From positions 1 to 41,763 of IMG/VR virus record IMGVR_UViG_3300027763_000102: a stretch of 41,763 bases of DNA. The stretch is one strand, 5' to 3'. The notes below the pieces were generated by a model. That model did not search any database. It was not told the origin of the DNA and saw nothing but the letters and a program-made list of their open reading frames with translations. The stretch comes from a virus. A program made the position numbers and the translations under genes. This document shows, one piece after another, positions 1 to 41,763 of this stretch (within the stretch, counting starts at the first letter, position 1; each line of letters starts with the position of its first letter).

Positions 1-2
1 GT

Positions 3-698
3 GGCGTGCTCTTCTTGAAACGCTACCTGTACAAAGTGTACGGTTTGGCATTTGCTTTGACCAAAGTTTTGGTTGAAGACGGTGACCACATCCGTATCGG
101 TCAGGTGTATGCACGTCACTTGGCTCAATCTTTGGTGGAAACCAAAGAACTGTTGGCCGCTAACGTGTTGAATACAGCGTTCAACAGCGCCTTCCCCGGC
201 GGCGACGGTGTGTCTTTGATTAACACCGCTCACCCCATCGTGAATGGCACTTTCAGCAACCAATTGGCTACTGCCGCCAACTTGTCACAGACTTCTTTGG
301 AACAAATGTTGATCCAAATTCGTCAAGCAGTTGACAACAACGGCAAGAAGATTCGTTTGGTTCCACGTCAATTGATCGTGGCTCCCGGCAACATCTTCCA
401 AGCTGAAGTTTTGTTGAAGTCTGTTCTCCGTACAGGCAACGCAAACAACGACATCAACCCCGTTAAGTCTATCGGCTTGCTGGACGAAGGTGCCGCTGTT
501 CTGTCTCGTTTGACCAACCCTAGCGCTTTCTGGGTTCAAACCGATGCTCCTGAGGGCTTTAAGCTCTTGATGCGTCGTCGTTTGGAGAAGACCATGGAAG
601 GTGACTTCGAGACCGACACAATGCGTTACAAGGCTACCGAGCGTTATGACCTCGGCTTTACAGACCCACGTGCCGCTTACGGTACACCCGGCGTCTAA
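3..698 (+). CDS. Major capsid protein, C-terminal part (5' truncated)
   Basis: The reading frame is open to the left edge of the window, so the N-terminus of this capsid protein is missing. The roughly 230 residues present look like the C-terminal two thirds of an HK97-fold or Mu gpT-like capsid subunit: a conserved stretch around VPRQLIVAPGNIFQAE, then a segment ending in MEGDFETDTMRYKATERYDLGFTDPR in which the aromatic and charged spacing is typical of phage coat proteins. It would form the icosahedral head lattice. It is closed by a strong intrinsic terminator, as expected for the most highly expressed virion gene, and is followed by small head-associated genes. Family recognition is from sequence pattern only. 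The apparent GTG at base 6 is internal and not a real start. Confidence 0.85.
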   Translation, partial: GVLFLKRYLYKVYGLAFALTKVLVEDGDHIRIGQVYARHLAQSLVETKELLAANVLNTAFNSAFPGGDGVSLINTAHPIVNGTFSNQLATAANLSQTSLEQMLIQIRQAVDNNGKKIRLVPRQLIVAPGNIFQAEVLLKSVLRTGNANNDINPVKSIGLLDEGAAVLSRLTNPSAFWVQTDAPEGFKLLMRRRLEKTMEGDFETDTMRYKATERYDLGFTDPRAAYGTPGV

Positions 699-706
699 AG
701 TGACAG

Positions 707-736
707 GGGCTGGTGTGAAAGCCAGCCCTTTTTTTT
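707..736 (+). terminator. Intrinsic terminator after the capsid gene
   Basis: GGGCTGG pairs with CCAGCCC across a short loop (one further wobble pair) and is followed directly by eight T residues. It starts 8 bases after the capsid stop codon. It probably separates the very abundant capsid transcript from downstream virion genes. Confidence 0.9.
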
Positions 737-768
737 AAACTGATCATGCTTTTCAAGGAGAAGATCAA

Positions 769-1728
769 ATGCCTCAATTTTCTGACGATTTATTCTTAGG
801 CCCAGCCGAAACCTACATGGGTACGGGCTTGCGTGCCAGCACCTCAACTTTTACTGGTTCAATGTCTGGTACGACATTGACCGTAACCGCTCTATTGACT
901 GGTTCGCCCATTTTGGTTGGTATGTACGTTGACGGAACAAGTGTTACCGACGGCACATACATCACTGCTATGGTTACTGGTTCAGGCGGTACAGGTACTT
1001 ATACGATTAATCAATCGGTAACTGCCTCTAGCACCACCATGACTGCTAACACCAATACGACTTTTGAGAATCCATCTCCAATGTCACTTGGTATCGGCCC
1101 TCTTGGTCGCATATACGTTTGGGACATCGTTCCTCAAGCCGCTGTGACTAACAACATTGCCGCATCGCAAACTGCCGCCGCCGCTGGTGCTATCACCCTG
1201 ACCGCTGGTACGTCGGTTAAGTCTGTTGTGACTTCTAACGGTACTGTTTTGCAGTTAGATTGCCCTCGCGCTGTAAAGGTAAACTGCTCGACTACTGCTC
1301 GTGCATTTACTGTTAGTGGTTACGACTACTACGGACAAGCCATGAGTGAAGTTATTACTGTGGTGACTGCCGCAACTGCTGTGACTGGTTTGAAGGCTTT
1401 CTACCAAATCAGTGGTGTGACTATTGCTGGCTCTGCAACTGCTGTTGTGGTTGGCACAAGCGACGTTCTGGGTCTTCCAGTTCGCGTCTTCAACGTGTCA
1501 TACGTTGCAAGCGTCAAGAGTAACAACACACTGGCGCAAGACGCTGGTACGTTTGTAGCCGCCGCAACTCAGACTGCCACGACCACCACTGGCGACGTTC
1601 GTGGTACATACACCCCTGCCACTGCATCGAACGGTATCGTTCGTACAACAATGGGAATTTTGTTGCCTGCTATCGCAGTCGGCCCTAACGCAACTCGCGT
1701 TGGTGCTCTCGGCGTAACTCAAGCCTAA
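769..1728 (+). CDS. Head-associated structural protein with inserted beta domain
   Basis: 319 residues, very rich in Thr, Ser, Ala and Gly and almost free of Lys and Glu, as in beta-sheet virion decoration proteins. Residues about 27-92 (from TFTGSMSGTTLTVTA to the GTYTINQSV region) form a module that recurs in the protein at 14340-15776 and, more diverged, in the nozzle at 15776-17794. The start at 769 is preceded by AAGGAG. The position right after the capsid gene suggests a head decoration or cement role. I do not recognise the rest of the protein; that role is inferred from position and composition only. Confidence 0.7.
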   Translation: MPQFSDDLFLGPAETYMGTGLRASTSTFTGSMSGTTLTVTALLTGSPILVGMYVDGTSVTDGTYITAMVTGSGGTGTYTINQSVTASSTTMTANTNTTFENPSPMSLGIGPLGRIYVWDIVPQAAVTNNIAASQTAAAAGAITLTAGTSVKSVVTSNGTVLQLDCPRAVKVNCSTTARAFTVSGYDYYGQAMSEVITVVTAATAVTGLKAFYQISGVTIAGSATAVVVGTSDVLGLPVRVFNVSYVASVKSNNTLAQDAGTFVAAATQTATTTTGDVRGTYTPATASNGIVRTTMGILLPAIAVGPNATRVGALGVTQA

Positions 1729-1739
1729 AGGAGAGCGAC

Positions 1740-3227
1740 ATGGGTCAATTTAAACCAATGGTCAAAATGATGACCGATGAGCCTTCAGTTATTCTGAAGC
1801 TCAAAAAAGGTGGCAAGGTTATGACCAAAGCCGCTGGTCAAGCCGAGTCTTTTCGGTCTATGGCAAGTAATAATGCCAAGGTGTTTGAAGACGCTGAAAA
1901 TGGTGTGGCCCCTAAAAAGCCATCCATGGCTGAACGTCGTCGTGCAATGAACCCTAACATGTATGCTAAGGGCGGCAAAGTCGCTCATAAAGACATGGGT
2001 GGAGCGATGATGGCGCGTCCCGGCATGGTGCCCGGTGCTTCAGCACCTTCGCCTATGCCTATGCAAGCCATGGGTCGTCAGGCTTTGTCTGGTATGGCTC
2101 CTGCTCAACGCATGAAGCGCGCCGCAATGGTTCAGCGTGCTTTGTCTGGCATGAAAGACGGCGGCTCTGCTGAGTGCAAGGCTCTTGAAAAAGAGTTGAA
2201 GCACCACGAGTCGATGTCTGCTTCTAAGGCTCACGGTAAAGCTGGTGGCGGCAAGGTCAGCACTTACGCTAAAACCAAGATGGACACGGCTCATAAAGAC
2301 CGCGCCCACGGTACTGGCGAAGTGAAAGAGGGCAAGCCCGGTGGTTACGCCATGGGTGGTTCAATCATGGGCAACGAAAAGGCTTATGAGAACACTAAGA
2401 TGGTGGCCGCAGGCAAGGGCAAAACTGGTGGCACCACTGGCGGCGTAAAGATGGGTAATGCTGGCGGCTTCAAAAGCGGCGGCAAAGTTCCCGGTTTAGG
2501 CAATGCCATTGAAGGCGGCAATTGGGAAAACCGTCCCGCTGATACTGCAAAGCCCGGCGTGAAGAACACCACCACTGGTGGCGTAAAGAACGGCAACGGC
2601 GGCGGTTTCAAAATGGGAGGAAGTGCCTCAAAAAAAGCCTATGCTACGGGGGGTAATGTCGTAAGTGATGGCAAGGCTGAAAAGATGCCTAGTCACTTCG
2701 TCAGTCGTCCCGTAGCCAACAGCTTGCAGTCTGGCACCTTTGCCAAGGGCGGTAAAGTTGAAAAAGAGGAGAAGCCAAATCTTCGCCTCTTGATGACTCA
2801 TACTGGCCCCAAGGGTCATGTAGCTAAAGTTTACAAAGACAAAGATTACGGTGAGCATCGTGTGAAGTTTTTTGATCCAGACGGAAAACACCGTTCTGAA
2901 TCTGACTATCACACCGATGAATTGAGCGATGCTCATGACACCGCAAAATTTCAATTGAACCGCTACAAAAAGGGTGGCATGACAAAACGTTATGCTGAAG
3001 GTGACCTCGTAGACGCATCAAAAGGCGCATACGATAAATCCATTGGCCCAAGCAAGGAAGAAATGGATATGGCAAAGACTATCCGTAACATTCCTAGCAA
3101 GTTGTTTGAAAGTGCAAAAACTTTGATGGGAGCTACTCCCAAGCCCGCTGGTAGCGTCACTAAAACTGAGAAATCAGTGACTGTGTCTCCTGCAAGCAAA
3201 AAGCGCGGCGGCTCTGCGATGTGCTAA
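1740..3227 (+). CDS. Low-complexity Lys/Gly-rich virion-region protein
   Basis: 495 residues, strongly basic and Gly-rich, likely disordered for most of its length. Short motifs of the type (F/Y)A-x-GG-(K/N)V recur (YAKGGKV, YATGGNV, FAKGGKV), as do TGGVK-x-GNGGGFK blocks around residues 225-300. No enzymatic motif is visible. A shine-dalgarno AAAGGAG precedes the ATG by a few bases, 11 bases after the previous stop. It lies in the head-gene cluster. A DNA-condensing or head-interior role is compatible with its charge but is not shown by the sequence. The same GG motifs occur in the genes at 4048 and 18034. Confidence 0.7.
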   Translation: MGQFKPMVKMMTDEPSVILKLKKGGKVMTKAAGQAESFRSMASNNAKVFEDAENGVAPKKPSMAERRRAMNPNMYAKGGKVAHKDMGGAMMARPGMVPGASAPSPMPMQAMGRQALSGMAPAQRMKRAAMVQRALSGMKDGGSAECKALEKELKHHESMSASKAHGKAGGGKVSTYAKTKMDTAHKDRAHGTGEVKEGKPGGYAMGGSIMGNEKAYENTKMVAAGKGKTGGTTGGVKMGNAGGFKSGGKVPGLGNAIEGGNWENRPADTAKPGVKNTTTGGVKNGNGGGFKMGGSASKKAYATGGNVVSDGKAEKMPSHFVSRPVANSLQSGTFAKGGKVEKEEKPNLRLLMTHTGPKGHVAKVYKDKDYGEHRVKFFDPDGKHRSESDYHTDELSDAHDTAKFQLNRYKKGGMTKRYAEGDLVDASKGAYDKSIGPSKEEMDMAKTIRNIPSKLFESAKTLMGATPKPAGSVTKTEKSVTVSPASKKRGGSAMC

Positions 3228-3230
3228 ACC

Positions 3231-3258
3231 TAAGTAGGGGCTTCGGCCCTTACTTTTA
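3231..3258 (+). terminator. Weak hairpin terminator with CTTCGG loop
   Basis: AAGTA and GGG on the left pair with CCC and TACTT on the right around a CTTCGG loop, with one bulged T, followed by only TTTTA. It sits in the 44-base gap between two virion genes. The short U-tract makes it at best a partial terminator or an mRNA 3'-end stabiliser. Confidence 0.55.
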
Positions 3259-3271
3259 ATTGGAGAAAATT

Positions 3272-4045
3272 ATGGGTGTTTACTCTTCCGTGTCGCGTCA
3301 AGGCGCATACGAACCGTTTGAATTACAAGTGGCGCGTGGTCAAATTCAGGCGCACTCTGTCGTTACGATTGCTGGCTATAACTCGGATGTTGATACTGCG
3401 TGGGAGATGATTACCCCAGTCGGTGACTTGTCTTATCCCGCCGCCGCCTTGCAAATGACTGTAAGTTCTTCCAGCGCAAGCGATACTTCGGCTGGCACTG
3501 GCGCACGAACTGTGTTGATTACAGGCTTGGATGCCAACTATGCAGTCATCAGTGAGACCGTGACCATGAATGGTCAAACGGCTGTGACAACTACAAATTT
3601 ATTTTTGCGCATCAACTCCATGTTGGTAACAACCGCAGGCACAGGTTTGGCAAACGCAGGCATCATTTACATTGGTACTGGCACTGTGACCTCTGGAGTT
3701 CCAGCAACTATTTACAATTTGATTTCGGCTGGTTTCAACAGCGCCACTTCAAGCCAATACACAATACCTGCTGGTTACACGGGATATTTAGGCGTGGCTC
3801 GAATTGGTTTAGCGCAAGATACTGGAACCAGTTTAATTACAGGCCGCACACGTTTTGTTGGTACAAATGGGATTGCCGTGACAGGCCCAATTATTGTGAC
3901 CAATAACGGTATTTCAACAATTAACTTTACATACCCAATTGCAATATCTGAAAAGACTCGCATTCAAGGCGAAGCAATTGGTGGTGCGGCAAACAATGAA
4001 GCGGCTGGTTTCTTTGAGTTAATTCTAATCAAGAATGCCGACTAA
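3272..4045 (+). CDS. Beta-rich virion protein
   Basis: 257 residues if translation begins at the ATG at 3272, which has GGAG seven bases upstream; the in-frame TTG at 3260 overlaps that ribosome binding site and is rejected. The protein is Thr/Ser/Gly/Ile-rich with alternating beta-strand character, including [20 protein letters not shown], a pattern seen in head or neck structural proteins of other environmental phages. Its place between the head genes and the first adaptor suggests a head-surface or neck component. No precise family is recognised. Confidence 0.65.
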
Positions 4046-4047
4046 TC

Positions 4048-4362
4048 ATGCCAAGCAAATCACCAGCCCAACATCGTTTGATGGAAGCCGCCGCCCATAC
4101 TAAGGGCGGTTTTGGTGGCGTTCCTCAAAAGGTCGGCAAAGAATTTGTTAAGGCCGACGAAGGAAAAAAGTTTGCTCAAGGTGGACTTTATGCCAACATT
4201 AATGCCAAGAAAAAAAGGATAGAACATGAAAAAGCTATTGGAGCTCCTGTCGAGCGCATGCGTAAAGTTGGTAGCAAAGGCGCGCCAACTGCTGAAGCCT
4301 TCAAGCAATCAGCCAGAACAGCCAAAATGAAATCAGGCGGCAAGATGAATTCTTGCTGGTAA
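4048..4362 (+). CDS. Small conserved phage protein (MPSKSxAQxRLM type)
   Basis: 104 residues. The N-terminus [17 protein letters not shown] followed by [18 protein letters not shown] is a signature of a widespread small phage protein of unknown function found among morphogenesis genes. After that come a FAQGGLY motif and a basic C-terminus. It starts two bases after the previous stop with no strong ribosome binding site, so it is probably translationally coupled. It is likely a minor virion or assembly factor; this rests on neighbourhood, not on a known activity. Confidence 0.65.
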
Positions 4363-4365
4363 ATC

Positions 4366-4617
4366 ATGGCAAAAAATCCATCATTAGCAGTTGGCCGTGG
4401 CGAAAAACTTCCAGAGTCTAAGGGCGCTGGACTTACGGCTAAAGGTCGTGCAAAGTACAATCGAGAGACTGGATCACACTTGAAGGCTCCTCAGCCTCAA
4501 GGTGGCGCACGCAAAGACTCTTTTTGTGCGCGCATGTCTGGTGTTGTAGAACATGCAAAAGGGGACGCACCACGCGCCAAAGCATCGCTTAAGCGGTGGA
4601 ATTGCCCCGGATGGTAA
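4366..4617 (+). CDS. DUF6321-like small basic protein
   Basis: 83 residues containing AGLTAKGRAKYNRETGSHLKAP and, after a short spacer, KDSFCARMSGV, the two conserved blocks I associate with DUF6321, a basic phage protein of unknown role. C-terminal residues SLKRWNCPGW are also typical. It begins three bases after the preceding gene and belongs to the same head-gene run. High Lys/Arg content is consistent with nucleic-acid contact inside the head, but nothing in the sequence proves that. Confidence 0.7.
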   Translation: MAKNPSLAVGRGEKLPESKGAGLTAKGRAKYNRETGSHLKAPQPQGGARKDSFCARMSGVVEHAKGDAPRAKASLKRWNCPGW

Positions 4618-4626
4618 AGGACTGAC

Positions 4627-5697
4627 ATGGCATATAGCGGAACCGTTGGACAAACAGTTGTCTCAGTACAAAAATTCATCGACCAAGGTGCTCGCATGTC
4701 GGGCAAATTGGCCGAGGAGTTGACTGTCGAGCAAGTTCAAGGCTCCAAGCAAGCCCTGTTTTTTATCCTGTCAAATCTGATTAATCAAGGCATCAATTAC
4801 TGGTGCATTGACAAAAAGGTTTACGGCCTCAAGGCCGATCAATACGAGTACTTGCTACCCTTGGGTGGTAATGACGTATTAAACGCCTTATATCGCCGTT
4901 TGAACCGTCCTACGCCTACTCAGGATGGTGGATACATCGGCTCATCTGGCAACGTTGGCTTGGCTTTCGACAACAATGTATTGACATACGACACGCAGAC
5001 ATCACCAAACGGTTATATCGGCATCAATTACGGAACAAACAATCCAATTTATGCGGGATCGATTGGTATCTTGCCTGCCACCTCTGGTTCATTCCACATT
5101 CTGTTGGAGTGGTCAAACAACGGCTCGACATGGAATTTGCTTGAAGACACGGGTGTGACTACTTGGGTGAATGGTGAGTGGCTGTGGTATGACATCGAGC
5201 CCGGCGTCACCGCTCAGTACTATCGCATGCGCGAGACTGGTGGCGGCACATTGAACGTGGCTGAGTTTTATGTGGGTAATAACTCCACAGAAATCACTAT
5301 GGCTCGTTTGAACCGTGATGACTACACCAACTTGCCCAACAAGAACTTTACGGCTAATCAGCCGTATCAGTATTGGTTTAATCGCACTATCCCACAGTCA
5401 AAGATTGTGTTGTGGCCAGCGCCGTCAGATCCATTTGTGCAGATGACAATTTGGTATTCACGCCAAGTGATGGACGTGGGTGATCTGTATGGTGAGTTGG
5501 AAATTCCTCAGTACTTCTACCAAGCCATTCAGTGCATGCTGGCTCACCAGATGAGCCAGATATTGCCGGGCGTCGATATAGCGCGCATTCAGTATCTTGA
5601 GACTCAAGCAGACAAGTATTTCACTATGGCTGAAAACGAAAATAGAGATCGTTCGCCAATTTATTACGCCCCGAATATTAGCGTATACACGAGGTAA
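4627..5697 (+). CDS. Adaptor-like neck protein with inserted carbohydrate-binding-like domain
   Basis: 356 residues. The flanks (about 1-95 and 222-356) resemble podovirus head-to-tail adaptor or tail-tube proteins: a helical N-terminus, then a beta segment with QYWFNRTIPQSKIVLWPAPS and a helical C-terminus ending in NISVYTR. Residues about 97-217 look like an inserted F5/8 type C (discoidin/CBM32-like) jelly roll: GYIGINYGT, LEWSNNGSTWNLLED, QYYRMRETGGGTLNVAEFYV. Such a domain usually binds sugars, so the neck may carry a receptor-binding knob. ATG follows AAAGGACTGAC. The split-domain reading is inference from pattern. Confidence 0.65.
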   Translation: MAYSGTVGQTVVSVQKFIDQGARMSGKLAEELTVEQVQGSKQALFFILSNLINQGINYWCIDKKVYGLKADQYEYLLPLGGNDVLNALYRRLNRPTPTQDGGYIGSSGNVGLAFDNNVLTYDTQTSPNGYIGINYGTNNPIYAGSIGILPATSGSFHILLEWSNNGSTWNLLEDTGVTTWVNGEWLWYDIEPGVTAQYYRMRETGGGTLNVAEFYVGNNSTEITMARLNRDDYTNLPNKNFTANQPYQYWFNRTIPQSKIVLWPAPSDPFVQMTIWYSRQVMDVGDLYGELEIPQYFYQAIQCMLAHQMSQILPGVDIARIQYLETQADKYFTMAENENRDRSPIYYAPNISVYTR

Positions 5698-5699
5698 TC

Positions 5700-6041
5700 A
5701 TGCCAAGATTCCTCAATACTGAAGGCAATGCATCGATTGCGATCTTCATTTGCGATAGATGTCGCATGAAGCGTGCAATTGTGGAGGCAATGCCTGACCC
5801 TAATTTTCCGGGTCTCAAGGTATGTCAGCAAGGTTGTGCGGATCAAAAAGACCCCTATCGTCTGCCTGCTCGCAAGACAGAACGTATTACTTTGCAGTAT
5901 CCTCGTCCAGATGTTAGCGTGGCTGTTGATCCTAATGACATCGTGACTGAGCCATACGGTGGTGAAGTATTGAGCACGGAGCAAAGTGGTCAAGTTCCCG
6001 CGCAGGATGGAAACCAACAAATTATTGGATTGCAACCCTGA
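5700..6041 (+). CDS. Small zinc-ribbon virion-region protein
   Basis: 113 residues. CDRCRMKRAIVEAM followed by GLKVCQQGCADQKDPYRLPARK gives two cysteine pairs (CxxC and CxxxC) that could bind one zinc ion. Similar small proteins with an ICDRC start and a DP-x-RLP block lie beside neck or tail genes in many phages; their function is unknown. It begins two bases after the adaptor-like gene, so it is probably coupled to it. The C-terminal 50 residues are acidic and probably disordered. Confidence 0.65.
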   Translation: MPRFLNTEGNASIAIFICDRCRMKRAIVEAMPDPNFPGLKVCQQGCADQKDPYRLPARKTERITLQYPRPDVSVAVDPNDIVTEPYGGEVLSTEQSGQVPAQDGNQQIIGLQP

Positions 6042-6042
6042 T

Positions 6043-8097
6043 ATGTCACAAGTATCGATCACACAACTCCCACAGGCTCAGGCTTTATCAGGCACTGAGT
6101 CTGTTCCTATTGTTCAGTTTGGCGTCACTGTACAGACAACAACGGGTGCAATTTCAGGCGCGGGTGCGTTGAATTACCCATTCTTAACTGTTGGCCAAAC
6201 TGCTGGCTTGGCACAGTCGCGTTATATCTCCACAAACAGTGGCCTTTCAATAACTGACAACGGCGCGCAAGGCACCCTTCAAGTTAATCTGATCGGTGCG
6301 GCCATGTCTCTTAATTCCAGTGGCACTGGGATACAGGTCAAGACGGGCTCTAATACGCTCACAGCGCGTTCTTTGGCAGTTGGTGCAGGCTTGGGTATTA
6401 CTAACGCTGATGGCGTCTCTGGGAACCCTACAGTCAGCCTTGGCACAATGCTTCAGCAGTTTGTGTCATTGACTGGCACGGGCATTTTGGCCTTGCAATC
6501 AGGCTCTCCTGCAAAAATTGAATTACAAGGTACTACTAGTCAGATCAGTATTGCCAACGGAAATGGTGCTACTGATCCAGTAATTTCATTGGCGAGTAAC
6601 CCAGTGGTGCCCGGCAACGGAAGCATCACAGTGCCTAACGGTACATCGGTTCAGCGCACAGGAAGTTATGGTGCGGTACGTTACAACACAAGTCTTCAGC
6701 AGTTTGAGGGCTACACCAACACGGGTTGGAACCAATTCTCTTTGACTGGTGGCGTGACATCATTCAGCGCAGGCACTACAGGGTTTACCCCAAACACTGA
6801 CACCACTGGCGCCGTGACGTTAGCGGGTACGTTGAATGTTGTTAATGGTGGTACGGGCACAACCACTCCTGCACTGGTTGCGGGAACTAATGTGACCATT
6901 ACGGGAACTTGGCCTAATCAAACAATCAATTCATCTAATCCCGGCGGTACTGTTACCAGTGTGACAGCAACGTCTCCTGTGGTATCTACAGGTGGAACGA
7001 CGCCAGTGATCAGCATGCCCGCGGCGACTACGTCAGTGAATGGGTATTTGACATCGACTGATTGGAATACATTCAACAATAAGCAACCCTCTGGCGCTTA
7101 TTTGACTGCCGTAATATCAGATGCACCTTTGACTGGCGCAGGAACATCCGCAAGTCATTTGAGTATGCCCGCCGCAACAACATCGGTCAGTGGCTACCTT
7201 ACCTCAACTGACTGGAACACATTTAACGGTAAACAGCCTGCTGGCACTTACGTTACTTCAGTTAGCGGAACTACTGGTCGAATTACATCAACTGGCGGTA
7301 CAACACCAGTCATTGATCTTACAAGCGGTATTGCTACTGCGGGAACTACGGGATCTTCTACGTTAATTCCCGTGGTGACTATTGACACTTATGGGCGTGT
7401 TACAAGTATTACAACAGCCGCCAACCCTCAAGGAACAGTGACTTCTGTTGGTGGCACTGGATCAGTAAACGGCATCACATTGACTGGCACAGTGACGAGT
7501 TCTGGAAACTTAACTCTTGGCGGTACATTAGGTTCAATTGCAAACTCGCAACTGACTAATTCCTCAATCACAATCAATGGCTCGTCGGTGAGTCTTGGTG
7601 GATCTGTTACGGTTACTGCTACGGCATCTGCCGCATTGACAATTGGTACGGGATTAAGCGGAACAAGCTATAACGGCTCGACCGCCGTCACAATAGCTAA
7701 TACAGGCGTTTTGAGCTTCTCTGGAGGAACGACTGGCCTAACCCCCGCCACTGCAACTACAGGTGCTGTAACGCTCGCTGGCACGCTCGTAGTAGGTAAT
7801 GGTGGAACAGGGGTTGCCACGCTGAGTGGACTAGCATACGGCAACGGTACAAGTGCGTTCACCGCGGCGACGGCGGCTCAGGTGGTATCGGTGATTGGGT
7901 CGACTGCGGTTACAAACGCAACAAACGCAACAAACGCAACAAATGTTGGAATTACAGCGGCATCATCGGGCGCAACAAATTATTTGACATTTGTCACTGC
8001 GACTAGTGGAAACTTACCAGAATTGGTAAACTCGTCAATAACATGCAATGCGGCAAATGGCACCATCACAGGTGGTATTGCGGGCGGCGCTTTCTAA
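6043..8097 (+). CDS. Tail fibre protein
   Basis: 684 residues starting at the ATG at 6043, two bases after the previous stop; an upstream in-frame start at 5986 lies inside the preceding gene and is rejected. The N-terminus MSQVSITQLPQAQALSGTES is typical of fibre attachment ends in environmental phages. The shaft is a long array of GGTxxTTPALVAGTN, AATTSVxGYLTSTDWNTFN and related beta repeats, suggesting a trimeric fibre. The protein ends in ITGGIAGGAF, close to the GINGGAF end of the protein at 14340. It contains a threefold TNA repeat near residue 625. Probable role: host-surface adhesion. Confidence 0.8.
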   Translation: MSQVSITQLPQAQALSGTESVPIVQFGVTVQTTTGAISGAGALNYPFLTVGQTAGLAQSRYISTNSGLSITDNGAQGTLQVNLIGAAMSLNSSGTGIQVKTGSNTLTARSLAVGAGLGITNADGVSGNPTVSLGTMLQQFVSLTGTGILALQSGSPAKIELQGTTSQISIANGNGATDPVISLASNPVVPGNGSITVPNGTSVQRTGSYGAVRYNTSLQQFEGYTNTGWNQFSLTGGVTSFSAGTTGFTPNTDTTGAVTLAGTLNVVNGGTGTTTPALVAGTNVTITGTWPNQTINSSNPGGTVTSVTATSPVVSTGGTTPVISMPAATTSVNGYLTSTDWNTFNNKQPSGAYLTAVISDAPLTGAGTSASHLSMPAATTSVSGYLTSTDWNTFNGKQPAGTYVTSVSGTTGRITSTGGTTPVIDLTSGIATAGTTGSSTLIPVVTIDTYGRVTSITTAANPQGTVTSVGGTGSVNGITLTGTVTSSGNLTLGGTLGSIANSQLTNSSITINGSSVSLGGSVTVTATASAALTIGTGLSGTSYNGSTAVTIANTGVLSFSGGTTGLTPATATTGAVTLAGTLVVGNGGTGVATLSGLAYGNGTSAFTAATAAQVVSVIGSTAVTNATNATNATNVGITAASSGATNYLTFVTATSGNLPELVNSSITCNAANGTITGGIAGGAF
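7912..7944 (+). repeat. 9-nt in-frame tandem repeat in the fibre gene
   Basis: The unit ACAAACGCA occurs three times in a row, followed by a degenerate fourth copy, and encodes TNA TNA TNA TN. Such a repeat can lengthen or shorten by slippage without breaking the frame. Confidence 0.8.
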
Positions 8098-8106
8098 GGA
8101 AAAAAA

Positions 8107-10992
8107 ATGGCACAAAGTGGATACACACCAATTTTGATTTACGCAAGCGGCACTGCTTCAGCAGTTCCTTTAGCGGCAAATATGACAAGCAGTGCATCTG
8201 GCGCTGAGTTGGCATTGAACTATGTTGACGGCAAGTTGTATTACAAAAACAGTGCTGGTGTTGTGACGCTGTTAGCTGGCTCTGGTGGTGGTGGCCCTGC
8301 CGCTGGTTCTAATACTCAGATCCAGTTCAATAACGGCGGTGTGTTTGGTGCTTCATCTTCATTGACATGGGATGGCACTTATCTGACCGCAGGAAGCATT
8401 AAGGATAGCGCACTGACTTCAGGCCGTGTGACTTACGCCACAACAAGTGGCTTGCTGACTGACTCTGCCAATCTTTTGTACTCTGGTACTGACCTGACTG
8501 TTTATGGCATCACAGTAGGCCGTGGTGCGGGTGCTGTGTCTACCAATACTGCGGTGGGTGCTAGTGCTTTGGCGGCTAATACAAGCGCAACCAATACTGT
8601 CGCTATTGGTAATTCAGCCCTTCCTGTTAATACAACTGGTATTGATAATACTGCGGTTGGTTCGCAAGCCATGTTCTTAAACACAACAGGGCAGAACAAT
8701 ACGGCTACTGGTCGTCAAGCCTTGTACACCAACTCATCAGGTGGGAACAATACAGCGTTTGGATATGGCGCACTTATTTCCAATTCGACAGCATCTTACA
8801 ATACCGCTGTAGGTTATCAGGCGGGGTATAGCAATACTACAGCCGCAGAAAATGTTTTTGTTGGTACTCAATCTGGTTATGCAAACCAAACAGGTATTGG
8901 CTTAACACTTGTTGGTCATTTGGCTGGTACAAATAATACAGGAAGTGATAACACTGCTTTGGGTTTTGCCGCTTTGCGTAGCAATACTTCTGGTGCAAGT
9001 AACGTAGCAGTTGGTGGTGGAATTGGTGCGGCAACAAATGGTGCGTTAGGAAGCAATACAACAGGTTCATTTAACACTGCAGTAGGTAAGCAATCTCTTT
9101 TCTCCAACACCACAGCATCTAACAATACTGCTGTAGGTTACAGAGCAGGATACACAAATACCACTGGCGCTTACAACACTTTTGTTGGTGGTATAGATGT
9201 TATTTATGGTGGTGCGGCTGGATACTCAAATACAACAGGCTCTTACAACACAGCTTTGGGTAATGGCGCTTTATTGAGTAACACTACCGCCAATGACAAT
9301 GTTTCAGTTGGTTATCAGTCAATGACTTTTAACACAACTGGCGCGTCCAATGTGGCTCTTGGTAGGCAAGCGCTTTACTCAAACACCACAGCTTCTAACA
9401 ACACTGCTGTTGGGTATCAGGCAATGTACACGGGGACTACCGCCTCAAATAACACTGCCTTTGGATACCAAGCCGCATATTCAAATAGTTCTGGCGGTGC
9501 GCTTACAGCTATTGGCTATCTTGCTGGGCATGAAAATACAACAGGCAACTACAACACATCTCTTGGTTCAAATGCTTTATATGCAACTACAACTGGTTCA
9601 AGCAATACAGCGATTGGACAGGCCGCGCTCCAAGCCAACACCACAGCATCTAACAACACTGCTGTAGGTTATACAGCTCTTTATTCAAATACCACAGGCA
9701 CAGTCAACAACGCTTTTGGTCAAGCGGCACTGTATTCAAATACAACTGGTGGAGGAAACACCGCTATTGGTAATGCGGCTTTGTATTCAAATGTAAGTAA
9801 CTCAAATAATGTGGCAGTTGGACAACAAGCATTAGCTAATGCAACAGCAAATAACAATACTGCTGTAGGTTATCAAGCACTTCAGAACAACACCACAGCA
9901 TCTAATAACACTGCTGTCGGTCAATTATCAATGGCTAACAACACCACTGGCGCATCAAATGTTGCTGTGGGTCAAGGTGCGTTGTACACAAACACAACTG
10001 GTGGTAACAATACTGCTATTGGTCTATCAGCACTCGTTGCAAACACCACAGCAACAAATAATACTGGTGTTGGGGCACAAGCATTAGCGGCGACTACAAC
10101 TGGTGATTTAAATGCCGCAGTTGGTGCTTATGCTCTAGCAAATAATACATCTGGCGTTCGCTCAGTAGCAATGGGTGTTAACACAATGTTCGGCAACACC
10201 ACAGGTTCTTACAATACGGCTCTTGGTTATTATGCTCTTGGTAGCAACACCACAGCATCAATCAACACTGCTGTAGGTTATCAGGCGGCTTATGCAAATA
10301 CAACTGGAGCTCTTGATGCTTTTGGCGCAAACGCTCTTTCATCAAACACAACGGGCAACTACAGCAAAGCGTTTGGAGAGTCGGCTCTTTTAAGTAACAC
10401 CACGGGAGACTCCAACTGTGCGTTTGGCGGCTCTGCAATGAGGGCAAACACAACTGGTGCACAAAATTCTGCTTTTGGTGAAAGCGCATTAAGATATAAC
10501 ACAACTGGTGGGTATAACACTGTTATTGGCGCAAACTCTGGCGACCAAATTACTACTGGTTCTAGAAACTCAATCCTTGGACGTTACAACGGCAACCAAA
10601 ATGGCATAGACATTCGCACAGCAAGTAATGTTATTGTGCTGTCTGATGGAGATGGAAATATCCCAGTTTTGTGGGACAGCAGTAAAACAGCAACTTTGTA
10701 TGCTAATCCGGGTAGCCCACAATTTTCTAACACACAAGCTGTTACGCTGGCAAATGGCGCAACCGTGGACTACGCCGCATTTTCTGGATTCCTTATTGTC
10801 AATAATTGGAACCAAGGTGGCGTTGGAGTATGGATTTGCGGAGCTGGTGCTGTTACGTTGATTTCTACCGTGTCTGGTGGTTATGGAAGTTTGGCTTATA
10901 ACTCCGGTGTAAATGGCTATACATGGACGGCAACTGTCGGTTCAACTGCGGCATACACATTTACAGCGATTCGTACTCGTGGTAATGCATAA
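8107..10992 (+). CDS. Long tail fibre with YadA-like head repeats
   Basis: 961 residues. The N-terminal ~150 residues form an attachment part. Residues about 155-830 are a run of ~14-residue repeats of the type NNTAVGYQALYSNTTG, the pattern of the trimeric autotransporter (YadA) head, which folds as a left-handed parallel beta roll. The C-terminal ~130 residues (from about YNTVIGANSGDQ onward) are non-repetitive, with hydrophobic GVWICGAGAVTLIS strands, and probably form the receptor-binding tip. AAGGA lies upstream of the ATG. It stands between the first fibre and its probable chaperone at 11002. The long, near-identical DNA repeats could support length change. Confidence 0.8.
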   Translation: MAQSGYTPILIYASGTASAVPLAANMTSSASGAELALNYVDGKLYYKNSAGVVTLLAGSGGGGPAAGSNTQIQFNNGGVFGASSSLTWDGTYLTAGSIKDSALTSGRVTYATTSGLLTDSANLLYSGTDLTVYGITVGRGAGAVSTNTAVGASALAANTSATNTVAIGNSALPVNTTGIDNTAVGSQAMFLNTTGQNNTATGRQALYTNSSGGNNTAFGYGALISNSTASYNTAVGYQAGYSNTTAAENVFVGTQSGYANQTGIGLTLVGHLAGTNNTGSDNTALGFAALRSNTSGASNVAVGGGIGAATNGALGSNTTGSFNTAVGKQSLFSNTTASNNTAVGYRAGYTNTTGAYNTFVGGIDVIYGGAAGYSNTTGSYNTALGNGALLSNTTANDNVSVGYQSMTFNTTGASNVALGRQALYSNTTASNNTAVGYQAMYTGTTASNNTAFGYQAAYSNSSGGALTAIGYLAGHENTTGNYNTSLGSNALYATTTGSSNTAIGQAALQANTTASNNTAVGYTALYSNTTGTVNNAFGQAALYSNTTGGGNTAIGNAALYSNVSNSNNVAVGQQALANATANNNTAVGYQALQNNTTASNNTAVGQLSMANNTTGASNVAVGQGALYTNTTGGNNTAIGLSALVANTTATNNTGVGAQALAATTTGDLNAAVGAYALANNTSGVRSVAMGVNTMFGNTTGSYNTALGYYALGSNTTASINTAVGYQAAYANTTGALDAFGANALSSNTTGNYSKAFGESALLSNTTGDSNCAFGGSAMRANTTGAQNSAFGESALRYNTTGGYNTVIGANSGDQITTGSRNSILGRYNGNQNGIDIRTASNVIVLSDGDGNIPVLWDSSKTATLYANPGSPQFSNTQAVTLANGATVDYAAFSGFLIVNNWNQGGVGVWICGAGAVTLISTVSGGYGSLAYNSGVNGYTWTATVGSTAAYTFTAIRTRGNA

Positions 10993-11001
10993 GGATTTAA
11001 C

Positions 11002-11304
11002 ATGACATATAAAGCAGAAAAAATTGATGGTCAACGAGGCCATTACAAAATTACCATGCAAAGAGATGGTAAAGAACTTGTTTTTAATGTAGGCGTTGCT
11101 TCTGAAGACCAGTTGGACGAAGTTGTTCAATTCCATTTAGATTATCTTGATAACGGAATCCTTGCTTACACGCCAACGTACAGTGACTTACGTAAAGCCG
11201 CATACCCATCATTTGCAGACCAGTTTGACCTGTTGTATCACGGCGGGTATGACGCATGGAAAGCGGCAATTGATGCCGTCAAGACTCAGTTCCCCAAACC
11301 TTAA
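11002..11304 (+). CDS. Small fibre-associated protein, XkdW-like C-terminus
   Basis: 100 residues. The C-terminal part, YPSFADQFDLLYHGGYDAW followed by KAAIDAVKTQFPKP, matches the pattern of small phage proteins (XkdW type and tail-fibre assembly proteins) placed directly after fibre genes. The N-terminal half is a short beta-rich domain. AAGGATTTAAC precedes the ATG and the gene follows the fibre by nine bases. A fibre-assembly chaperone or cap role is likely by position; the exact activity is unknown. Confidence 0.6.
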   Translation: MTYKAEKIDGQRGHYKITMQRDGKELVFNVGVASEDQLDEVVQFHLDYLDNGILAYTPTYSDLRKAAYPSFADQFDLLYHGGYDAWKAAIDAVKTQFPKP

Positions 11305-11313
11305 AGGAAAATC

Positions 11314-11535
11314 ATGACTATCGAAACACAAACCTTAACCCCTGAACAAATTGCTCGCCACTACAGTGCCGCAATGGACTCAGTAAACTTGATTAACGCA
11401 GGACAGCCTGAAAAAATGTCTGACGAAGACTGGGCTGACACTGTTGCTCGTAACAAAGAGCATTTAAAAATTATGTTGGCTAAAGACTTTTGGACAACAG
11501 AAGACCTGACGCCTTTGCAAGCCGCATCAGCATAA
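11314..11535 (+). CDS. Small acidic hypothetical protein
   Basis: 73 residues, mostly helical in composition, with a conserved-looking core INAGQPEKMSDEDWADTVARN. It has a good ribosome binding site (AAAGGAAAATC) and lies nine bases after the previous gene in the fibre-to-lysis transition. I do not recognise the family. Confidence 0.55.
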   Translation: MTIETQTLTPEQIARHYSAAMDSVNLINAGQPEKMSDEDWADTVARNKEHLKIMLAKDFWTTEDLTPLQAASA

Positions 11536-11583
11536 CGGGAAGCCACCACCCGACCTTGGTGGCAAATTTCATGGAGATGAAAA

Positions 11584-11745
11584 ATGGATGAAATCAAACT
11601 TTCAACTGATCTGGTAAATGCTGTTTTGCAATATTTGGGCAATCGTCCTTTTGTTGAAGTAGCTGGCTTGATTCAGGGCATTCAACAGCAAGCGTCAGAA
11701 CAAGGCGCACAACCTGTTGTTGCTGAAGAACCAGCGGCTGAGTAA
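11584..11745 (+). CDS. Small helical hypothetical protein (53 aa)
   Basis: A short gene read directly from the sequence: MDEIKLSTDLVNAVLQYLGN at the start, then a helical segment RPFVEVAGLIQGIQQQA and an acidic end. GGAG lies about ten bases upstream of the ATG. A six-base-pair hairpin (GCCACC/GGTGGC) sits in the gap before it. Similar tiny proteins with an N-AV-x-YL-x-xRP-x-x-EV core occur beside fibre genes in other environmental phages, function unknown. Confidence 0.65.
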   Translation: MDEIKLSTDLVNAVLQYLGNRPFVEVAGLIQGIQQQASEQGAQPVVAEEPAAE

Positions 11746-11766
11746 TACGTAAGCGGAGATTGACCG

Positions 11767-11982
11767 ATGGAGCCTATTCACGAACTTGCCACTGAAACCG
11801 ACAAGAGGTTGAGTGTCCATGAGGCAATCTGCGCTCAACGATACGAAGGCATACAAGCGCGTTTTGACGAAGGCTCCAAGCGCATGACAAAGATTGAGTA
11901 CCTACTTTATGTAGTGATCGCTGTTATGTTGCTTGGCCCCGGCGTTGCCGCAGAATTTGTAAAAAAACTTCTTGGGCTGTGA
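11767..11982 (+). CDS. Single-span membrane protein, probable lysis accessory
   Basis: 71 residues: a soluble helical N-terminal part with charged heptad-like pattern (residues 1-44), then one membrane span about residues 46-62 (LLYVVIAVMLLGPGVAA), then FVKKLLGL. This layout resembles XhlA-type hemolysin or holin partners. It opens the run of small membrane proteins that leads to the endopeptidase at 13200. Role in lysis is inferred from layout and place. Confidence 0.6.
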   Translation: MEPIHELATETDKRLSVHEAICAQRYEGIQARFDEGSKRMTKIEYLLYVVIAVMLLGPGVAAEFVKKLLGL

Positions 11983-11989
11983 GACATGA

Positions 11990-12274
11990 ATGAAGTGGTT
12001 TTGGCTATTGCTCATTTGCTTGGTTTTTTGGGCAAGTGCCAAAGCACCCTGCACAATTTCAGACTTTTATGCTCTGAGTTGGTTGGGAAATCCGTCGGAG
12101 AGGCATCAGCGTTTGTCAGAATGGCTCACCACGAATGGTGATAACTGTTCGTCTGAGCAGTTGGTGGGAATTTGGAACAACTTGTCCATGTGGGCAGGGG
12201 TTGCAGACAGCGCAGAGTTAAGGGCTAAAGTTCTTTATTACTACGCCAGAGCGGTTGAAAGGGAAAAGAAATGA
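11990..12274 (+). CDS. Small secreted or membrane-anchored protein in the lysis cassette
   Basis: 94 residues. The N-terminus MKWFWLLLICLVFWASAKAP is a hydrophobic signal sequence or anchor; the mature part contains two cysteines (CTIS and NCSS) that could form a periplasmic disulfide. The last bases overlap the next start (ATGA). Because it sits between membrane proteins and upstream of holin and endopeptidase genes, a spanin-like or lysis-inhibition role is possible, but no known family is recognised. Confidence 0.55.
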   Translation: MKWFWLLLICLVFWASAKAPCTISDFYALSWLGNPSERHQRLSEWLTTNGDNCSSEQLVGIWNNLSMWAGVADSAELRAKVLYYYARAVEREKK

Positions 12275-12510
12275 TCACTCTCGACAAATGGTATCCGCTA
12301 GTGCATCCAACGCCACATGACGCCAAATCTGTTGCTTTTGAGAAAGCATGCAAGCGTGTTGAAATGGAATACAAGGCGGCTTTAGAATGCCACAAGCAAG
12401 TTAAGGCCACGCAAGAATTAGAAGTTGAGCTTTACAACAAAAGGGCTAGAGAAAATACAATTTCGTTGGAGAATATTAACAATCACCGACGTTTTGCAAT
12501 ATTTGTGTGA
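12271..12510 (+). CDS. Small helical hypothetical protein in the lysis cassette
   Basis: 79 residues, charged and mainly helical (HDAKSVAFEKACKRVEMEYK), with no membrane span. Its start overlaps the previous stop by four bases and its end is seven bases from the next start, so it is translationally linked to the lysis genes. Function not recognised. Confidence 0.5.
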   Translation: MITLDKWYPLVHPTPHDAKSVAFEKACKRVEMEYKAALECHKQVKATQELEVELYNKRARENTISLENINNHRRFAIFV

Positions 12511-12517
12511 GATAGAT

Positions 12518-12748
12518 ATGGAAAACACCAAAGACAAACTGACGTTCTATGTGACCTTTATGGTCAGCATCACGCTTTGCGTCTCGGTACTGGCTATGGT
12601 TATTTCGTTCATGCTCGGCTTGTGGGCCAAGGAAGTGGATAACGCAGAAATCTTCAAAATGATTAGCCCCGCCTTCTCCACGCTGATCGGCGGCATGATC
12701 GGCTTCTTGTCAGGCATCAAACTCAACCAAACCGAGGATAAAAAATGA
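12518..12748 (+). CDS. Two-span holin-like membrane protein
   Basis: 76 residues from the ATG at 12518; a longer in-frame start at 12425 would overlap the previous gene by 86 bases. Two hydrophobic spans, about residues 9-33 (LTFYVTFMVSITLCVSVLAM...) and 50-67 (ISPAFSTLIGGMIGFLSGI), separated by a short acidic loop, with both ends charged. This is the layout of small class II holins. It is followed by a second holin-like gene that overlaps it by four bases, so this could instead be an antiholin. Confidence 0.6.
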   Translation: MENTKDKLTFYVTFMVSITLCVSVLAMVISFMLGLWAKEVDNAEIFKMISPAFSTLIGGMIGFLSGIKLNQTEDKK

Positions 12749-13203
12749 TTGGCCTAGACGCACTCCTAAACATTGGCGGTAAGATTTTGGACAAGGTACT
12801 GCCTGACCCAGAGCAAAAGGCCAAAGCGCAATTAGAGTTGACCAAGCTGGCGCAAGATGGCGAGTTGGCAAAGATGGCTAACGACACTAAGTTGTTGGAG
12901 TTGAATAACGCAAATACCGACAGCGCAAGAGATATGAACGCAAAGGTTCAAGAGTCAACCAATGCGTCATGGCTTGCTAAAAACACGGCCTATGCGCTTG
13001 ATATAGGCATTGTGGCGGCTACCATATTCCTTGCGTGGTTTGCCTTTATGAAGGGCGTTCCAGAGGCCAACAAAGAGCTTGTATACATGGCTTTGGGCTC
13101 TTTAATCACAATGAGTGGCACTGTGTTGAATTTTCACCGAGGAAGTTCACAAGGATCAAAAGACAAAGCGACAGAAATCCAAGCACTAAAGGATAAAAAA
13201 TGA
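12745..13203 (+). CDS. Holin-like protein, GTA_holin_3TM type
   Basis: 152 residues. The N-terminus ALLNIGGKILDKVLPDPEQK followed by an AKAQLELTKLAQDGELAKM helix and, later, an NASWLAKNTA segment is the pattern of the GTA_holin_3TM family; two hydrophobic spans follow (about 84-104 and 112-128), with a basic C-terminus NFHRGSSQGSKDKA. It would open the inner membrane to let the endopeptidase at 13200 reach the wall. Both ends overlap neighbours by four bases (ATGA), showing tight coupling within the lysis cassette. Confidence 0.75.
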   Translation: MIGLDALLNIGGKILDKVLPDPEQKAKAQLELTKLAQDGELAKMANDTKLLELNNANTDSARDMNAKVQESTNASWLAKNTAYALDIGIVAATIFLAWFAFMKGVPEANKELVYMALGSLITMSGTVLNFHRGSSQGSKDKATEIQALKDKK

Positions 13204-13643
13204 AACTCACAGAACATTTTTCCCTTGAAGAATTAACCCATACAGACCATCGTGAATATGATAATACGCCAAATGATTCGGAACTGGAAAACCTCAAACG
13301 CCTTGCAGAATTTCTTGAAGACGTCAAAACTGTATTGGGCGGTAAGCCTGTGATGATTAATTCTGCCTTCAGGAGCAAGGCCGTAAATGACGCAGTGAAA
13401 TCCAAAGACTCCAGCCAACATAGGGTGGGGTGCGCGGCAGACCTTAAAGTGCCCGGCATGACCCCCGATGACGTAGTTAAAGCTGTAATCGCATCAAATC
13501 TTGGCTATGACCAAGTGATACGTGAATTTGCAACACCAACTGGCGGTGGATGGACTCACATTAGCATCCCCAATACCCCTGATGCAAAGCCTCGAAAACA
13601 GGCATTAATCATCGATAAGCAGGGCACTCGTGCCTACGCTTGA
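13200..13643 (+). CDS. M15 family peptidoglycan peptidase (endolysin)
   Basis: 147 residues, a single Peptidase_M15A/VanY-like domain. Zinc ligands are visible as H74 and D81 in SSQHRVGCAADL and H120 in WTHIS; NSAFRS (54-59) is the usual preceding motif. The enzyme should cut peptide cross-links of the cell wall during lysis. There is no signal peptide, so release depends on the holin encoded just upstream, whose stop overlaps this start. Length is that of a bare catalytic domain with no wall-binding module, as in many phages of Gram-negative hosts. Confidence 0.9.
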   Translation: MKLTEHFSLEELTHTDHREYDNTPNDSELENLKRLAEFLEDVKTVLGGKPVMINSAFRSKAVNDAVKSKDSSQHRVGCAADLKVPGMTPDDVVKAVIASNLGYDQVIREFATPTGGGWTHISIPNTPDAKPRKQALIIDKQGTRAYA

Positions 13644-13689
13644 TGCCTTACCTGAATGATGGGAAAATAGACAAAAATGAAGGATTGAT

Positions 13690-14328
13690 ATGGCAACTAT
13701 CCCATCTTGGGTAATGACTTATGACAGCTTGACCTCCACAGTACTTCAGTACTTGGAGCGCAAAGACGTTGCCGTCGTTGATGCCATTCCCACCTTCATA
13801 TCTTTGGCTGAGTTTGAAATTGCGCAAGAGATTAAGACTTTGGGTCAATTGCAAGTTGCGCAAGCTACTATGACGGCAAATAATTCCTTGTTGCAAAAGC
13901 CTTCTCGGTGGCGCAAGACAGTGTCGATGAGTGTCACAGTCGCTGGCAAGAAACAACCCGTCTATTTGCGCAAGTACGAATACTTAAAAAACTATTGGCC
14001 AGACGCAGATCAAACAGATGTGCCTTTGTACTATGCTGATACCGATTGGGAGCATTGGTACATCGCACCTACGCCTAATTTGGCCTATGCATTTGAAGTG
14101 CTGTACTACGAGCGCATAGCACCATTAAGTTCAGCAAACCAAACAAATTGGCTGACTCAGAACGCCCCAAATGCCATGCTGTTTGGAACCTTGTTGCAAG
14201 CGATGCAGTTCCTCAAGAACGATCAACGTACTATCTTCCAACAAAAATATACAGAAGCACTTCAGGCTTTGAAGGCAGAAGATGTTGCTCGCGTTGGCGA
14301 CAGACAAGCTGTTGCTGTTGACAGCTAA
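13690..14328 (+). CDS. Head-tail adaptor protein (SU10/P22 gp4-like)
   Basis: 212 residues with the features of podovirus adaptor proteins: N-terminal helix [17 protein letters not shown], the block [18 protein letters not shown], then beta strands with [16 protein letters not shown] and [17 protein letters not shown], and a C-terminal helix. Such proteins bind below the portal and hold the nozzle. AAGGATTGAT precedes the ATG. It is followed by a spike-like protein and then the nozzle, giving a tail-machine gene order. The protein at 4627 may be a second, modified member of the neck. Confidence 0.75.
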
Positions 14329-14339
14329 AAGGAACCACC

Positions 14340-15776
14340 ATGACATCATATTTAAATCCGTATACTGGCCAGACAATCTCTCCCAGCCAAGTAGGCTATG
14401 AGGCGCTTACGATCTCAACAAATACGACCCTTGAGTGGCCAATTAATGGAAACTACGACAACGTTGTTGCTAACATTATTGAGGTTACTGCAACAGTGGG
14501 CGCGGGAACATTCACTGGATATATCAGCGGAACAACCCTGACAATCAGTGCTGTAACCTCTGGCACCTTGAGCGTAGGACAAGTAATTTCAGGAACTGGT
14601 GTTGCATCTGGGACAACCATTACAGCACTCGGAACAGGCACTGGAGGCGTTGGCAACTACACAGTATCTATCTCTCAGACAGTTGGTTCTGTTGGTTCGC
14701 AAATTACGATTAGTACAACAAATTTAAAGCTGTACATGCCACCAGCGACATCAGTGTCTACTGGTCAAAGTGCATTGATTCGCAACATTGGTTCACAAAC
14801 ATTTACTGTGGTAGATACCAGTGGTAATACCATTGTGTCGATTGCCTCTGGAATTGCTCAGTACGTATACGTTACCAGTAACACCACCATCAATGGCACA
14901 TGGGGTACGGTTACGTTTGGCGCGGGTACATCGGCGGCAAATGCGGCTACGTTGGCTGGTTATGGTCTCAAAGCCATCAACACTACGTTGAACACAGAAA
15001 CACAAGTATCTACGTTCTCTTCTGCATACACTTTTAATGCATTTGATCGCTCATCCTTGTATGTGTGGACTGGTGGCGCGGGCACAGTGACTTTCCCATC
15101 TGCATCCGATGTGGGTGAAGGTTGGTACGTCGTAATTAAGAACGATGGCACTGGTATTTTGAATATTGCATTGACTGGATCAAACACAATTGATGGCGCC
15201 GTTAGCGCACAACTTCAAATTGCTGAATCTTTTGTTGTTGTTTCTGATGGAACCAACTATGTTTCATACGCCTATGGCCAATCAGCACAGTTTTTCTTTA
15301 CTCAATTGGCAAAGAATGTAACGGGCGGCACGGTGACACTGACATCTGCTGAAGCATCTAGCATCATTCAAGAGTACACAGGCACTTTGGTGTCAAACTG
15401 TACAGTTATTCTGCCTCCAACAGTGCAGTTGTATTCATTACAAAATAAGACGACTGGCTCATACACACTGACTTTTAGCACTGGTGTTGTTGGTGGGACA
15501 AACATAACGTTACCTCAAAACCAGACCATCATTGCAATTTGCGATGGGACAAACGTTTTTAACGCACAGACATCGACTTCATCGTTTATTAATGCGTTGA
15601 CTTTGGGTAATGGATCTGCCGCCGCTCCTTCGCTTTCTTTTACTGGAAGTGCAACGACTGGTCTGTACCTTGCCGCGACAAATCAATTAGGATTTGCCAT
15701 CAACGGTTTGAACGCAGGCACCTTGGCATCTACTGGATTGCGTATGCCTGTAGGGATCAACGGTGGAGCGTTCTAA
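14340..15776 (+). CDS. Tail spike/fibre-like protein with mobile beta domain
   Basis: 478 residues. The N-terminus [20 protein letters not shown] followed by beta strands resembles tail proteins encoded next to podovirus nozzle genes. Residues about 55-126 ([13 protein letters not shown] to [11 protein letters not shown]) are the same module seen in the protein at 769. The C-terminus [19 protein letters not shown] followed by GINGGAF is typical of phage fibres. It begins 12 bases after the adaptor with AAAGGAACCACC, and its stop overlaps the nozzle start by one base (TAATG). Probable role: adhesion or tail appendage. Confidence 0.65.
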
Positions 15777-17794
15777 TGACCGCAAAAGTCGTCAACCTAC
15801 AAGTTGGGCCGGGCATACAGCGTGACGGAACGCAGTTTGCGGCAGTAACTTATGTAGACGGTAAGTGGGTTCGGTTTCAATACGCCCTACCTCGTAAGAT
15901 TGGTGGTTATAACGGATCGTTCCTAAACGCAACTGGAGTCAGTCGCGGAATGATCATGAGTTCTCAGGATGGCCTTAACTACGTAGTCTCTGGCTACAAC
16001 AACGGTATTGAGCAGTGGACGACTGATAACGATAACGCAGTAGGATTTGGCCCAACCCCAATTGAGCCTGCTGGATCTGTATCAACAATTGGCATTACTA
16101 ACCAAGGCTCTGCGTACTCCAACGGCACATATACAAATGTACCAATCATCACAACCGCTGGCACTGGGTGCTTAGTCACTGTAACGGTGTCTAGCAACTT
16201 GGTGTTTAGTGTGGTGGTCACTAACGGAGGTGTGAACTACGTACACAATGCTACAGTGACTATTGCGGCGGCAAATATTGGTGGTACAGGATCAGGTTTT
16301 GTTGGATTTATCGACAACTTATCGACTTACGCACCAAACGAAAATACGCTGTGGCAATTTGACATAGGTTACGATGCATTGGGTAATGGTCAAAATAATT
16401 TGATTGCCCACCCCGGTCAAAACTTAAACGATATCTCATCGTCCGTAAACACTAGGCCTTTGTTTGGCCCCTTTACAGGCACCACATTGAGCCCTGTAGG
16501 CATTTTTACGGCAACTGGCACCCGAACCTCAGGTTCACCCACTGTAACGTTTGCAACCACCAATGTGTCGATTGGAGCGGGTGTTTCGGTTTCGGGCACT
16601 GGTATCCCTTCAGGCACCACAGTGTTGTCAGCTTTAGAGGTGGCTGGGGTATGGACTGCCACACTAAGTGCAAACGCTAGTTCTTCGGGAACTTCTCTTT
16701 TAACTTTTGACAACAACATCTCTGTGTCTGGTGGCATTGTGATGTTGTTTCCGTACTTGTTTGCTTATGGCAACAACGGCCTTATTTCAAACTGTGCGGC
16801 GGGTGACTTTAGCAATTGGGTATCTGCCGACTCAAACGCCAACAACGTCTCTTCTACAAAAGTAGTAAAGGGAATGCCTTTGCGTGGTGGTACAACATCG
16901 CCTGCTGGACTGTTTTGGACTTTGGACTCTGTGGTGCGTGTAACTTATGCGCCCACCACAGTAGGAAATCAAACGTTCTATTGGAAGTACGACCTGATCA
17001 CTCAGCAGTCATCGATCTTGTCGAGTCAATGCGTGATTGAGTATGACGGCATCTTTTATTGGTGCGGTACTGATCGCTTCTTAGCATACAACGGTGTTGT
17101 GCAAGAGATCGAGAATAAACAGAACAACAATTACTTTTTTGACAACTTGAACTATGCACAGCGCCAAAAGGTATGGGTGAGTAAAGTTCCTCGTTGGGGT
17201 GAGATTTGGTGGTTTTTCCCTAAGGGGGATAGTACAGAATGCAACGACGCCATCATTTATAACGTGCGTGAAAAGTGTTGGTATGATTCAGGGACGGCAT
17301 TAGGTGCTCGTCGCTCTGCGGGGGTGTTTTCCGAGGTCTTTCGTCGTCCAATTTGGGCGGGTAACGAGGTCAATACGGCGGGAAAATACACTTTGTGGCA
17401 ACACGAGACGGGCACAAACGTTGTATACACAAACAACGTAGACGCAATTGAGTCATTCTTTGAGACAAACGTAATTGGCTCTCGCGCAGGCTTGGTGGGC
17501 TCGATAGAACAGCCCGGCGACAACGTGTGGACTCGCATTGAGAGAATTGAGCCTGACTTTGTGCAAAACGGCGCCATGGATGTGATCATCACTGGTAAGT
17601 CATACGCTGAAGATATTGATGATCCATCGACTCCTTATGTATTTGATGCTGACACCCTCAAAATTGACATGAAAGAGCAAAGACGCGAGATGCGTTTGAG
17701 GTTTACCAGCAACACGCAAAATGGAAATTACTTCATGGGACGTATTGTCTTGAGCATAGACACTGGCGATGTTCGCGGAAATGGAAACCCATGA
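15776..17794 (+). CDS. Tail nozzle / packaged-DNA stabilisation protein (P22 gp10-like)
   Basis: 672 residues. The N-terminus VVNLQVGPGIQRDGTQFA and the blocks YVDGKWVRFQ, LPRKIGG, CNDAIIYNVREKCWYDSG and VPRWGEIWWFFPKG match beta-propeller nozzle proteins (P22 gp10, SU10 nozzle), which seal the tail tube. Two segments look inserted: about 95-180, with a VVTNGGVNYVHNATVTI motif known from many virion proteins, and about 240-312 (SGSPTVTFATTN... SGTGIPSGTTV), a diverged copy of the module in the proteins at 769 and 14340. Length is well above that of the bare nozzle for this reason. Start and stop overlap neighbours. Confidence 0.75.
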   Translation: MTAKVVNLQVGPGIQRDGTQFAAVTYVDGKWVRFQYALPRKIGGYNGSFLNATGVSRGMIMSSQDGLNYVVSGYNNGIEQWTTDNDNAVGFGPTPIEPAGSVSTIGITNQGSAYSNGTYTNVPIITTAGTGCLVTVTVSSNLVFSVVVTNGGVNYVHNATVTIAAANIGGTGSGFVGFIDNLSTYAPNENTLWQFDIGYDALGNGQNNLIAHPGQNLNDISSSVNTRPLFGPFTGTTLSPVGIFTATGTRTSGSPTVTFATTNVSIGAGVSVSGTGIPSGTTVLSALEVAGVWTATLSANASSSGTSLLTFDNNISVSGGIVMLFPYLFAYGNNGLISNCAAGDFSNWVSADSNANNVSSTKVVKGMPLRGGTTSPAGLFWTLDSVVRVTYAPTTVGNQTFYWKYDLITQQSSILSSQCVIEYDGIFYWCGTDRFLAYNGVVQEIENKQNNNYFFDNLNYAQRQKVWVSKVPRWGEIWWFFPKGDSTECNDAIIYNVREKCWYDSGTALGARRSAGVFSEVFRRPIWAGNEVNTAGKYTLWQHETGTNVVYTNNVDAIESFFETNVIGSRAGLVGSIEQPGDNVWTRIERIEPDFVQNGAMDVIITGKSYAEDIDDPSTPYVFDADTLKIDMKEQRREMRLRFTSNTQNGNYFMGRIVLSIDTGDVRGNGNP

Positions 17795-18030
17795 TAACGT
17801 ATGACCCACGTGGAATGACTTGGGATCAGTATTGCAAGCTGATGGCTGAGTTGTTTGCGCCCAATCAATTGGGATATGTCCCAGAAGAAAAGTGGCAAGA
17901 TTGGGTCAACGGCTTGAATGGTATTGGATACTTTGTTGAATCAGGAATTCCTGATGCACGCGGTTTTAAAACTTGGCAAGATTGGGCATCTCAGATGACT
18001 GGGATAATGTCAGTAACTTCTCAAAGGTAA
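17791..18030 (+). CDS. Small tail-region protein
   Basis: 79 residues, Trp-rich (WDQYCKLMAELFAPNQLG, WQDWVNGLNG, WQDWASQM). It overlaps the nozzle stop by four bases and is followed by the giant gene after three bases. Similar small proteins occur between nozzle and internal-protein genes in related environmental phages; function unknown, possibly a tail or ejection accessory. Confidence 0.6.
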   Translation: MITYDPRGMTWDQYCKLMAELFAPNQLGYVPEEKWQDWVNGLNGIGYFVESGIPDARGFKTWQDWASQMTGIMSVTSQR

Positions 18031-18033
18031 AAT

Positions 18034-21000
18034 ATGTCTTGGGACGCACCATATCCTGAATGGCCATTAAAAAAGCCACAAAACCCTCAACCAATGGCGT
18101 TTGAGGACAATAGCTCGAACGATTCATTTCAACAGCCAACTGCTCCTCAGTATGATGTGCGCTCACCGTTGTCAGAGTTGTCTGTAGGCTTTCCAGCCCC
18201 AACAGAGCAATATACTGAACAGCCAACTGTTCCTCAGTATGATGTGCGTGCTCCTTTGTCAGAGTTGTCTGTAGGCTTTCCAGCCCCAACAGAGCAATAT
18301 ACTGAAGAGCAAGATGTACCGAAATTTGATGTGCGTGCTCCTTTGTCAGAGTACTCTGTAGGCTTTCCAGTCCCAACAGAACAAAATCTTAATGAAAACC
18401 AGCAAATTGGCGCTGGTGAGCCATTCAACCCAACCTCTGGGATTGCTACTGAAGAACCAATGGATCTTGCAAGTTTATTCAAAAGTGGGGCAGAGCCAGC
18501 CCCAACAGTGCCAGATGTAAACCCAAGAGCGCCGGGCAATCAGTTTATTCAAGAGGCATCTCAACAGCCCAAAACTAATTACATTGATGCGCTGTCAAAA
18601 CAGATATTAAGTCAAGGCTCTACAGATAAGTGGACGGGCGCAGGATTTGGTTCTGCAGAAGCCAACGCCAAAGATATGGCTAGGATTTTAAATAGCATTG
18701 GTATCACTGACATTAAACAGTTTGGTTTGATTGATAAGCCATATGACGCACAAGTCAATCCTGACGGTCGTGGTGGTTATGTTGATATGCAGGGTAAACC
18801 CGTAGATCCAAGTAAAGTAACTGCCCAAGATGTCAGCGGAGAATCTGGAAATGAAACGGTATACACAGCGCCAACAACTACTAAGGTTTACGGCAATAAA
18901 GTAACTGGGCAAGAAGTGCCAATGACGTACAGTGAGCGTCAAACGGGAAATGCTTGGGGCGGCACATTTCAAGGCGCTGGCAATACGGGATATCGAGTTA
19001 ATTTTGATGAGCAGGGTAACCCTCTTTTTTACACTACTGGTGCGTCTTCTGACAACATGGCGCAGTTTGCCCCGCTGTTGGCGATGGCATCCCTTATCCC
19101 CGGCGCATATCCATTTACTCAAGGTTTAAATGCTTTGATGGCGGCTAAGTCCGGCAATGTTTTAGGCGCTATTGGTGGTCTTGCAGGTCTTGGAGACTAT
19201 GCGGGTATTGGTAACATGGCAAATGTAGCTAACGCCGCAAACTTTGCAGGAGCGGTAAAAAGCGGTAACCCACTTGCAATTTTATCTTCTGGCGCAGGTC
19301 TTGGCGGTACTGATTTGAGTGGTCTAGCTAATTCCGCTGGACTTAATGAACTGAATAACATTGGTGGATACAACGTCAACGATGTCGCAAAAGCCTATCA
19401 AACCGCCAAAGCGTTGAAGAGTGGTGATCCCACTTCAATCATCTCGTCTTTGGTTGGTTATGCTGGTAGCGCTGGACAGCCATCAGAATCAAATGTGCCA
19501 TTTCCTAGAGATCCTTCTGACACGTTCTCAAGTATTCAAGAACCTTTGCCAAGGAACCTTGCAACTAAACCAATTGAATCATCAATTGGAGAGGTATCAC
19601 AAGAGATACCAAGCATTAATGCTAATCCTTACGAAATGCCTCAGTTGCCCTCTCTGCCTTCTGCACCATCAGGGCTAACACCTTCTGCACCGTCAGGGCC
19701 AACTGACTACTCTGGCAGTTCATTTAATGATGCATTTGCAAGAGCACGCGCAAACGGTGAAAAGACATTCATATGGGATGGCAGACCATTCACCACAGAG
19801 TTAAAACCAACTCCTTCTACACCACCCAAAGACTCTGTAGGCGGTGTTCGTGGTGGTCAGGGTGGCATGACAGCAGAACAATCTAATTCAAGATATGCAA
19901 CAGCGCCTTCAACAAACCCATTAGCAAGGTTTGTCAATTCTTTAATTCCGTCTGCTGAGGCTGGTGGATTGCCTTACAACGCTGGTGCTGGTAGAGTTGT
20001 TCAAGGTGGTTCCACTGCTCAAGAATTGTCAGATTACGAATCACAAAAAAATCTTGGCCCGTATGTAGGCTACAAGAACGCATTCAACATGAACCCTAAA
20101 GGCGGTGATGTAAACCAATTGCCTGATCCACGCACTTATGCGGCTGTTTCTGGCTTTATGGGTCAATCGCCTGATCAACAAGGATTTAGTGTCCTTCATC
20201 CTAATTATTCAGATATTAAGTCTGCTGGAGAAGCTGGTTTTTACACTGGTATTGTTGCTGATATGCTTCCAGTGTTGGGTCGGGCAGGTAAAAGCACATT
20301 AAATTACCTAAACCGCGGTGAAGATATAAGTGACATTGTTGGTAATGCAGGCCGATATGTCCCCGGCTCTAATGCCTATCAAGCACCTGAATATGCGTCT
20401 AACCCGTACAGAATGTCTGCTGATCCTGTGCGAATGTTTAAGATGGTTAATGAAATACCACGCGAACTTTGGGGTACATCTGCTGTGCAAAATGCATTGG
20501 AGGCTGTAGGCAGAGGTGATGGTGTAGCCGCTATGAGGGCAATTGAATCAAATCCTTTGACAAAAAAGGCAATGCTGGATTACGCAAATAAATTAGGTTA
20601 TCAAGAAGTATCGCCATATAAACAAGGAAAATTGTTTAATCCCCCCGAATACATAGCACCCGCGCGAGGATTGTCTGGTGGTCTTTCCGAAAACACCATA
20701 AACCGAACAATTGGTAAAAGAGCCGAAGGAGGATCGGTTGCAGGTTATGCCGCGGGCGGTTTTGTCAACCAAACGTCTGAAGATGCTGACTCTCAAGATC
20801 AGCAAGACCTGCTTGCCCCTCAACAGGCGCCTACTACTAATACGCAAGCCCCCACACAAGCCTCTACAACGCCTTCAAATGCACAAATGAAGGCTGAAAT
20901 TATTTCCAAAATCAAGGATCAAATCCTTGGTCAGGGATTGACTTCTAAGTGGCAGGGTCAGGGTCATGGATCTGCGGAAAAGAACGCAGAAGATATGGCT

Positions 21001-24000
21001 CGCATCATGGCCAGCATTGGCATCACTGATATTAAGCAGTTTGGTGAAGTTCCTAAATACGAGCAGGCAACCGTTCGAGAAGGTTATAACGGCCAAGTTG
21101 CCCAACAGGATGATAATGGGAACTACTACGTTATGTCACCTCCAGATGAGGAGGGAAATCGATCAAGGATAAACGTAGATCCATCTCAAATAAGTAAAGC
21201 ATATGGATATCAAGATGCTGATGGCAACTTCACCACTGTAGATCCATCCAAAGTAGTGATGAAAGATGGCGCGGCTTTGGTTGAGACTGGTAAGACTTTT
21301 GGAAATAAGCAAACTGGTCAAGAAGTTCCATTGACATACAGTGAGCGGCAGATTGGTAATGCTTGGGGTGGAACGTTTGCTGGTGCAGGCAATACTGGCT
21401 ACAGGGTTCAGTTTGGCGATGACGGTACCCCTTACTTCTACACCACTAAAGCGTCTTCAAATGATCTTGCAAACCTTATGCAAGACCTCGGCCCTGCTGG
21501 CCAGATTGCCATGGCGTTGGCTACTGGCGGCATGACTATTCCTCAGCAGATTGCGGCTCAAATGGCTTTGCAAGTTTTGTCTGGAAAAAGCATAGGAGAT
21601 GCGATTAAAACTGCGGCAGTAGCATGGGCTGGTTCGGAGATCCCCGGCCTTAGCGGTCTTAAAGATGCCGCATCATTCCTAAACGGAATTGATCCTACTG
21701 GTGTGCTTAGTACGTCATTCCAAAACGCCGCTGTGTCTGGTGCCAAAGCCGCTATCTCAGGCAAAAACATTGGCGAAGGCATCAAAAATGGGGCGATTGT
21801 TGGCGGTGTAAATGGCGCCGTTAATGCAATGTTAGATCTTGATGAGTTTAAAGATTTAACGGCATCACAAAAAAGGATTGCCGCCAATGCTATTACTGGC
21901 GTCATATCTGGCAAGCCGTTAGATCAAATCATCATTAATTCTGCGATTGCGGCGGCAAATGCATCTGTTGCACAAGCTAAAAAAGCTGACGAAACTCAAG
22001 TTACATCACCCTACTTTACTCCTACCTCTACTACGACAGCAGGGATAGAAGAGCCACCAAGTGGATTGTCTGTTGCTACAACACAACCCACAACAAGTTC
22101 ACAACAACCACCTAGCGGATTACAGTTGGCTGGTCTTACTCCAAGCACAACAACTGATGGCGGTAACGGCTTCACAATGCCGGGCGTTGACGATAAAACT
22201 GCAACCATGTTTGCGGGTTTCAACGACGTCAACAAGATTGCTACTGGGTCGACTACAACCCCTAATTGGTTAAAAATTGATAGTGACGAAGAAATAATTG
22301 GAACGACTAAAGACGATGAAGGAAATAAACGTTACATAATTTCTCGCGCCAATCCTTTAGACCCAGACAAACCTACAGTTTTTACAGTTGGGCGAGATCC
22401 AATAACTGGAGAAATAGATTTCGGCTGGGGTAACGGCCCATCGGATGAAAACGGTGTTGCAAACCCCTATGTATTAATTGTTTCAAGCAAAAGTCCACCT
22501 CCACGAACTATTGAGCTTGATCCAACATATACAAATAATAAATCGACTAGTATTGAGATCCCAAAAAGTTCTCCAAGTCAAACTCCACCTGTTGGTGGGT
22601 TGCCGACCGTTGTCACTCCCCCGACCACTATTATTGACCCTCCCGTAGGCACGCCTCCACCTACTGGCGTTCCTTCAACTACTGTTCCAACGACTGGTGG
22701 ATTGCCAACGACTGTTTCGCCACCTACCGTTGTAACGCCAACTAGTTCAACCGCAACAAATACACCAACTACAGTTTTAAATCCTGCTGTACAAACGTCT
22801 ACAGTTGGAACACCAACTGTTGGTAGATTGCCTACCGCCTCAACACCAAGTACAGGCATTATTCCCGCTACTGGTACAGCAACTGTAGGCACGCAAACTA
22901 ATGGTAAATCAGGTATTGACGGAAAAGTTACAGGTACAAATGGTACAGGTACTAATCCAGTCAATACTTCAATTAACCAGCCAACTACTAGTCAGACTAG
23001 TACTACTAGTACAAGTCAAGAAGATCCTGAGGAAGATCCTACTACTAGTCAGACTAGTACTACAACCACCCCAACAACTGCTACTACCACAGGCACAACT
23101 GGTGGGACTAGCACGACAAGAACTCCAACAAAAAGTGTGTCAAGCCAAGTTAGTGGATCTGGATTGGGTAATTTAGTATCAAAAGCACTTGACTCGTCAC
23201 CTCAATTCTTGAAGGGGGCGCCAGTCAGTAAAAAGAAATTGGGAGAACTTATGGCATTACAACAACTCTTTGGTTCCTTGACTCCAGAGTTGCAGTCAGT
23301 TTTTGCAGATCGCGGAATTACCCCTCCAGTCATGGAGCCTGATTCTGATTTGCCAAAAGAGATGGGCGAAGAACAGCCTACTACATATGTAGCATCGGGC
23401 GGTTTAATCAGCAGTGATACACAAAAAATCCTCGATAGCTTGATACCCAATTACGTGAAATCGCAAACTCATTTTGCCGCCGCGCCCGTAACTGAACAAA
23501 CATCTCGGTTTCAAATGTTAAAGCACCTTGCAGAAGGCCCGTTAAAGGGCGCAGGAATGCGCGGAGGACTTGCCCATGGGGGTCTGCCTACAAAATACGA
23601 AAAAGCCGCTCCTAAAGGCCATAATCCCGAATTCATCACTGGTTTGACTGGCTACTATGCACAAGGTGGTGGAACTGGCCAAAGTGACGACATCCCTGCG
23701 ATGCTTCATGACGGTGACTATGTGATGGACGCTGATACCGTGGCGGCCTTGGGTGATGGTTCTAGCAAAGCTGGCGCTGAGGTTTTGGAGAAGATGCGCA
23801 ACAGCGTCCCTCAGTCAAAGTCTCACGGCGGTGGAACCCCAGTAGCCGCTCAGATCGCCGATGGTGAGTATGTGTTCCCTGCATCGTTTGTAACTGCTAT
23901 CGGCGGTGGATCAAATGCCTTGGGATCCAAGCGCTTAAACGAAATGCGTGAGAAAATAAGAGCACACAAAAGATCTGCTCCAACAACTAAAATTCCTCCT

Positions 24001-24045
24001 AAGGCAAAAAGTCCTTTGGATTATCTGAAAATGGCGAAAGGTTAA
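18034..24045 (+). CDS. Giant multi-repeat internal/ejection-type virion protein (2003 aa)
   Basis: 2003 residues, the largest gene of the window. In order: three 29-residue tandem repeats (about 36-125); a module at about 185-362 that recurs at about 952-1155 (both carry KW-G-G-GSA-AN/KN-A-DMARI, SIGITDIKQFG, GQEVP-TYSERQ-GNAWGGTF, AGNTGYRV); Gly/Ala-rich amphipathic segments after each copy, possibly membrane-active; GG motifs (AEGGSVAGYAAGGFV); a Thr/Pro/Ser-rich linker at about 1512-1705; and a C-terminus with DDIPAMLHDGDYVMDADTV and IADGEYVFPASFV, a pattern common in phage internal proteins. Probably delivered with the DNA. No enzymatic site is recognised. Confidence 0.65.
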   Translation: MSWDAPYPEWPLKKPQNPQPMAFEDNSSNDSFQQPTAPQYDVRSPLSELSVGFPAPTEQYTEQPTVPQYDVRAPLSELSVGFPAPTEQYTEEQDVPKFDVRAPLSEYSVGFPVPTEQNLNENQQIGAGEPFNPTSGIATEEPMDLASLFKSGAEPAPTVPDVNPRAPGNQFIQEASQQPKTNYIDALSKQILSQGSTDKWTGAGFGSAEANAKDMARILNSIGITDIKQFGLIDKPYDAQVNPDGRGGYVDMQGKPVDPSKVTAQDVSGESGNETVYTAPTTTKVYGNKVTGQEVPMTYSERQTGNAWGGTFQGAGNTGYRVNFDEQGNPLFYTTGASSDNMAQFAPLLAMASLIPGAYPFTQGLNALMAAKSGNVLGAIGGLAGLGDYAGIGNMANVANAANFAGAVKSGNPLAILSSGAGLGGTDLSGLANSAGLNELNNIGGYNVNDVAKAYQTAKALKSGDPTSIISSLVGYAGSAGQPSESNVPFPRDPSDTFSSIQEPLPRNLATKPIESSIGEVSQEIPSINANPYEMPQLPSLPSAPSGLTPSAPSGPTDYSGSSFNDAFARARANGEKTFIWDGRPFTTELKPTPSTPPKDSVGGVRGGQGGMTAEQSNSRYATAPSTNPLARFVNSLIPSAEAGGLPYNAGAGRVVQGGSTAQELSDYESQKNLGPYVGYKNAFNMNPKGGDVNQLPDPRTYAAVSGFMGQSPDQQGFSVLHPNYSDIKSAGEAGFYTGIVADMLPVLGRAGKSTLNYLNRGEDISDIVGNAGRYVPGSNAYQAPEYASNPYRMSADPVRMFKMVNEIPRELWGTSAVQNALEAVGRGDGVAAMRAIESNPLTKKAMLDYANKLGYQEVSPYKQGKLFNPPEYIAPARGLSGGLSENTINRTIGKRAEGGSVAGYAAGGFVNQTSEDADSQDQQDLLAPQQAPTTNTQAPTQASTTPSNAQMKAEIISKIKDQILGQGLTSKWQGQGHGSAEKNAEDMARIMASIGITDIKQFGEVPKYEQATVREGYNGQVAQQDDNGNYYVMSPPDEEGNRSRINVDPSQISKAYGYQDADGNFTTVDPSKVVMKDGAALVETGKTFGNKQTGQEVPLTYSERQIGNAWGGTFAGAGNTGYRVQFGDDGTPYFYTTKASSNDLANLMQDLGPAGQIAMALATGGMTIPQQIAAQMALQVLSGKSIGDAIKTAAVAWAGSEIPGLSGLKDAASFLNGIDPTGVLSTSFQNAAVSGAKAAISGKNIGEGIKNGAIVGGVNGAVNAMLDLDEFKDLTASQKRIAANAITGVISGKPLDQIIINSAIAAANASVAQAKKADETQVTSPYFTPTSTTTAGIEEPPSGLSVATTQPTTSSQQPPSGLQLAGLTPSTTTDGGNGFTMPGVDDKTATMFAGFNDVNKIATGSTTTPNWLKIDSDEEIIGTTKDDEGNKRYIISRANPLDPDKPTVFTVGRDPITGEIDFGWGNGPSDENGVANPYVLIVSSKSPPPRTIELDPTYTNNKSTSIEIPKSSPSQTPPVGGLPTVVTPPTTIIDPPVGTPPPTGVPSTTVPTTGGLPTTVSPPTVVTPTSSTATNTPTTVLNPAVQTSTVGTPTVGRLPTASTPSTGIIPATGTATVGTQTNGKSGIDGKVTGTNGTGTNPVNTSINQPTTSQTSTTSTSQEDPEEDPTTSQTSTTTTPTTATTTGTTGGTSTTRTPTKSVSSQVSGSGLGNLVSKALDSSPQFLKGAPVSKKKLGELMALQQLFGSLTPELQSVFADRGITPPVMEPDSDLPKEMGEEQPTTYVASGGLISSDTQKILDSLIPNYVKSQTHFAAAPVTEQTSRFQMLKHLAEGPLKGAGMRGGLAHGGLPTKYEKAAPKGHNPEFITGLTGYYAQGGGTGQSDDIPAMLHDGDYVMDADTVAALGDGSSKAGAEVLEKMRNSVPQSKSHGGGTPVAAQIADGEYVFPASFVTAIGGGSNALGSKRLNEMREKIRAHKRSAPTTKIPPKAKSPLDYLKMAKG
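18136..18400 (+). repeat. Three 87-bp tandem repeats at the start of the giant gene
   Basis: The phrase TCTGTAGGCTTTCCAG recurs at 18181, 18268 and 18355, giving an 87-base period (29 residues: YDVR-PLSELSVGFPAPTEQ type). The first two units are nearly identical in DNA, which points to recent duplication. Confidence 0.85.
22987..23001. repeat. 15-bp palindrome ACTAGTCAGACTAGT, copy 1
   Basis: Inverted repeat ACTAGTC-A-GACTAGT inside the Thr/Ser-rich linker of the giant gene, encoding TSQTS. Pairing extends one base on each side. A second identical copy lies 57 bases downstream, and the identity covers 23 bases. Confidence 0.85.
23044..23058. repeat. 15-bp palindrome ACTAGTCAGACTAGT, copy 2
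   Basis: Second exact copy in the same reading frame of the giant gene, again encoding TSQTS. The two copies flank an acidic EEDPEED-like insert. Confidence 0.85.
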
Positions 24046-24047
24046 CC

Positions 24048-25721
24048 ATGGCGAACCTCTTACAAAGTTCACAAACGCAAGCCACCACGGCACCACAGTA
24101 CTTCACGGACTACCTGAGCAATCTGGCATCGGCAGGTAAAGCCGCCACTGATCCCATTACTGGTGCCCAGTTTATTGGTGCCCAGCCTCTGCAACAGCAA
24201 GCGTTTGCTATGGCAGGGCAGAACGCTGGTCAATTTCAAGCACCCGTGCAAGCAGGCCAACAGATGGCCACAAATGCGGCCAACACAAATATCAGTGGTG
24301 CGGCTCAACCTTACTTGAGCGCCGCTACTTCGGCCTCGCCCCTGAACGCCATGCAACCTTACGCACAGAGCGCCATGCAAACAACAGGTGCTGAAGTAGG
24401 CGCACCTATGATTGGTTCTGGTGCAGGTATGAGTGGTATGTCTGCCGCCAACCCTTACTTGATGGGCGCATCTGCAAGTGGTGGATTGAATGCCGCCGCG
24501 CCATTTATTCAAGCTGGATCACAATACAACGCCGCTACAGCCGCACAGCCTTACTTGTCTCAAGCCGCTACAAGCGGTGGCCTCTCTGCCGCTAATCCAT
24601 ATTTGCAACAAGCGACTCAAAGCCCCGCAGAGATAGCACAGCAGTACATGAACCCGTTCATTAACAGCGCGGCTCAAAGCATGTCAGATATTGCACAGCG
24701 CAATATTCGGAATAACTTAACCCCCGCGGCCACTGCGGCGGCTGTAGGCTCTGGTCAGTTTGGATCACAGCGTGGTGCTCAGGTACAGGCTCAGATTCAA
24801 GCACAAGCAGAGCAAGATTTGAACAGTCAGTTGTCTCAATTGTTGGCTTCTGGATATGGTCAAGCATTGACTGCGGCAGGACAGCAAAACGCACTGCTCG
24901 GTCAGTTGGGAAGTACAGCGGGTACGCTTGGACAACAACAGGCCTCCTTGCTTGGACAGTTGGGTTCAACTGCGGGTACGCTCTCATCACAACAAGCCCA
25001 AAACCTTATCAACGCTGGCAACGTCAGTGGCACATTGGGTCAGCAACAAGCCAACTTGTTGGGTCAGTTGGGCTCGACTGCTGGTACTCTTACGAATCAG
25101 CAAGCGCAGAACCTCATTACTGGTGGCACAAACCTTGGCAACCTCCAACAAAACGCAAATCAAACTGCGGCAACGTTGGGCGGTACTGCGGCAACTGCTC
25201 AGGGACAGCAGAATCAAGCGCTTCTCACTGCGGCTCAGACAGCGGCAAATGCGGCAGGCCAACAAGGTCAGTTGCAAAACACTGCGGCTCAGAACATGGG
25301 CGCATTAGGTCAGATCGGTCAAGGCATGAGCTTGGCAGACATCAATGCATTGGCTACTATGGGTGGTCAACAGCAAACTATCGGTCAGAATCAACAGTTG
25401 TTCCCATTGAATAACTTGTCAACACTGTCTGGATTAATGCGCGGATACAGCATACCAAGCGCAACAAAGACTACAGCAGAGATGTCGCCTTTGTCTGGAT
25501 TGGCGGGTATTGGTGCGGGTACAGCGGGATTGTTTCAAGGCTCTGGAACGGCTGGTACAGGCCCAAGCGTTTGGGACAATCTTAAAAAGGTTTTTGGTAC
25601 CAACTTTAATGGTAATCCTTTTGGTACAACTGTTGTAGGCGATCAATCTGGAGACGAAGATCCAACTGGTGGTTATTGGGATAATGACGGTAATTGGCAA
25701 ACAGGTAATCCTCCACCCTGA
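24048..25721 (+). CDS. Internal virion / DNA-ejection protein (Ala/Gln-rich)
   Basis: 557 residues. The segment about 198-245 (YMNPFINSAAQSMSDIAQRN ... AVGSGQFGSQRGAQ) is a recognisable hallmark of a widespread podovirus internal protein family, often compared with P22 ejection proteins. N-terminal repeats of the type SAANPYL and central repeats LLGQLGSTAGTL-x-x-QQA (about 283-360, five copies) make it highly repetitive and helical. It starts two bases after the giant gene. It probably leaves the head with the genome and helps form a channel across the envelope; this is family-based inference. Confidence 0.7.
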   Translation: MANLLQSSQTQATTAPQYFTDYLSNLASAGKAATDPITGAQFIGAQPLQQQAFAMAGQNAGQFQAPVQAGQQMATNAANTNISGAAQPYLSAATSASPLNAMQPYAQSAMQTTGAEVGAPMIGSGAGMSGMSAANPYLMGASASGGLNAAAPFIQAGSQYNAATAAQPYLSQAATSGGLSAANPYLQQATQSPAEIAQQYMNPFINSAAQSMSDIAQRNIRNNLTPAATAAAVGSGQFGSQRGAQVQAQIQAQAEQDLNSQLSQLLASGYGQALTAAGQQNALLGQLGSTAGTLGQQQASLLGQLGSTAGTLSSQQAQNLINAGNVSGTLGQQQANLLGQLGSTAGTLTNQQAQNLITGGTNLGNLQQNANQTAATLGGTAATAQGQQNQALLTAAQTAANAAGQQGQLQNTAAQNMGALGQIGQGMSLADINALATMGGQQQTIGQNQQLFPLNNLSTLSGLMRGYSIPSATKTTAEMSPLSGLAGIGAGTAGLFQGSGTAGTGPSVWDNLKKVFGTNFNGNPFGTTVVGDQSGDEDPTGGYWDNDGNWQTGNPPP

Positions 25722-25743
25722 TGAAGTAACCTAAGGAAAAATT

Positions 25744-27411
25744 ATGGCAACCGAACCTAAGTATTCTCTTTCTTCTGATCCATCAAAGGTTAATCCTTAC
25801 GGTGCGCCTGAAGAACAACTTAATGAATATCAACAGTCATTAAAAGATCAAATCGCCGCCCTTGAGCAACGCTATGCGAATCCTAATTGGTTCAAAGTTG
25901 CCGCTGGGTTTTTAAAGCCTCAGCTTGGCGGTTTTGCCGCATCTTTGGGTTCTGCTGGTGAAGCATTAGGTGAGGGAGTTGAGCAACAACGTGCCGCCGC
26001 ATTACCCATTGCACAGATGCGTGCTCAGTTGGCTCAATCAAATATTTTGACTGGTCAGAACAAAGCGCAAGCTGATAAATTTGCCGCATGGAAAGCATCT
26101 AAAAAGCCAATGGATCAAGCAACTTACGCTGAGATTTTTGGTTTGAATTCTCAGAGCGAAGTTGCAAAGGCCGCAACAGCCGCTTACGAAGGTCAGCGCA
26201 AAGACTTGGAATTTACATCTGGACAGCAACGCTTAATGATGGATGCAATTCAAATGAAGCAAGCGAAGGGTATACCTTTGACAAAGGCAGAGCAGAGTTT
26301 CCTGACAAATTTGCCAGAGCAATTGTCTTTGCGTCAAGAAGCAAAACCTTTGTTGCCCGGCGGTGCACCCGTAGGCGCCGAAGGCCCACCCACTGCGCCT
26401 ACGGCCTCATCAACTAGCTCTGCACCCGCTCCTACTGTGGATCCAAAAATTGAAAGACGATTGAAAGGTGATATAGAAGCAGTTACACGAGAAATTAATA
26501 GATTACCTGCTGGTGATAAACGCATTAAAGAGTTAAGTGGTGAATTAAGCAGATTGCAAGAATCTGCTAAAGCGCAAGGAATTGATATGGGTGGAGCCCC
26601 TCAGGCGGCTCTTGCAAAAGATGAAGAAATTAAACCTTACGCGCCTACATTCAAGTTCCCAGACACTTCTAATATGAGTGATCCTGAACGCGAATCAGCA
26701 AAATTGATATATCAAAAAAATGTACAAAATGCTGAGTCCACTTCTGAAGGAATATTTAATCAATGGAAGTCGTTGTCATCTGACCCTATTTATTCATCAA
26801 TCAATAGTGAATACAAATCAGCAATTGATTTGTTAACTAAACAGCCCATGGTTGCAAAAAAAGTATTTAATCTTTTGCGTCAAGATGGCTCATTTGTAAA
26901 TCAACTTGGAGCGGCGGCTCAAGCAGGCCTTGGCGTAAATCTTGGAAGCATGGCGGCTAACATCAACATACCTGTTGAGCCATTTTTACGTGCTGGATTA
27001 AATCGTGAAGAGCAAATGTTGGCAGATCGCTTGGTTCGCGCAATGCTTGTTGTTGGTAATGCAAAACTTGTTTCTCAAGGCATTACGCCCGAAAAAGGAA
27101 ATGCAATTTATCAACAAGCCTTAGAAAATACAAAGGCTTCATTGCAACAAAATCCTGCAACGGCTTTACACAATTTGCAAAAAGATTATGTAACTTTTCA
27201 ACAAAATAAAGAGTTGCATGATCAAACTGTAAAAGAGCATCGTGTACAACAATTGCATAGTTTGACGCCATATACAGATGTAATTAACAATTCTCCAAAA
27301 ATTCAAGCAATTAATTCAGATGCTCGTGATCGCATGCAAAAACATGAGACAGATTATGAGTCGGCTATTGAGCGCGCTAGAAAAAGAAGAGAAGCTGGTG
27401 GAAGGGGTTAA
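25744..27411 (+). CDS. Internal virion protein, helical/coiled-coil
   Basis: 555 residues, Gln/Ala/Lys-rich and mostly helical. It has an early hydrophobic Ala/Gly stretch (about 46-75, WFKVAAGFLKPQLGGFAASL), a Pro/Ala/Thr linker near 205-230 and long charged helices to the C-terminus (MQKHETDYESAIERARKRRE). AAGGAAAAATT precedes the ATG. It belongs to the run of four large proteins after the nozzle, the usual place of ejection proteins. No catalytic motif is recognised. Confidence 0.6.
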   Translation: MATEPKYSLSSDPSKVNPYGAPEEQLNEYQQSLKDQIAALEQRYANPNWFKVAAGFLKPQLGGFAASLGSAGEALGEGVEQQRAAALPIAQMRAQLAQSNILTGQNKAQADKFAAWKASKKPMDQATYAEIFGLNSQSEVAKAATAAYEGQRKDLEFTSGQQRLMMDAIQMKQAKGIPLTKAEQSFLTNLPEQLSLRQEAKPLLPGGAPVGAEGPPTAPTASSTSSAPAPTVDPKIERRLKGDIEAVTREINRLPAGDKRIKELSGELSRLQESAKAQGIDMGGAPQAALAKDEEIKPYAPTFKFPDTSNMSDPERESAKLIYQKNVQNAESTSEGIFNQWKSLSSDPIYSSINSEYKSAIDLLTKQPMVAKKVFNLLRQDGSFVNQLGAAAQAGLGVNLGSMAANINIPVEPFLRAGLNREEQMLADRLVRAMLVVGNAKLVSQGITPEKGNAIYQQALENTKASLQQNPATALHNLQKDYVTFQQNKELHDQTVKEHRVQQLHSLTPYTDVINNSPKIQAINSDARDRMQKHETDYESAIERARKRREAGGRG

Positions 27412-27414
27412 ATC

Positions 27415-28437
27415 ATGGCAGAAAAACGTAATGTATACGATGACTTGATGGATGATGACATCAAGCCAGTTGCCAAATCTCGTCCTGTTGCAAAGGTTGA
27501 AAAAGAACCTGAGGCAGAGCCTGAGCCTACCAGTGATGGTGAGCCTTCAACTACGATTCGTACAAGCCCAGATAGCACTGGTGGTGAGCCAAAAAATCCA
27601 TATGACGATTTAATTAGTTTTGATGATTACCAATCAAGCGTCAATATGCCTCTCAAGGTTTTAGCAACTGGCATAACTGGCGGTTCAAATGTTGTGCAAG
27701 GAATGGCGCCAACAATTGCAGAGTCATTTACAAATGCTCCTAGTGGATCCGTCTCTGAAATTAGTGCATTGATGAGTCCCAAGAAATCTCCATTAACAGC
27801 CAGAGAAGCCGCTAGTGCAGTAATAAATGCTAAAAATCCTCAAGTAGTACCCCAAGGCGGTGGTCAAGCATGGCTACAAAATTGGGCAAACATTCAAGAG
27901 CCAGAATTTACTGGCGGCGTTCCTGAGGCCGCTCAGAAATATCAGCGTGAAAAACCACGGGGTAAAGTAACATCTGAACTTTACAAAAAGTTTGGCAACC
28001 GTCCCTTAAATATTCAAGGCCAAATGGTTGAAGCGCAAATTGCCGCAAAAGCCGCAATAGAGGCTGAGAAAGCCGCCGCCGCACAAGCCGCTGAAATTGC
28101 ACGCCAAACGGAAGCCGCCGCGTCAGCAAGTCAGTATTCAAAATACCTGAATAAAATTGGCAAAGTAGGCGCAGTAGGGGGCGCAGGTTTAGGTGGTTTG
28201 GATGTGTACAACAGAATAATCGATAAAGACACTCATGGAGCCATTGCAAGCGGTCTAGGAACTGCCGCATCACTTGCACCTATGTATATGGGTTCCGCTG
28301 GCGTATTGCCTGCCGTAGGGTTAGCCGCACCTTTGTATCTCACGGCGCACGACAGAATTGAATATCTTAAACGTCACCCAGAAGCGCAAATAACCCAAGA
28401 AGATAATGTTGATCTTTTGGGTAACCCTATTCGCTAA
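27415..28437 (+). CDS. Internal virion protein with hydrophobic C-terminus
   Basis: 340 residues. The N-terminal ~65 residues are acidic and probably disordered. The middle is Ala-rich and helical (IAAKAAIEAEKAAAAQAAEI). Residues about 238-310 are Gly/Ala-rich and hydrophobic (VGAVGGAGLGGLDVYN, ASGLGTAASLAPMYMGSAG, LPAVGLAAPLYL), which could insert in a membrane during DNA entry. It starts three bases after the previous gene and is the last gene of the rightward virion unit, directly before a strong terminator. Confidence 0.6.
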   Translation: MAEKRNVYDDLMDDDIKPVAKSRPVAKVEKEPEAEPEPTSDGEPSTTIRTSPDSTGGEPKNPYDDLISFDDYQSSVNMPLKVLATGITGGSNVVQGMAPTIAESFTNAPSGSVSEISALMSPKKSPLTAREAASAVINAKNPQVVPQGGGQAWLQNWANIQEPEFTGGVPEAAQKYQREKPRGKVTSELYKKFGNRPLNIQGQMVEAQIAAKAAIEAEKAAAAQAAEIARQTEAAASASQYSKYLNKIGKVGAVGGAGLGGLDVYNRIIDKDTHGAIASGLGTAASLAPMYMGSAGVLPAVGLAAPLYLTAHDRIEYLKRHPEAQITQEDNVDLLGNPIR

Positions 28438-28448
28438 TCTATGGTCAT

Positions 28449-28525
28449 AGCGGCTGTCTCCCCGCTGTGAGGGCATTGCAGTTGCCCCTGTTGACCCCCT
28501 ACTGTCGTGGTAGGGGGTCTTTTTT
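28449..28525 (+). terminator. Triple-hairpin terminator of the virion unit
   Basis: Three stem-loops in a row: AGCGG/CCGCT (28449-28466), GGGCA/TGCCC (28471-28487) and a perfect 10-bp stem GACCCCCTAC/GTAGGGGGTC (28493-28519) followed by six T residues. The last is a clear intrinsic terminator. On the opposite strand there is no T-run, so it acts on the rightward transcript only. Confidence 0.9.
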
Positions 28526-28585
28526 ATTTAAATGCTTGCAATATGCCAATCACAAGCATAACTGCAAAAAAGTAAATCCAAATTT

Positions 28586-28804
28586 TCACAAATTTCCCCG
28601 TTTTTCTTTCAACTTATCAGCCACTAAGTGGTTGAGGCTTCTGACAAACTCTATGCATTCTTCGCGTTCTGCTTTGGCAATCTTTGGTGTAGCAACAGCA
28701 ACAAATGCATTGGCAATCTTTATCAAGTCCTCTTCAAGGAAGTTGTAGTCTTCCTCCAAGGGTGTATTGACAAAAGTATCGACGACTTCTTTTTTACTTA
28801 GCAT
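28586..28804 (-). CDS. Small helical protein with ER(E/K)xC motif
   Basis: 72 residues from the ATG at 28804, which has TTGGAG upstream; an in-frame TTG at 28816 overlaps that site. The C-terminal helix IAKAEREECIEFVRSLN resembles the helix IERKECARLVSEL in the gene at 38053 and IEREACARLCDEN at 40486. Such small proteins are common in phage early regions and have no known function. It is the last gene of the leftward operon, starting one base beyond the nuclease stop. Confidence 0.6.
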   Translation of the reverse strand: MLSKKEVVDTFVNTPLEEDYNFLEEDLIKIANAFVAVATPKIAKAEREECIEFVRSLNHLVADKLKEKRGNL

Positions 28805-28805
28805 C

Positions 28806-29594
28806 TCAAACTCCAAAAGAATTTTTTAGTTTCCAAAAACTTAGCAGGCATTGGAACATCTCCCAACCCTTGACCAATTCGTCCTCAGGCCACTCAACGA
28901 CCTTGACAAGGCCTTTGTGTGATCGAGAGACGAATACGTTTGCACAGCGTGCGTGAGGAACGCCCAAGCCATGACGATACGCCGCCAACTGCATCAAGTG
29001 CTCGTCATAGGCGTCGATCTTGTCATCAGGGCCAAACTCCTTTGTCTTTGTGTCAATCACAATCCCTGACGGTGCATGCTCATCAGGCATGCAGAACAAG
29101 TCAGTCTTACCGCCAAAGCCCAAAGGACTGGCAAAAGAGCGCTCGGCAATCCATGACTGAAACGGATGCGTTTTGAAGTGATTGAAGATGGTTTCCTCGA
29201 ATGCCAAGGCAATCTCTTTGTGGACGACGTCTTTCTTACCCTCAAACCATGACTCAATGGATTCGTGGATCTGCGTGCCCTTTTCGGCGGCTTGCTTACC
29301 AGTCTCTTTGGAGTCAGCAACAATGCGTGCAATGTATGCTTTTTCTGGCTCATCGGGCATCTGAGGCAAGGTCATGGCGGCTAAGAGCATTTGCTCTAGC
29401 TTCCACTGCTCTAAACCGGGCTTGGCGGCGACTTTCATGACTGTGGTGACCGAGGGTACCAAGTCCATCTTTCGCGCGTCCCTGAGCGTTGTAGGACGAT
29501 CTGAGCCGTCCTTTGCCTTTACGGTGTACTGTGGGCCACCGTCCTGTTTGTACCAATGTACGGACTCAGCCGCCCTTGCAATGATCGTGCTCAT
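28806..29594 (-). CDS. PD-(D/E)XK family exonuclease (RecB/Cas4-like)
   Basis: 262 residues. Motifs of the PD-(D/E)XK superfamily appear in order: GTQIHESIE (106-114), GGKTDLFCM with D165, VIDTKTKE with D181 and K183, and the QLAAY motif (202-206) that is typical of RecB-like nucleases. It likely acts in recombination or processing of replicating phage DNA together with the ssDNA-binding-like protein encoded upstream. AAGGAGCC precedes the ATG, which overlaps the upstream stop by four bases. There are no four-cysteine iron-sulfur ligands, so it is closer to phage RecB-type exonucleases than to classic Cas4. Confidence 0.85.
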   Translation of the reverse strand: MSTIIARAAESVHWYKQDGGPQYTVKAKDGSDRPTTLRDARKMDLVPSVTTVMKVAAKPGLEQWKLEQMLLAAMTLPQMPDEPEKAYIARIVADSKETGKQAAEKGTQIHESIESWFEGKKDVVHKEIALAFEETIFNHFKTHPFQSWIAERSFASPLGFGGKTDLFCMPDEHAPSGIVIDTKTKEFGPDDKIDAYDEHLMQLAAYRHGLGVPHARCANVFVSRSHKGLVKVVEWPEDELVKGWEMFQCLLSFWKLKNSFGV

Positions 29595-29806
29595 ACACGC
29601 GGCTCCTTTTTATTCGCCCATACTTGCTTCATGCGATCAGACTGTGCCTTGCGCTGTTGCTCGCTCCATTGGTAGGGCACCATCTTGATGACCTCGGTAG
29701 GCGCCTTTTGGAGCAGAGTGATTTTGCCCATCAAGTTCTCAACCATTGTTTCTAATCGGCTGATACGGCTCTCCATACTGGCTTTTTCTTTTTTTGAAAT
29801 AAACAT
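29591..29806 (-). CDS. Small coiled-coil protein
   Basis: 71 residues: a heptad-rich helix (MESRISRLETMVENLMGKIT) followed by a basic C-terminal helix with WSEQQRKAQSDRMKQVWANK. GAGGAG lies eight bases upstream of the ATG, and the stop overlaps the nuclease start. It may be an accessory to the nuclease or the ssDNA-binding-like protein between which it lies; no family is recognised. Confidence 0.6.
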   Translation of the reverse strand: MFISKKEKASMESRISRLETMVENLMGKITLLQKAPTEVIKMVPYQWSEQQRKAQSDRMKQVWANKKEPRV

Positions 29807-29817
29807 GTTGGTTCTCC

Positions 29818-30477
29818 TCAGAAGGGAATGTCATCAAAACTCTCGTCTTCCATCATTGGCGCTTCATGCTTTTTGACGGGTTCTGGAGTAGAGGTTTTTT
29901 TGCCTTGGCGCTTTTCCCATTCTGGTGACGCCGAAATCTTGGCCTTCAAGTGGTCGCTAAACTTATTGAACATTTCCATGTCAGGATCGTCAATCTTGAA
30001 TAACTCATTTAGATTGACCGCCTCAGGCAAGCCGTTCTGTTTGATCATGGCAGGCACTGGAGTGACGCCAGCAACATTGGTGTATGTTTTGCCGTCTTGG
30101 CCGGGGCGCTCAATCACGTTCAACATGCAGAATGCGCCAAGGACATTCTTCAGGTCAAACTTGCGCATCTCTTCCTGAGTGAAGGGCTTACCGCGCCATG
30201 ACTGCAAATCAAGACGCAAATTTGCTTTTTCTGACCATGAGAGAGTATAGTTTTTGAAGATTCCGAATGGGCGTCCATCGTTCATTTTGATGGCAGAGCC
30301 GTCGTCATGCATACCGTGGATTTCCCAACCGAGCATAATCTTGTGGAGGTACTTGACTTGACCCATGTACTCAGACTTCTGAGTGCCAAGATCAACGATT
30401 CGGTAGCACCGTGCAAGGTGCATACCCGCGGGGCAACGCTCGAAATTACCGCCCCTATCTTCTACATAAAAACTCAT
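29818..30477 (-). CDS. Phage ssDNA-binding-like replication protein
   Basis: 219 residues from the ATG at 30477 (AAAGGAAAAATC upstream); a much longer in-frame start would run through the divergent promoter and the repressor gene and is rejected. Conserved blocks PAGMHLARCYRIVDLGTQ, RPFGIFKNYTLSWSEKANLR and DLQSWRGKPFTQEEM mark a widespread early phage family annotated as replication or ssDNA-binding protein. The C-terminus MMEDESFDDIPF copies the acidic tip of bacterial SSB, which docks partner proteins. It is the first gene of the leftward operon and is probably made early and in quantity. Confidence 0.75.
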   Translation of the reverse strand: MSFYVEDRGGNFERCPAGMHLARCYRIVDLGTQKSEYMGQVKYLHKIMLGWEIHGMHDDGSAIKMNDGRPFGIFKNYTLSWSEKANLRLDLQSWRGKPFTQEEMRKFDLKNVLGAFCMLNVIERPGQDGKTYTNVAGVTPVPAMIKQNGLPEAVNLNELFKIDDPDMEMFNKFSDHLKAKISASPEWEKRQGKKTSTPEPVKKHEAPMMEDESFDDIPF

Positions 30478-30515
30478 GATTTTTCCTTTGTTAAACGTCC
30501 CGTAGGACAATGACC

Positions 30516-30556
30516 CGTTCATCGTGAACGTGTGAAGACTATAACACGAAATTAGA
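30516..30556 (-). promoter_or_regulatory. Leftward early promoter with operator and 5' hairpin
   Basis: Read on the minus strand: TCTAATTTCGTGTTATAGT (30556-30538) contains an extended -10 (TGT-TATAGT). Six bases later comes an A at 30531, the likely transcription start, then a stem CGTTC-ACGAT-GAACG (30530-30516) and GG. It serves the gene at 29818. The element matches those at 35081, 36995 and 40273. The -35 is weak, so activity may rest on the extended -10. Confidence 0.75.
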
Positions 30557-30570
30557 TATTGTGTTAGACT
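30552..30570 (+). promoter_or_regulatory. Rightward promoter/operator of the repressor gene
   Basis: TTAGATATTGTGTTAGACT keeps the right half (GTGTTAGA) and the extended -10 (TGT-TAGACT) of the shared 19-nt element but not its left half, and it overlaps the divergent site. No 5' hairpin follows; the leader goes straight into AAAGGAGG and the ATG at 30593. This is the expected layout for an autoregulated repressor. Confidence 0.65.
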
Positions 30571-30592
30571 CTTGAAAAAGAAAGGAGGTTCA

Positions 30593-30793
30593 ATGAACCT
30601 AAAACAATACTTTAAGGATGAACCGTATGGCGCAAAAAAGGAGATGGCAGAACATCTCGGCATCACACAAACATGGCTTGGACTCTTAATTAGAAAGGCA
30701 CGAAGACCGTCACCTGAATTAGCAAAAAAAATAGATAAAGCCACACAAGGCTTAGTAAGTGCAAAAGAACTGCGACCCGATATTTTTAACTGA
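30593..30793 (+). CDS. YdaS/Cro-like HTH repressor
   Basis: 66 residues. The start at 30593 follows AAAGGAGG; an upstream in-frame start would read the ribosome binding site. The pattern LKQYFKDEPYGAKKEMAEHL, then LGITQTWLGLLIRKARRPSP and ELAKKIDKATQGLVSAKELR, is that of YdaS-type Cro proteins: a helix-turn-helix at about 16-38 and the RRPSPELA block. It would bind DNA as a dimer. It lies beside overlapping divergent promoters and is the best candidate for the protein that reads the 19-nt operator found four times in the window. Confidence 0.85.
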   Translation: MNLKQYFKDEPYGAKKEMAEHLGITQTWLGLLIRKARRPSPELAKKIDKATQGLVSAKELRPDIFN

Positions 30794-30809
30794 CCCAATG
30801 CTGGGTTTT
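30793..30809 (+). terminator. Short hairpin after the repressor gene (possible attenuator)
   Basis: ACCCA-ATGC-TGGGT followed by TTT, starting at the repressor stop codon. The five-pair stem is weak and the U-run is short, so partial termination between the repressor and the ParB-like gene is more likely than a full stop. Confidence 0.45.
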
Positions 30810-30823
30810 AACTGGAGATGTAA

Positions 30824-31639
30824 ATGAGAAAAATAGCTTTGAATGACATTCGTATCGATGGTGGTACACAAATCCGTAAGGAGATCGATCAAGCATTGAT
30901 TTATCAATATCTTGATTGCATGAAAAGGGGCGACGTTTTTCCAAAAATCAAGACCACATTTGATGGAGCAACGTATTGGCTAAACTCTGGCTTTCATCGT
31001 TACCATGCCTACAAATTGTTGGGCGTTAAGATGGTTGAGGTGGATTTTGAGATCGGCACCCTACAGGACGCTATCCTTGCGGCTTTGAAGTCCAATACTA
31101 AACACGGAAAAAACCTGACTATTGAAGACAAAGAAAACAAAGTCAAAATAGCTTTAGCTCTTGATGGCTACGACCAAAAAACGGATTACGAGCTATCCAA
31201 AATATGCGACGTGTCAGAGTCCTTTGTAGCTGGTGTACGCGATCCAGCTAAAAAGGAAAAGCAAAAGGCCGCCAAAGAGAAGCACATCAAGAAGAAAGCC
31301 AAGGAACTTACTGAAGCCGATGCTTCAAAAACTACTAGTCAGACTAGTAGTGAAAAAGCAACACCAAGGGAAACCCCTAACTTAAATGTTGGTGCTAATC
31401 CAGATGCCGCTGAATTGAGGGCTAACGAAATAGCATTTCAAGCTGACATGGAAGTCATGTACAAACTCTTGGAATCTAATGAGCCCTTGAAGTTGGCCCA
31501 CGAGGAAATCAAGCGCCTTAACCTTGCTTATGCTCAACTTGATACACGTTTTAAAGGCTTAACAAATGAAAAAAATCAGGCAATAAAAATGGTCAAGCAA
31601 CTTCAAAATCAACTTGATAAATTGAAAGCCAAAAAATGA
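30824..31639 (+). CDS. ParB-like N-terminal domain protein with coiled-coil tail
   Basis: 271 residues. The N-terminal ~90 residues follow the ParB/sulfiredoxin pattern: an LNDIRIDGGTQIR start, then LNSGFHRYHAYKLLG (53-67), the counterpart of the G-x-HR-x-x-A box. A helical region with a possible HTH (ELSKICDVSESFVAGVRDP) follows, then a very basic stretch, a linker encoding TSQTS, and a C-terminal coiled coil (about 200-271). It probably binds DNA in replication, regulation or segregation. Remarkably, the linker DNA is a copy of the 15-bp palindrome found elsewhere. Its stop overlaps the helicase start. Confidence 0.75.
   Translation: MRKIALNDIRIDGGTQIRKEIDQALIYQYLDCMKRGDVFPKIKTTFDGATYWLNSGFHRYHAYKLLGVKMVEVDFEIGTLQDAILAALKSNTKHGKNLTIEDKENKVKIALALDGYDQKTDYELSKICDVSESFVAGVRDPAKKEKQKAAKEKHIKKKAKELTEADASKTTSQTSSEKATPRETPNLNVGANPDAAELRANEIAFQADMEVMYKLLESNEPLKLAHEEIKRLNLAYAQLDTRFKGLTNEKNQAIKMVKQLQNQLDKLKAKK
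31331..31351. repeat. 15-bp palindrome copy 3 (21 bp of pairing) inside the ParB-like gene
   Basis: ACTACTAGTC-A-GACTAGTAGT, an inverted repeat of 10 bp per arm around one base. The central 15 bases are identical to the copies at 22987 and 23044. It encodes the TSQTS linker of the ParB-like protein. Confidence 0.85.
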
Positions 31640-33165
31640 CACAACTCCTAGCGCCAAGTGAGCGTGATGATGGATTTCCCAAGCCCCGTGAATTTCAACT
31701 GACTGCTCACAACGCCCTTCGCCAAGGGTTTCGTAACGGACACAAGAATCAGATCATCATGGCCCCTACGGGGGCTGGGAAGACCTATCTTGGTCTACGT
31801 ATTTGCAATGAGGCTATGCAACGTGGCAAACGCGCAGTGTTCTTGTGTGATCGCACTACCTTGATTGACCAAACTTCTGCTGTGGCTGATCGATATGGTC
31901 TATACAACCACGGCGTCATACAAGCCAAACACTACAGAAGGCGCCCTGACGAATTGCTTCAGATTGCATCCGTGCAGACTGTTGCTAAAAGAGGTTTTTG
32001 GCCACAAGTGGATGTTCTTGTTGTTGATGAAGCTCACACCACTTACAAGGCGTGGACTGAGTTTGCAATGAACACTAAGGCCGCTGTGATTGGACTATCA
32101 GCGACTCCATTTACTGCTGGGTTGGGCAAGATTTTTTCCAACTTGATTAACGCCACCACAATGCATGATTTGACTCAGCAAGGGGTATTGGTGCCCATGA
32201 GGATTTTTTCGTGCTCTAAGCCCGATATGACGGGTGCTGAGACCGCTGGTGGTGAGTGGACAGATAAAGCCGCAGAAGAGCGAGAACTACAAATTGTGGG
32301 TGACGTTGTGGCCGATTGGCAACGATTTGGTGATAACCGCAAAACAATTGTGTTTGGTGCAACGATTGCCCACTGCGAAGAGTTGTGTAAGCAATTTATC
32401 AATGCAGGCATTATGGCCGCGGTGTTTACGGCTGATACGACTAAAAGGGAGCGTGAAGACCTCCTCAAGGAGTACAGAAAGCCTACTAGCCATTTAAAAA
32501 TCTTGATCAGTGTTGAGGCCTTGGCAAAAGGTTTTGACGTGCCTGACGTAGGTTGTATCTGTGATGCGCGCCCTCTGCGTAAGTCACTGTCTACTGCGAT
32601 TCAGATGTGGGGACGTGGCCTGCGCTCTTCACCTGAGACTGGCAAGGTTGACTGCCACCTGCTGGACTTCAGCGGCAACATCATTCGTTTCTTTGACGAC
32701 TTCAACGAGATCTTTTTTAACGGTCTAGATTCATTGGATGCAGGCGACAAGTTGGACAAGACGATTCGTAAGGATGAAGAATACGAAGTCAAAGGATGCC
32801 CAAAATGTGGATACACGCCATTTAGCAAGCGGTGCATGGCTTGTGGATTTGAGAAGATATCAGTGCAACTTACCGAAGTGTTGCCCGGCGACATGAAGGA
32901 AATATTTATTGGTAAAGGTTCCGATAAAAAGAAGTTGGCTGATAACGCACAACACTTGTGGCATCAATTGGTGGCGTATGCAAAGCACCACAGCGCACCT
33001 GACGCGCAACAAGGTCGGGCATATCATTTATTTAAGAAGATGACTGGCCAAGATCCTACGTGGAAATTCTCCACAGCACCGCAAGTTGAAATTACAAAGA
33101 ACGTGTACAACAAAATTCAGCAGATGAACATTGCTTACAAACGTGGATTGGAGTCTAGAAAATGA
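31636..33165 (+). CDS. SF2 DEAD/DEAH helicase with C-terminal zinc ribbon
   Basis: 509 residues. Walker A is APTGAGKT (43-50), motif II DEAH (131-134), motif III SAT (155-157) and motif VI QMWGRGLRS (323-331). A zinc ribbon CPKC...CMAC uses C388, C391, C400 and C403. The protein resembles phage SF2 helicases of the UvsW/RecQ-adjacent and restriction-helicase-like group. It should unwind or remodel DNA during phage replication, with the TOPRIM primase encoded two genes further on. The start overlaps the ParB-like stop, and its own stop overlaps the next start by four bases. Confidence 0.9.
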   Translation: MTQLLAPSERDDGFPKPREFQLTAHNALRQGFRNGHKNQIIMAPTGAGKTYLGLRICNEAMQRGKRAVFLCDRTTLIDQTSAVADRYGLYNHGVIQAKHYRRRPDELLQIASVQTVAKRGFWPQVDVLVVDEAHTTYKAWTEFAMNTKAAVIGLSATPFTAGLGKIFSNLINATTMHDLTQQGVLVPMRIFSCSKPDMTGAETAGGEWTDKAAEERELQIVGDVVADWQRFGDNRKTIVFGATIAHCEELCKQFINAGIMAAVFTADTTKREREDLLKEYRKPTSHLKILISVEALAKGFDVPDVGCICDARPLRKSLSTAIQMWGRGLRSSPETGKVDCHLLDFSGNIIRFFDDFNEIFFNGLDSLDAGDKLDKTIRKDEEYEVKGCPKCGYTPFSKRCMACGFEKISVQLTEVLPGDMKEIFIGKGSDKKKLADNAQHLWHQLVAYAKHHSAPDAQQGRAYHLFKKMTGQDPTWKFSTAPQVEITKNVYNKIQQMNIAYKRGLESRK

Positions 33166-33671
33166 CGCATCTTTACAGACACTTTGATGCTGAAAATAAC
33201 TTAATGTATGTTGGAATTTCATTGAGTACGATCACGCGACTTGGTCAACACCAACAACACTCAAAATGGTTTAATGAAATTAAAAAAGTCACCATAGAGC
33301 ATTTTTCAACTAGACAAGATGCAATAGAGGCTGAAAAAAAAGCAATCAAAACTGAAAATCCAAAATACAACATTGCTTTGAGAAAAACTGTTAAAGAGGT
33401 TGCCACTGAAGAAAAATTAGCAATCAGGCATACAAACTTAACAACAAGGTTTGTTGAATATCGAGTTGCTTACAGACTTGATGAAATTAGAGATCTTGTA
33501 AACATGACTTCCAAGGAATTACAAAAACATGTTGATTGTGGAAATATATCTGTGTTTCATGTTGAAAGCAGACCATCTTGGAAAACTCAACAAATCAGAA
33601 TGATTCCAATGGTTAGTGGTTGGGCAATGATTGATTTTGTTCATTTTCTTGAGAGCAAGGGCGAGTTATGA
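33162..33671 (+). CDS. GIY-YIG-like nuclease with C-terminal HTH-like part
   Basis: 169 residues. The N-terminal ~75 residues fit the GIY-YIG fold: LYRHF (Y5) and YVGIS (Y16-G18) stand for the GIY and YIG elements, with R26 in TRLGQH, E56/E58 in the helix AIEAEKKAI and N70 in NPKYN. The C-terminal part YRVAYRLDEIRDLVNMTS followed by KELQKHVDCG looks like an excisionase-type HTH. It lies between helicase and primase with four-base overlaps on both sides, is visibly more AT-rich than both, and has a Lys/Asn/Ile-rich composition. This suggests a free-standing homing-type endonuclease that entered the operon. The exact activity is unproven. Confidence 0.7.
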   Translation: MTHLYRHFDAENNLMYVGISLSTITRLGQHQQHSKWFNEIKKVTIEHFSTRQDAIEAEKKAIKTENPKYNIALRKTVKEVATEEKLAIRHTNLTTRFVEYRVAYRLDEIRDLVNMTSKELQKHVDCGNISVFHVESRPSWKTQQIRMIPMVSGWAMIDFVHFLESKGEL

Positions 33672-34537
33672 CCTTTATCGATTTTGCCAGAGCCCATGGT
33701 GTGGACATCGATCCCTCACGTTTTTATGCGTCAGAGAAGATTAAGCGCTGTGGCACGGTAGACAAGCCTCGCTCAGGTAACGGCGCCTACTTCTGGGATG
33801 GCCAGCGCGGATGGGTGATGGATTGGTCAGGAGAGGCTAAGGTGATCTGGTTTGAGGATCCTAATGCCAACCCTTGGACTGACGAAGAAAAGCGCCTGTG
33901 GGCTTCAAAAAGGGCATCGGCAAGCACTGAGCAAGATAAGAGGTACCAGAATGCCGCTTTTGAGGCTGATGCGACTCTTCGTAGTGCTAAATACGACAAT
34001 CACCCCTACCTTGAGTACAAGGGATTTAAGGAGATGCGAGGGTTGGTTTTGGAGGACAAGCTGTTGATCCCTATGCGCAACGTGTCAACGAACACTTTGC
34101 AAGGGTATCAGTCGATTCGTTGGAACTTGGAAGAGCGCAAGTACGAGAAGAAAATGCTGACTGGCATGCGCGCAAAGAATGCTGTGATGTACCTTGGTGA
34201 TCGCAACTCTGAGGAGTGTTGGTTGGTTGAGGGTTTTGCGACTGGAATGTCGGTGCGTCATGCTCTACGCAGTGTGGGTATATCTGCGTCGGTGGTGATC
34301 TGTTTTAGTGCAAGTAACTTGGTGCAAGTATCTGATCAAATCAAAGGGAAAAGATTTGTTTTTGCAGATAACGATGAGAGCAAAACAGGTGAGAAGTGCG
34401 CAATTGCAACAGGCTTGCCATGGACAATGCCAGACACTGTGGGATGGGATGCAAATGATCTACATTTGAAGGACAGTGTATTTGCTGTTGTAGGGAAAAT
34501 GATGGAGTTGAGGCAAAGAGAAATGGTATACTCTTGA
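33668..34537 (+). CDS. TOPRIM-domain DNA primase (phage/plasmid type)
   Basis: 289 residues. The N-terminal ~130 residues resemble primase-associated regions (GNGAYFWDGQRGWVMDWSGE) without a complete zinc finger. The TOPRIM core is visible as WLVEGFATGMSVRHAL with E188, and FVFADNDESKTGE with D234 and D236. It would make primers at the phage fork and probably works with the helicase at 31636. No DNA polymerase gene is present in this window, so host polymerase is likely recruited. The gene ends the rightward replication operon and is followed by a long noncoding region. Confidence 0.8.
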   Translation: MTFIDFARAHGVDIDPSRFYASEKIKRCGTVDKPRSGNGAYFWDGQRGWVMDWSGEAKVIWFEDPNANPWTDEEKRLWASKRASASTEQDKRYQNAAFEADATLRSAKYDNHPYLEYKGFKEMRGLVLEDKLLIPMRNVSTNTLQGYQSIRWNLEERKYEKKMLTGMRAKNAVMYLGDRNSEECWLVEGFATGMSVRHALRSVGISASVVICFSASNLVQVSDQIKGKRFVFADNDESKTGEKCAIATGLPWTMPDTVGWDANDLHLKDSVFAVVGKMMELRQREMVYS

Positions 34538-34576
34538 CCCTCTGAGAAGTCGTGCTGAGGGACTGTAAACATCAGC

Positions 34577-34618
34577 ACCATCACAAATAAATGTTGATTA
34601 GTATTTATTTGTGTTGGT
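34577..34618. repeat. AT-rich long inverted repeat (possible cruciform)
   Basis: ACCA-T-CACAAATAAAT (34577-34592), a ten-base loop, and ATTTATTTGTG-T-TGGT (34603-34618) pair over 15 base pairs with one T-T mismatch. It begins 39 bases after the primase stop and ends six bases before a strong promoter. It is not followed by a T-run, so it is not a standard terminator. An origin or cruciform role is a hypothesis. Confidence 0.8.
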
Positions 34619-34623
34619 AAGTG

Positions 34624-34653
34624 TTGACACGTCTTGAGACGTCTTGATACAAT
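34624..34653 (+). promoter_or_regulatory. Strong sigma70-type promoter with operator in the spacer
   Basis: TTGACA (34624-34629), an 18-base spacer, and TACAAT (34648-34653) preceded by TGA as an extended -10. The spacer contains ACGTCTTGA twice, ten bases apart (34629, 34639), and the inverted repeat ACGTCT-TG-AGACGT (34629-34642). The predicted start is near A34660. It drives the ncRNA that follows. The repeats suggest a bound repressor or activator. Confidence 0.8.
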
Positions 34654-34659
34654 TCTAGC

Positions 34660-34779
34660 AAATGCAAGCGGGTGGAACTTCTTGCAAGAAAGCCGTTAAG
34701 TCAGACTCCGACCCCTTTGGGGTGCGTGTCCTTCAAAAGAGGATATGGTTCCACCGGGGTCTGTCTTAACGGTTTTTTT
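34660..34779 (+). ncRNA. Predicted ~120-nt structured RNA with pseudoknot and terminator
   Basis: From the predicted start to a T7 run there is no credible coding frame. Four pairings are visible. TGCAAG (34663-34668) pairs with CTTGCA (34681-34686). GGTGGAAC (34671-34678) pairs with GTTCCACC (34748-34755). CCGTTAAGTCAGAC (34693-34706) pairs with GTCTGTCTTAACGG (34759-34772), with one T-T mismatch. ACCCC (34711-34715) pairs with GGGGT (34719-34723). The second and third interleave, so they form a pseudoknot or loop-loop contact. Seven T residues end the unit. It may be a regulatory RNA or a replication-related transcript. I recognise no known RNA family. Confidence 0.7.
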
Positions 34780-35070
34780 CGTTTTACTTCCCGTACTCCG
34801 CACGATAGCAAGCACCCCAGTCGTGGTGGCGCGGAAGGAAAGCGTACACGGTATGCCGTAAGGCTAGGGGGCAGTTCCCGAATAATCCGTGCGACTGGTC
34901 GAATCATCAAGTCGGGGGCAGAACTAACGTTCGCATGATGATCCTGCATTGACAGGGGTGAAGCACCTTCCCTCTCTACTCCTTGAATGGGGTAGGGGGG
35001 TCTTTGGGTGAAAGGAATGATAGGGCGAAAAAGGGGGGTCGGGAAATTTTGGGTCATGTCCCTTTTTTTT
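34780..35070. other. Noncoding region with short inverted repeats and G-runs
   Basis: No convincing gene on either strand; the two overlapping open frames here have compositions typical of non-coding DNA. It contains possible stems: CGCACG/CGTGCG (34799-34804 with 34888-34893), ACGG-TATG-CCGT (34848-34859), CGACT/AGTCG (34892-34914), and CTACTCC/GGGGTAG (34976-34995). From 34989 to 35053 there are seven runs of three to six G. I found no tRNA cloverleaf. A second structured RNA or part of an origin is possible. Confidence 0.5.
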
Positions 35071-35080
35071 GTTTGCAAAC

Positions 35081-35120
35081 TCTAATTTTGTGTTAGACTG
35101 TGTTCACCACAATAAGTGGG
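35081..35120 (+). promoter_or_regulatory. Early promoter/operator with 5' hairpin (copy at 35081)
   Basis: TCTAATTTTGTGTTAGACT (35081-35099) contains the inverted halves TCTAAT/GTTAGA and an extended -10 (TGT-TAGACT). Six bases later A35106 is the likely start, followed by the stem CCAC-AATAA-GTGG (35107-35119) and GGTTAAC. TTTGCA 16 bases upstream of the -10 may be the -35. It serves the gene at 35138. Confidence 0.8.
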
Positions 35121-35137
35121 TTAACAAGGAGAATGAA

Positions 35138-35323
35138 ATGAATATGTTCGATGATTTTGAGGCTGAGTTGCTAAAGCAATTCAAAGCCATCACTCCAGAA
35201 CAGCGTGCTGAGGAAGACCGTCTTCGCAAGATTCAGCGCGAATGGGATGCCAAGCACACTGCGATTGAAACTGATGCAGATCGCGCTGACACTGAAGAGT
35301 ATCCAGTGGAGGACGACGAATGA
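35138..35323 (+). CDS. Small acidic early protein
   Basis: 61 residues from the ATG at 35138 (AAGGAGAATGAA upstream); a longer frame from 35069 would run through the promoter and is rejected. Helical and strongly acidic (FDDFEAELLKQFKAITPEQR, then an Asp/Glu-rich end). It is the first gene behind the operator-hairpin leader, so it is probably expressed at once after infection. Its stop overlaps the next start by four bases. Function unknown; acidic early proteins often target host factors, but nothing specific is visible. Confidence 0.65.
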   Translation: MNMFDDFEAELLKQFKAITPEQRAEEDRLRKIQREWDAKHTAIETDADRADTEEYPVEDDE

Positions 35324-35538
35324 ACATCGATCAGAAACGTTTTTACATCTTTGACTGCAACGGCAAGATGATTGGCAATCCCTTTGGCTACAAGACTCAC
35401 AGTACTGCTGAAGCGCAGACTAGTCGCAAGGGTGCCACTGTGTACAGCCAGATCTGGCATGCGTATCACAAAGAAAAACTTGTAAATCCAAACAGTAACT
35501 TAATTTATGTAATCAAAGCAGGAGGATGCATCGCATGA
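35320..35538 (+). CDS. Small early hypothetical protein
   Basis: 72 residues with RFYIFDCNGKMIGNPFGYKT at the start, then THSTAEAQTSRKGATVYSQI; mixed alpha/beta composition. It overlaps the previous stop (ATGA) and belongs to the same early operon. No family recognised. Confidence 0.6.
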   Translation: MNIDQKRFYIFDCNGKMIGNPFGYKTHSTAEAQTSRKGATVYSQIWHAYHKEKLVNPNSNLIYVIKAGGCIA

Positions 35539-35822
35539 ATCCGATGTCACAGGAAGATTTTAATATGGCCGTTATTGTCCATGCTCGCCGACGTTCGGTG
35601 TTTATGGAAGAAGGTCTTTGCGAAGATCAAGCATGGGACTTAGCAGAGCAAATGTTTGAGCGCGACCGCGAAGGGCTCGACGACCGCCGTGTTTGCTTTG
35701 AATGCAAAAACTACGTAAACAAAAAGTGTAAAGCGATACTTGACAGAAAAGGCCAACCAACAATGCAGTTGAGGTTCATTCTGCAACGGTGCCCACAGTT
35801 CTCACTCAAAGGTAAAAAATGA
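35535..35822 (+). CDS. Small cysteine-rich, probably zinc-binding early protein
   Basis: 95 residues from the ATG at 35535, nine bases after AGGAGG; the ATG at 35526 abuts that ribosome binding site and is less likely. The N-terminal half is helical (MEEGLCEDQAWDLAEQMFER). The C-terminal half has CFECKNYVNKKC and a final cysteine in LQRCPQF, a likely zinc site. The start overlaps the previous stop, and the stop overlaps the RuvC-like start by four bases. Function unknown. Confidence 0.6.
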   Translation: MNPMSQEDFNMAVIVHARRRSVFMEEGLCEDQAWDLAEQMFERDREGLDDRRVCFECKNYVNKKCKAILDRKGQPTMQLRFILQRCPQFSLKGKK

Positions 35823-36280
35823 AACGCATAGGAATAGACCCCGGCCTCTCTGGCGCCATTGTTGTTCTGCAAGACGACACACCGATTGAATGGATGGCCA
35901 TGCCTACCATGAAGATTGGATCAGCAAACAGAGTGAATGCATCTGCCTTGGCGGCGTTTATTCGCACGCACATCTACGGCGATGAAAAAATTGTTGCTTA
36001 CGTGGAGTTGGTCGCAAGTATGCCCAAGCAAGGTGTAGCGTCCATGTTCTCGTTTGGGCACTCAGCAGGGGTCATACAAGGCGTTTTGGGCGCGTTTGAG
36101 ATACCAGTGACTATGGTAACCCCAGCCATGTGGAAAAAGCGTTCAGGGCTCATTGGAATGGATAAGGATGCATCACGAGTAAAGGCAATCCAGATGTGGC
36201 CACACTGGCGTGATTTGGACAAGAAGGGTAAGGGTCAGGCCTTGGCTGACGCCGCATTAATTGCAAAGTACGGACTATGA
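35819..36280 (+). CDS. RuvC-like Holliday-junction resolvase
   Basis: 153 residues. The RNase H-fold resolvase signature is clear: GIDPGLSGA with D7, VAYVELVASMPKQGVASMFS with E63, then a helix with FSFGHSAG, TPAMWKK, and the end GQALADAALIAKYGL with D144. It would cut branched recombination or replication intermediates before packaging. In the last motif the usual D-x-G-R-x-D spacing seems altered: a Gly (about 139) stands where the third acidic residue is normally found. Start and stop are tightly packed with neighbours. Confidence 0.85.
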   Translation: MKRIGIDPGLSGAIVVLQDDTPIEWMAMPTMKIGSANRVNASALAAFIRTHIYGDEKIVAYVELVASMPKQGVASMFSFGHSAGVIQGVLGAFEIPVTMVTPAMWKKRSGLIGMDKDASRVKAIQMWPHWRDLDKKGKGQALADAALIAKYGL

Positions 36281-36316
36281 GCGGCTGGCGCAAACGACAA
36301 ATACAGGAGAAGCAAA

Positions 36317-36658
36317 ATGAATCAGAAGGACATCAACGACGCAGTGGACTTTTTGTACACCCACGGCAAAAAGTACGCAGAAGCAAAAGCCCACAAGGGA
36401 TACCTCGACAACTACACGAAAGCATTGATTGCATCGCTGTCGATAAAGTTCATAGCAGACGGCATGGCCAAGTCGATGGCACAAGCTGAAGCAATGGCGT
36501 ATGCCGATGAGTCCTACGATGTACACATACGTGGCCTTAAAGAGGCTGTAGAGGCCGAGGAAGGCCTCAAATGGGCTTTGACCAGTGCAGAGTCCCGTAT
36601 CGACGTGTGGCGCTCTCAGGAGGCCTCTAATCGCACCATGGACAGGGCGGCGGCATGA
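36317..36658 (+). CDS. Conserved helical phage protein (WRSQEASNR family)
   Basis: 113 residues, almost all helical. The end ALTSAESRIDVWRSQEASNR is the signature of a common small phage protein found between resolvase and HNH-type genes; function unknown. CAGGAG precedes the ATG. Its stop overlaps the next start by four bases. The steady neighbourhood with recombination genes suggests an accessory to DNA processing. Confidence 0.7.
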   Translation: MNQKDINDAVDFLYTHGKKYAEAKAHKGYLDNYTKALIASLSIKFIADGMAKSMAQAEAMAYADESYDVHIRGLKEAVEAEEGLKWALTSAESRIDVWRSQEASNRTMDRAAA

Positions 36659-36927
36659 ACGGCAACTACAACAAGAATGAGCGCAGATGGGTAGCATTGG
36701 TCAAAGAACAATCATGCTCTGTTTGTGGCACCGAAGGCCCGTCTGACGCGCATCACATTAAGCAAGGCATGCACTACACGGTGGTGGCTTTGTGTAAGTC
36801 ATGCCATCAGGGAAGCAAGATGGGCTGGCACGGGGAGAAAGTGGCGTGGCGTATAGCAAAGATGGAAGAGATCGACGCCCTCAACGTCACCGTATCAAAC
36901 GTATTTACTAGTCTGACTAGTAACTAG
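36655..36927 (+). CDS. Ref-like HNH endonuclease (RecA-dependent nuclease family)
   Basis: 90 residues. CSVCG (C21, C24), SDAHHIKQGMHYTVVALC with H33-H34, then CKSCHQG (C47, C50, H51) and MGWHGEK (H59) match the Ref family of RecA-dependent HNH nucleases. It would nick DNA in RecA-bound displacement loops and help recombination. The C-terminus is unusual: the last codons (FTSLTSN) are formed by a copy of the 15-bp palindrome, which ends just before the stop. Confidence 0.8.
   Translation: MNGNYNKNERRWVALVKEQSCSVCGTEGPSDAHHIKQGMHYTVVALCKSCHQGSKMGWHGEKVAWRIAKMEEIDALNVTVSNVFTSLTSN
36905..36923. repeat. 15-bp palindrome copy 4 at the end of the Ref-like gene
   Basis: TTACTAGTC-T-GACTAGTAA: the central 15 bases are the exact reverse complement of the copies at 22987, 23044 and 31334. 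It encodes TSLTS at the extreme C-terminus and overlaps the stop region. Confidence 0.85.
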
Positions 36928-36994
36928 TTTGTATTCAAAACAGTATTAGGGTTTGTCCTAATAAAAATAAATGAAAAAAGACTTCACAAAAGAA

Positions 36995-37035
36995 TCTAAC
37001 TTCGTGTTAGAATTCTTTCACCGCAACGTTAGCGG
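36995..37035 (+). promoter_or_regulatory. Early promoter/operator with 5' hairpin (copy at 36995)
   Basis: TCTAACTTCGTGTTAGAAT (36995-37013) has perfect inverted halves TCTAAC/GTTAGA and an extended -10 (TGT-TAGAAT). TTCACA 19 bases upstream may be a weak -35. Six bases after the -10 comes A37020, then the stem CCGC-AACGTTA-GCGG (37021-37035) and GGTTTAAC. It serves the gene at 37058. Confidence 0.85.
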
Positions 37036-37057
37036 GTTTAACTTAAAGGAAATCATC

Positions 37058-37375
37058 ATGACAACAGTAGCAACAGAAGTTCAAGCAGTAGCAACAGTCG
37101 AGTCACTGCTTAACCCCATCGACCAACTCTCTGTGTTGGATCGTCAACAAAAAGGTTTGGCTGTTCAAGTCAAGAACCTCAAAGACACTATCGCCAACAC
37201 ATACGGCGAAGGCAAGCACCGCGGCGAGAAGTACGGTGTTCGCGTAACCATCGAGAACCGCAAGGGCTCCATCGACTTAGATGCTTTGTTGGCTCACTTC
37301 GGTATCACTGCCGAGCAAGCAGAGCAGTTCCGTGGCGACTCTATCGCTGTGATTAAAGTTTCAGCAACTGTTTAA
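37058..37375 (+). CDS. Small early phage protein (YGEGKHRGEKYGV family)
   Basis: 105 residues from the ATG at 37058 (AAAGGAAATCATC upstream); an upstream frame would read the promoter. The N-terminal ~50 residues are helical; NTYGEGKHRGEKYGVRVTIE is a conserved block seen in many phage early proteins of unknown role, followed by LLAHFGITAEQAEQF. First gene after the operator-hairpin leader. Confidence 0.65.
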   Translation: MTTVATEVQAVATVESLLNPIDQLSVLDRQQKGLAVQVKNLKDTIANTYGEGKHRGEKYGVRVTIENRKGSIDLDALLAHFGITAEQAEQFRGDSIAVIKVSATV

Positions 37376-37385
37376 GGGGATTAAC

Positions 37386-37577
37386 ATGAACGAAGAAATC
37401 CAAACTGTTATCTTCACGGAAGAAAATGTACGCATCAGCGTTGATGAATATAACGAAGGTGTGTGGTTGTCATTGCAAGGGCATGGCGCCAGCATGTACA
37501 CAACATTGACCATTGAAGAGGCCAATCAGATGTTGGCTGGCTTGCAAAAAGTTTTGAACAAAGAGGTGACAGCATGA
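37386..37577 (+). CDS. Small early hypothetical protein
   Basis: 63 residues of mixed beta/alpha composition (FTEENVRISVDEYNEGVWLS, then TIEEANQMLAGLQKVLN). A GGGGATTAAC leader precedes the ATG, and the stop overlaps the next start by four bases. No family recognised. Confidence 0.6.
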   Translation: MNEEIQTVIFTEENVRISVDEYNEGVWLSLQGHGASMYTTLTIEEANQMLAGLQKVLNKEVTA

Positions 37578-37957
37578 ACGCAGGAACACAAACAGGCAGT
37601 CTGGTCAATCACTTGTACAGCCGCATGACCATCGGCGAGCCTGAGCCTACAGTGGGCATGGGCGTGACTATGTTGTCGTGGACTGACCGCGACGCAGGCA
37701 CCATCGTCGAGGTAAACACAAAGAAGCGCTACATTGCCGTCACTGAGGACAGCAAGCGCCGCATCGACAACAACGGCATCAGCGAATCACAGGAGTACGA
37801 GTACACCTCTGTGATGGATGGCCACCGCTACTACTACCGTAAGGACAAAAAAGGCCAATGGCGCCGTTGTTATCACAATGACAATGGTCGTTTGATATAC
37901 GGCACTGGCGGCTTAACTTTAGGACACCGAGAGTCCTACTACGACTTTTCTTTTTAA
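37574..37957 (+). CDS. Conserved beta-rich protein (PTVGMGVTMLSWTDR family)
   Basis: 127 residues. PTVGMGVTMLSWTDRDAGTI with VEVNTKKRYIAV and the end LTLGHRESYYDFSF form a pattern found in many phages and some bacterial genomes, probably a small beta-barrel. Function unknown. The start overlaps the previous stop by four bases. Confidence 0.65.
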   Translation: MNAGTQTGSLVNHLYSRMTIGEPEPTVGMGVTMLSWTDRDAGTIVEVNTKKRYIAVTEDSKRRIDNNGISESQEYEYTSVMDGHRYYYRKDKKGQWRRCYHNDNGRLIYGTGGLTLGHRESYYDFSF

Positions 37958-37967
37958 GGAAAAAGAA

Positions 37968-38045
37968 ATGAGACCACACCCCATCCTACAAACGATTGGG
38001 GTGATCGCTTTGATCATCCTAGCCTATTATTTAGCAAAGAATTGA
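37968..38045 (+). CDS. Tiny single-span membrane protein (25 aa)
   Basis: Read directly: MRPHPILQTIGVIALIILAY followed by YLAKN and a stop. One hydrophobic span fills the centre, with charges at both ends. AAGGAAAAAG lies upstream, ten bases after the previous gene, and the next gene follows after seven bases. Role unknown. Confidence 0.6.
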   Translation: MRPHPILQTIGVIALIILAYYLAKN

Positions 38046-38052
38046 GGACATC

Positions 38053-38337
38053 ATGGAAAAGAAAGAACTCTCCAGCTTGGCGCGCCAAATACTGGCCAAA
38101 AACGATGCCGTAAGTTTCTACACTCAACAAGAGTTTGATGACAGTCTGGCATTAGCAAAAGCAGAGATCATGGCGGTGGCCATCGAGACTAGCAAGAGAG
38201 CAGTCTTTATTGAGCGCAAGGAGTGCGCTAGATTGGTCTCAGAGCTTGCAAGTCAAGAAGACAATGGTGAGGTAGCCACAGCCCTTGTTAACGCCGCTAG
38301 AGCGATTTACAACCGTATTCCAAGCCAAATGCAATGA
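38053..38337 (+). CDS. Small helical protein with ERKECA motif
   Basis: 94 residues, all-helical. The helix RAVFIERKECARLVSELA is related to the ER(E/K)-x-C helices in the proteins at 28586 and 40486; VNAARAIYNRI at the C-terminus recalls the ALIRARGNT end of the latter. GAGGACATC precedes the ATG. These appear to be members of a small phage early-gene family of unknown function. Confidence 0.6.
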   Translation: MEKKELSSLARQILAKNDAVSFYTQQEFDDSLALAKAEIMAVAIETSKRAVFIERKECARLVSELASQEDNGEVATALVNAARAIYNRIPSQMQ

Positions 38338-38350
38338 ACGTTTTCCCGTC

Positions 38351-38400
38351 TTGGATTTGACATAAAGTTAATCTAGGATTTGGTTGCAACAATCGGTTGC
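38351..38400 (+). promoter_or_regulatory. Possible promoter with 5' hairpin but no operator
   Basis: TTGGAT (38351-38356), a 17-base spacer, and TAGGAT (38374-38379). Six bases later a stem GCAAC-AATCG-GTTGC (38386-38400) followed by GG copies the leader geometry of the promoters at 35081, 36995 and 40273, but the 19-nt operator is absent. It would serve the gene at 38419. The -10 and -35 are poor, so this is tentative. Confidence 0.45.
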
Positions 38401-38418
38401 GGCACACTGGGAAAAATC

Positions 38419-38643
38419 ATGTACACATTGGAAATTAGCATTGGTTGGTTGGAAGAAGAGACCGTGACAGTGACGACTAGTGACTTCACGAAGATACAAG
38501 CAATACAGCAGTTTTTTGAATTCATGGAAGAAAACGGCTGGGACGCTGAATATGAAATCGTTGAGTCTCTTGATCTTGAAGATGAAGAAGAAACTGAAGA
38601 AGATACTGAAGAAGATACTGAAGAAGAAGAAATCGTTGAGTAA
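38419..38643 (+). CDS. Small protein with extremely acidic tail
   Basis: 74 residues from the ATG at 38419; an in-frame GTG-type extension would cover the leader hairpin. The N-terminal ~50 residues are mixed beta/alpha (YTLEISIGWLEEETVTVTTS); the last ~25 are almost only Glu, Asp and Thr (EETEEDTEEDTEEEE), encoded by a GAAGATACTGAA repeat. The acidic tail may mimic DNA or bind basic proteins, which some anti-host phage proteins do; that is speculation. Confidence 0.6.
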   Translation: MYTLEISIGWLEEETVTVTTSDFTKIQAIQQFFEFMEENGWDAEYEIVESLDLEDEEETEEDTEEDTEEEEIVE

Positions 38644-38648
38644 ATGGA

Positions 38649-38680
38649 TGGGGCTCACTTGATCAGCAAGTAGAGCCCCA
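38649..38680. terminator. Long hairpin between converging genes
   Basis: TGGGGCTC-ACTTG on the left pairs with CAAGT-A-GAGCCCCA on the right around ATCAG, with one bulged A. It lies five bases after the stop at 38643 and covers the end of the leftward gene at 38655. There is no T-run on either side, so it may stop or protect the 3' ends of both converging transcripts without being a classic terminator. Confidence 0.6.
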
Positions 38681-38798
38681 CATTACTGAATGCGTAGCCG
38701 CCGTATACGATGGCCATATACGGGTTTCCCTTTAGCAACTGTTCCACCGCAATATATGCGTAGATTGCCCCCGTAAGAACAATTAACCAAGCACTCAT
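38655..38798 (-). CDS. Small two-span membrane protein (47 aa)
   Basis: Read directly on the minus strand: MSAWLIVLTGAIYAYIAVEQ, then LLKGNPYMAIVYGGYAFSNV and GLYLLIK. Two hydrophobic segments around a short basic turn. The GYAFSNVGLY end recalls small membrane proteins of other phages. CAGGAT lies upstream of the ATG. It is the last gene of the leftward unit, after the metallophosphoesterase. Confidence 0.65.
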   Translation of the reverse strand: MSAWLIVLTGAIYAYIAVEQLLKGNPYMAIVYGGYAFSNVGLYLLIK

Positions 38799-38829
38799 AT
38801 AGTTTTATCCTGTATTGCCCTTATAGGGG

Positions 38830-39813
38830 CTAAAACTCGCTCACATTAATTACCTCGCCCCTGAACTGTATACAGTCCTCTGAAAAGGCATGTACTAATT
38901 CTGGCCACAATAGCTCACCATTAAAAAAAGTCAGCACCGCAAAGCCTGACCTGTGATTGTTTGGGTTTAATTCAGCGTATGTAAATTGTGGGCCATCAGG
39001 CTCTGCCAATGTTCCGGTGTCAACGCCATACCTCACGCCATTATAATCATTGAACGGCGTAACTTTTAAGGAATGTAAGTGCCCACTAACAACTGACACC
39101 CCCGCTTGGACAGTATTATTGTGGGTAGCATGAATTCCCCCCTTATATCGGTGCTTGACAATTACTTTAGGGGTGGGCCAACAAGCCCAGCAGAACTCCC
39201 ACTCAGGAATGTGGTCAGTTATCTTAAATCCAAGTACATCTTTGTACTGCGGCGCGTGTTGTGCAAGTCTATTTGCAAATCGTGCGTCATGGTTCCCCCA
39301 CGTATGAATGAGGCGCACGTTATGGCGTTCTTCCTTAGCGCGTTCTTCAATCTCGCCAAGAGCCGCCTTGCATGCATTTAATTCTTGGATAACTGTTGCA
39401 GGCGCCTCATCGGTAACGTCATGGCGACTAATAGACGCGCCGTCAAATGAGTCTCCGTTGGCAATCAGGGCATGAGGGGATAGCGTTTCAATTGCCCATA
39501 AAAGACCTTTATAGGCTGTCGAACGCTCTGTAGGAAGGAAATGCGCATCTGAAAAAACAATGACCGTGGCATCGAGTAATCCTAAATCAATTTGTTTTAA
39601 CGGAGAGTAAGAGGCTTGTCGTGGATCGTAATAACTACTTCTGGGATCGGCACTGAAAAGTCTTATTCCGTATGAGGCTTCAAGATTGCGTCTTCTATTC
39701 TGAACATTACGAGTCGCAATACCGAGAATTCTTGCCAATTTTGCGGCAGATTGGTGCTGTCCCCACAGAGCAATAAATTCATCATCTGTGCAAGTTTGGT
39801 TATGTGCGCCCAT
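38830..39813 (-). CDS. HTH-metallophosphoesterase
   Basis: 327 residues. An N-terminal HTH (about 24-43, AKLARILGIATRNVQNRRRN) is followed by a calcineurin-like metallophosphoesterase with all main motifs: FSDAHF (D89, H91), NGDSFDG (D121), GNHDAR (173-178), a later HATHNN, and GHLHS (244-248). Two metal ions would be bound and a phosphodiester or phosphomonoester cut; the natural substrate cannot be told. Similar HTH-MPE proteins are frequent in phage accessory regions. The start overlaps the HExxH gene by 14 bases, so the two are translated together. Confidence 0.85.
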   Translation of the reverse strand: MGAHNQTCTDDEFIALWGQHQSAAKLARILGIATRNVQNRRRNLEASYGIRLFSADPRSSYYDPRQASYSPLKQIDLGLLDATVIVFSDAHFLPTERSTAYKGLLWAIETLSPHALIANGDSFDGASISRHDVTDEAPATVIQELNACKAALGEIEERAKEERHNVRLIHTWGNHDARFANRLAQHAPQYKDVLGFKITDHIPEWEFCWACWPTPKVIVKHRYKGGIHATHNNTVQAGVSVVSGHLHSLKVTPFNDYNGVRYGVDTGTLAEPDGPQFTYAELNPNNHRSGFAVLTFFNGELLWPELVHAFSEDCIQFRGEVINVSEF

Positions 39814-40174
39814 TGATATCCTTTAAGAGTTGTTGCTCTAGTAAGTTGATAATTCGGTGCTCTTCCTTCTCAATCAACTCTGGTGACGAGCGAGGATCTT
39901 GAGCCGCTGTCATAAGGTCATGAAGTAATACATGTAATACCTCATGCAATGCAGTAGCGTCTAAGGATTCGTGGGTTATCTTTTCTGCGCCAAAGTCACC
40001 AAGGCGGTAGGTGGCCAATCGGGCGCCCTCATTGAACTCAACTGATGCCATGGCACCCTTGGCAGGTTTGAGTCCCTTTTCAATTCTCCAATCACCAAGG
40101 TGAAGAATTGACTGCCATTTCTTCACACATAGTGCAAAGAACTCAGCGTCTTGCGTAGTAGGAATGTTAGGCAT
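39800..40174 (-). CDS. HExxH zincin-like metalloprotease-fold protein
   Basis: 124 residues. The helix TALHEVLHVLLHDL contains HEVLH (77-81), the zinc-binding motif of zincin peptidases; an acidic residue further on (E100 or E103-E105) could be the third ligand. The N-terminal part (LGDWRIEKGLKPAKGAMASV) is a small beta sheet, as in SprT-like or phage-specific zincins. It is the first gene of the leftward accessory unit. Proteolytic activity is inferred from the motif; the target is unknown. Confidence 0.7.
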   Translation of the reverse strand: MPNIPTTQDAEFFALCVKKWQSILHLGDWRIEKGLKPAKGAMASVEFNEGARLATYRLGDFGAEKITHESLDATALHEVLHVLLHDLMTAAQDPRSSPELIEKEEHRIINLLEQQLLKDINGRT

Positions 40175-40183
40175 ATCAACACC

Positions 40184-40218
40184 TTATTTAAACTTTGTGA
40201 CCTTTTTATTTAAACTTT
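40184..40218. repeat. 13-bp direct repeat upstream of the leftward unit
   Basis: TTATTTAAACTTT occurs at 40184-40196 and 40206-40218, 22 bases apart (two helical turns), between the HExxH gene start and the rightward early promoter. Each copy contains the palindrome TTTAAA. A tandem operator for the leftward genes is a reasonable reading. Confidence 0.7.
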
Positions 40219-40260
40219 ACACATAAACAAAAATATTTTTAAAAATAACATAAAAAAGTG

Positions 40261-40311
40261 TTGACTACACAATCTAACTTTGTGTTAGAATTACTTCACT
40301 GCAATAAGCAG
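40261..40311 (+). promoter_or_regulatory. Early promoter/operator with 5' hairpin (copy at 40273)
   Basis: TTGACT (40261-40266), 19 bases, then TAGAAT (40286-40291) inside the element TCTAACTTTGTGTTAGAAT (40273-40291) with perfect TCTAAC/GTTAGA halves. Six bases after the -10 comes A40298, then the stem CTGC-AATAA-GCAG (40299-40311) and GTTTATT. It serves the gene at 40331 and has the best -35 of the set. Confidence 0.85.
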
Positions 40312-40330
40312 GTTTATTTAGGAGATCAAA

Positions 40331-40489
40331 ATGACTTTATTTGCTTTAGAAGAACACTTGATGATGTTGTTGGTCGAGGACAAGTTGTGTTTTGAAGAGG
40401 GCGATTGGGATCGCTTAGAAAGAATTCGTTTGGCCATCGACGACACAAGAGACCAAATCGCCAAACTGCAAAAAAGGGTAAACAAATGA
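40331..40489 (+). CDS. Small helical early protein (52 aa)
   Basis: Read directly: MTLFALEEHLMMLLVEDKLC, then FEEGDWDRLERIRLAIDDTR and DQIAKLQKRVNK. An amphipathic helical hairpin with a coiled-coil end. TAGGAGATCAAA precedes the ATG, and it lies directly behind the operator-hairpin leader. The stop overlaps the next start by four bases. Function unknown. Confidence 0.65.
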   Translation: MTLFALEEHLMMLLVEDKLCFEEGDWDRLERIRLAIDDTRDQIAKLQKRVNK

Positions 40490-40686
40490 TACATACAGAC
40501 GAAGACGATGAGTTTGAGCGCATCGAGCGCGAAAGCAAAATGAAAGGCCAGCCCTATCATTGGGAGGCCGATGCCATCAAAGCCGCTGTGCTGATTGAGC
40601 GTGAGGCGTGTGCAAGGTTGTGTGATGAAAACATCGGGTTTGAAAATTATTTGTCAGCACTTATTCGAGCAAGGGGAAACACATGA
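40486..40686 (+). CDS. Small early protein with EREACA motif
   Basis: 66 residues from the ATG at 40486, overlapping the previous stop (ATGA); a longer frame starts inside the previous gene. The helix AVLIEREACARLCDENI and the end SALIRARGNT are typical of a common small phage protein of unknown role, related to the genes at 28586 and 38053. Confidence 0.65.
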   Translation: MIHTDEDDEFERIERESKMKGQPYHWEADAIKAAVLIEREACARLCDENIGFENYLSALIRARGNT

Positions 40687-40967
40687 TTATCAAACGCAAC
40701 ATGGCAATCGACAGCCTGACAAAGGTCTGCGAGGAAAGTCTAGCGCTCATCAAGCAATTGATTGACGCTGACAATGAAACCTACGGGCAAGGATATGAGG
40801 ATGGCATGGCGGCTCAGGCTAAGGTGCAACAGACACTCAAGCCTTGGGTGGAACTGACGGATGTAGAGATCGTAGACATTATGGATGTGGAGTTAACTAC
40901 GCAAACTACTGAACACTTTGCACTTTGCCAAGCCATTGAAGCCAAACTCAAGGAGAAAAACAGATGA
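40683..40967 (+). CDS. Small phage protein (WVELTDxEI type)
   Basis: 94 residues: a helical N-terminus (SLTKVCEESLALIKQLIDAD), then KPWVELTDVEIVDIMDVEL and a final helix CQAIEAKLKEKNR. The W-x-x-LTD-x-EI block followed by an AIEAKLKEKN end is common among small phage early proteins. Four-base overlaps at both ends. Function unknown. Confidence 0.65.
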   Translation: MIIKRNMAIDSLTKVCEESLALIKQLIDADNETYGQGYEDGMAAQAKVQQTLKPWVELTDVEIVDIMDVELTTQTTEHFALCQAIEAKLKEKNR

Positions 40968-41197
40968 ATTCTCAGGAAATAGATGACATGATGCGCGGCC
41001 ATAATCCGCAAGAGTCCACACTGAGCAAAGTATGGATTGGGACATGGTTCATTGTATTTTTAATCGTGTGCGTAATGGCACCTGATATCTTTAATATATC
41101 TACAGAGGAAACAACTCATGGCAACAGCAAAGAAAACACCAGTCAAGACAGCAACCAAGGCCTCCGCAAAGAAAGTAGTGGAGAAGGCATCAAATAA
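40964..41197 (+). CDS. Small single-span membrane protein
   Basis: 77 residues. One membrane span (about 23-43, VWIGTWFIVFLIVCVMAPDI), N-terminal part acidic, C-terminal ~30 residues polar and low in complexity. It overlaps the previous stop by four bases but also overlaps the next gene by 80 bases in another frame. The polar tail may therefore exist only because the frame happens to stay open. Function unknown. Confidence 0.5.
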   Translation: MNSQEIDDMMRGHNPQESTLSKVWIGTWFIVFLIVCVMAPDIFNISTEETTHGNSKENTSQDSNQGLRKESSGEGIK

Positions 41198-41390
41198 GCC
41201 CTTAGCCGCGCCAAAAGCAGAGGAGCGTACATTCTCCATGCCTGTAGAGGTACAAGAGTGGATAGAGCGCGCATCAAGCACCATGAAGCACCAAGCAAAC
41301 CAGATTGCTACGCTCAAGGAAGAATTAGCACAACTTAAGGCGTATAAGAAGTTCGCCACCAACAAAATACAAGGGATGAGCTATGAGTGA
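41118..41390 (+). CDS. Histone-H1-like N-terminus with coiled coil
   Basis: 90 residues. The first ~35 residues are Lys/Ala-rich (AKKTPVKTATKASAKKVVEK), like H1-type DNA-binding tails; then EEWIERASSTMKHQ-like helix and a coiled coil (ANQIATLKEELAQLKAYKKF). GAGGA lies nine bases before the ATG. It could bind DNA or be a small accessory of packaging, as the terminase-like gene begins shortly after. Overlaps both neighbours. Confidence 0.6.
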   Translation: MATAKKTPVKTATKASAKKVVEKASNKPLAAPKAEERTFSMPVEVQEWIERASSTMKHQANQIATLKEELAQLKAYKKFATNKIQGMSYE

Positions 41391-41661
41391 ATACGAAGGA
41401 GGCGAATGCCAAATAAAGCACGCCGCGAAAGAAGTAAAACTGAACCTACCCAAACACGACTGCAACATCAAATTCTTTAATGGTGATGGAGACGAAATAG
41501 GAGTACTGGACTTCAATGGCCCCGGACTATCATTCGAGGGGATAGCAGACCTGAGCGCCATCACATTCATGGATTGCATAAGCAAAGTGTTTCAATCTCG
41601 CCTCAAAGAAGAGTACGACAGAGGGTACAAAGAAGGCAAGACTTCACAAAACCCCAAATGA
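41383..41661 (+). CDS. Small conserved phage protein
   Basis: 92 residues of beta-rich character: KEVKLNLPKHDCNIKFFNGD, then EIGVLDFNGPGLSFEG and a C-terminal helix EEYDRGYKEGKTSQ. The block DFNGP-x-x-x-FEG is seen in other phage early proteins. Function unknown. It starts eight bases before the previous stop. Confidence 0.6.
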   Translation: MSEYEGGECQIKHAAKEVKLNLPKHDCNIKFFNGDGDEIGVLDFNGPGLSFEGIADLSAITFMDCISKVFQSRLKEEYDRGYKEGKTSQNPK

Positions 41662-41715
41662 AGAGTTAAACTTCCAGTTATGCGCTGAAACTATTGCGCG
41701 AGAAAGGACTGGAAT

Positions 41716-41763
41716 ATGACCGAAACGACAAGAAAAGTAGGAAGACCCATGGGTAAGCTCCAT
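41716..41763 (+). CDS. Start of a truncated gene, possibly small terminase
   Basis: Sixteen codons, MTETTRKVGRPMGKLH, then the window ends. AAAGGACTGGAAT lies upstream. A basic N-terminus with a (K/R)-x-GRP motif is frequent at the start of small terminase subunits and of other HTH proteins. Position after the early genes and, on a circular map, before the capsid gene at the window start would suit terminase. Too short to be sure. Confidence 0.4.
   Translation, partial: MTETTRKVGRPMGKLH

Follow-up and report, generated by a model that had tools for sequence, protein, structure and literature searches.

A previously uncatalogued pseudoknotted RNA of freshwater phages lies upstream of a second structured RNA and may form part of a built-in switch

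What is transcribed from a gene-free stretch of about 120 nucleotides that follows a promoter and ends in a run of T residues? The stretch occupies positions 34660-34779 of a 41.8-kb virus record, analyzed at full length and called the window here, in which a ParB-like gene (so named by analogy with the annotation of phage record MW202545), a helicase gene, a GIY-YIG gene, and a Toprim primase gene precede it in that order. A sequence-only reading had proposed a noncoding, pseudoknotted RNA with its own promoter and terminator, possibly of a new structured class. The element, designated E1, proved to be a genuine structured RNA, found in freshwater phages and not catalogued before; it is part of something larger, with a mechanism that is only moderately constrained.

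We analyzed the elements of E1 in the window. The promoter, TTGACA-18-TACAAT, is located on the plus strand at 34624-34653 (-35 at 34624-34629, -10 at 34648-34653) and agrees with the consensus at 11 of 12 positions. E1 itself (34660-34779, plus strand) scored 107.5 bits against the covariance model R1 compared with 42.7 bits for the opposite strand. It begins with the P1 hairpin (34663-34686), in which TGCAAG (34663-34668) pairs with CTTGCA (34681-34686) and the loop, holding GGTGGAAC, displays GTGGAAC. Two interleaved helices were confirmed, the first between GGTGGAAC (34671-34678) and GTTCCACC (34748-34755) and the second, P2, between CCGTTAAGTCAGAC (34693-34706) and GTCTGTCTTAACGG (34759-34772); the promoter, these helices, the inner stem, and the T-run described earlier are thus all present. 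However, P2 is longer than had been described: it pairs 34690-34710 with 34755-34775, contains a U.U mismatch at 34701/34764, gains an inner extension (TCCG, 34707-34710/CGGG, 34755-34758), and extends with its 3' strand into the T-run. Because P2 reaches further inwards, C34755 was assigned to it, and the pseudoknot proper consists of 34672-34678, within the P1 loop, and 34748-34754, a strand termed J that lies immediately 5' of the P2 3' strand. The contact of the P1 loop proposed earlier is supported, as a loop-to-strand pairing. The remaining hairpins are P3 (ACCCC-TTT-GGGGT, 34711-34723) and a P4 hairpin with a conserved A-rich loop (34726-34746, in which 34726-34733 pairs with 34739-34746) that had gone unlisted. 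Since J is separated from P2 by only 0-1 nt, P2, P3, P4, and the pseudoknot are predicted to form a tight four-way junction. The minimum free energy of the fold, with the pseudoknot excluded from the count, was -62.2 kcal/mol compared with -41.1 ± 4.2 kcal/mol for shuffled sequences (z -5.0). Seven T residues (34773-34779) follow P2 as a possible, probably conditional, terminator. P2 differs from a plain intrinsic terminator in that it surrounds a branched region of 44 nt, which is why the T-run was missing from a simple terminator scan.

Relatives of E1, together termed class A, were found at about 100 viral loci with 84-87 distinct sequences. A search baited with the primase retrieved 76 viral loci, 43 of which contain E1 downstream of the primase at a strong covariance-model score. 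A pattern of the E1 core matched 117 stretches in IMG/VR, and one annotated phage record, MW202545, contains E1. The class A pattern had no match in 84,980 bacterial and archaeal genomes, and a plasmid search likewise returned nothing. In alignment A1 (MAFFT, 35 distinct RNAs), the pseudoknot helix was 90.7% paired, with five of eight pairs changed on both sides. Alignment A3, comprising 87 distinct rows, was made to a covariance model that does not include the pseudoknot; 97.2% of the helix's cells were nevertheless paired, and six of seven pairs showed compensatory changes (variants GUGGAA/UUCCAC, GUGAGA/UCUCAC, UUGGAA/UUCCAA, and GUAGAA/UUCUAC). In A3, P2 was 99.0% paired with double changes in 15 of its 21 pairs, all five modeled pairs of P1 had changed on both sides, and P3 was 97.9% paired and almost invariant. 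When partners were shifted by 1-3 columns, pairing fell from 93% to 35-51%. The best tree, which is weakly supported, implies 25 or more type changes in each pseudoknot strand; along its supported branches, no opposing change of the GTGAG/CTCAC type occurs. That P2 contains G-U pairs, and that the model scores the two strands so differently, argues for an RNA rather than a DNA palindrome.

The promoter is also retained: a site with at least 10 of 12 consensus matches was present at E1 in 59 of 86 relatives; a control stretch located 70 nt upstream contained such a site in only 1 of 86. No frame was open in more than 35 of 84 sequences, and the E1 lengths in these sequences were spread over the three residues modulo 3 (32/30/22); a coding function was therefore rejected. 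Rfam gave no match at gathering score anywhere in the window and chance-level matches only at E≤10; a scan of the window and about 30 other loci gave none for E1 or for the other E1 classes described below. In the literature collection searched, no description of E1 or of the Betaproteobacteria-1 RNA discussed below was found. The proposal of a noncoding, pseudoknotted RNA with its own promoter is upheld, as is that of a new structured RNA class; relatives keep both the pairings and the promoter. In MW202545, an annotated hypothetical protein, UOF78434.1 (locus L002, 2947-3174), spans E1; this annotation is doubtful because E1 keeps no reading frame, and it is probably not a gene.

The sequence-only reading had captured a real RNA but overlooked that it is one half of a larger cassette. 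A second structured RNA, E2, follows at 34790-35014 on the plus strand (sequence type CCGTACTCCGCACG); its 55 aligned relatives share 37 consensus pairs that are 98% paired, with 12 double changes. A likely terminator of E2, GGG-tcatgt-CCC followed by eight T residues, is located at 35051-35070 on the same strand. Single-sequence folding of the window's E2 is ordinary (z -0.73), and covariation is visible only in the alignment. E1 is followed by E2 at every one of the 101 class A loci whose downstream DNA is long enough (of 104 loci, 97 were recognized by a regular expression for six types and 4 by reading, 2 had too little DNA, and 1 was truncated). One E2 type is the Rfam family RF02932, Betaproteobacteria-1 RNA, which occupies the same place as the window's E2 in sister phages and is the E2 in about a fifth of class A loci. 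The window's own E2 is of a different type and does not reach the RF02932 model; E1 itself does not match it either, so that RF02932 is the neighbor of E1 and not E1. In Acidovorax phage AP1, RF02932 lies directly after the primase without E1. The cassette is found either after the primase or, in other phages, about 350 nt upstream of ParB-like/helicase genes; the flanking genes vary while E1 and E2 stay together, and the genes 3' of E2 differ between phages. Because E1-E2 occurs in both gene settings, it is the cassette rather than any neighboring gene that forms the unit. No conserved regulated gene of the kind that follows a riboswitch or attenuator leader was found downstream at these loci.

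At primase loci that lack class A, the same place was taken by sequence-unrelated RNAs, most of which have a promoter of the same type. All classes share a layout of a 5' hairpin, a strand complementary to its loop before the P2 3' strand, P2, a T-run, a short segment termed post, and E2, and most of them retain a T-run of at least five residues behind a strong stem. Class B RNAs (~150 nt) have the hairpin CAACGG-ATTGGTAA-CCCGTTG and a loop-J contact TTGGT/ACCAA; by inspection, a second loop contact varies (CAGTAC/GTACTG, CATCGA/TCGATG, and CAGGGA/TCCCTG). Since the class B pattern is short, its scan gave many chance matches. None of these classes, including B, C, D, and others, reached an Rfam model. 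Class B is large (L023, L052, L057, L062, and L202-L314), class C was seen at L030, L027, L059, and L078, and class D at L058, L035, L042, L051, L338, and L357; further unrelated RNAs of the same layout precede E2 in L055/L056, L334/L387, L353/L394, L348/L363, and L365/L398.

We then compared the post segment with the 5' hairpin as a second possible partner. In the window, post (34780-34792, plus strand) pairs weakly, GTTTTACTT with GGGTGGAAC, including several G-U pairs. In class A sequences, complementarity to the P1 loop scored 12.9 for the 14 nt that follow the T-run, compared with 7-8 for other stretches, and cognate pairs exceeded shuffled pairs (z 5.4). Among 47-48 distinct clusters with little sequence in common, the 16 nt before E2 were complementary to the 5' region (z 6.5-6.9; 0 of 1,000 shuffles), as was the J region (z 8.3, across unrelated classes), whereas four control stretches inside E2 gave z -1.1 to 1.2; the score and the clustering threshold were our choice, and clustering reduces relatedness without removing it. 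Long post pairings were seen in L345 (GTTGCCGTAGGAA/TTTCTACGGCAGC) and L391 (12 bp). In class B the complementarity is present but invariant, with no covariation, and in class A the tree-corrected post pairs were too few to reach significance. In class A, post competes with the pseudoknot; in several classes it matches the 5' strand of P1 itself and thus competes with the hairpin. Two competing partners of one exposed hairpin suggest a built-in RNA switch. The T-run had been taken for the terminator of the RNA; it does follow P2, but it is unlikely to be simply the RNA's end, mainly because post complements the 5' hairpin and also because E2 follows. Judged from these sequence features, termination there is probably conditional.

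The following course of events would account for these features. Transcription would begin at the conserved sigma-70-type promoter, and the 5' hairpin would fold first. If its loop pairs with J, the pseudoknot would stack on the long P2, P2 would close, and polymerase would stop at the T-run, releasing an RNA of ~120 nt. If the hairpin or loop is otherwise engaged, polymerase would continue past the T-run and yield a long E1-E2 RNA, whose 5' strand could pair with post immediately ahead of E2. Competition between J and post for the 5' hairpin would also allow the short RNA to work in trans, by targeting post in long transcripts that share its specificity. The promoter, fold, pseudoknot, constant E2 neighborhood, and post complementarity across unrelated classes are observed; partial termination and an alternation of the two pairings in vivo are inferred from them, as is any role of E2. 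Several points speak against a switch: P2 with a T-run of 6-8 residues could terminate efficiently and leave little long RNA, the window's post pairing is short with a high share of G-U pairs, AP1 carries E2 without E1, and E2 is no gene with a known output. We tentatively favor, at somewhat below even confidence, E1 as a self-targeting leader RNA with two isoforms and with two partners competing for its 5' hairpin, in the manner of IsrK, P4 CI, and c4. It is possible, though less likely than not, that the cassette is a new phage module of two exchangeable tandem RNAs. In such a module, a fast-diverging "specificity" RNA, which has a single architecture in many unrelated sequence classes and two competing partners for its 5' hairpin, would precede one of several ornate RNAs, and a protein-independent switch would decide whether the second RNA is made.

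A proven precedent comes from IsrK of the Gifsy-1 prophage, a phage RNA whose terminated form targets its own read-through transcript (PMC4825925). Like IsrK, E1 is a phage RNA with its own promoter, a terminator, and complementarity to its own longer transcript, although the two isoforms, known for IsrK, are only proposed for E1. IsrK reads into a protein-coding mRNA, whereas E1 is pseudoknotted and its downstream partner is a structured RNA. According to the passages on P4 in the same source, P4 CI RNA pairs with targets upstream and downstream of itself and stops replication-gene expression (PMC4825925). As described there, it shares with E1 that it is a small RNA complementary to two sequences; the replication genes of phage P4 are under its control. 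P4 CI is processed from a transcript and has targets on both sides, while one partner of E1 is internal and E1 has its own promoter and T-run. The c4 antisense RNA is the basis of P1/P7 heteroimmunity (PMC12197685); here too the specificity resides in short, probably loop-borne, complementary sequences, but the target of c4 is an antirepressor mRNA. E1 shows the complementarity to a segment of its own longer transcript that is found in all three systems. A controlled downstream protein gene was not found at E1 loci, where E2 lies downstream and later genes vary, and the IsrK and C4 Rfam models did not match E1. By analogy, E1 would resemble these RNAs in its complementarity logic; we do not claim membership in any of them.

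Other explanations were weighed against self-targeting. A single ornate RNA of ~400 nt, with E1 and E2 as fixed domains, an internal T-run, and the 5'/post pairing as closing helix, would agree with the inseparability of E1 and E2 in class A, with the covariation of E2 as a structured RNA, and with pairing of the 5' strand to a segment adjoining E2. We consider it unlikely, because most classes keep a T-run of at least five residues after a strong stem, post rivals P1 or the pseudoknot rather than supplementing either, and E2 is found alone. An independent trans-acting RNA that ends at the T-run and is linked to E2 only by a neutral arrangement of RNA genes, such as a decoy directed at a host protein or defense system, would fit the dedicated promoter, the compact four-way-junction fold, the tRNAs at the same spot in L002 and L052, and the fast sequence turnover at one locus; it leaves the constant E2 adjacency and the post complementarity unexplained and appears quite unlikely. 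Where flanks were identified, the cassette is often beside replication genes, which would suit a primer RNA or origin element with a switch logic comparable to that of ColE1 RNA II. However, in MW202545 and AP1 the RNA locus lies off the GC-skew extreme (a weak test), no antisense RNA gene was seen, and the sense orientation differs from RNA I; replication control is thus improbable. On the opposite strand of E1, the scan listed no promoter, and the covariance model scored far lower (42.7 bits). A self-cleaving ribozyme of the nested-pseudoknot kind, hinted at earlier because the order of pseudoknot strand, P2, P3, pseudoknot strand, and P2 partly recalls HDV, is highly implausible: HDV-like RNAs have the helix order P1, P2, P3, P1', P4, P2', with the P1 5' strand at the product 5' end and a catalytic C in the junction before P2', whereas in E1 the fourth hairpin precedes the pseudoknot 3' strand, the 5' strand sits in a hairpin loop, J abuts P2 without a junction, and neither the HDV-like Rfam model, at gathering or as a weak match, nor any other Rfam ribozyme matched.

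With E1, at least one well-supported structured RNA class absent from Rfam 15 is added, and several more are indicated. The orphan Betaproteobacteria-1 RNA gains a context as one of several interchangeable RNAs behind a leader RNA. Under self-targeting, the mutually exclusive pairings yield a clear prediction, cheap to test, about phage control by RNA alone. The interchangeability of the classes resembles what selection for specificity produces in immunity or incompatibility systems. The carrier phages are abundant and probably infect Burkholderiales. A search of bacterial genomes with the E2 start gave one match, on a phage-like contig of a Burkholderiales metagenome-assembled genome; as the class A pattern gave none, no prophage host range was drawn.

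Further E2 types were seen in L085, L081, and L141 (CATGCGGTACGTCGGTGGTGG), in L043, L011, and L112 (TCTATCGGG), in L075 and L050 (GAACGTTTTG), and in L110 and L153 (GCACGGGGGACAG); these additional types, at least four in number, resemble ornate RNAs and have no Rfam match. An insert of ~130 nt inside E2, bounded by TGATTGATGATGG and CCATCATCAATCACAT, was present in L007, L086, L117, L214, L218, and L295, as if it were an extra arm or a small insertion. Another insert, a hairpin of ~110 nt (GGGTTAGCGCC ... CACTGCTTTATGTGAGC), lies between E1 and E2 in L124, L142, L158, L350, L402, L410, L421, and L038 and upstream of E1 in L020 and L037; this recurring insert resembles a small mobile repeat carried by these phages. 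Ahead of E1, or of the class B RNA that replaces it, the intergenic slot contains tRNA genes in L002 (five, 2360-2841) and L052 (3877-3950). In the window, the gap between the primase and E1 holds a long inverted repeat at 34582-34614 (CACAAATAAAT/ATTTATTTGTG), and in L012, L020, L034, and L075 the same gap holds other inverted repeats (CAACACGCATGGGGA/TCCCCAGCCGTGTTG) that vary from phage to phage.

Follow-up and report, generated by a model that had tools for sequence, protein, structure and literature searches.

The locus raises the question of whether a short element, repeated in front of several early genes on both strands, places these genes under the control of one protein, and what else is carried along with it. 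An earlier note on the window (here the whole stretch of 41,763 nucleotides that was analysed) had described four near-identical 19-nt copies of such an element, in which operator and promoter are fused.

The repeated element in the early region

All four elements are present, on the plus strand at 35081-35099, 36995-37013 and 40273-40291, and on the minus strand, where the copy at 30538-30556 (TCTAATTTCGTGTTATAGT) belongs to the leftward unit. The three plus-strand copies showed no mismatch to TCTAAYTTYGTGTTAGAMT and the minus-strand copy showed two. Dinucleotide shuffles of the window contained 0.10 matches on average and never reached four, and the reversed (backwards) pattern had no match in the window. 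The elements are confined to 30.5-40.3 kb of the 41.8-kb virus record. Their right half was confirmed to read as an extended -10 (TG-T-TAGAAT, TAGACT or TATAGT), the hexamer being TAGACT at 35094-35099, TAGAAT at both 37008-37013 and 40286-40291, and TATAGT in the minus-strand copy; the 40273 copy also has TTGACT at 19-nt spacing from its -10. The dyad TCTAAY-N5-GTTAGA attributed to all of them is complete (6+6) in three copies, whereas the minus-strand copy is imperfect, with GTTATA on its right side. As had been stated, the elements precede the first genes of units. The leftward unit begins with a gene for a 219-aa protein of phrog_862, to which no function is assigned (29818-30477, minus strand), and the three plus-strand units with genes for proteins of 61 aa (35138-35323), 105 aa (37058-37375) and 52 aa (40331-40489), none of them placed in a family.

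A leader hairpin attached to the element

Alignment of the four window copies by their -10 revealed an A 7 nt past the hexamer, followed by a short hairpin. This A preceding the stem is likely to be the transcription start, so that the predicted +1 lies at 35106 (hairpin CCAC-AATAA-GTGG, 35106-35119), 37020 (CCGC-AACGTTA-GCGG, 37020-37035) and 40298 (CTGC-AATAA-GCAG, 40298-40311) on the plus strand, and at 30531 for the leftward unit (CGTTCA-CGA-TGAACG, 30516-30531, minus strand). In the window, a hairpin of 4-6 bp starting at the predicted +2 follows every copy except the repressor gene's own, and the stems are compensatory variants (CUGC/GCAG, CCGC/GCGG, CCAC/GUGG and CGUUCA/UGAACG). In the three plus-strand leaders the hairpin is succeeded by GGTTTA or GGTTAA, a Shine-Dalgarno sequence and the ATG, and in the minus-strand leader a second hairpin lies ahead of the ribosome-binding site. 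As far as can be read from the DNA, the conserved unit is a promoter-operator-leader cassette that reaches, via the 5'-terminal hairpin, to the start codon. A sequence-plus-structure model detected exactly four cassettes in the window at 50-60 bits (53.9, 60.3 and 56.7 bits for the copies at 35081, 36995 and 40273, and 49.8 bits for the minus-strand copy), and orthologues of the 105-aa protein in other phages retain the cassette. A generic sigma-70 scan of the window was discarded; it returned promoters no commoner than in shuffles and missed the three plus-strand cassettes, partly because of their 19-nt spacing.

The arrangement is kept in related copies. In 156 of 157 of these the hairpin starts about 7-9 nt past the -10, corresponding to +2 or +3, and in L145 and L148, where the -10 is likely shifted (GATACT), it was seen by inspection at the same distance from the -10. 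Loops measure 3-8 nt, and the loop start AAY and the trailing GGTTTA recur in most copies. By inspection, stem type tends to follow the position of the unit, with CCAC at the first rightward unit, CGGTC-like stems at the leftward one and CTGC or CCGC further right.

The window stems are short, three of the four having -5 to -6 kcal/mol, and single leaders were not clearly more stable than shuffles in folding energy (z only -0.65 to -1.48); covariation was therefore used as evidence for the hairpin. Among 50 diverse copies, three of the four pairs change on both sides (59 of 200 cells vs. 16.6 in shuffles), and pairing reached 100% as against at most 53% with the partner slid, a percentage inflated by the regular-expression selection of this set for a stem. 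The clean set for pairing consists of 27 orthologues of the gene at 37058 which, except for the window's own copy, were selected by protein similarity; here 97% of the cells are paired, with 12 both-side changes vs. 4.7, the variation coming mainly from one pair (UA/CG). In two orthologues of this gene (L163 and L164) the stem is replaced by an unrelated 8-bp stem.

A palindrome just past +1 might also act as DNA, either as a second operator or as a pause or terminator element, as an inverted repeat beside an operator could suggest. We consider this highly improbable: the stem sequences differ within one and the same genome and would thus offer no common DNA site to a single protein, their spacing is locked to the -10, compensatory changes maintain the pairing, and no U-run follows the hairpin. 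The fixed position, the recurring loop start and the trailing GGTTTA on both strands could also be those of a binding site for an RNA-binding protein, i.e. a translational regulator or a put/nut-like antitermination factor, which would coordinate the early units after initiation. Such a site is doubtful, though not far-fetched, as the stem sequence is free to change and loop length varies over the range given above, the L163 and L164 orthologues manage with their unrelated stem, and the hairpin is single and short, not of the two-stem put type, with no Rfam match. A search of the window at the Rfam gathering score gave 0 matches, and a known RNA family was likewise rejected at a relaxed threshold in the intergenic region before 35081.

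As it is mainly pairing and position that are conserved, the hairpin most likely serves 5'-end protection combined with an open ribosome-binding site. The stem lies within a few nucleotides of the predicted 5' end and its pairing is conserved, as in protective 5'-terminal stem-loops; 5' structure blocks RppH and RNase E, whose action requires an unpaired 5' end (PMC3997798). Some units can do without the hairpin, since the operator is kept and the leader hairpin absent in L012, L015 and L046, a natural hairpin-minus variant with the same downstream gene (MRLMTEEETEI..) as L009.

The candidate reader of the operator

A helix-turn-helix (HTH) protein of 66 aa encoded at 30593-30793 (plus strand) is the candidate repressor for all five sites. 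It matched Pfam YdaS_toxin (E=2.9e-11, 43.5 bits vs. a cut-off of 30), phrog_35 transcriptional repressor (E=5e-12) and the PDB Cro chains 8co2/8c7k (E about 3e-5), and its assignment to the YdaS/Cro family on these matches is firm. The fifth half-site that had been noticed before this gene proved to be a degenerate second operator/-10, TTAGATATTGTGTTAGACT, at 30552-30570 (plus strand), with no leader hairpin. It overlaps and diverges from the minus-strand site at 30538-30556, and the repressor gene and the leftward unit thus have back-to-back promoters. Relatives such as L026, L028, L062 and L108 have a complete site here. The palindromic sites over the repressor's own and the divergent promoter of the window are kept in relatives, most of which have overlapping, divergent sites next to the HTH gene. 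In the window this gene is 4.5 kb and 6.4 kb away from the first and second rightward cassettes.

Because the right half is explained by the extended -10, only the left half can testify for an operator. The left half occupies the promoter spacer, a stretch in which sigma-70 has no requirement for this sequence. A collection blind to it, in which copies were picked by -10 skeleton, hairpin and ribosome-binding site, comprised 177 copies vs. 17 in reversed sequence, and in the 135 copies that are not exact pattern matches A4 and A5 are conserved at >90%, T1 at 86%, T3 at 82% and C2 at 73%. An independent scan with the leader only gave 53 distinct matches, of which 52 have an operator NN[TAC]AAY at fixed spacing and 46 have T[CT]TAAY at the fixed place, indicating that operator and hairpin travel together.

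The operator also appears to change with the protein. Phages with the recognition helix WLGLL have TCTAAY or TCAAAY operators, and those with WLS/WIS (L126, L128, L130 and L134) have TTTAAY or TTAAAT; in L126 and L127 the repressor promoter has GTTAAA as the right half, a change matching that of the left half, and in L135 and L136, whose HTH protein is 48-49% identical, a different palindrome (ATACAC..GTGTAT) stands at the repressor promoter. Operator base 2 would thus track the recognition helix, as expected of a direct repressor-operator pair, in a comparison of few lineages in which ancestry is a confounder. Dyad symmetry is weakened by a frequent shift of the right half towards the -10 consensus (of the 177 copies, 72 have T16 and 83 have G16). 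Covariation between dyad bases 2 and 16 is weak in the mixed alignment and was not relied on as operator evidence.

These observations bear on the possibility that the element is merely a duplicated strong host sigma-70 promoter read by no repressor, its dyad being a by-product of an extended -10 and a conserved spacer. TGnTATAAT accounts for the entire right half, many copies better the -10 at the dyad's expense (TATAGT), and a TTG stands 19 nt before the -10 in 39 of the 83 CT-type copies. Such an origin is nevertheless very unlikely, given that, in copies selected blind to it, the spacer-located left half almost equals the -10 in conservation, that the HTH gene is bordered by the same half-sites on the two strands, that the half-site co-changes with the HTH recognition helix and that the element is absent from host genomes.

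A further palindrome, TAGGG(n4-6)C[CA]CTA, was found upstream of 55 of 157 related copies, most of them CTGC or CCGC units (of 28 CCAC units, 1 has it), its distances clustering near -45, -55 and -65. These steps of roughly 10 bp suggest a protein bound on one face of the DNA. Within the window it occurs at 36947-36960 only (plus strand; TAGGGTTTGTCCTA, centred about -66), followed by an A/T-rich tract, and in relatives it recurs ahead of units of the same kind. A second regulator may therefore act at some early units via this palindrome. The regulon reading of the earlier note was in this sense incomplete, as the unit also includes a covarying RNA hairpin and, in some copies, this palindrome further upstream. 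With probably more than one regulator at work, and with other DNA-binding candidates nearby such as the ParB-like protein at 30824, the 19-nt operator itself could be read by another protein, be it a second phage regulator or a host factor. This is quite unlikely: 84,980 bacterial and archaeal species genomes held no sites beyond chance, the sites lie directly around the HTH gene as in lambdoid immunity regions, and it is the HTH helix that base 2 tracks. The YdaS/Cro-like protein remains our candidate reader.

The earlier note had held that absence of the element from the same places in close relatives would speak against a regulon. The comparison was made and the element survived it, as 33 of the 34 related records contain 1-6 copies each, at orthologous genes and at the divergent promoters of the repressor gene; the reversed pattern had no match in these 34 records. 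Searching 2.9 million viral contigs for exact matches gave 61 stretches, the majority with the whole cassette and about ten of them chance matches without it. The HTH protein is encoded in 20 of 25 site-bearing contigs, and in the five without its gene the contig end at which the gene would be expected is 2 bp to 4.8 kb away from the outermost site. The only close phage relative found in GenBank, MW202545.1, a circular 57,457-bp siphovirus from Manatee Spring, has an HTH gene of 83% identity, five sites and four full cassettes. Together with the conservation of the left half and its co-change with the recognition helix, the occurrence in relatives supports reading the element as the mark of a phage-wide early regulon.

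A prophage or host origin of the element was rejected. The 84,980 genomes contained 31 pattern matches, located in AT-rich, mostly Bacteroidetes or Clostridia contigs, none with the leader and none scoring above 29.6 bits vs. 47-60 for phage cassettes. Being leaderless, these are chance matches, and the element belongs to phages.

A proposed shut-off of the early programme

We consider it probable that a Cro-like autorepressor shuts all early promoters by occlusion, while the hairpin protects or presents the 5' ends of the early mRNAs. At infection all early promoters would be free for host sigma-70 polymerase, which would initiate early transcription at an extended -10 (TGnTAGAAT or TATAGT) preceded by a weak TTG -35 at a distance of about 19 nt. 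Among the genes transcribed would be that of the repressor, its mRNA lacking the leader hairpin. Dimers of the 66-aa protein would occupy the 17-bp dyad TCTAAY-N5-GTTAGA, in which the -10 doubles as the right half, and with sufficient accumulation would keep polymerase off all early promoters, including that of the repressor gene, so that the early units of both strands would be shut off together by negative feedback. Except for that of the repressor, early mRNAs would begin with A(+1), a hairpin from +2, usually GGUUUA and the ribosome-binding site; the hairpin would keep the 5' end from RppH and RNase E, and the ribosome-binding site would be set in an open A/U-rich stretch.

As the same switch heads each early block, a single protein can probably dampen all early transcription at once. 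The annotation of the complete relative MW202545 lists neither an integrase nor a CI-type repressor, so the system may be a lytic early shut-off and not a lysogeny switch. Beyond this, the leader hairpins could form a genome-wide regulatory RNA tag of interchangeable 5' stems read by one factor, which would make regulon switching two-level. We hold this to be unlikely; the factor could come from the phage, as an RNA-binding or antitermination protein, or be a host ribosome or RNase in modified form.

The proposed autorepression sketches, in a form open to testing, the early regulatory circuit of a group of freshwater phages for which metagenomes are almost the sole source, with one 66-aa protein predicted as the early shut-off switch and exact start sites predicted for its targets. 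The cassette further shows that one heritable unit can combine a promoter, an operator and a covarying 5' RNA hairpin, and more than 150 matched natural leaders are at hand for asking how little 5' structure protects an mRNA.

Repressors with scattered operators are also known from phiC31. In Cluster A mycobacteriophages (L5, Bxb1) one repressor has many cognate sites throughout the genome, whose consensus diverges with the repressor (PMC6550527), and the phages studied here appear to be alike in these respects. The Cluster A stoperators, however, are asymmetric, number 20-30 per genome, lie mostly off promoters and block elongation (PMC6550527), in contrast to the up to six dyad sites per genome found here, each fused to a -10; the element is accordingly not a stoperator. 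The YdaS of the lambdoid prophage CP-933P has experimental support as a Cro analogue and recognizes palindromes that cover two divergent promoters (PMC8630535). It shares with the present protein, as does the Cro of SfV-type phages, the protein family and a divergent intergenic region with palindrome-covered promoters. Unlike CP-933P, which has four 18-bp palindromes at one immunity region, a PL-like site and the CI analogue PaaR2 (PMC8630535), the present phage has single sites spread over five promoters, with a leader hairpin attached, and neither a CI nor an integrase is annotated in MW202545.

Repeated start-associated cassettes, to which no function was assigned, are also found in Cluster K mycobacteriophages (PMC3203893; PMC12699233). 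Like the cassette described here, SAS/ESAS form a gene-linked inverted-repeat cassette upstream of a subset of non-structural genes and are absent from the host (PMC3203893). SAS, however, has an invariant 13-bp sequence and sits at the start codon, and ESAS consists of two 17-bp repeats with a subcluster-specific consensus (PMC3203893), whereas here the downstream hairpin keeps its pairing only and the upstream dyad overlaps a recognizable -10. The 13-bp SAS, GGGATAGGAGCCC, was not found in the cassette leaders, which read hairpin-GGTTTA-Shine-Dalgarno. The 5' stem-loops of ompA and papA resemble the leader hairpin in their extreme 5' position and in hindering RppH and RNase E (PMC3997798), but belong to single host leaders, unlike the minimal 4-6 bp hairpin reused at early units and inherited with the operator. 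A repressor with many operators is thus already known, and it is the coupled, covarying 5'-terminal hairpin that appears new; in the open-access papers searched, no description was found of an operator-promoter inherited with a 5'-terminal hairpin of variable sequence and conserved pairing.

Other RNA features were observed in the window and its relatives. The intergenic region 34624-34785 of the window contains a consensus promoter (TTGACA-18-TACAAT with TG) and then a putative small RNA with a long stem (CCGTTAAGTCAGACTCC / GGGTCTGTCTTAACGG) and a T-run at its end. At the matching place in L115 and L109 the Rfam Betaproteobacteria-1 RNA (RF02932) was found; the window copy is below detection for this family, including in a relaxed-threshold Rfam search. 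Outside the window, the repressor-gene leader of L105 (about 9910-9990) contains a structured RNA consisting of P1 (GGGG..CCCC), AAAGCGGAT, P2 (GCTG..CAG) and GYAGCGAGTA, with both helices covarying and no match to an Rfam family. The repressor-gene leaders of L104, L109, L110, L115, L121, L124, L047 and L050 have the same type of RNA, which stands in tandem in L238 and L243, and a pattern scan found it in at least 120 viral stretches, with 83 copies among the matches listed, often before genes. Judging by its pattern and covariation, it looks like an undescribed and very widespread phage RNA motif. L105 also has a match to the Rfam int-alpA RNA (RF02996) at 16343-16410.

What the first reader, a model, noticed from the sequence alone, without database searches (positions are those of the whole stretch)
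40286..40311. Early transcripts would begin with a covarying 5'-terminal hairpin
Exactly six bases after each -10 comes A, then a short stem: CCAC/GTGG (35107), CCGC/GCGG (37021), CTGC/GCAG (40299), and CGTTC/GAACG on the minus strand (30530-30516). Loops are AATAA twice, AACGTTA and ACGAT, and G(G)T follows in each case. The second and third stem positions change as pairs (C-G, T-A, G-C; A-T, G-C, T-A), so structure rather than sequence is kept. Position at the very 5' end suggests protection from 5'-end dependent RNA decay, a signal for a phage or host RNA-binding protein, or translation control. I know no description of such a leader.
Basis: partly seen in the sequence, partly recalled or inferred. 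Interest (0 to 1): 0.85.

Follow-up and report, generated by a model that had tools for sequence, protein, structure and literature searches.

The report
Hairpin capping phage early transcripts
A family of freshwater phages of betaproteobacteria appears to start its early messages with a tiny RNA hairpin whose shape, not sequence, has been kept by evolution; it probably shields the front end of the message from the host's RNA-decay enzymes.

Summary
Four promoters in the window carry a 17-bp inverted-repeat operator overlapping the -10. Each is followed, six bases after the -10, by A and a 4-5 bp hairpin. In 48 related phage loci, picked by the neighbouring Cro/YdaS-type repressor and not by the hairpin, stems start almost only 7-8 nt after the -10 (67 and 62 of 119 sites; about 5 expected by chance). 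At one orthologous promoter, 39 of 39 distinct sequences form a perfect stem, with at least seven stem sequences and at least 15 stem changes on a helicase tree. Non-Watson-Crick pairs are G·U in the transcribed sense and never A·C, so the structure is RNA. The stem's distance from the inferred start is fixed and its distance from the Shine-Dalgarno is not. Two operator-bearing promoters, including the repressor's own, lack it throughout. The best explanation is a 5'-terminal cap hairpin blocking RppH/RNase E 5'-end-dependent decay: one unpaired base, and a paired pyrimidine at +2, where RppH wants two to three unpaired bases and a purine at +2. Single stabilising 5' hairpins are known (ompA, papA, T7 gene 10). 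A covarying hairpin built into a phage's repressor-controlled promoters was not found described. Start sites and stability are untested.

The parts
40273..40289 (+). 17-bp inverted-repeat operator TCTAACTTTGTGTTAGA, overlapping the extended -10 (TGTTAGAAT; hexamer 40286-40291)
   Evidence: same element at three other promoters in the window and 142 times in 48 related loci against 0 in shuffled sequence
40298..40311 (+). inferred transcript start A40298 and 5'-terminal hairpin CTGC-AATAA-GCAG, followed by GUUUA, SD and ATG 40331 (52-aa ORF)
   Evidence: model R1, 25.9 bits; fold leaves SD open
36995..37011 (+). operator TCTAACTTCGTGTTAGA, -10 TAGAAT 37008-37013
37020..37035 (+). inferred start A37020 and hairpin CCGC-AACGTTA-GCGG before the ORF at 37061
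   Evidence: (33.2 bits)
35081..35097 (+). operator TCTAATTTTGTGTTAGA, -10 TAGACT 35094-35099
35106..35119 (+). inferred start A35106 and hairpin CCAC-AATAA-GTGG before the ORF at 35138
   Evidence: (23.5 bits)
30540..30556 (-). operator TCTAATTTCGTGTTATA of the leftward promoter P_A, divergent from the repressor gene; -10 TATAGT 30543-30538
30516..30531 (-). inferred start A30531 and hairpin CGTTC-ACGAT-GAACG of P_A, the orthologous site with 39/39 perfect stems
30496..30509 (-). second leader hairpin UGUCC-UACG-GGACG between the cap hairpin and the SD, specific to P_A
   Evidence: present in most relatives with some pair changes, missing in about six where the first hairpin is kept
30593..30793 (+). 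Cro/YdaS-type HTH protein, presumed repressor of these operators; its own promoter carries the operator but no hairpin
   Evidence: PF15943, E 4e-11; HTH_3 weaker; 32-39% identity to annotated Cro proteins; 9/9 repressor promoters without hairpin
29818..30477 (-). first gene of the leftward operon driven by P_A (219 aa, function unknown, PHROG 862); an exonuclease-like gene (PHROG 298) lies downstream at 28806-29594

Best explanation
In this group of betaproteobacterial phages the host RNA polymerase starts the repressor-controlled early transcripts at a purine, nearly always A, placed one base before a short hairpin. The finished mRNA thus has a single unpaired 5' nucleotide, then C2 paired at the foot of a 4-5 bp stem with a 4-7 nt loop, then an open A/U-rich stretch with the Shine-Dalgarno. 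The hairpin acts in cis as a cap. The 5' triphosphate end is not single-stranded enough for RppH (which needs at least two unpaired nucleotides and reads the second base, preferring a purine) or for the 5'-sensor pocket of RNase E, so early mRNAs escape 5'-end-dependent decay. Shown here: the hairpin's existence, position relative to the -10, covariation, RNA polarity and promoter specificity. Inferred: the start site, the repressor-operator pairing, early timing and the protective effect.
For: (1) Structure is conserved, not sequence. At the orthologous promoter P_A, 39/39 distinct sequences read without selecting for a hairpin have a perfect stem exactly 7 nt after the -10. When 3' arms are exchanged between sequences a mean of 20 and a maximum of 28 pair. 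On a helicase tree at least 15 stem changes occurred, all leaving it paired. Over 42 mixed sites the covariation score is 0.83, against 0.31 for shuffles and at most 0.12 when slid. (2) RNA polarity: the only non-Watson-Crick pairs are G-U, never A-C. (3) 5'-terminal position: the base before the stem is A 77 / G 2 of 85, and the bases before it are mostly pyrimidine; the -10-to-stem distance varies 6-9 yet a purine immediately precedes the stem in all but six. (4) The distance to the SD is loose (1-12, or 19-34 nt in P_A). (5) +2 is C in 79 of 85 and is paired; E. coli RppH needs two, preferably three, unpaired 5' nucleotides and prefers a purine at the second (PMC7144940; B. subtilis RppH, PMC4227774 and PMC3997798). 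(6) The loop is free apart from a leading A. (7) The phage T7 gene 10 leader stem-loop raised reporter output 1.5-3-fold and mRNA abundance in the betaproteobacterium Cupriavidus necator (PMC6146998).
Against: No mapped starts or half-lives exist for these phages. Stems are short (median fold energy about -4.4 kcal/mol) and of strikingly uniform size; pure protection would tolerate longer stems. The foot pair C-G, the leading A of the loop and the downstream GUUUA are conserved in sequence, hinting at a further constraint. RppH specificity is known from E. coli and B. subtilis, not from these hosts. The stem sits in the initially transcribed region, so a transcriptional role is not excluded.
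Confidence: 0.6

Rival explanations
1. The hairpin is the mark read by a phage- or host-encoded RNA-binding protein that picks out early mRNAs for stabilisation, translation or antitermination (functionally like N/boxB or a coat-protein operator).
For: Several bases outside the variable stem are conserved: A at +1, C-G foot pair, loop beginning with A (74/85), G then UUUA after the stem. All plus-strand copies and P_A share the same small size.
Against: Loop length 4-7 and positions 2-4 of the loop vary freely, unlike boxB or MS2-type sites; no candidate RNA-binding gene was found among the annotated neighbours; no Rfam family matches.
Confidence: 0.17
2. The hairpin serves translation: it keeps the 5' end from pairing with the Shine-Dalgarno or forms a standby site for the ribosome.
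For: In the window leaders the SD is single-stranded in the minimum-energy or centroid fold; 6-8 nt stem-SD spacing is the commonest; conserved A/U-rich GUUUA.
Against: Stem-SD distance ranges from 1 to 34 nt and P_A inserts a whole second hairpin, while the 5' spacing stays fixed.
Confidence: 0.12
3. The hairpin acts during transcription, for example on promoter escape, on an initial pause, or as a put-like element modifying RNA polymerase.
For: It lies wholly in +2 to about +16 at a fixed distance from the -10.
Against: Stem sequence is free to change and the known put elements are longer, sequence-conserved two-hairpin RNAs (own knowledge); two operator promoters of the same phages do without it.
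Confidence: 0.08
4. It is a DNA element, a second operator half or cruciform, rather than RNA.
For: It lies next to a palindromic repressor operator.
Against: A DNA-binding protein would not accept the many stem sequences; G-U but no A-C pairs (nine against none over all operator sites; five against none at P_A) gives the structure the polarity of the transcript.
Confidence: 0.02

Closest known systems
T7 gene 10 (phi10) 5'-terminal stem-loop (Mertens et al. 1996, cited in PMC6146998)
   Same: Phage mRNA beginning with a hairpin ahead of the SD; shown to stabilise mRNA, also in a betaproteobacterium (PMC6146998).
   Different: T7 RNA polymerase late promoter, one sequence; here host-type promoters under a Cro-like operator, several copies per genome, 4-5 bp stems of changing sequence with covariation.
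ompA and papA 5' stem-loops and RppH/RNase E 5'-end protection (Bouvet and Belasco 1992; Emory et al. 1992; Bricker and Belasco 1999; listed in PMC3997798)
   Same: Stem close to the 5' end; protection depends on pairing at the terminus and not on sequence.
   Different: Single host genes; here a repeated leader module in one phage regulon. No decay data here.
Lambda nut boxB / N-type sites
   Same: Short hairpin (about 5 bp, 5-nt loop) in phage early leaders.
   Different: boxB has a fixed GNRA-like loop and lies beside boxA, away from the 5' end (own knowledge); here loops vary and the hairpin is at the start.
Cro-type regulation in SfV, SfIV and phiEt88
   Same: Distantly related small HTH proteins annotated Cro or repressor (32-39% identity).
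   Different: Their operators and leaders were not examined here; no hairpin is implied.

Membership tests
5'-terminal mRNA-stabilising stem-loop (ompA/papA/T7 gene 10 kind) | Stem conserved as structure rather than sequence | tested here: met
   39/39 at P_A with at least seven stem sequences; covariation 0.83 vs 0.31 shuffled; arm-swap and tree tests
[quoted passage not shown]
   Start inferred from the -10 spacing (6-9 nt) and a lone purine before the stem in 79/85; no mapped transcripts
5'-terminal mRNA-stabilising stem-loop (ompA/papA/T7 gene 10 kind) | Lengthens mRNA half-life through RppH/RNase E | not testable with these tools
   Needs decay measurements; literature precedent only (PMC6146998, PMC7144940)
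N-type boxB / nut site | Fixed GNRA-like loop | tested here: not met
   Loop 4-7 nt, only the first base conserved
Any Rfam RNA family | Match at gathering score | tested here: not met
   No match in the window
Cro/YdaS-type HTH repressor (neighbouring gene) | Profile match to PF15943 above its cut-off | tested here: met
   43 bits against cut-off 30
Cro/YdaS-type HTH repressor (neighbouring gene) | Binds the 17-bp operators | not testable with these tools
   Inferred from the operator lying in the divergent control region in nearly all relatives

The most novel reading that the evidence does not exclude
The hairpin is a class mark: a phage factor, or a property of the infected cell's decay machinery, distinguishes hairpin-capped early phage mRNAs from hairpin-less repressor and host mRNAs, so that the lytic regulon is sorted after transcription as well as at the operator.
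Probability: 0.2. Interest if true: 0.82.

Novelty: new variant of a known kind. Interest (0 to 1): 0.62.

Why it matters
5'-end protection of mRNA is known from single genes and engineered leaders. Here evolution appears to have run the stem-swap experiment many times, at several promoters of dozens of phages, keeping one unpaired base and a paired C at +2. If the protective role is right, RppH/RNase E 5'-end decay is a selective pressure on phages of freshwater betaproteobacteria and phage promoters encode the counter-measure. Hairpin-less operator promoters in the same genomes are built-in controls. The leaders are also compact ready-made mRNA stabilisers.

Tried and rejected
Chance or palindrome-by-composition: rejected by shuffles and arm swaps. 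DNA operator or cruciform: rejected by stem diversity and the G-U-only wobble. Linkage to the operator: rejected, since the repressor promoter (9/9) and the promoter of the gene beginning M(D/E)(Q/K)LEEFHYF (all 15 read as lacking it) carry the operator without hairpin. Exact-pattern scan of bacterial genomes: 0 hits. Acidovorax phage AP1, one of only two GenBank phage records with nucleotide similarity to the window's 28000-41763 part: no match to the model in the 30.6 kb read. NAD capping because of +1A: set aside, as -1 is a pyrimidine whereas NAD capping favours a purine there (own knowledge). The count is biased because its sequences were chosen for having stems; the unselected P_A set was used for the main claim. 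MAFFT alignment A3 was not used for pair counts because unequal loops put arms out of register. L008, a near-copy of L028/L045, lacks the hairpin at one promoter; natural deletion or assembly error was not resolved.

Full report
What is there. The window is an uncultivated virus record of 41,763 bases. A megablast of its part 28000-41763 found only two similar GenBank phage records: MW202545 (Manatee Spring siphovirus) and Acidovorax phage AP1. Its presumed repressor, a 66-aa Cro/YdaS-type HTH protein at 30593-30793, has 72-95% identical relatives in 48 viral loci and two more in betaproteobacterial metagenome bins. The host is therefore most likely a betaproteobacterium; this is inference from bins that may simply contain phage contigs.

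The promoter. Four sites in the window carry TCTAAYTTYGTGTTAKA, a 17-bp inverted repeat whose right half forms the extended -10 (TGTTAGAAT / TGTTATAGT). In the 48 loci it occurs 142 times with up to two mismatches, against none in shuffled sequence. It usually stands a short distance upstream of an SD and start codon, and it occurs in the divergent control region next to the repressor gene. That the HTH protein binds it is inferred.

The hairpin. In relatives selected only for the repressor, stems of four or more pairs start at offset 9 or 10 after the operator (7-8 nt after the -10) in 67 and 62 of 119 distinct sites; shuffles give about 5, and no other offset is comparably enriched. At one orthologous promoter, P_A, leftward and divergent from the repressor, the leader could be read at 39 distinct sequences without asking for a hairpin; all 39 have a perfect 4-5 bp stem 7 nt after the -10. 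Stem types are CGTTC/GAACG, CGGTC/GACCG, CGGTC/GATCG, CGATC/GATCG, CGGC/GCCG, CGGCC/GGTCG and CAGCA/TGCTG; CGGTT/AACCG turned up later in L131. Exchanging 3' arms among the sequences leaves a mean of 20 (maximum 28) of 39 paired. On a tree of the neighbouring helicase the whole stem changed at least 15 times, and pairs 2, 3 and 4 at least 1, 9 and 6 times, with no broken pair at those positions; phage mosaicism makes the number approximate. For 42 mixed sites the covariation score is 0.83 against 0.31 for shuffles and at most 0.12 for slid partners, with the caveat that these sites were chosen for having a stem.

It is RNA. With Watson-Crick pairs alone 34/39 P_A sites pair; allowing G-U brings 39/39; allowing A-C brings no more than 34. 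Over all operator sites there are nine with one G-U and none with A-C. A DNA element would not show this strand polarity.

It is at the 5' end. The base before the stem is A (77) or G (2) in 85 sites, and the positions from -2 to -8 before it are 73-100% pyrimidine. The -10-to-stem distance ranges from 6 to 9, but a purine directly before the stem is kept. A purine 6-8 nt after a -10 and behind a pyrimidine is where sigma-70-type polymerase starts (established knowledge), so one unpaired nucleotide is the best inference. The distance from stem to SD is loose: 1-12 nt, or 19-34 nt where P_A inserts a second hairpin, typically GUCC-UACG-GGAC. That second hairpin is missing in about six relatives; the first never is.

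It is promoter-specific. The repressor's own promoter (9/9) and the promoter of the gene beginning M(D/E)(Q/K)LEEFHYF carry the operator but no hairpin. A 30-position covariance model finds the four window sites and no others, and 114 hits in 850 kb of relatives; of those inspected, nearly all stand directly behind the same promoter element.

Mechanism. E. [quoted passage not shown] B. subtilis RppH likewise needs two unpaired, PMC4227774 and PMC3997798). The leaders offer one unpaired base, and a second base that is C in 79 of 85 and paired. Loops are free in sequence apart from a leading A. This is what a cis-acting 5' cap needs, and less than a protein-binding site would need. A phage 5' stem-loop (T7 gene 10) raised reporter output 1.5-3-fold and mRNA abundance in the betaproteobacterium Cupriavidus necator (PMC6146998). 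I put 0.6 on this mechanism. Rivals are a protein mark (0.17), translation (0.12), transcription (0.08) and DNA (0.02).

Known or new. 5'-terminal stabilising hairpins are known for ompA, papA and T7 gene 10. A hairpin built into the repressor-controlled promoters of a phage group, with extensive covariation, was not found in nine literature searches of an open-access library nor in Rfam; subscription papers could not be searched. Hence: new variant of a known kind.

In passing. The non-coding stretch after the primase gene (34621-35040) is conserved in most relatives. Its first part, 34655-34782, folds at -60 kcal/mol (z -7.1), ends in a terminator, and shows 15 pairs with two-sided changes across 14 phages. 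This candidate structured RNA has no Rfam match and deserves its own study.

Noticed in passing
window 34621-34793: Conserved structured RNA candidate after the primase gene: promoter-like TTGACA...TACAAT, then a 128-nt fold at -60 kcal/mol (z -7.1) with a long closing stem and two inner hairpins, ending in a T-run terminator; 15 pairs with two-sided changes in 14 phages; no Rfam match.
   Followed up: partly
window 34780-35065: Further conserved, apparently non-coding 250-300 nt between that RNA and the operator promoter at 35081; function unknown.
   Followed up: no
window 30496-30509 (minus strand): Second leader hairpin UGUCC-UACG-GGACG in P_A; stem changes in relatives (GGTC/GACC, TGCC/GGCA, TGTCG/CGACG) and absent in about six.
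   Followed up: partly
promoter of the gene beginning MDQLEEFHYF, e.g. L123 14056, L136 6942: An operator-bearing promoter that never has the hairpin in any relative; a natural control.
   Followed up: partly
L008 2874 (minus) versus L028 and L045: Near-identical promoter in which the hairpin is missing; natural deletion or assembly error.
   Followed up: no
window 31333-31349 and 36906-36922: 17-bp near-perfect palindromes TACTAGTCAGACTAGTA and TACTAGTCTGACTAGTA, exact reverse complements of each other; possibly a second regulator's site.
   Followed up: no
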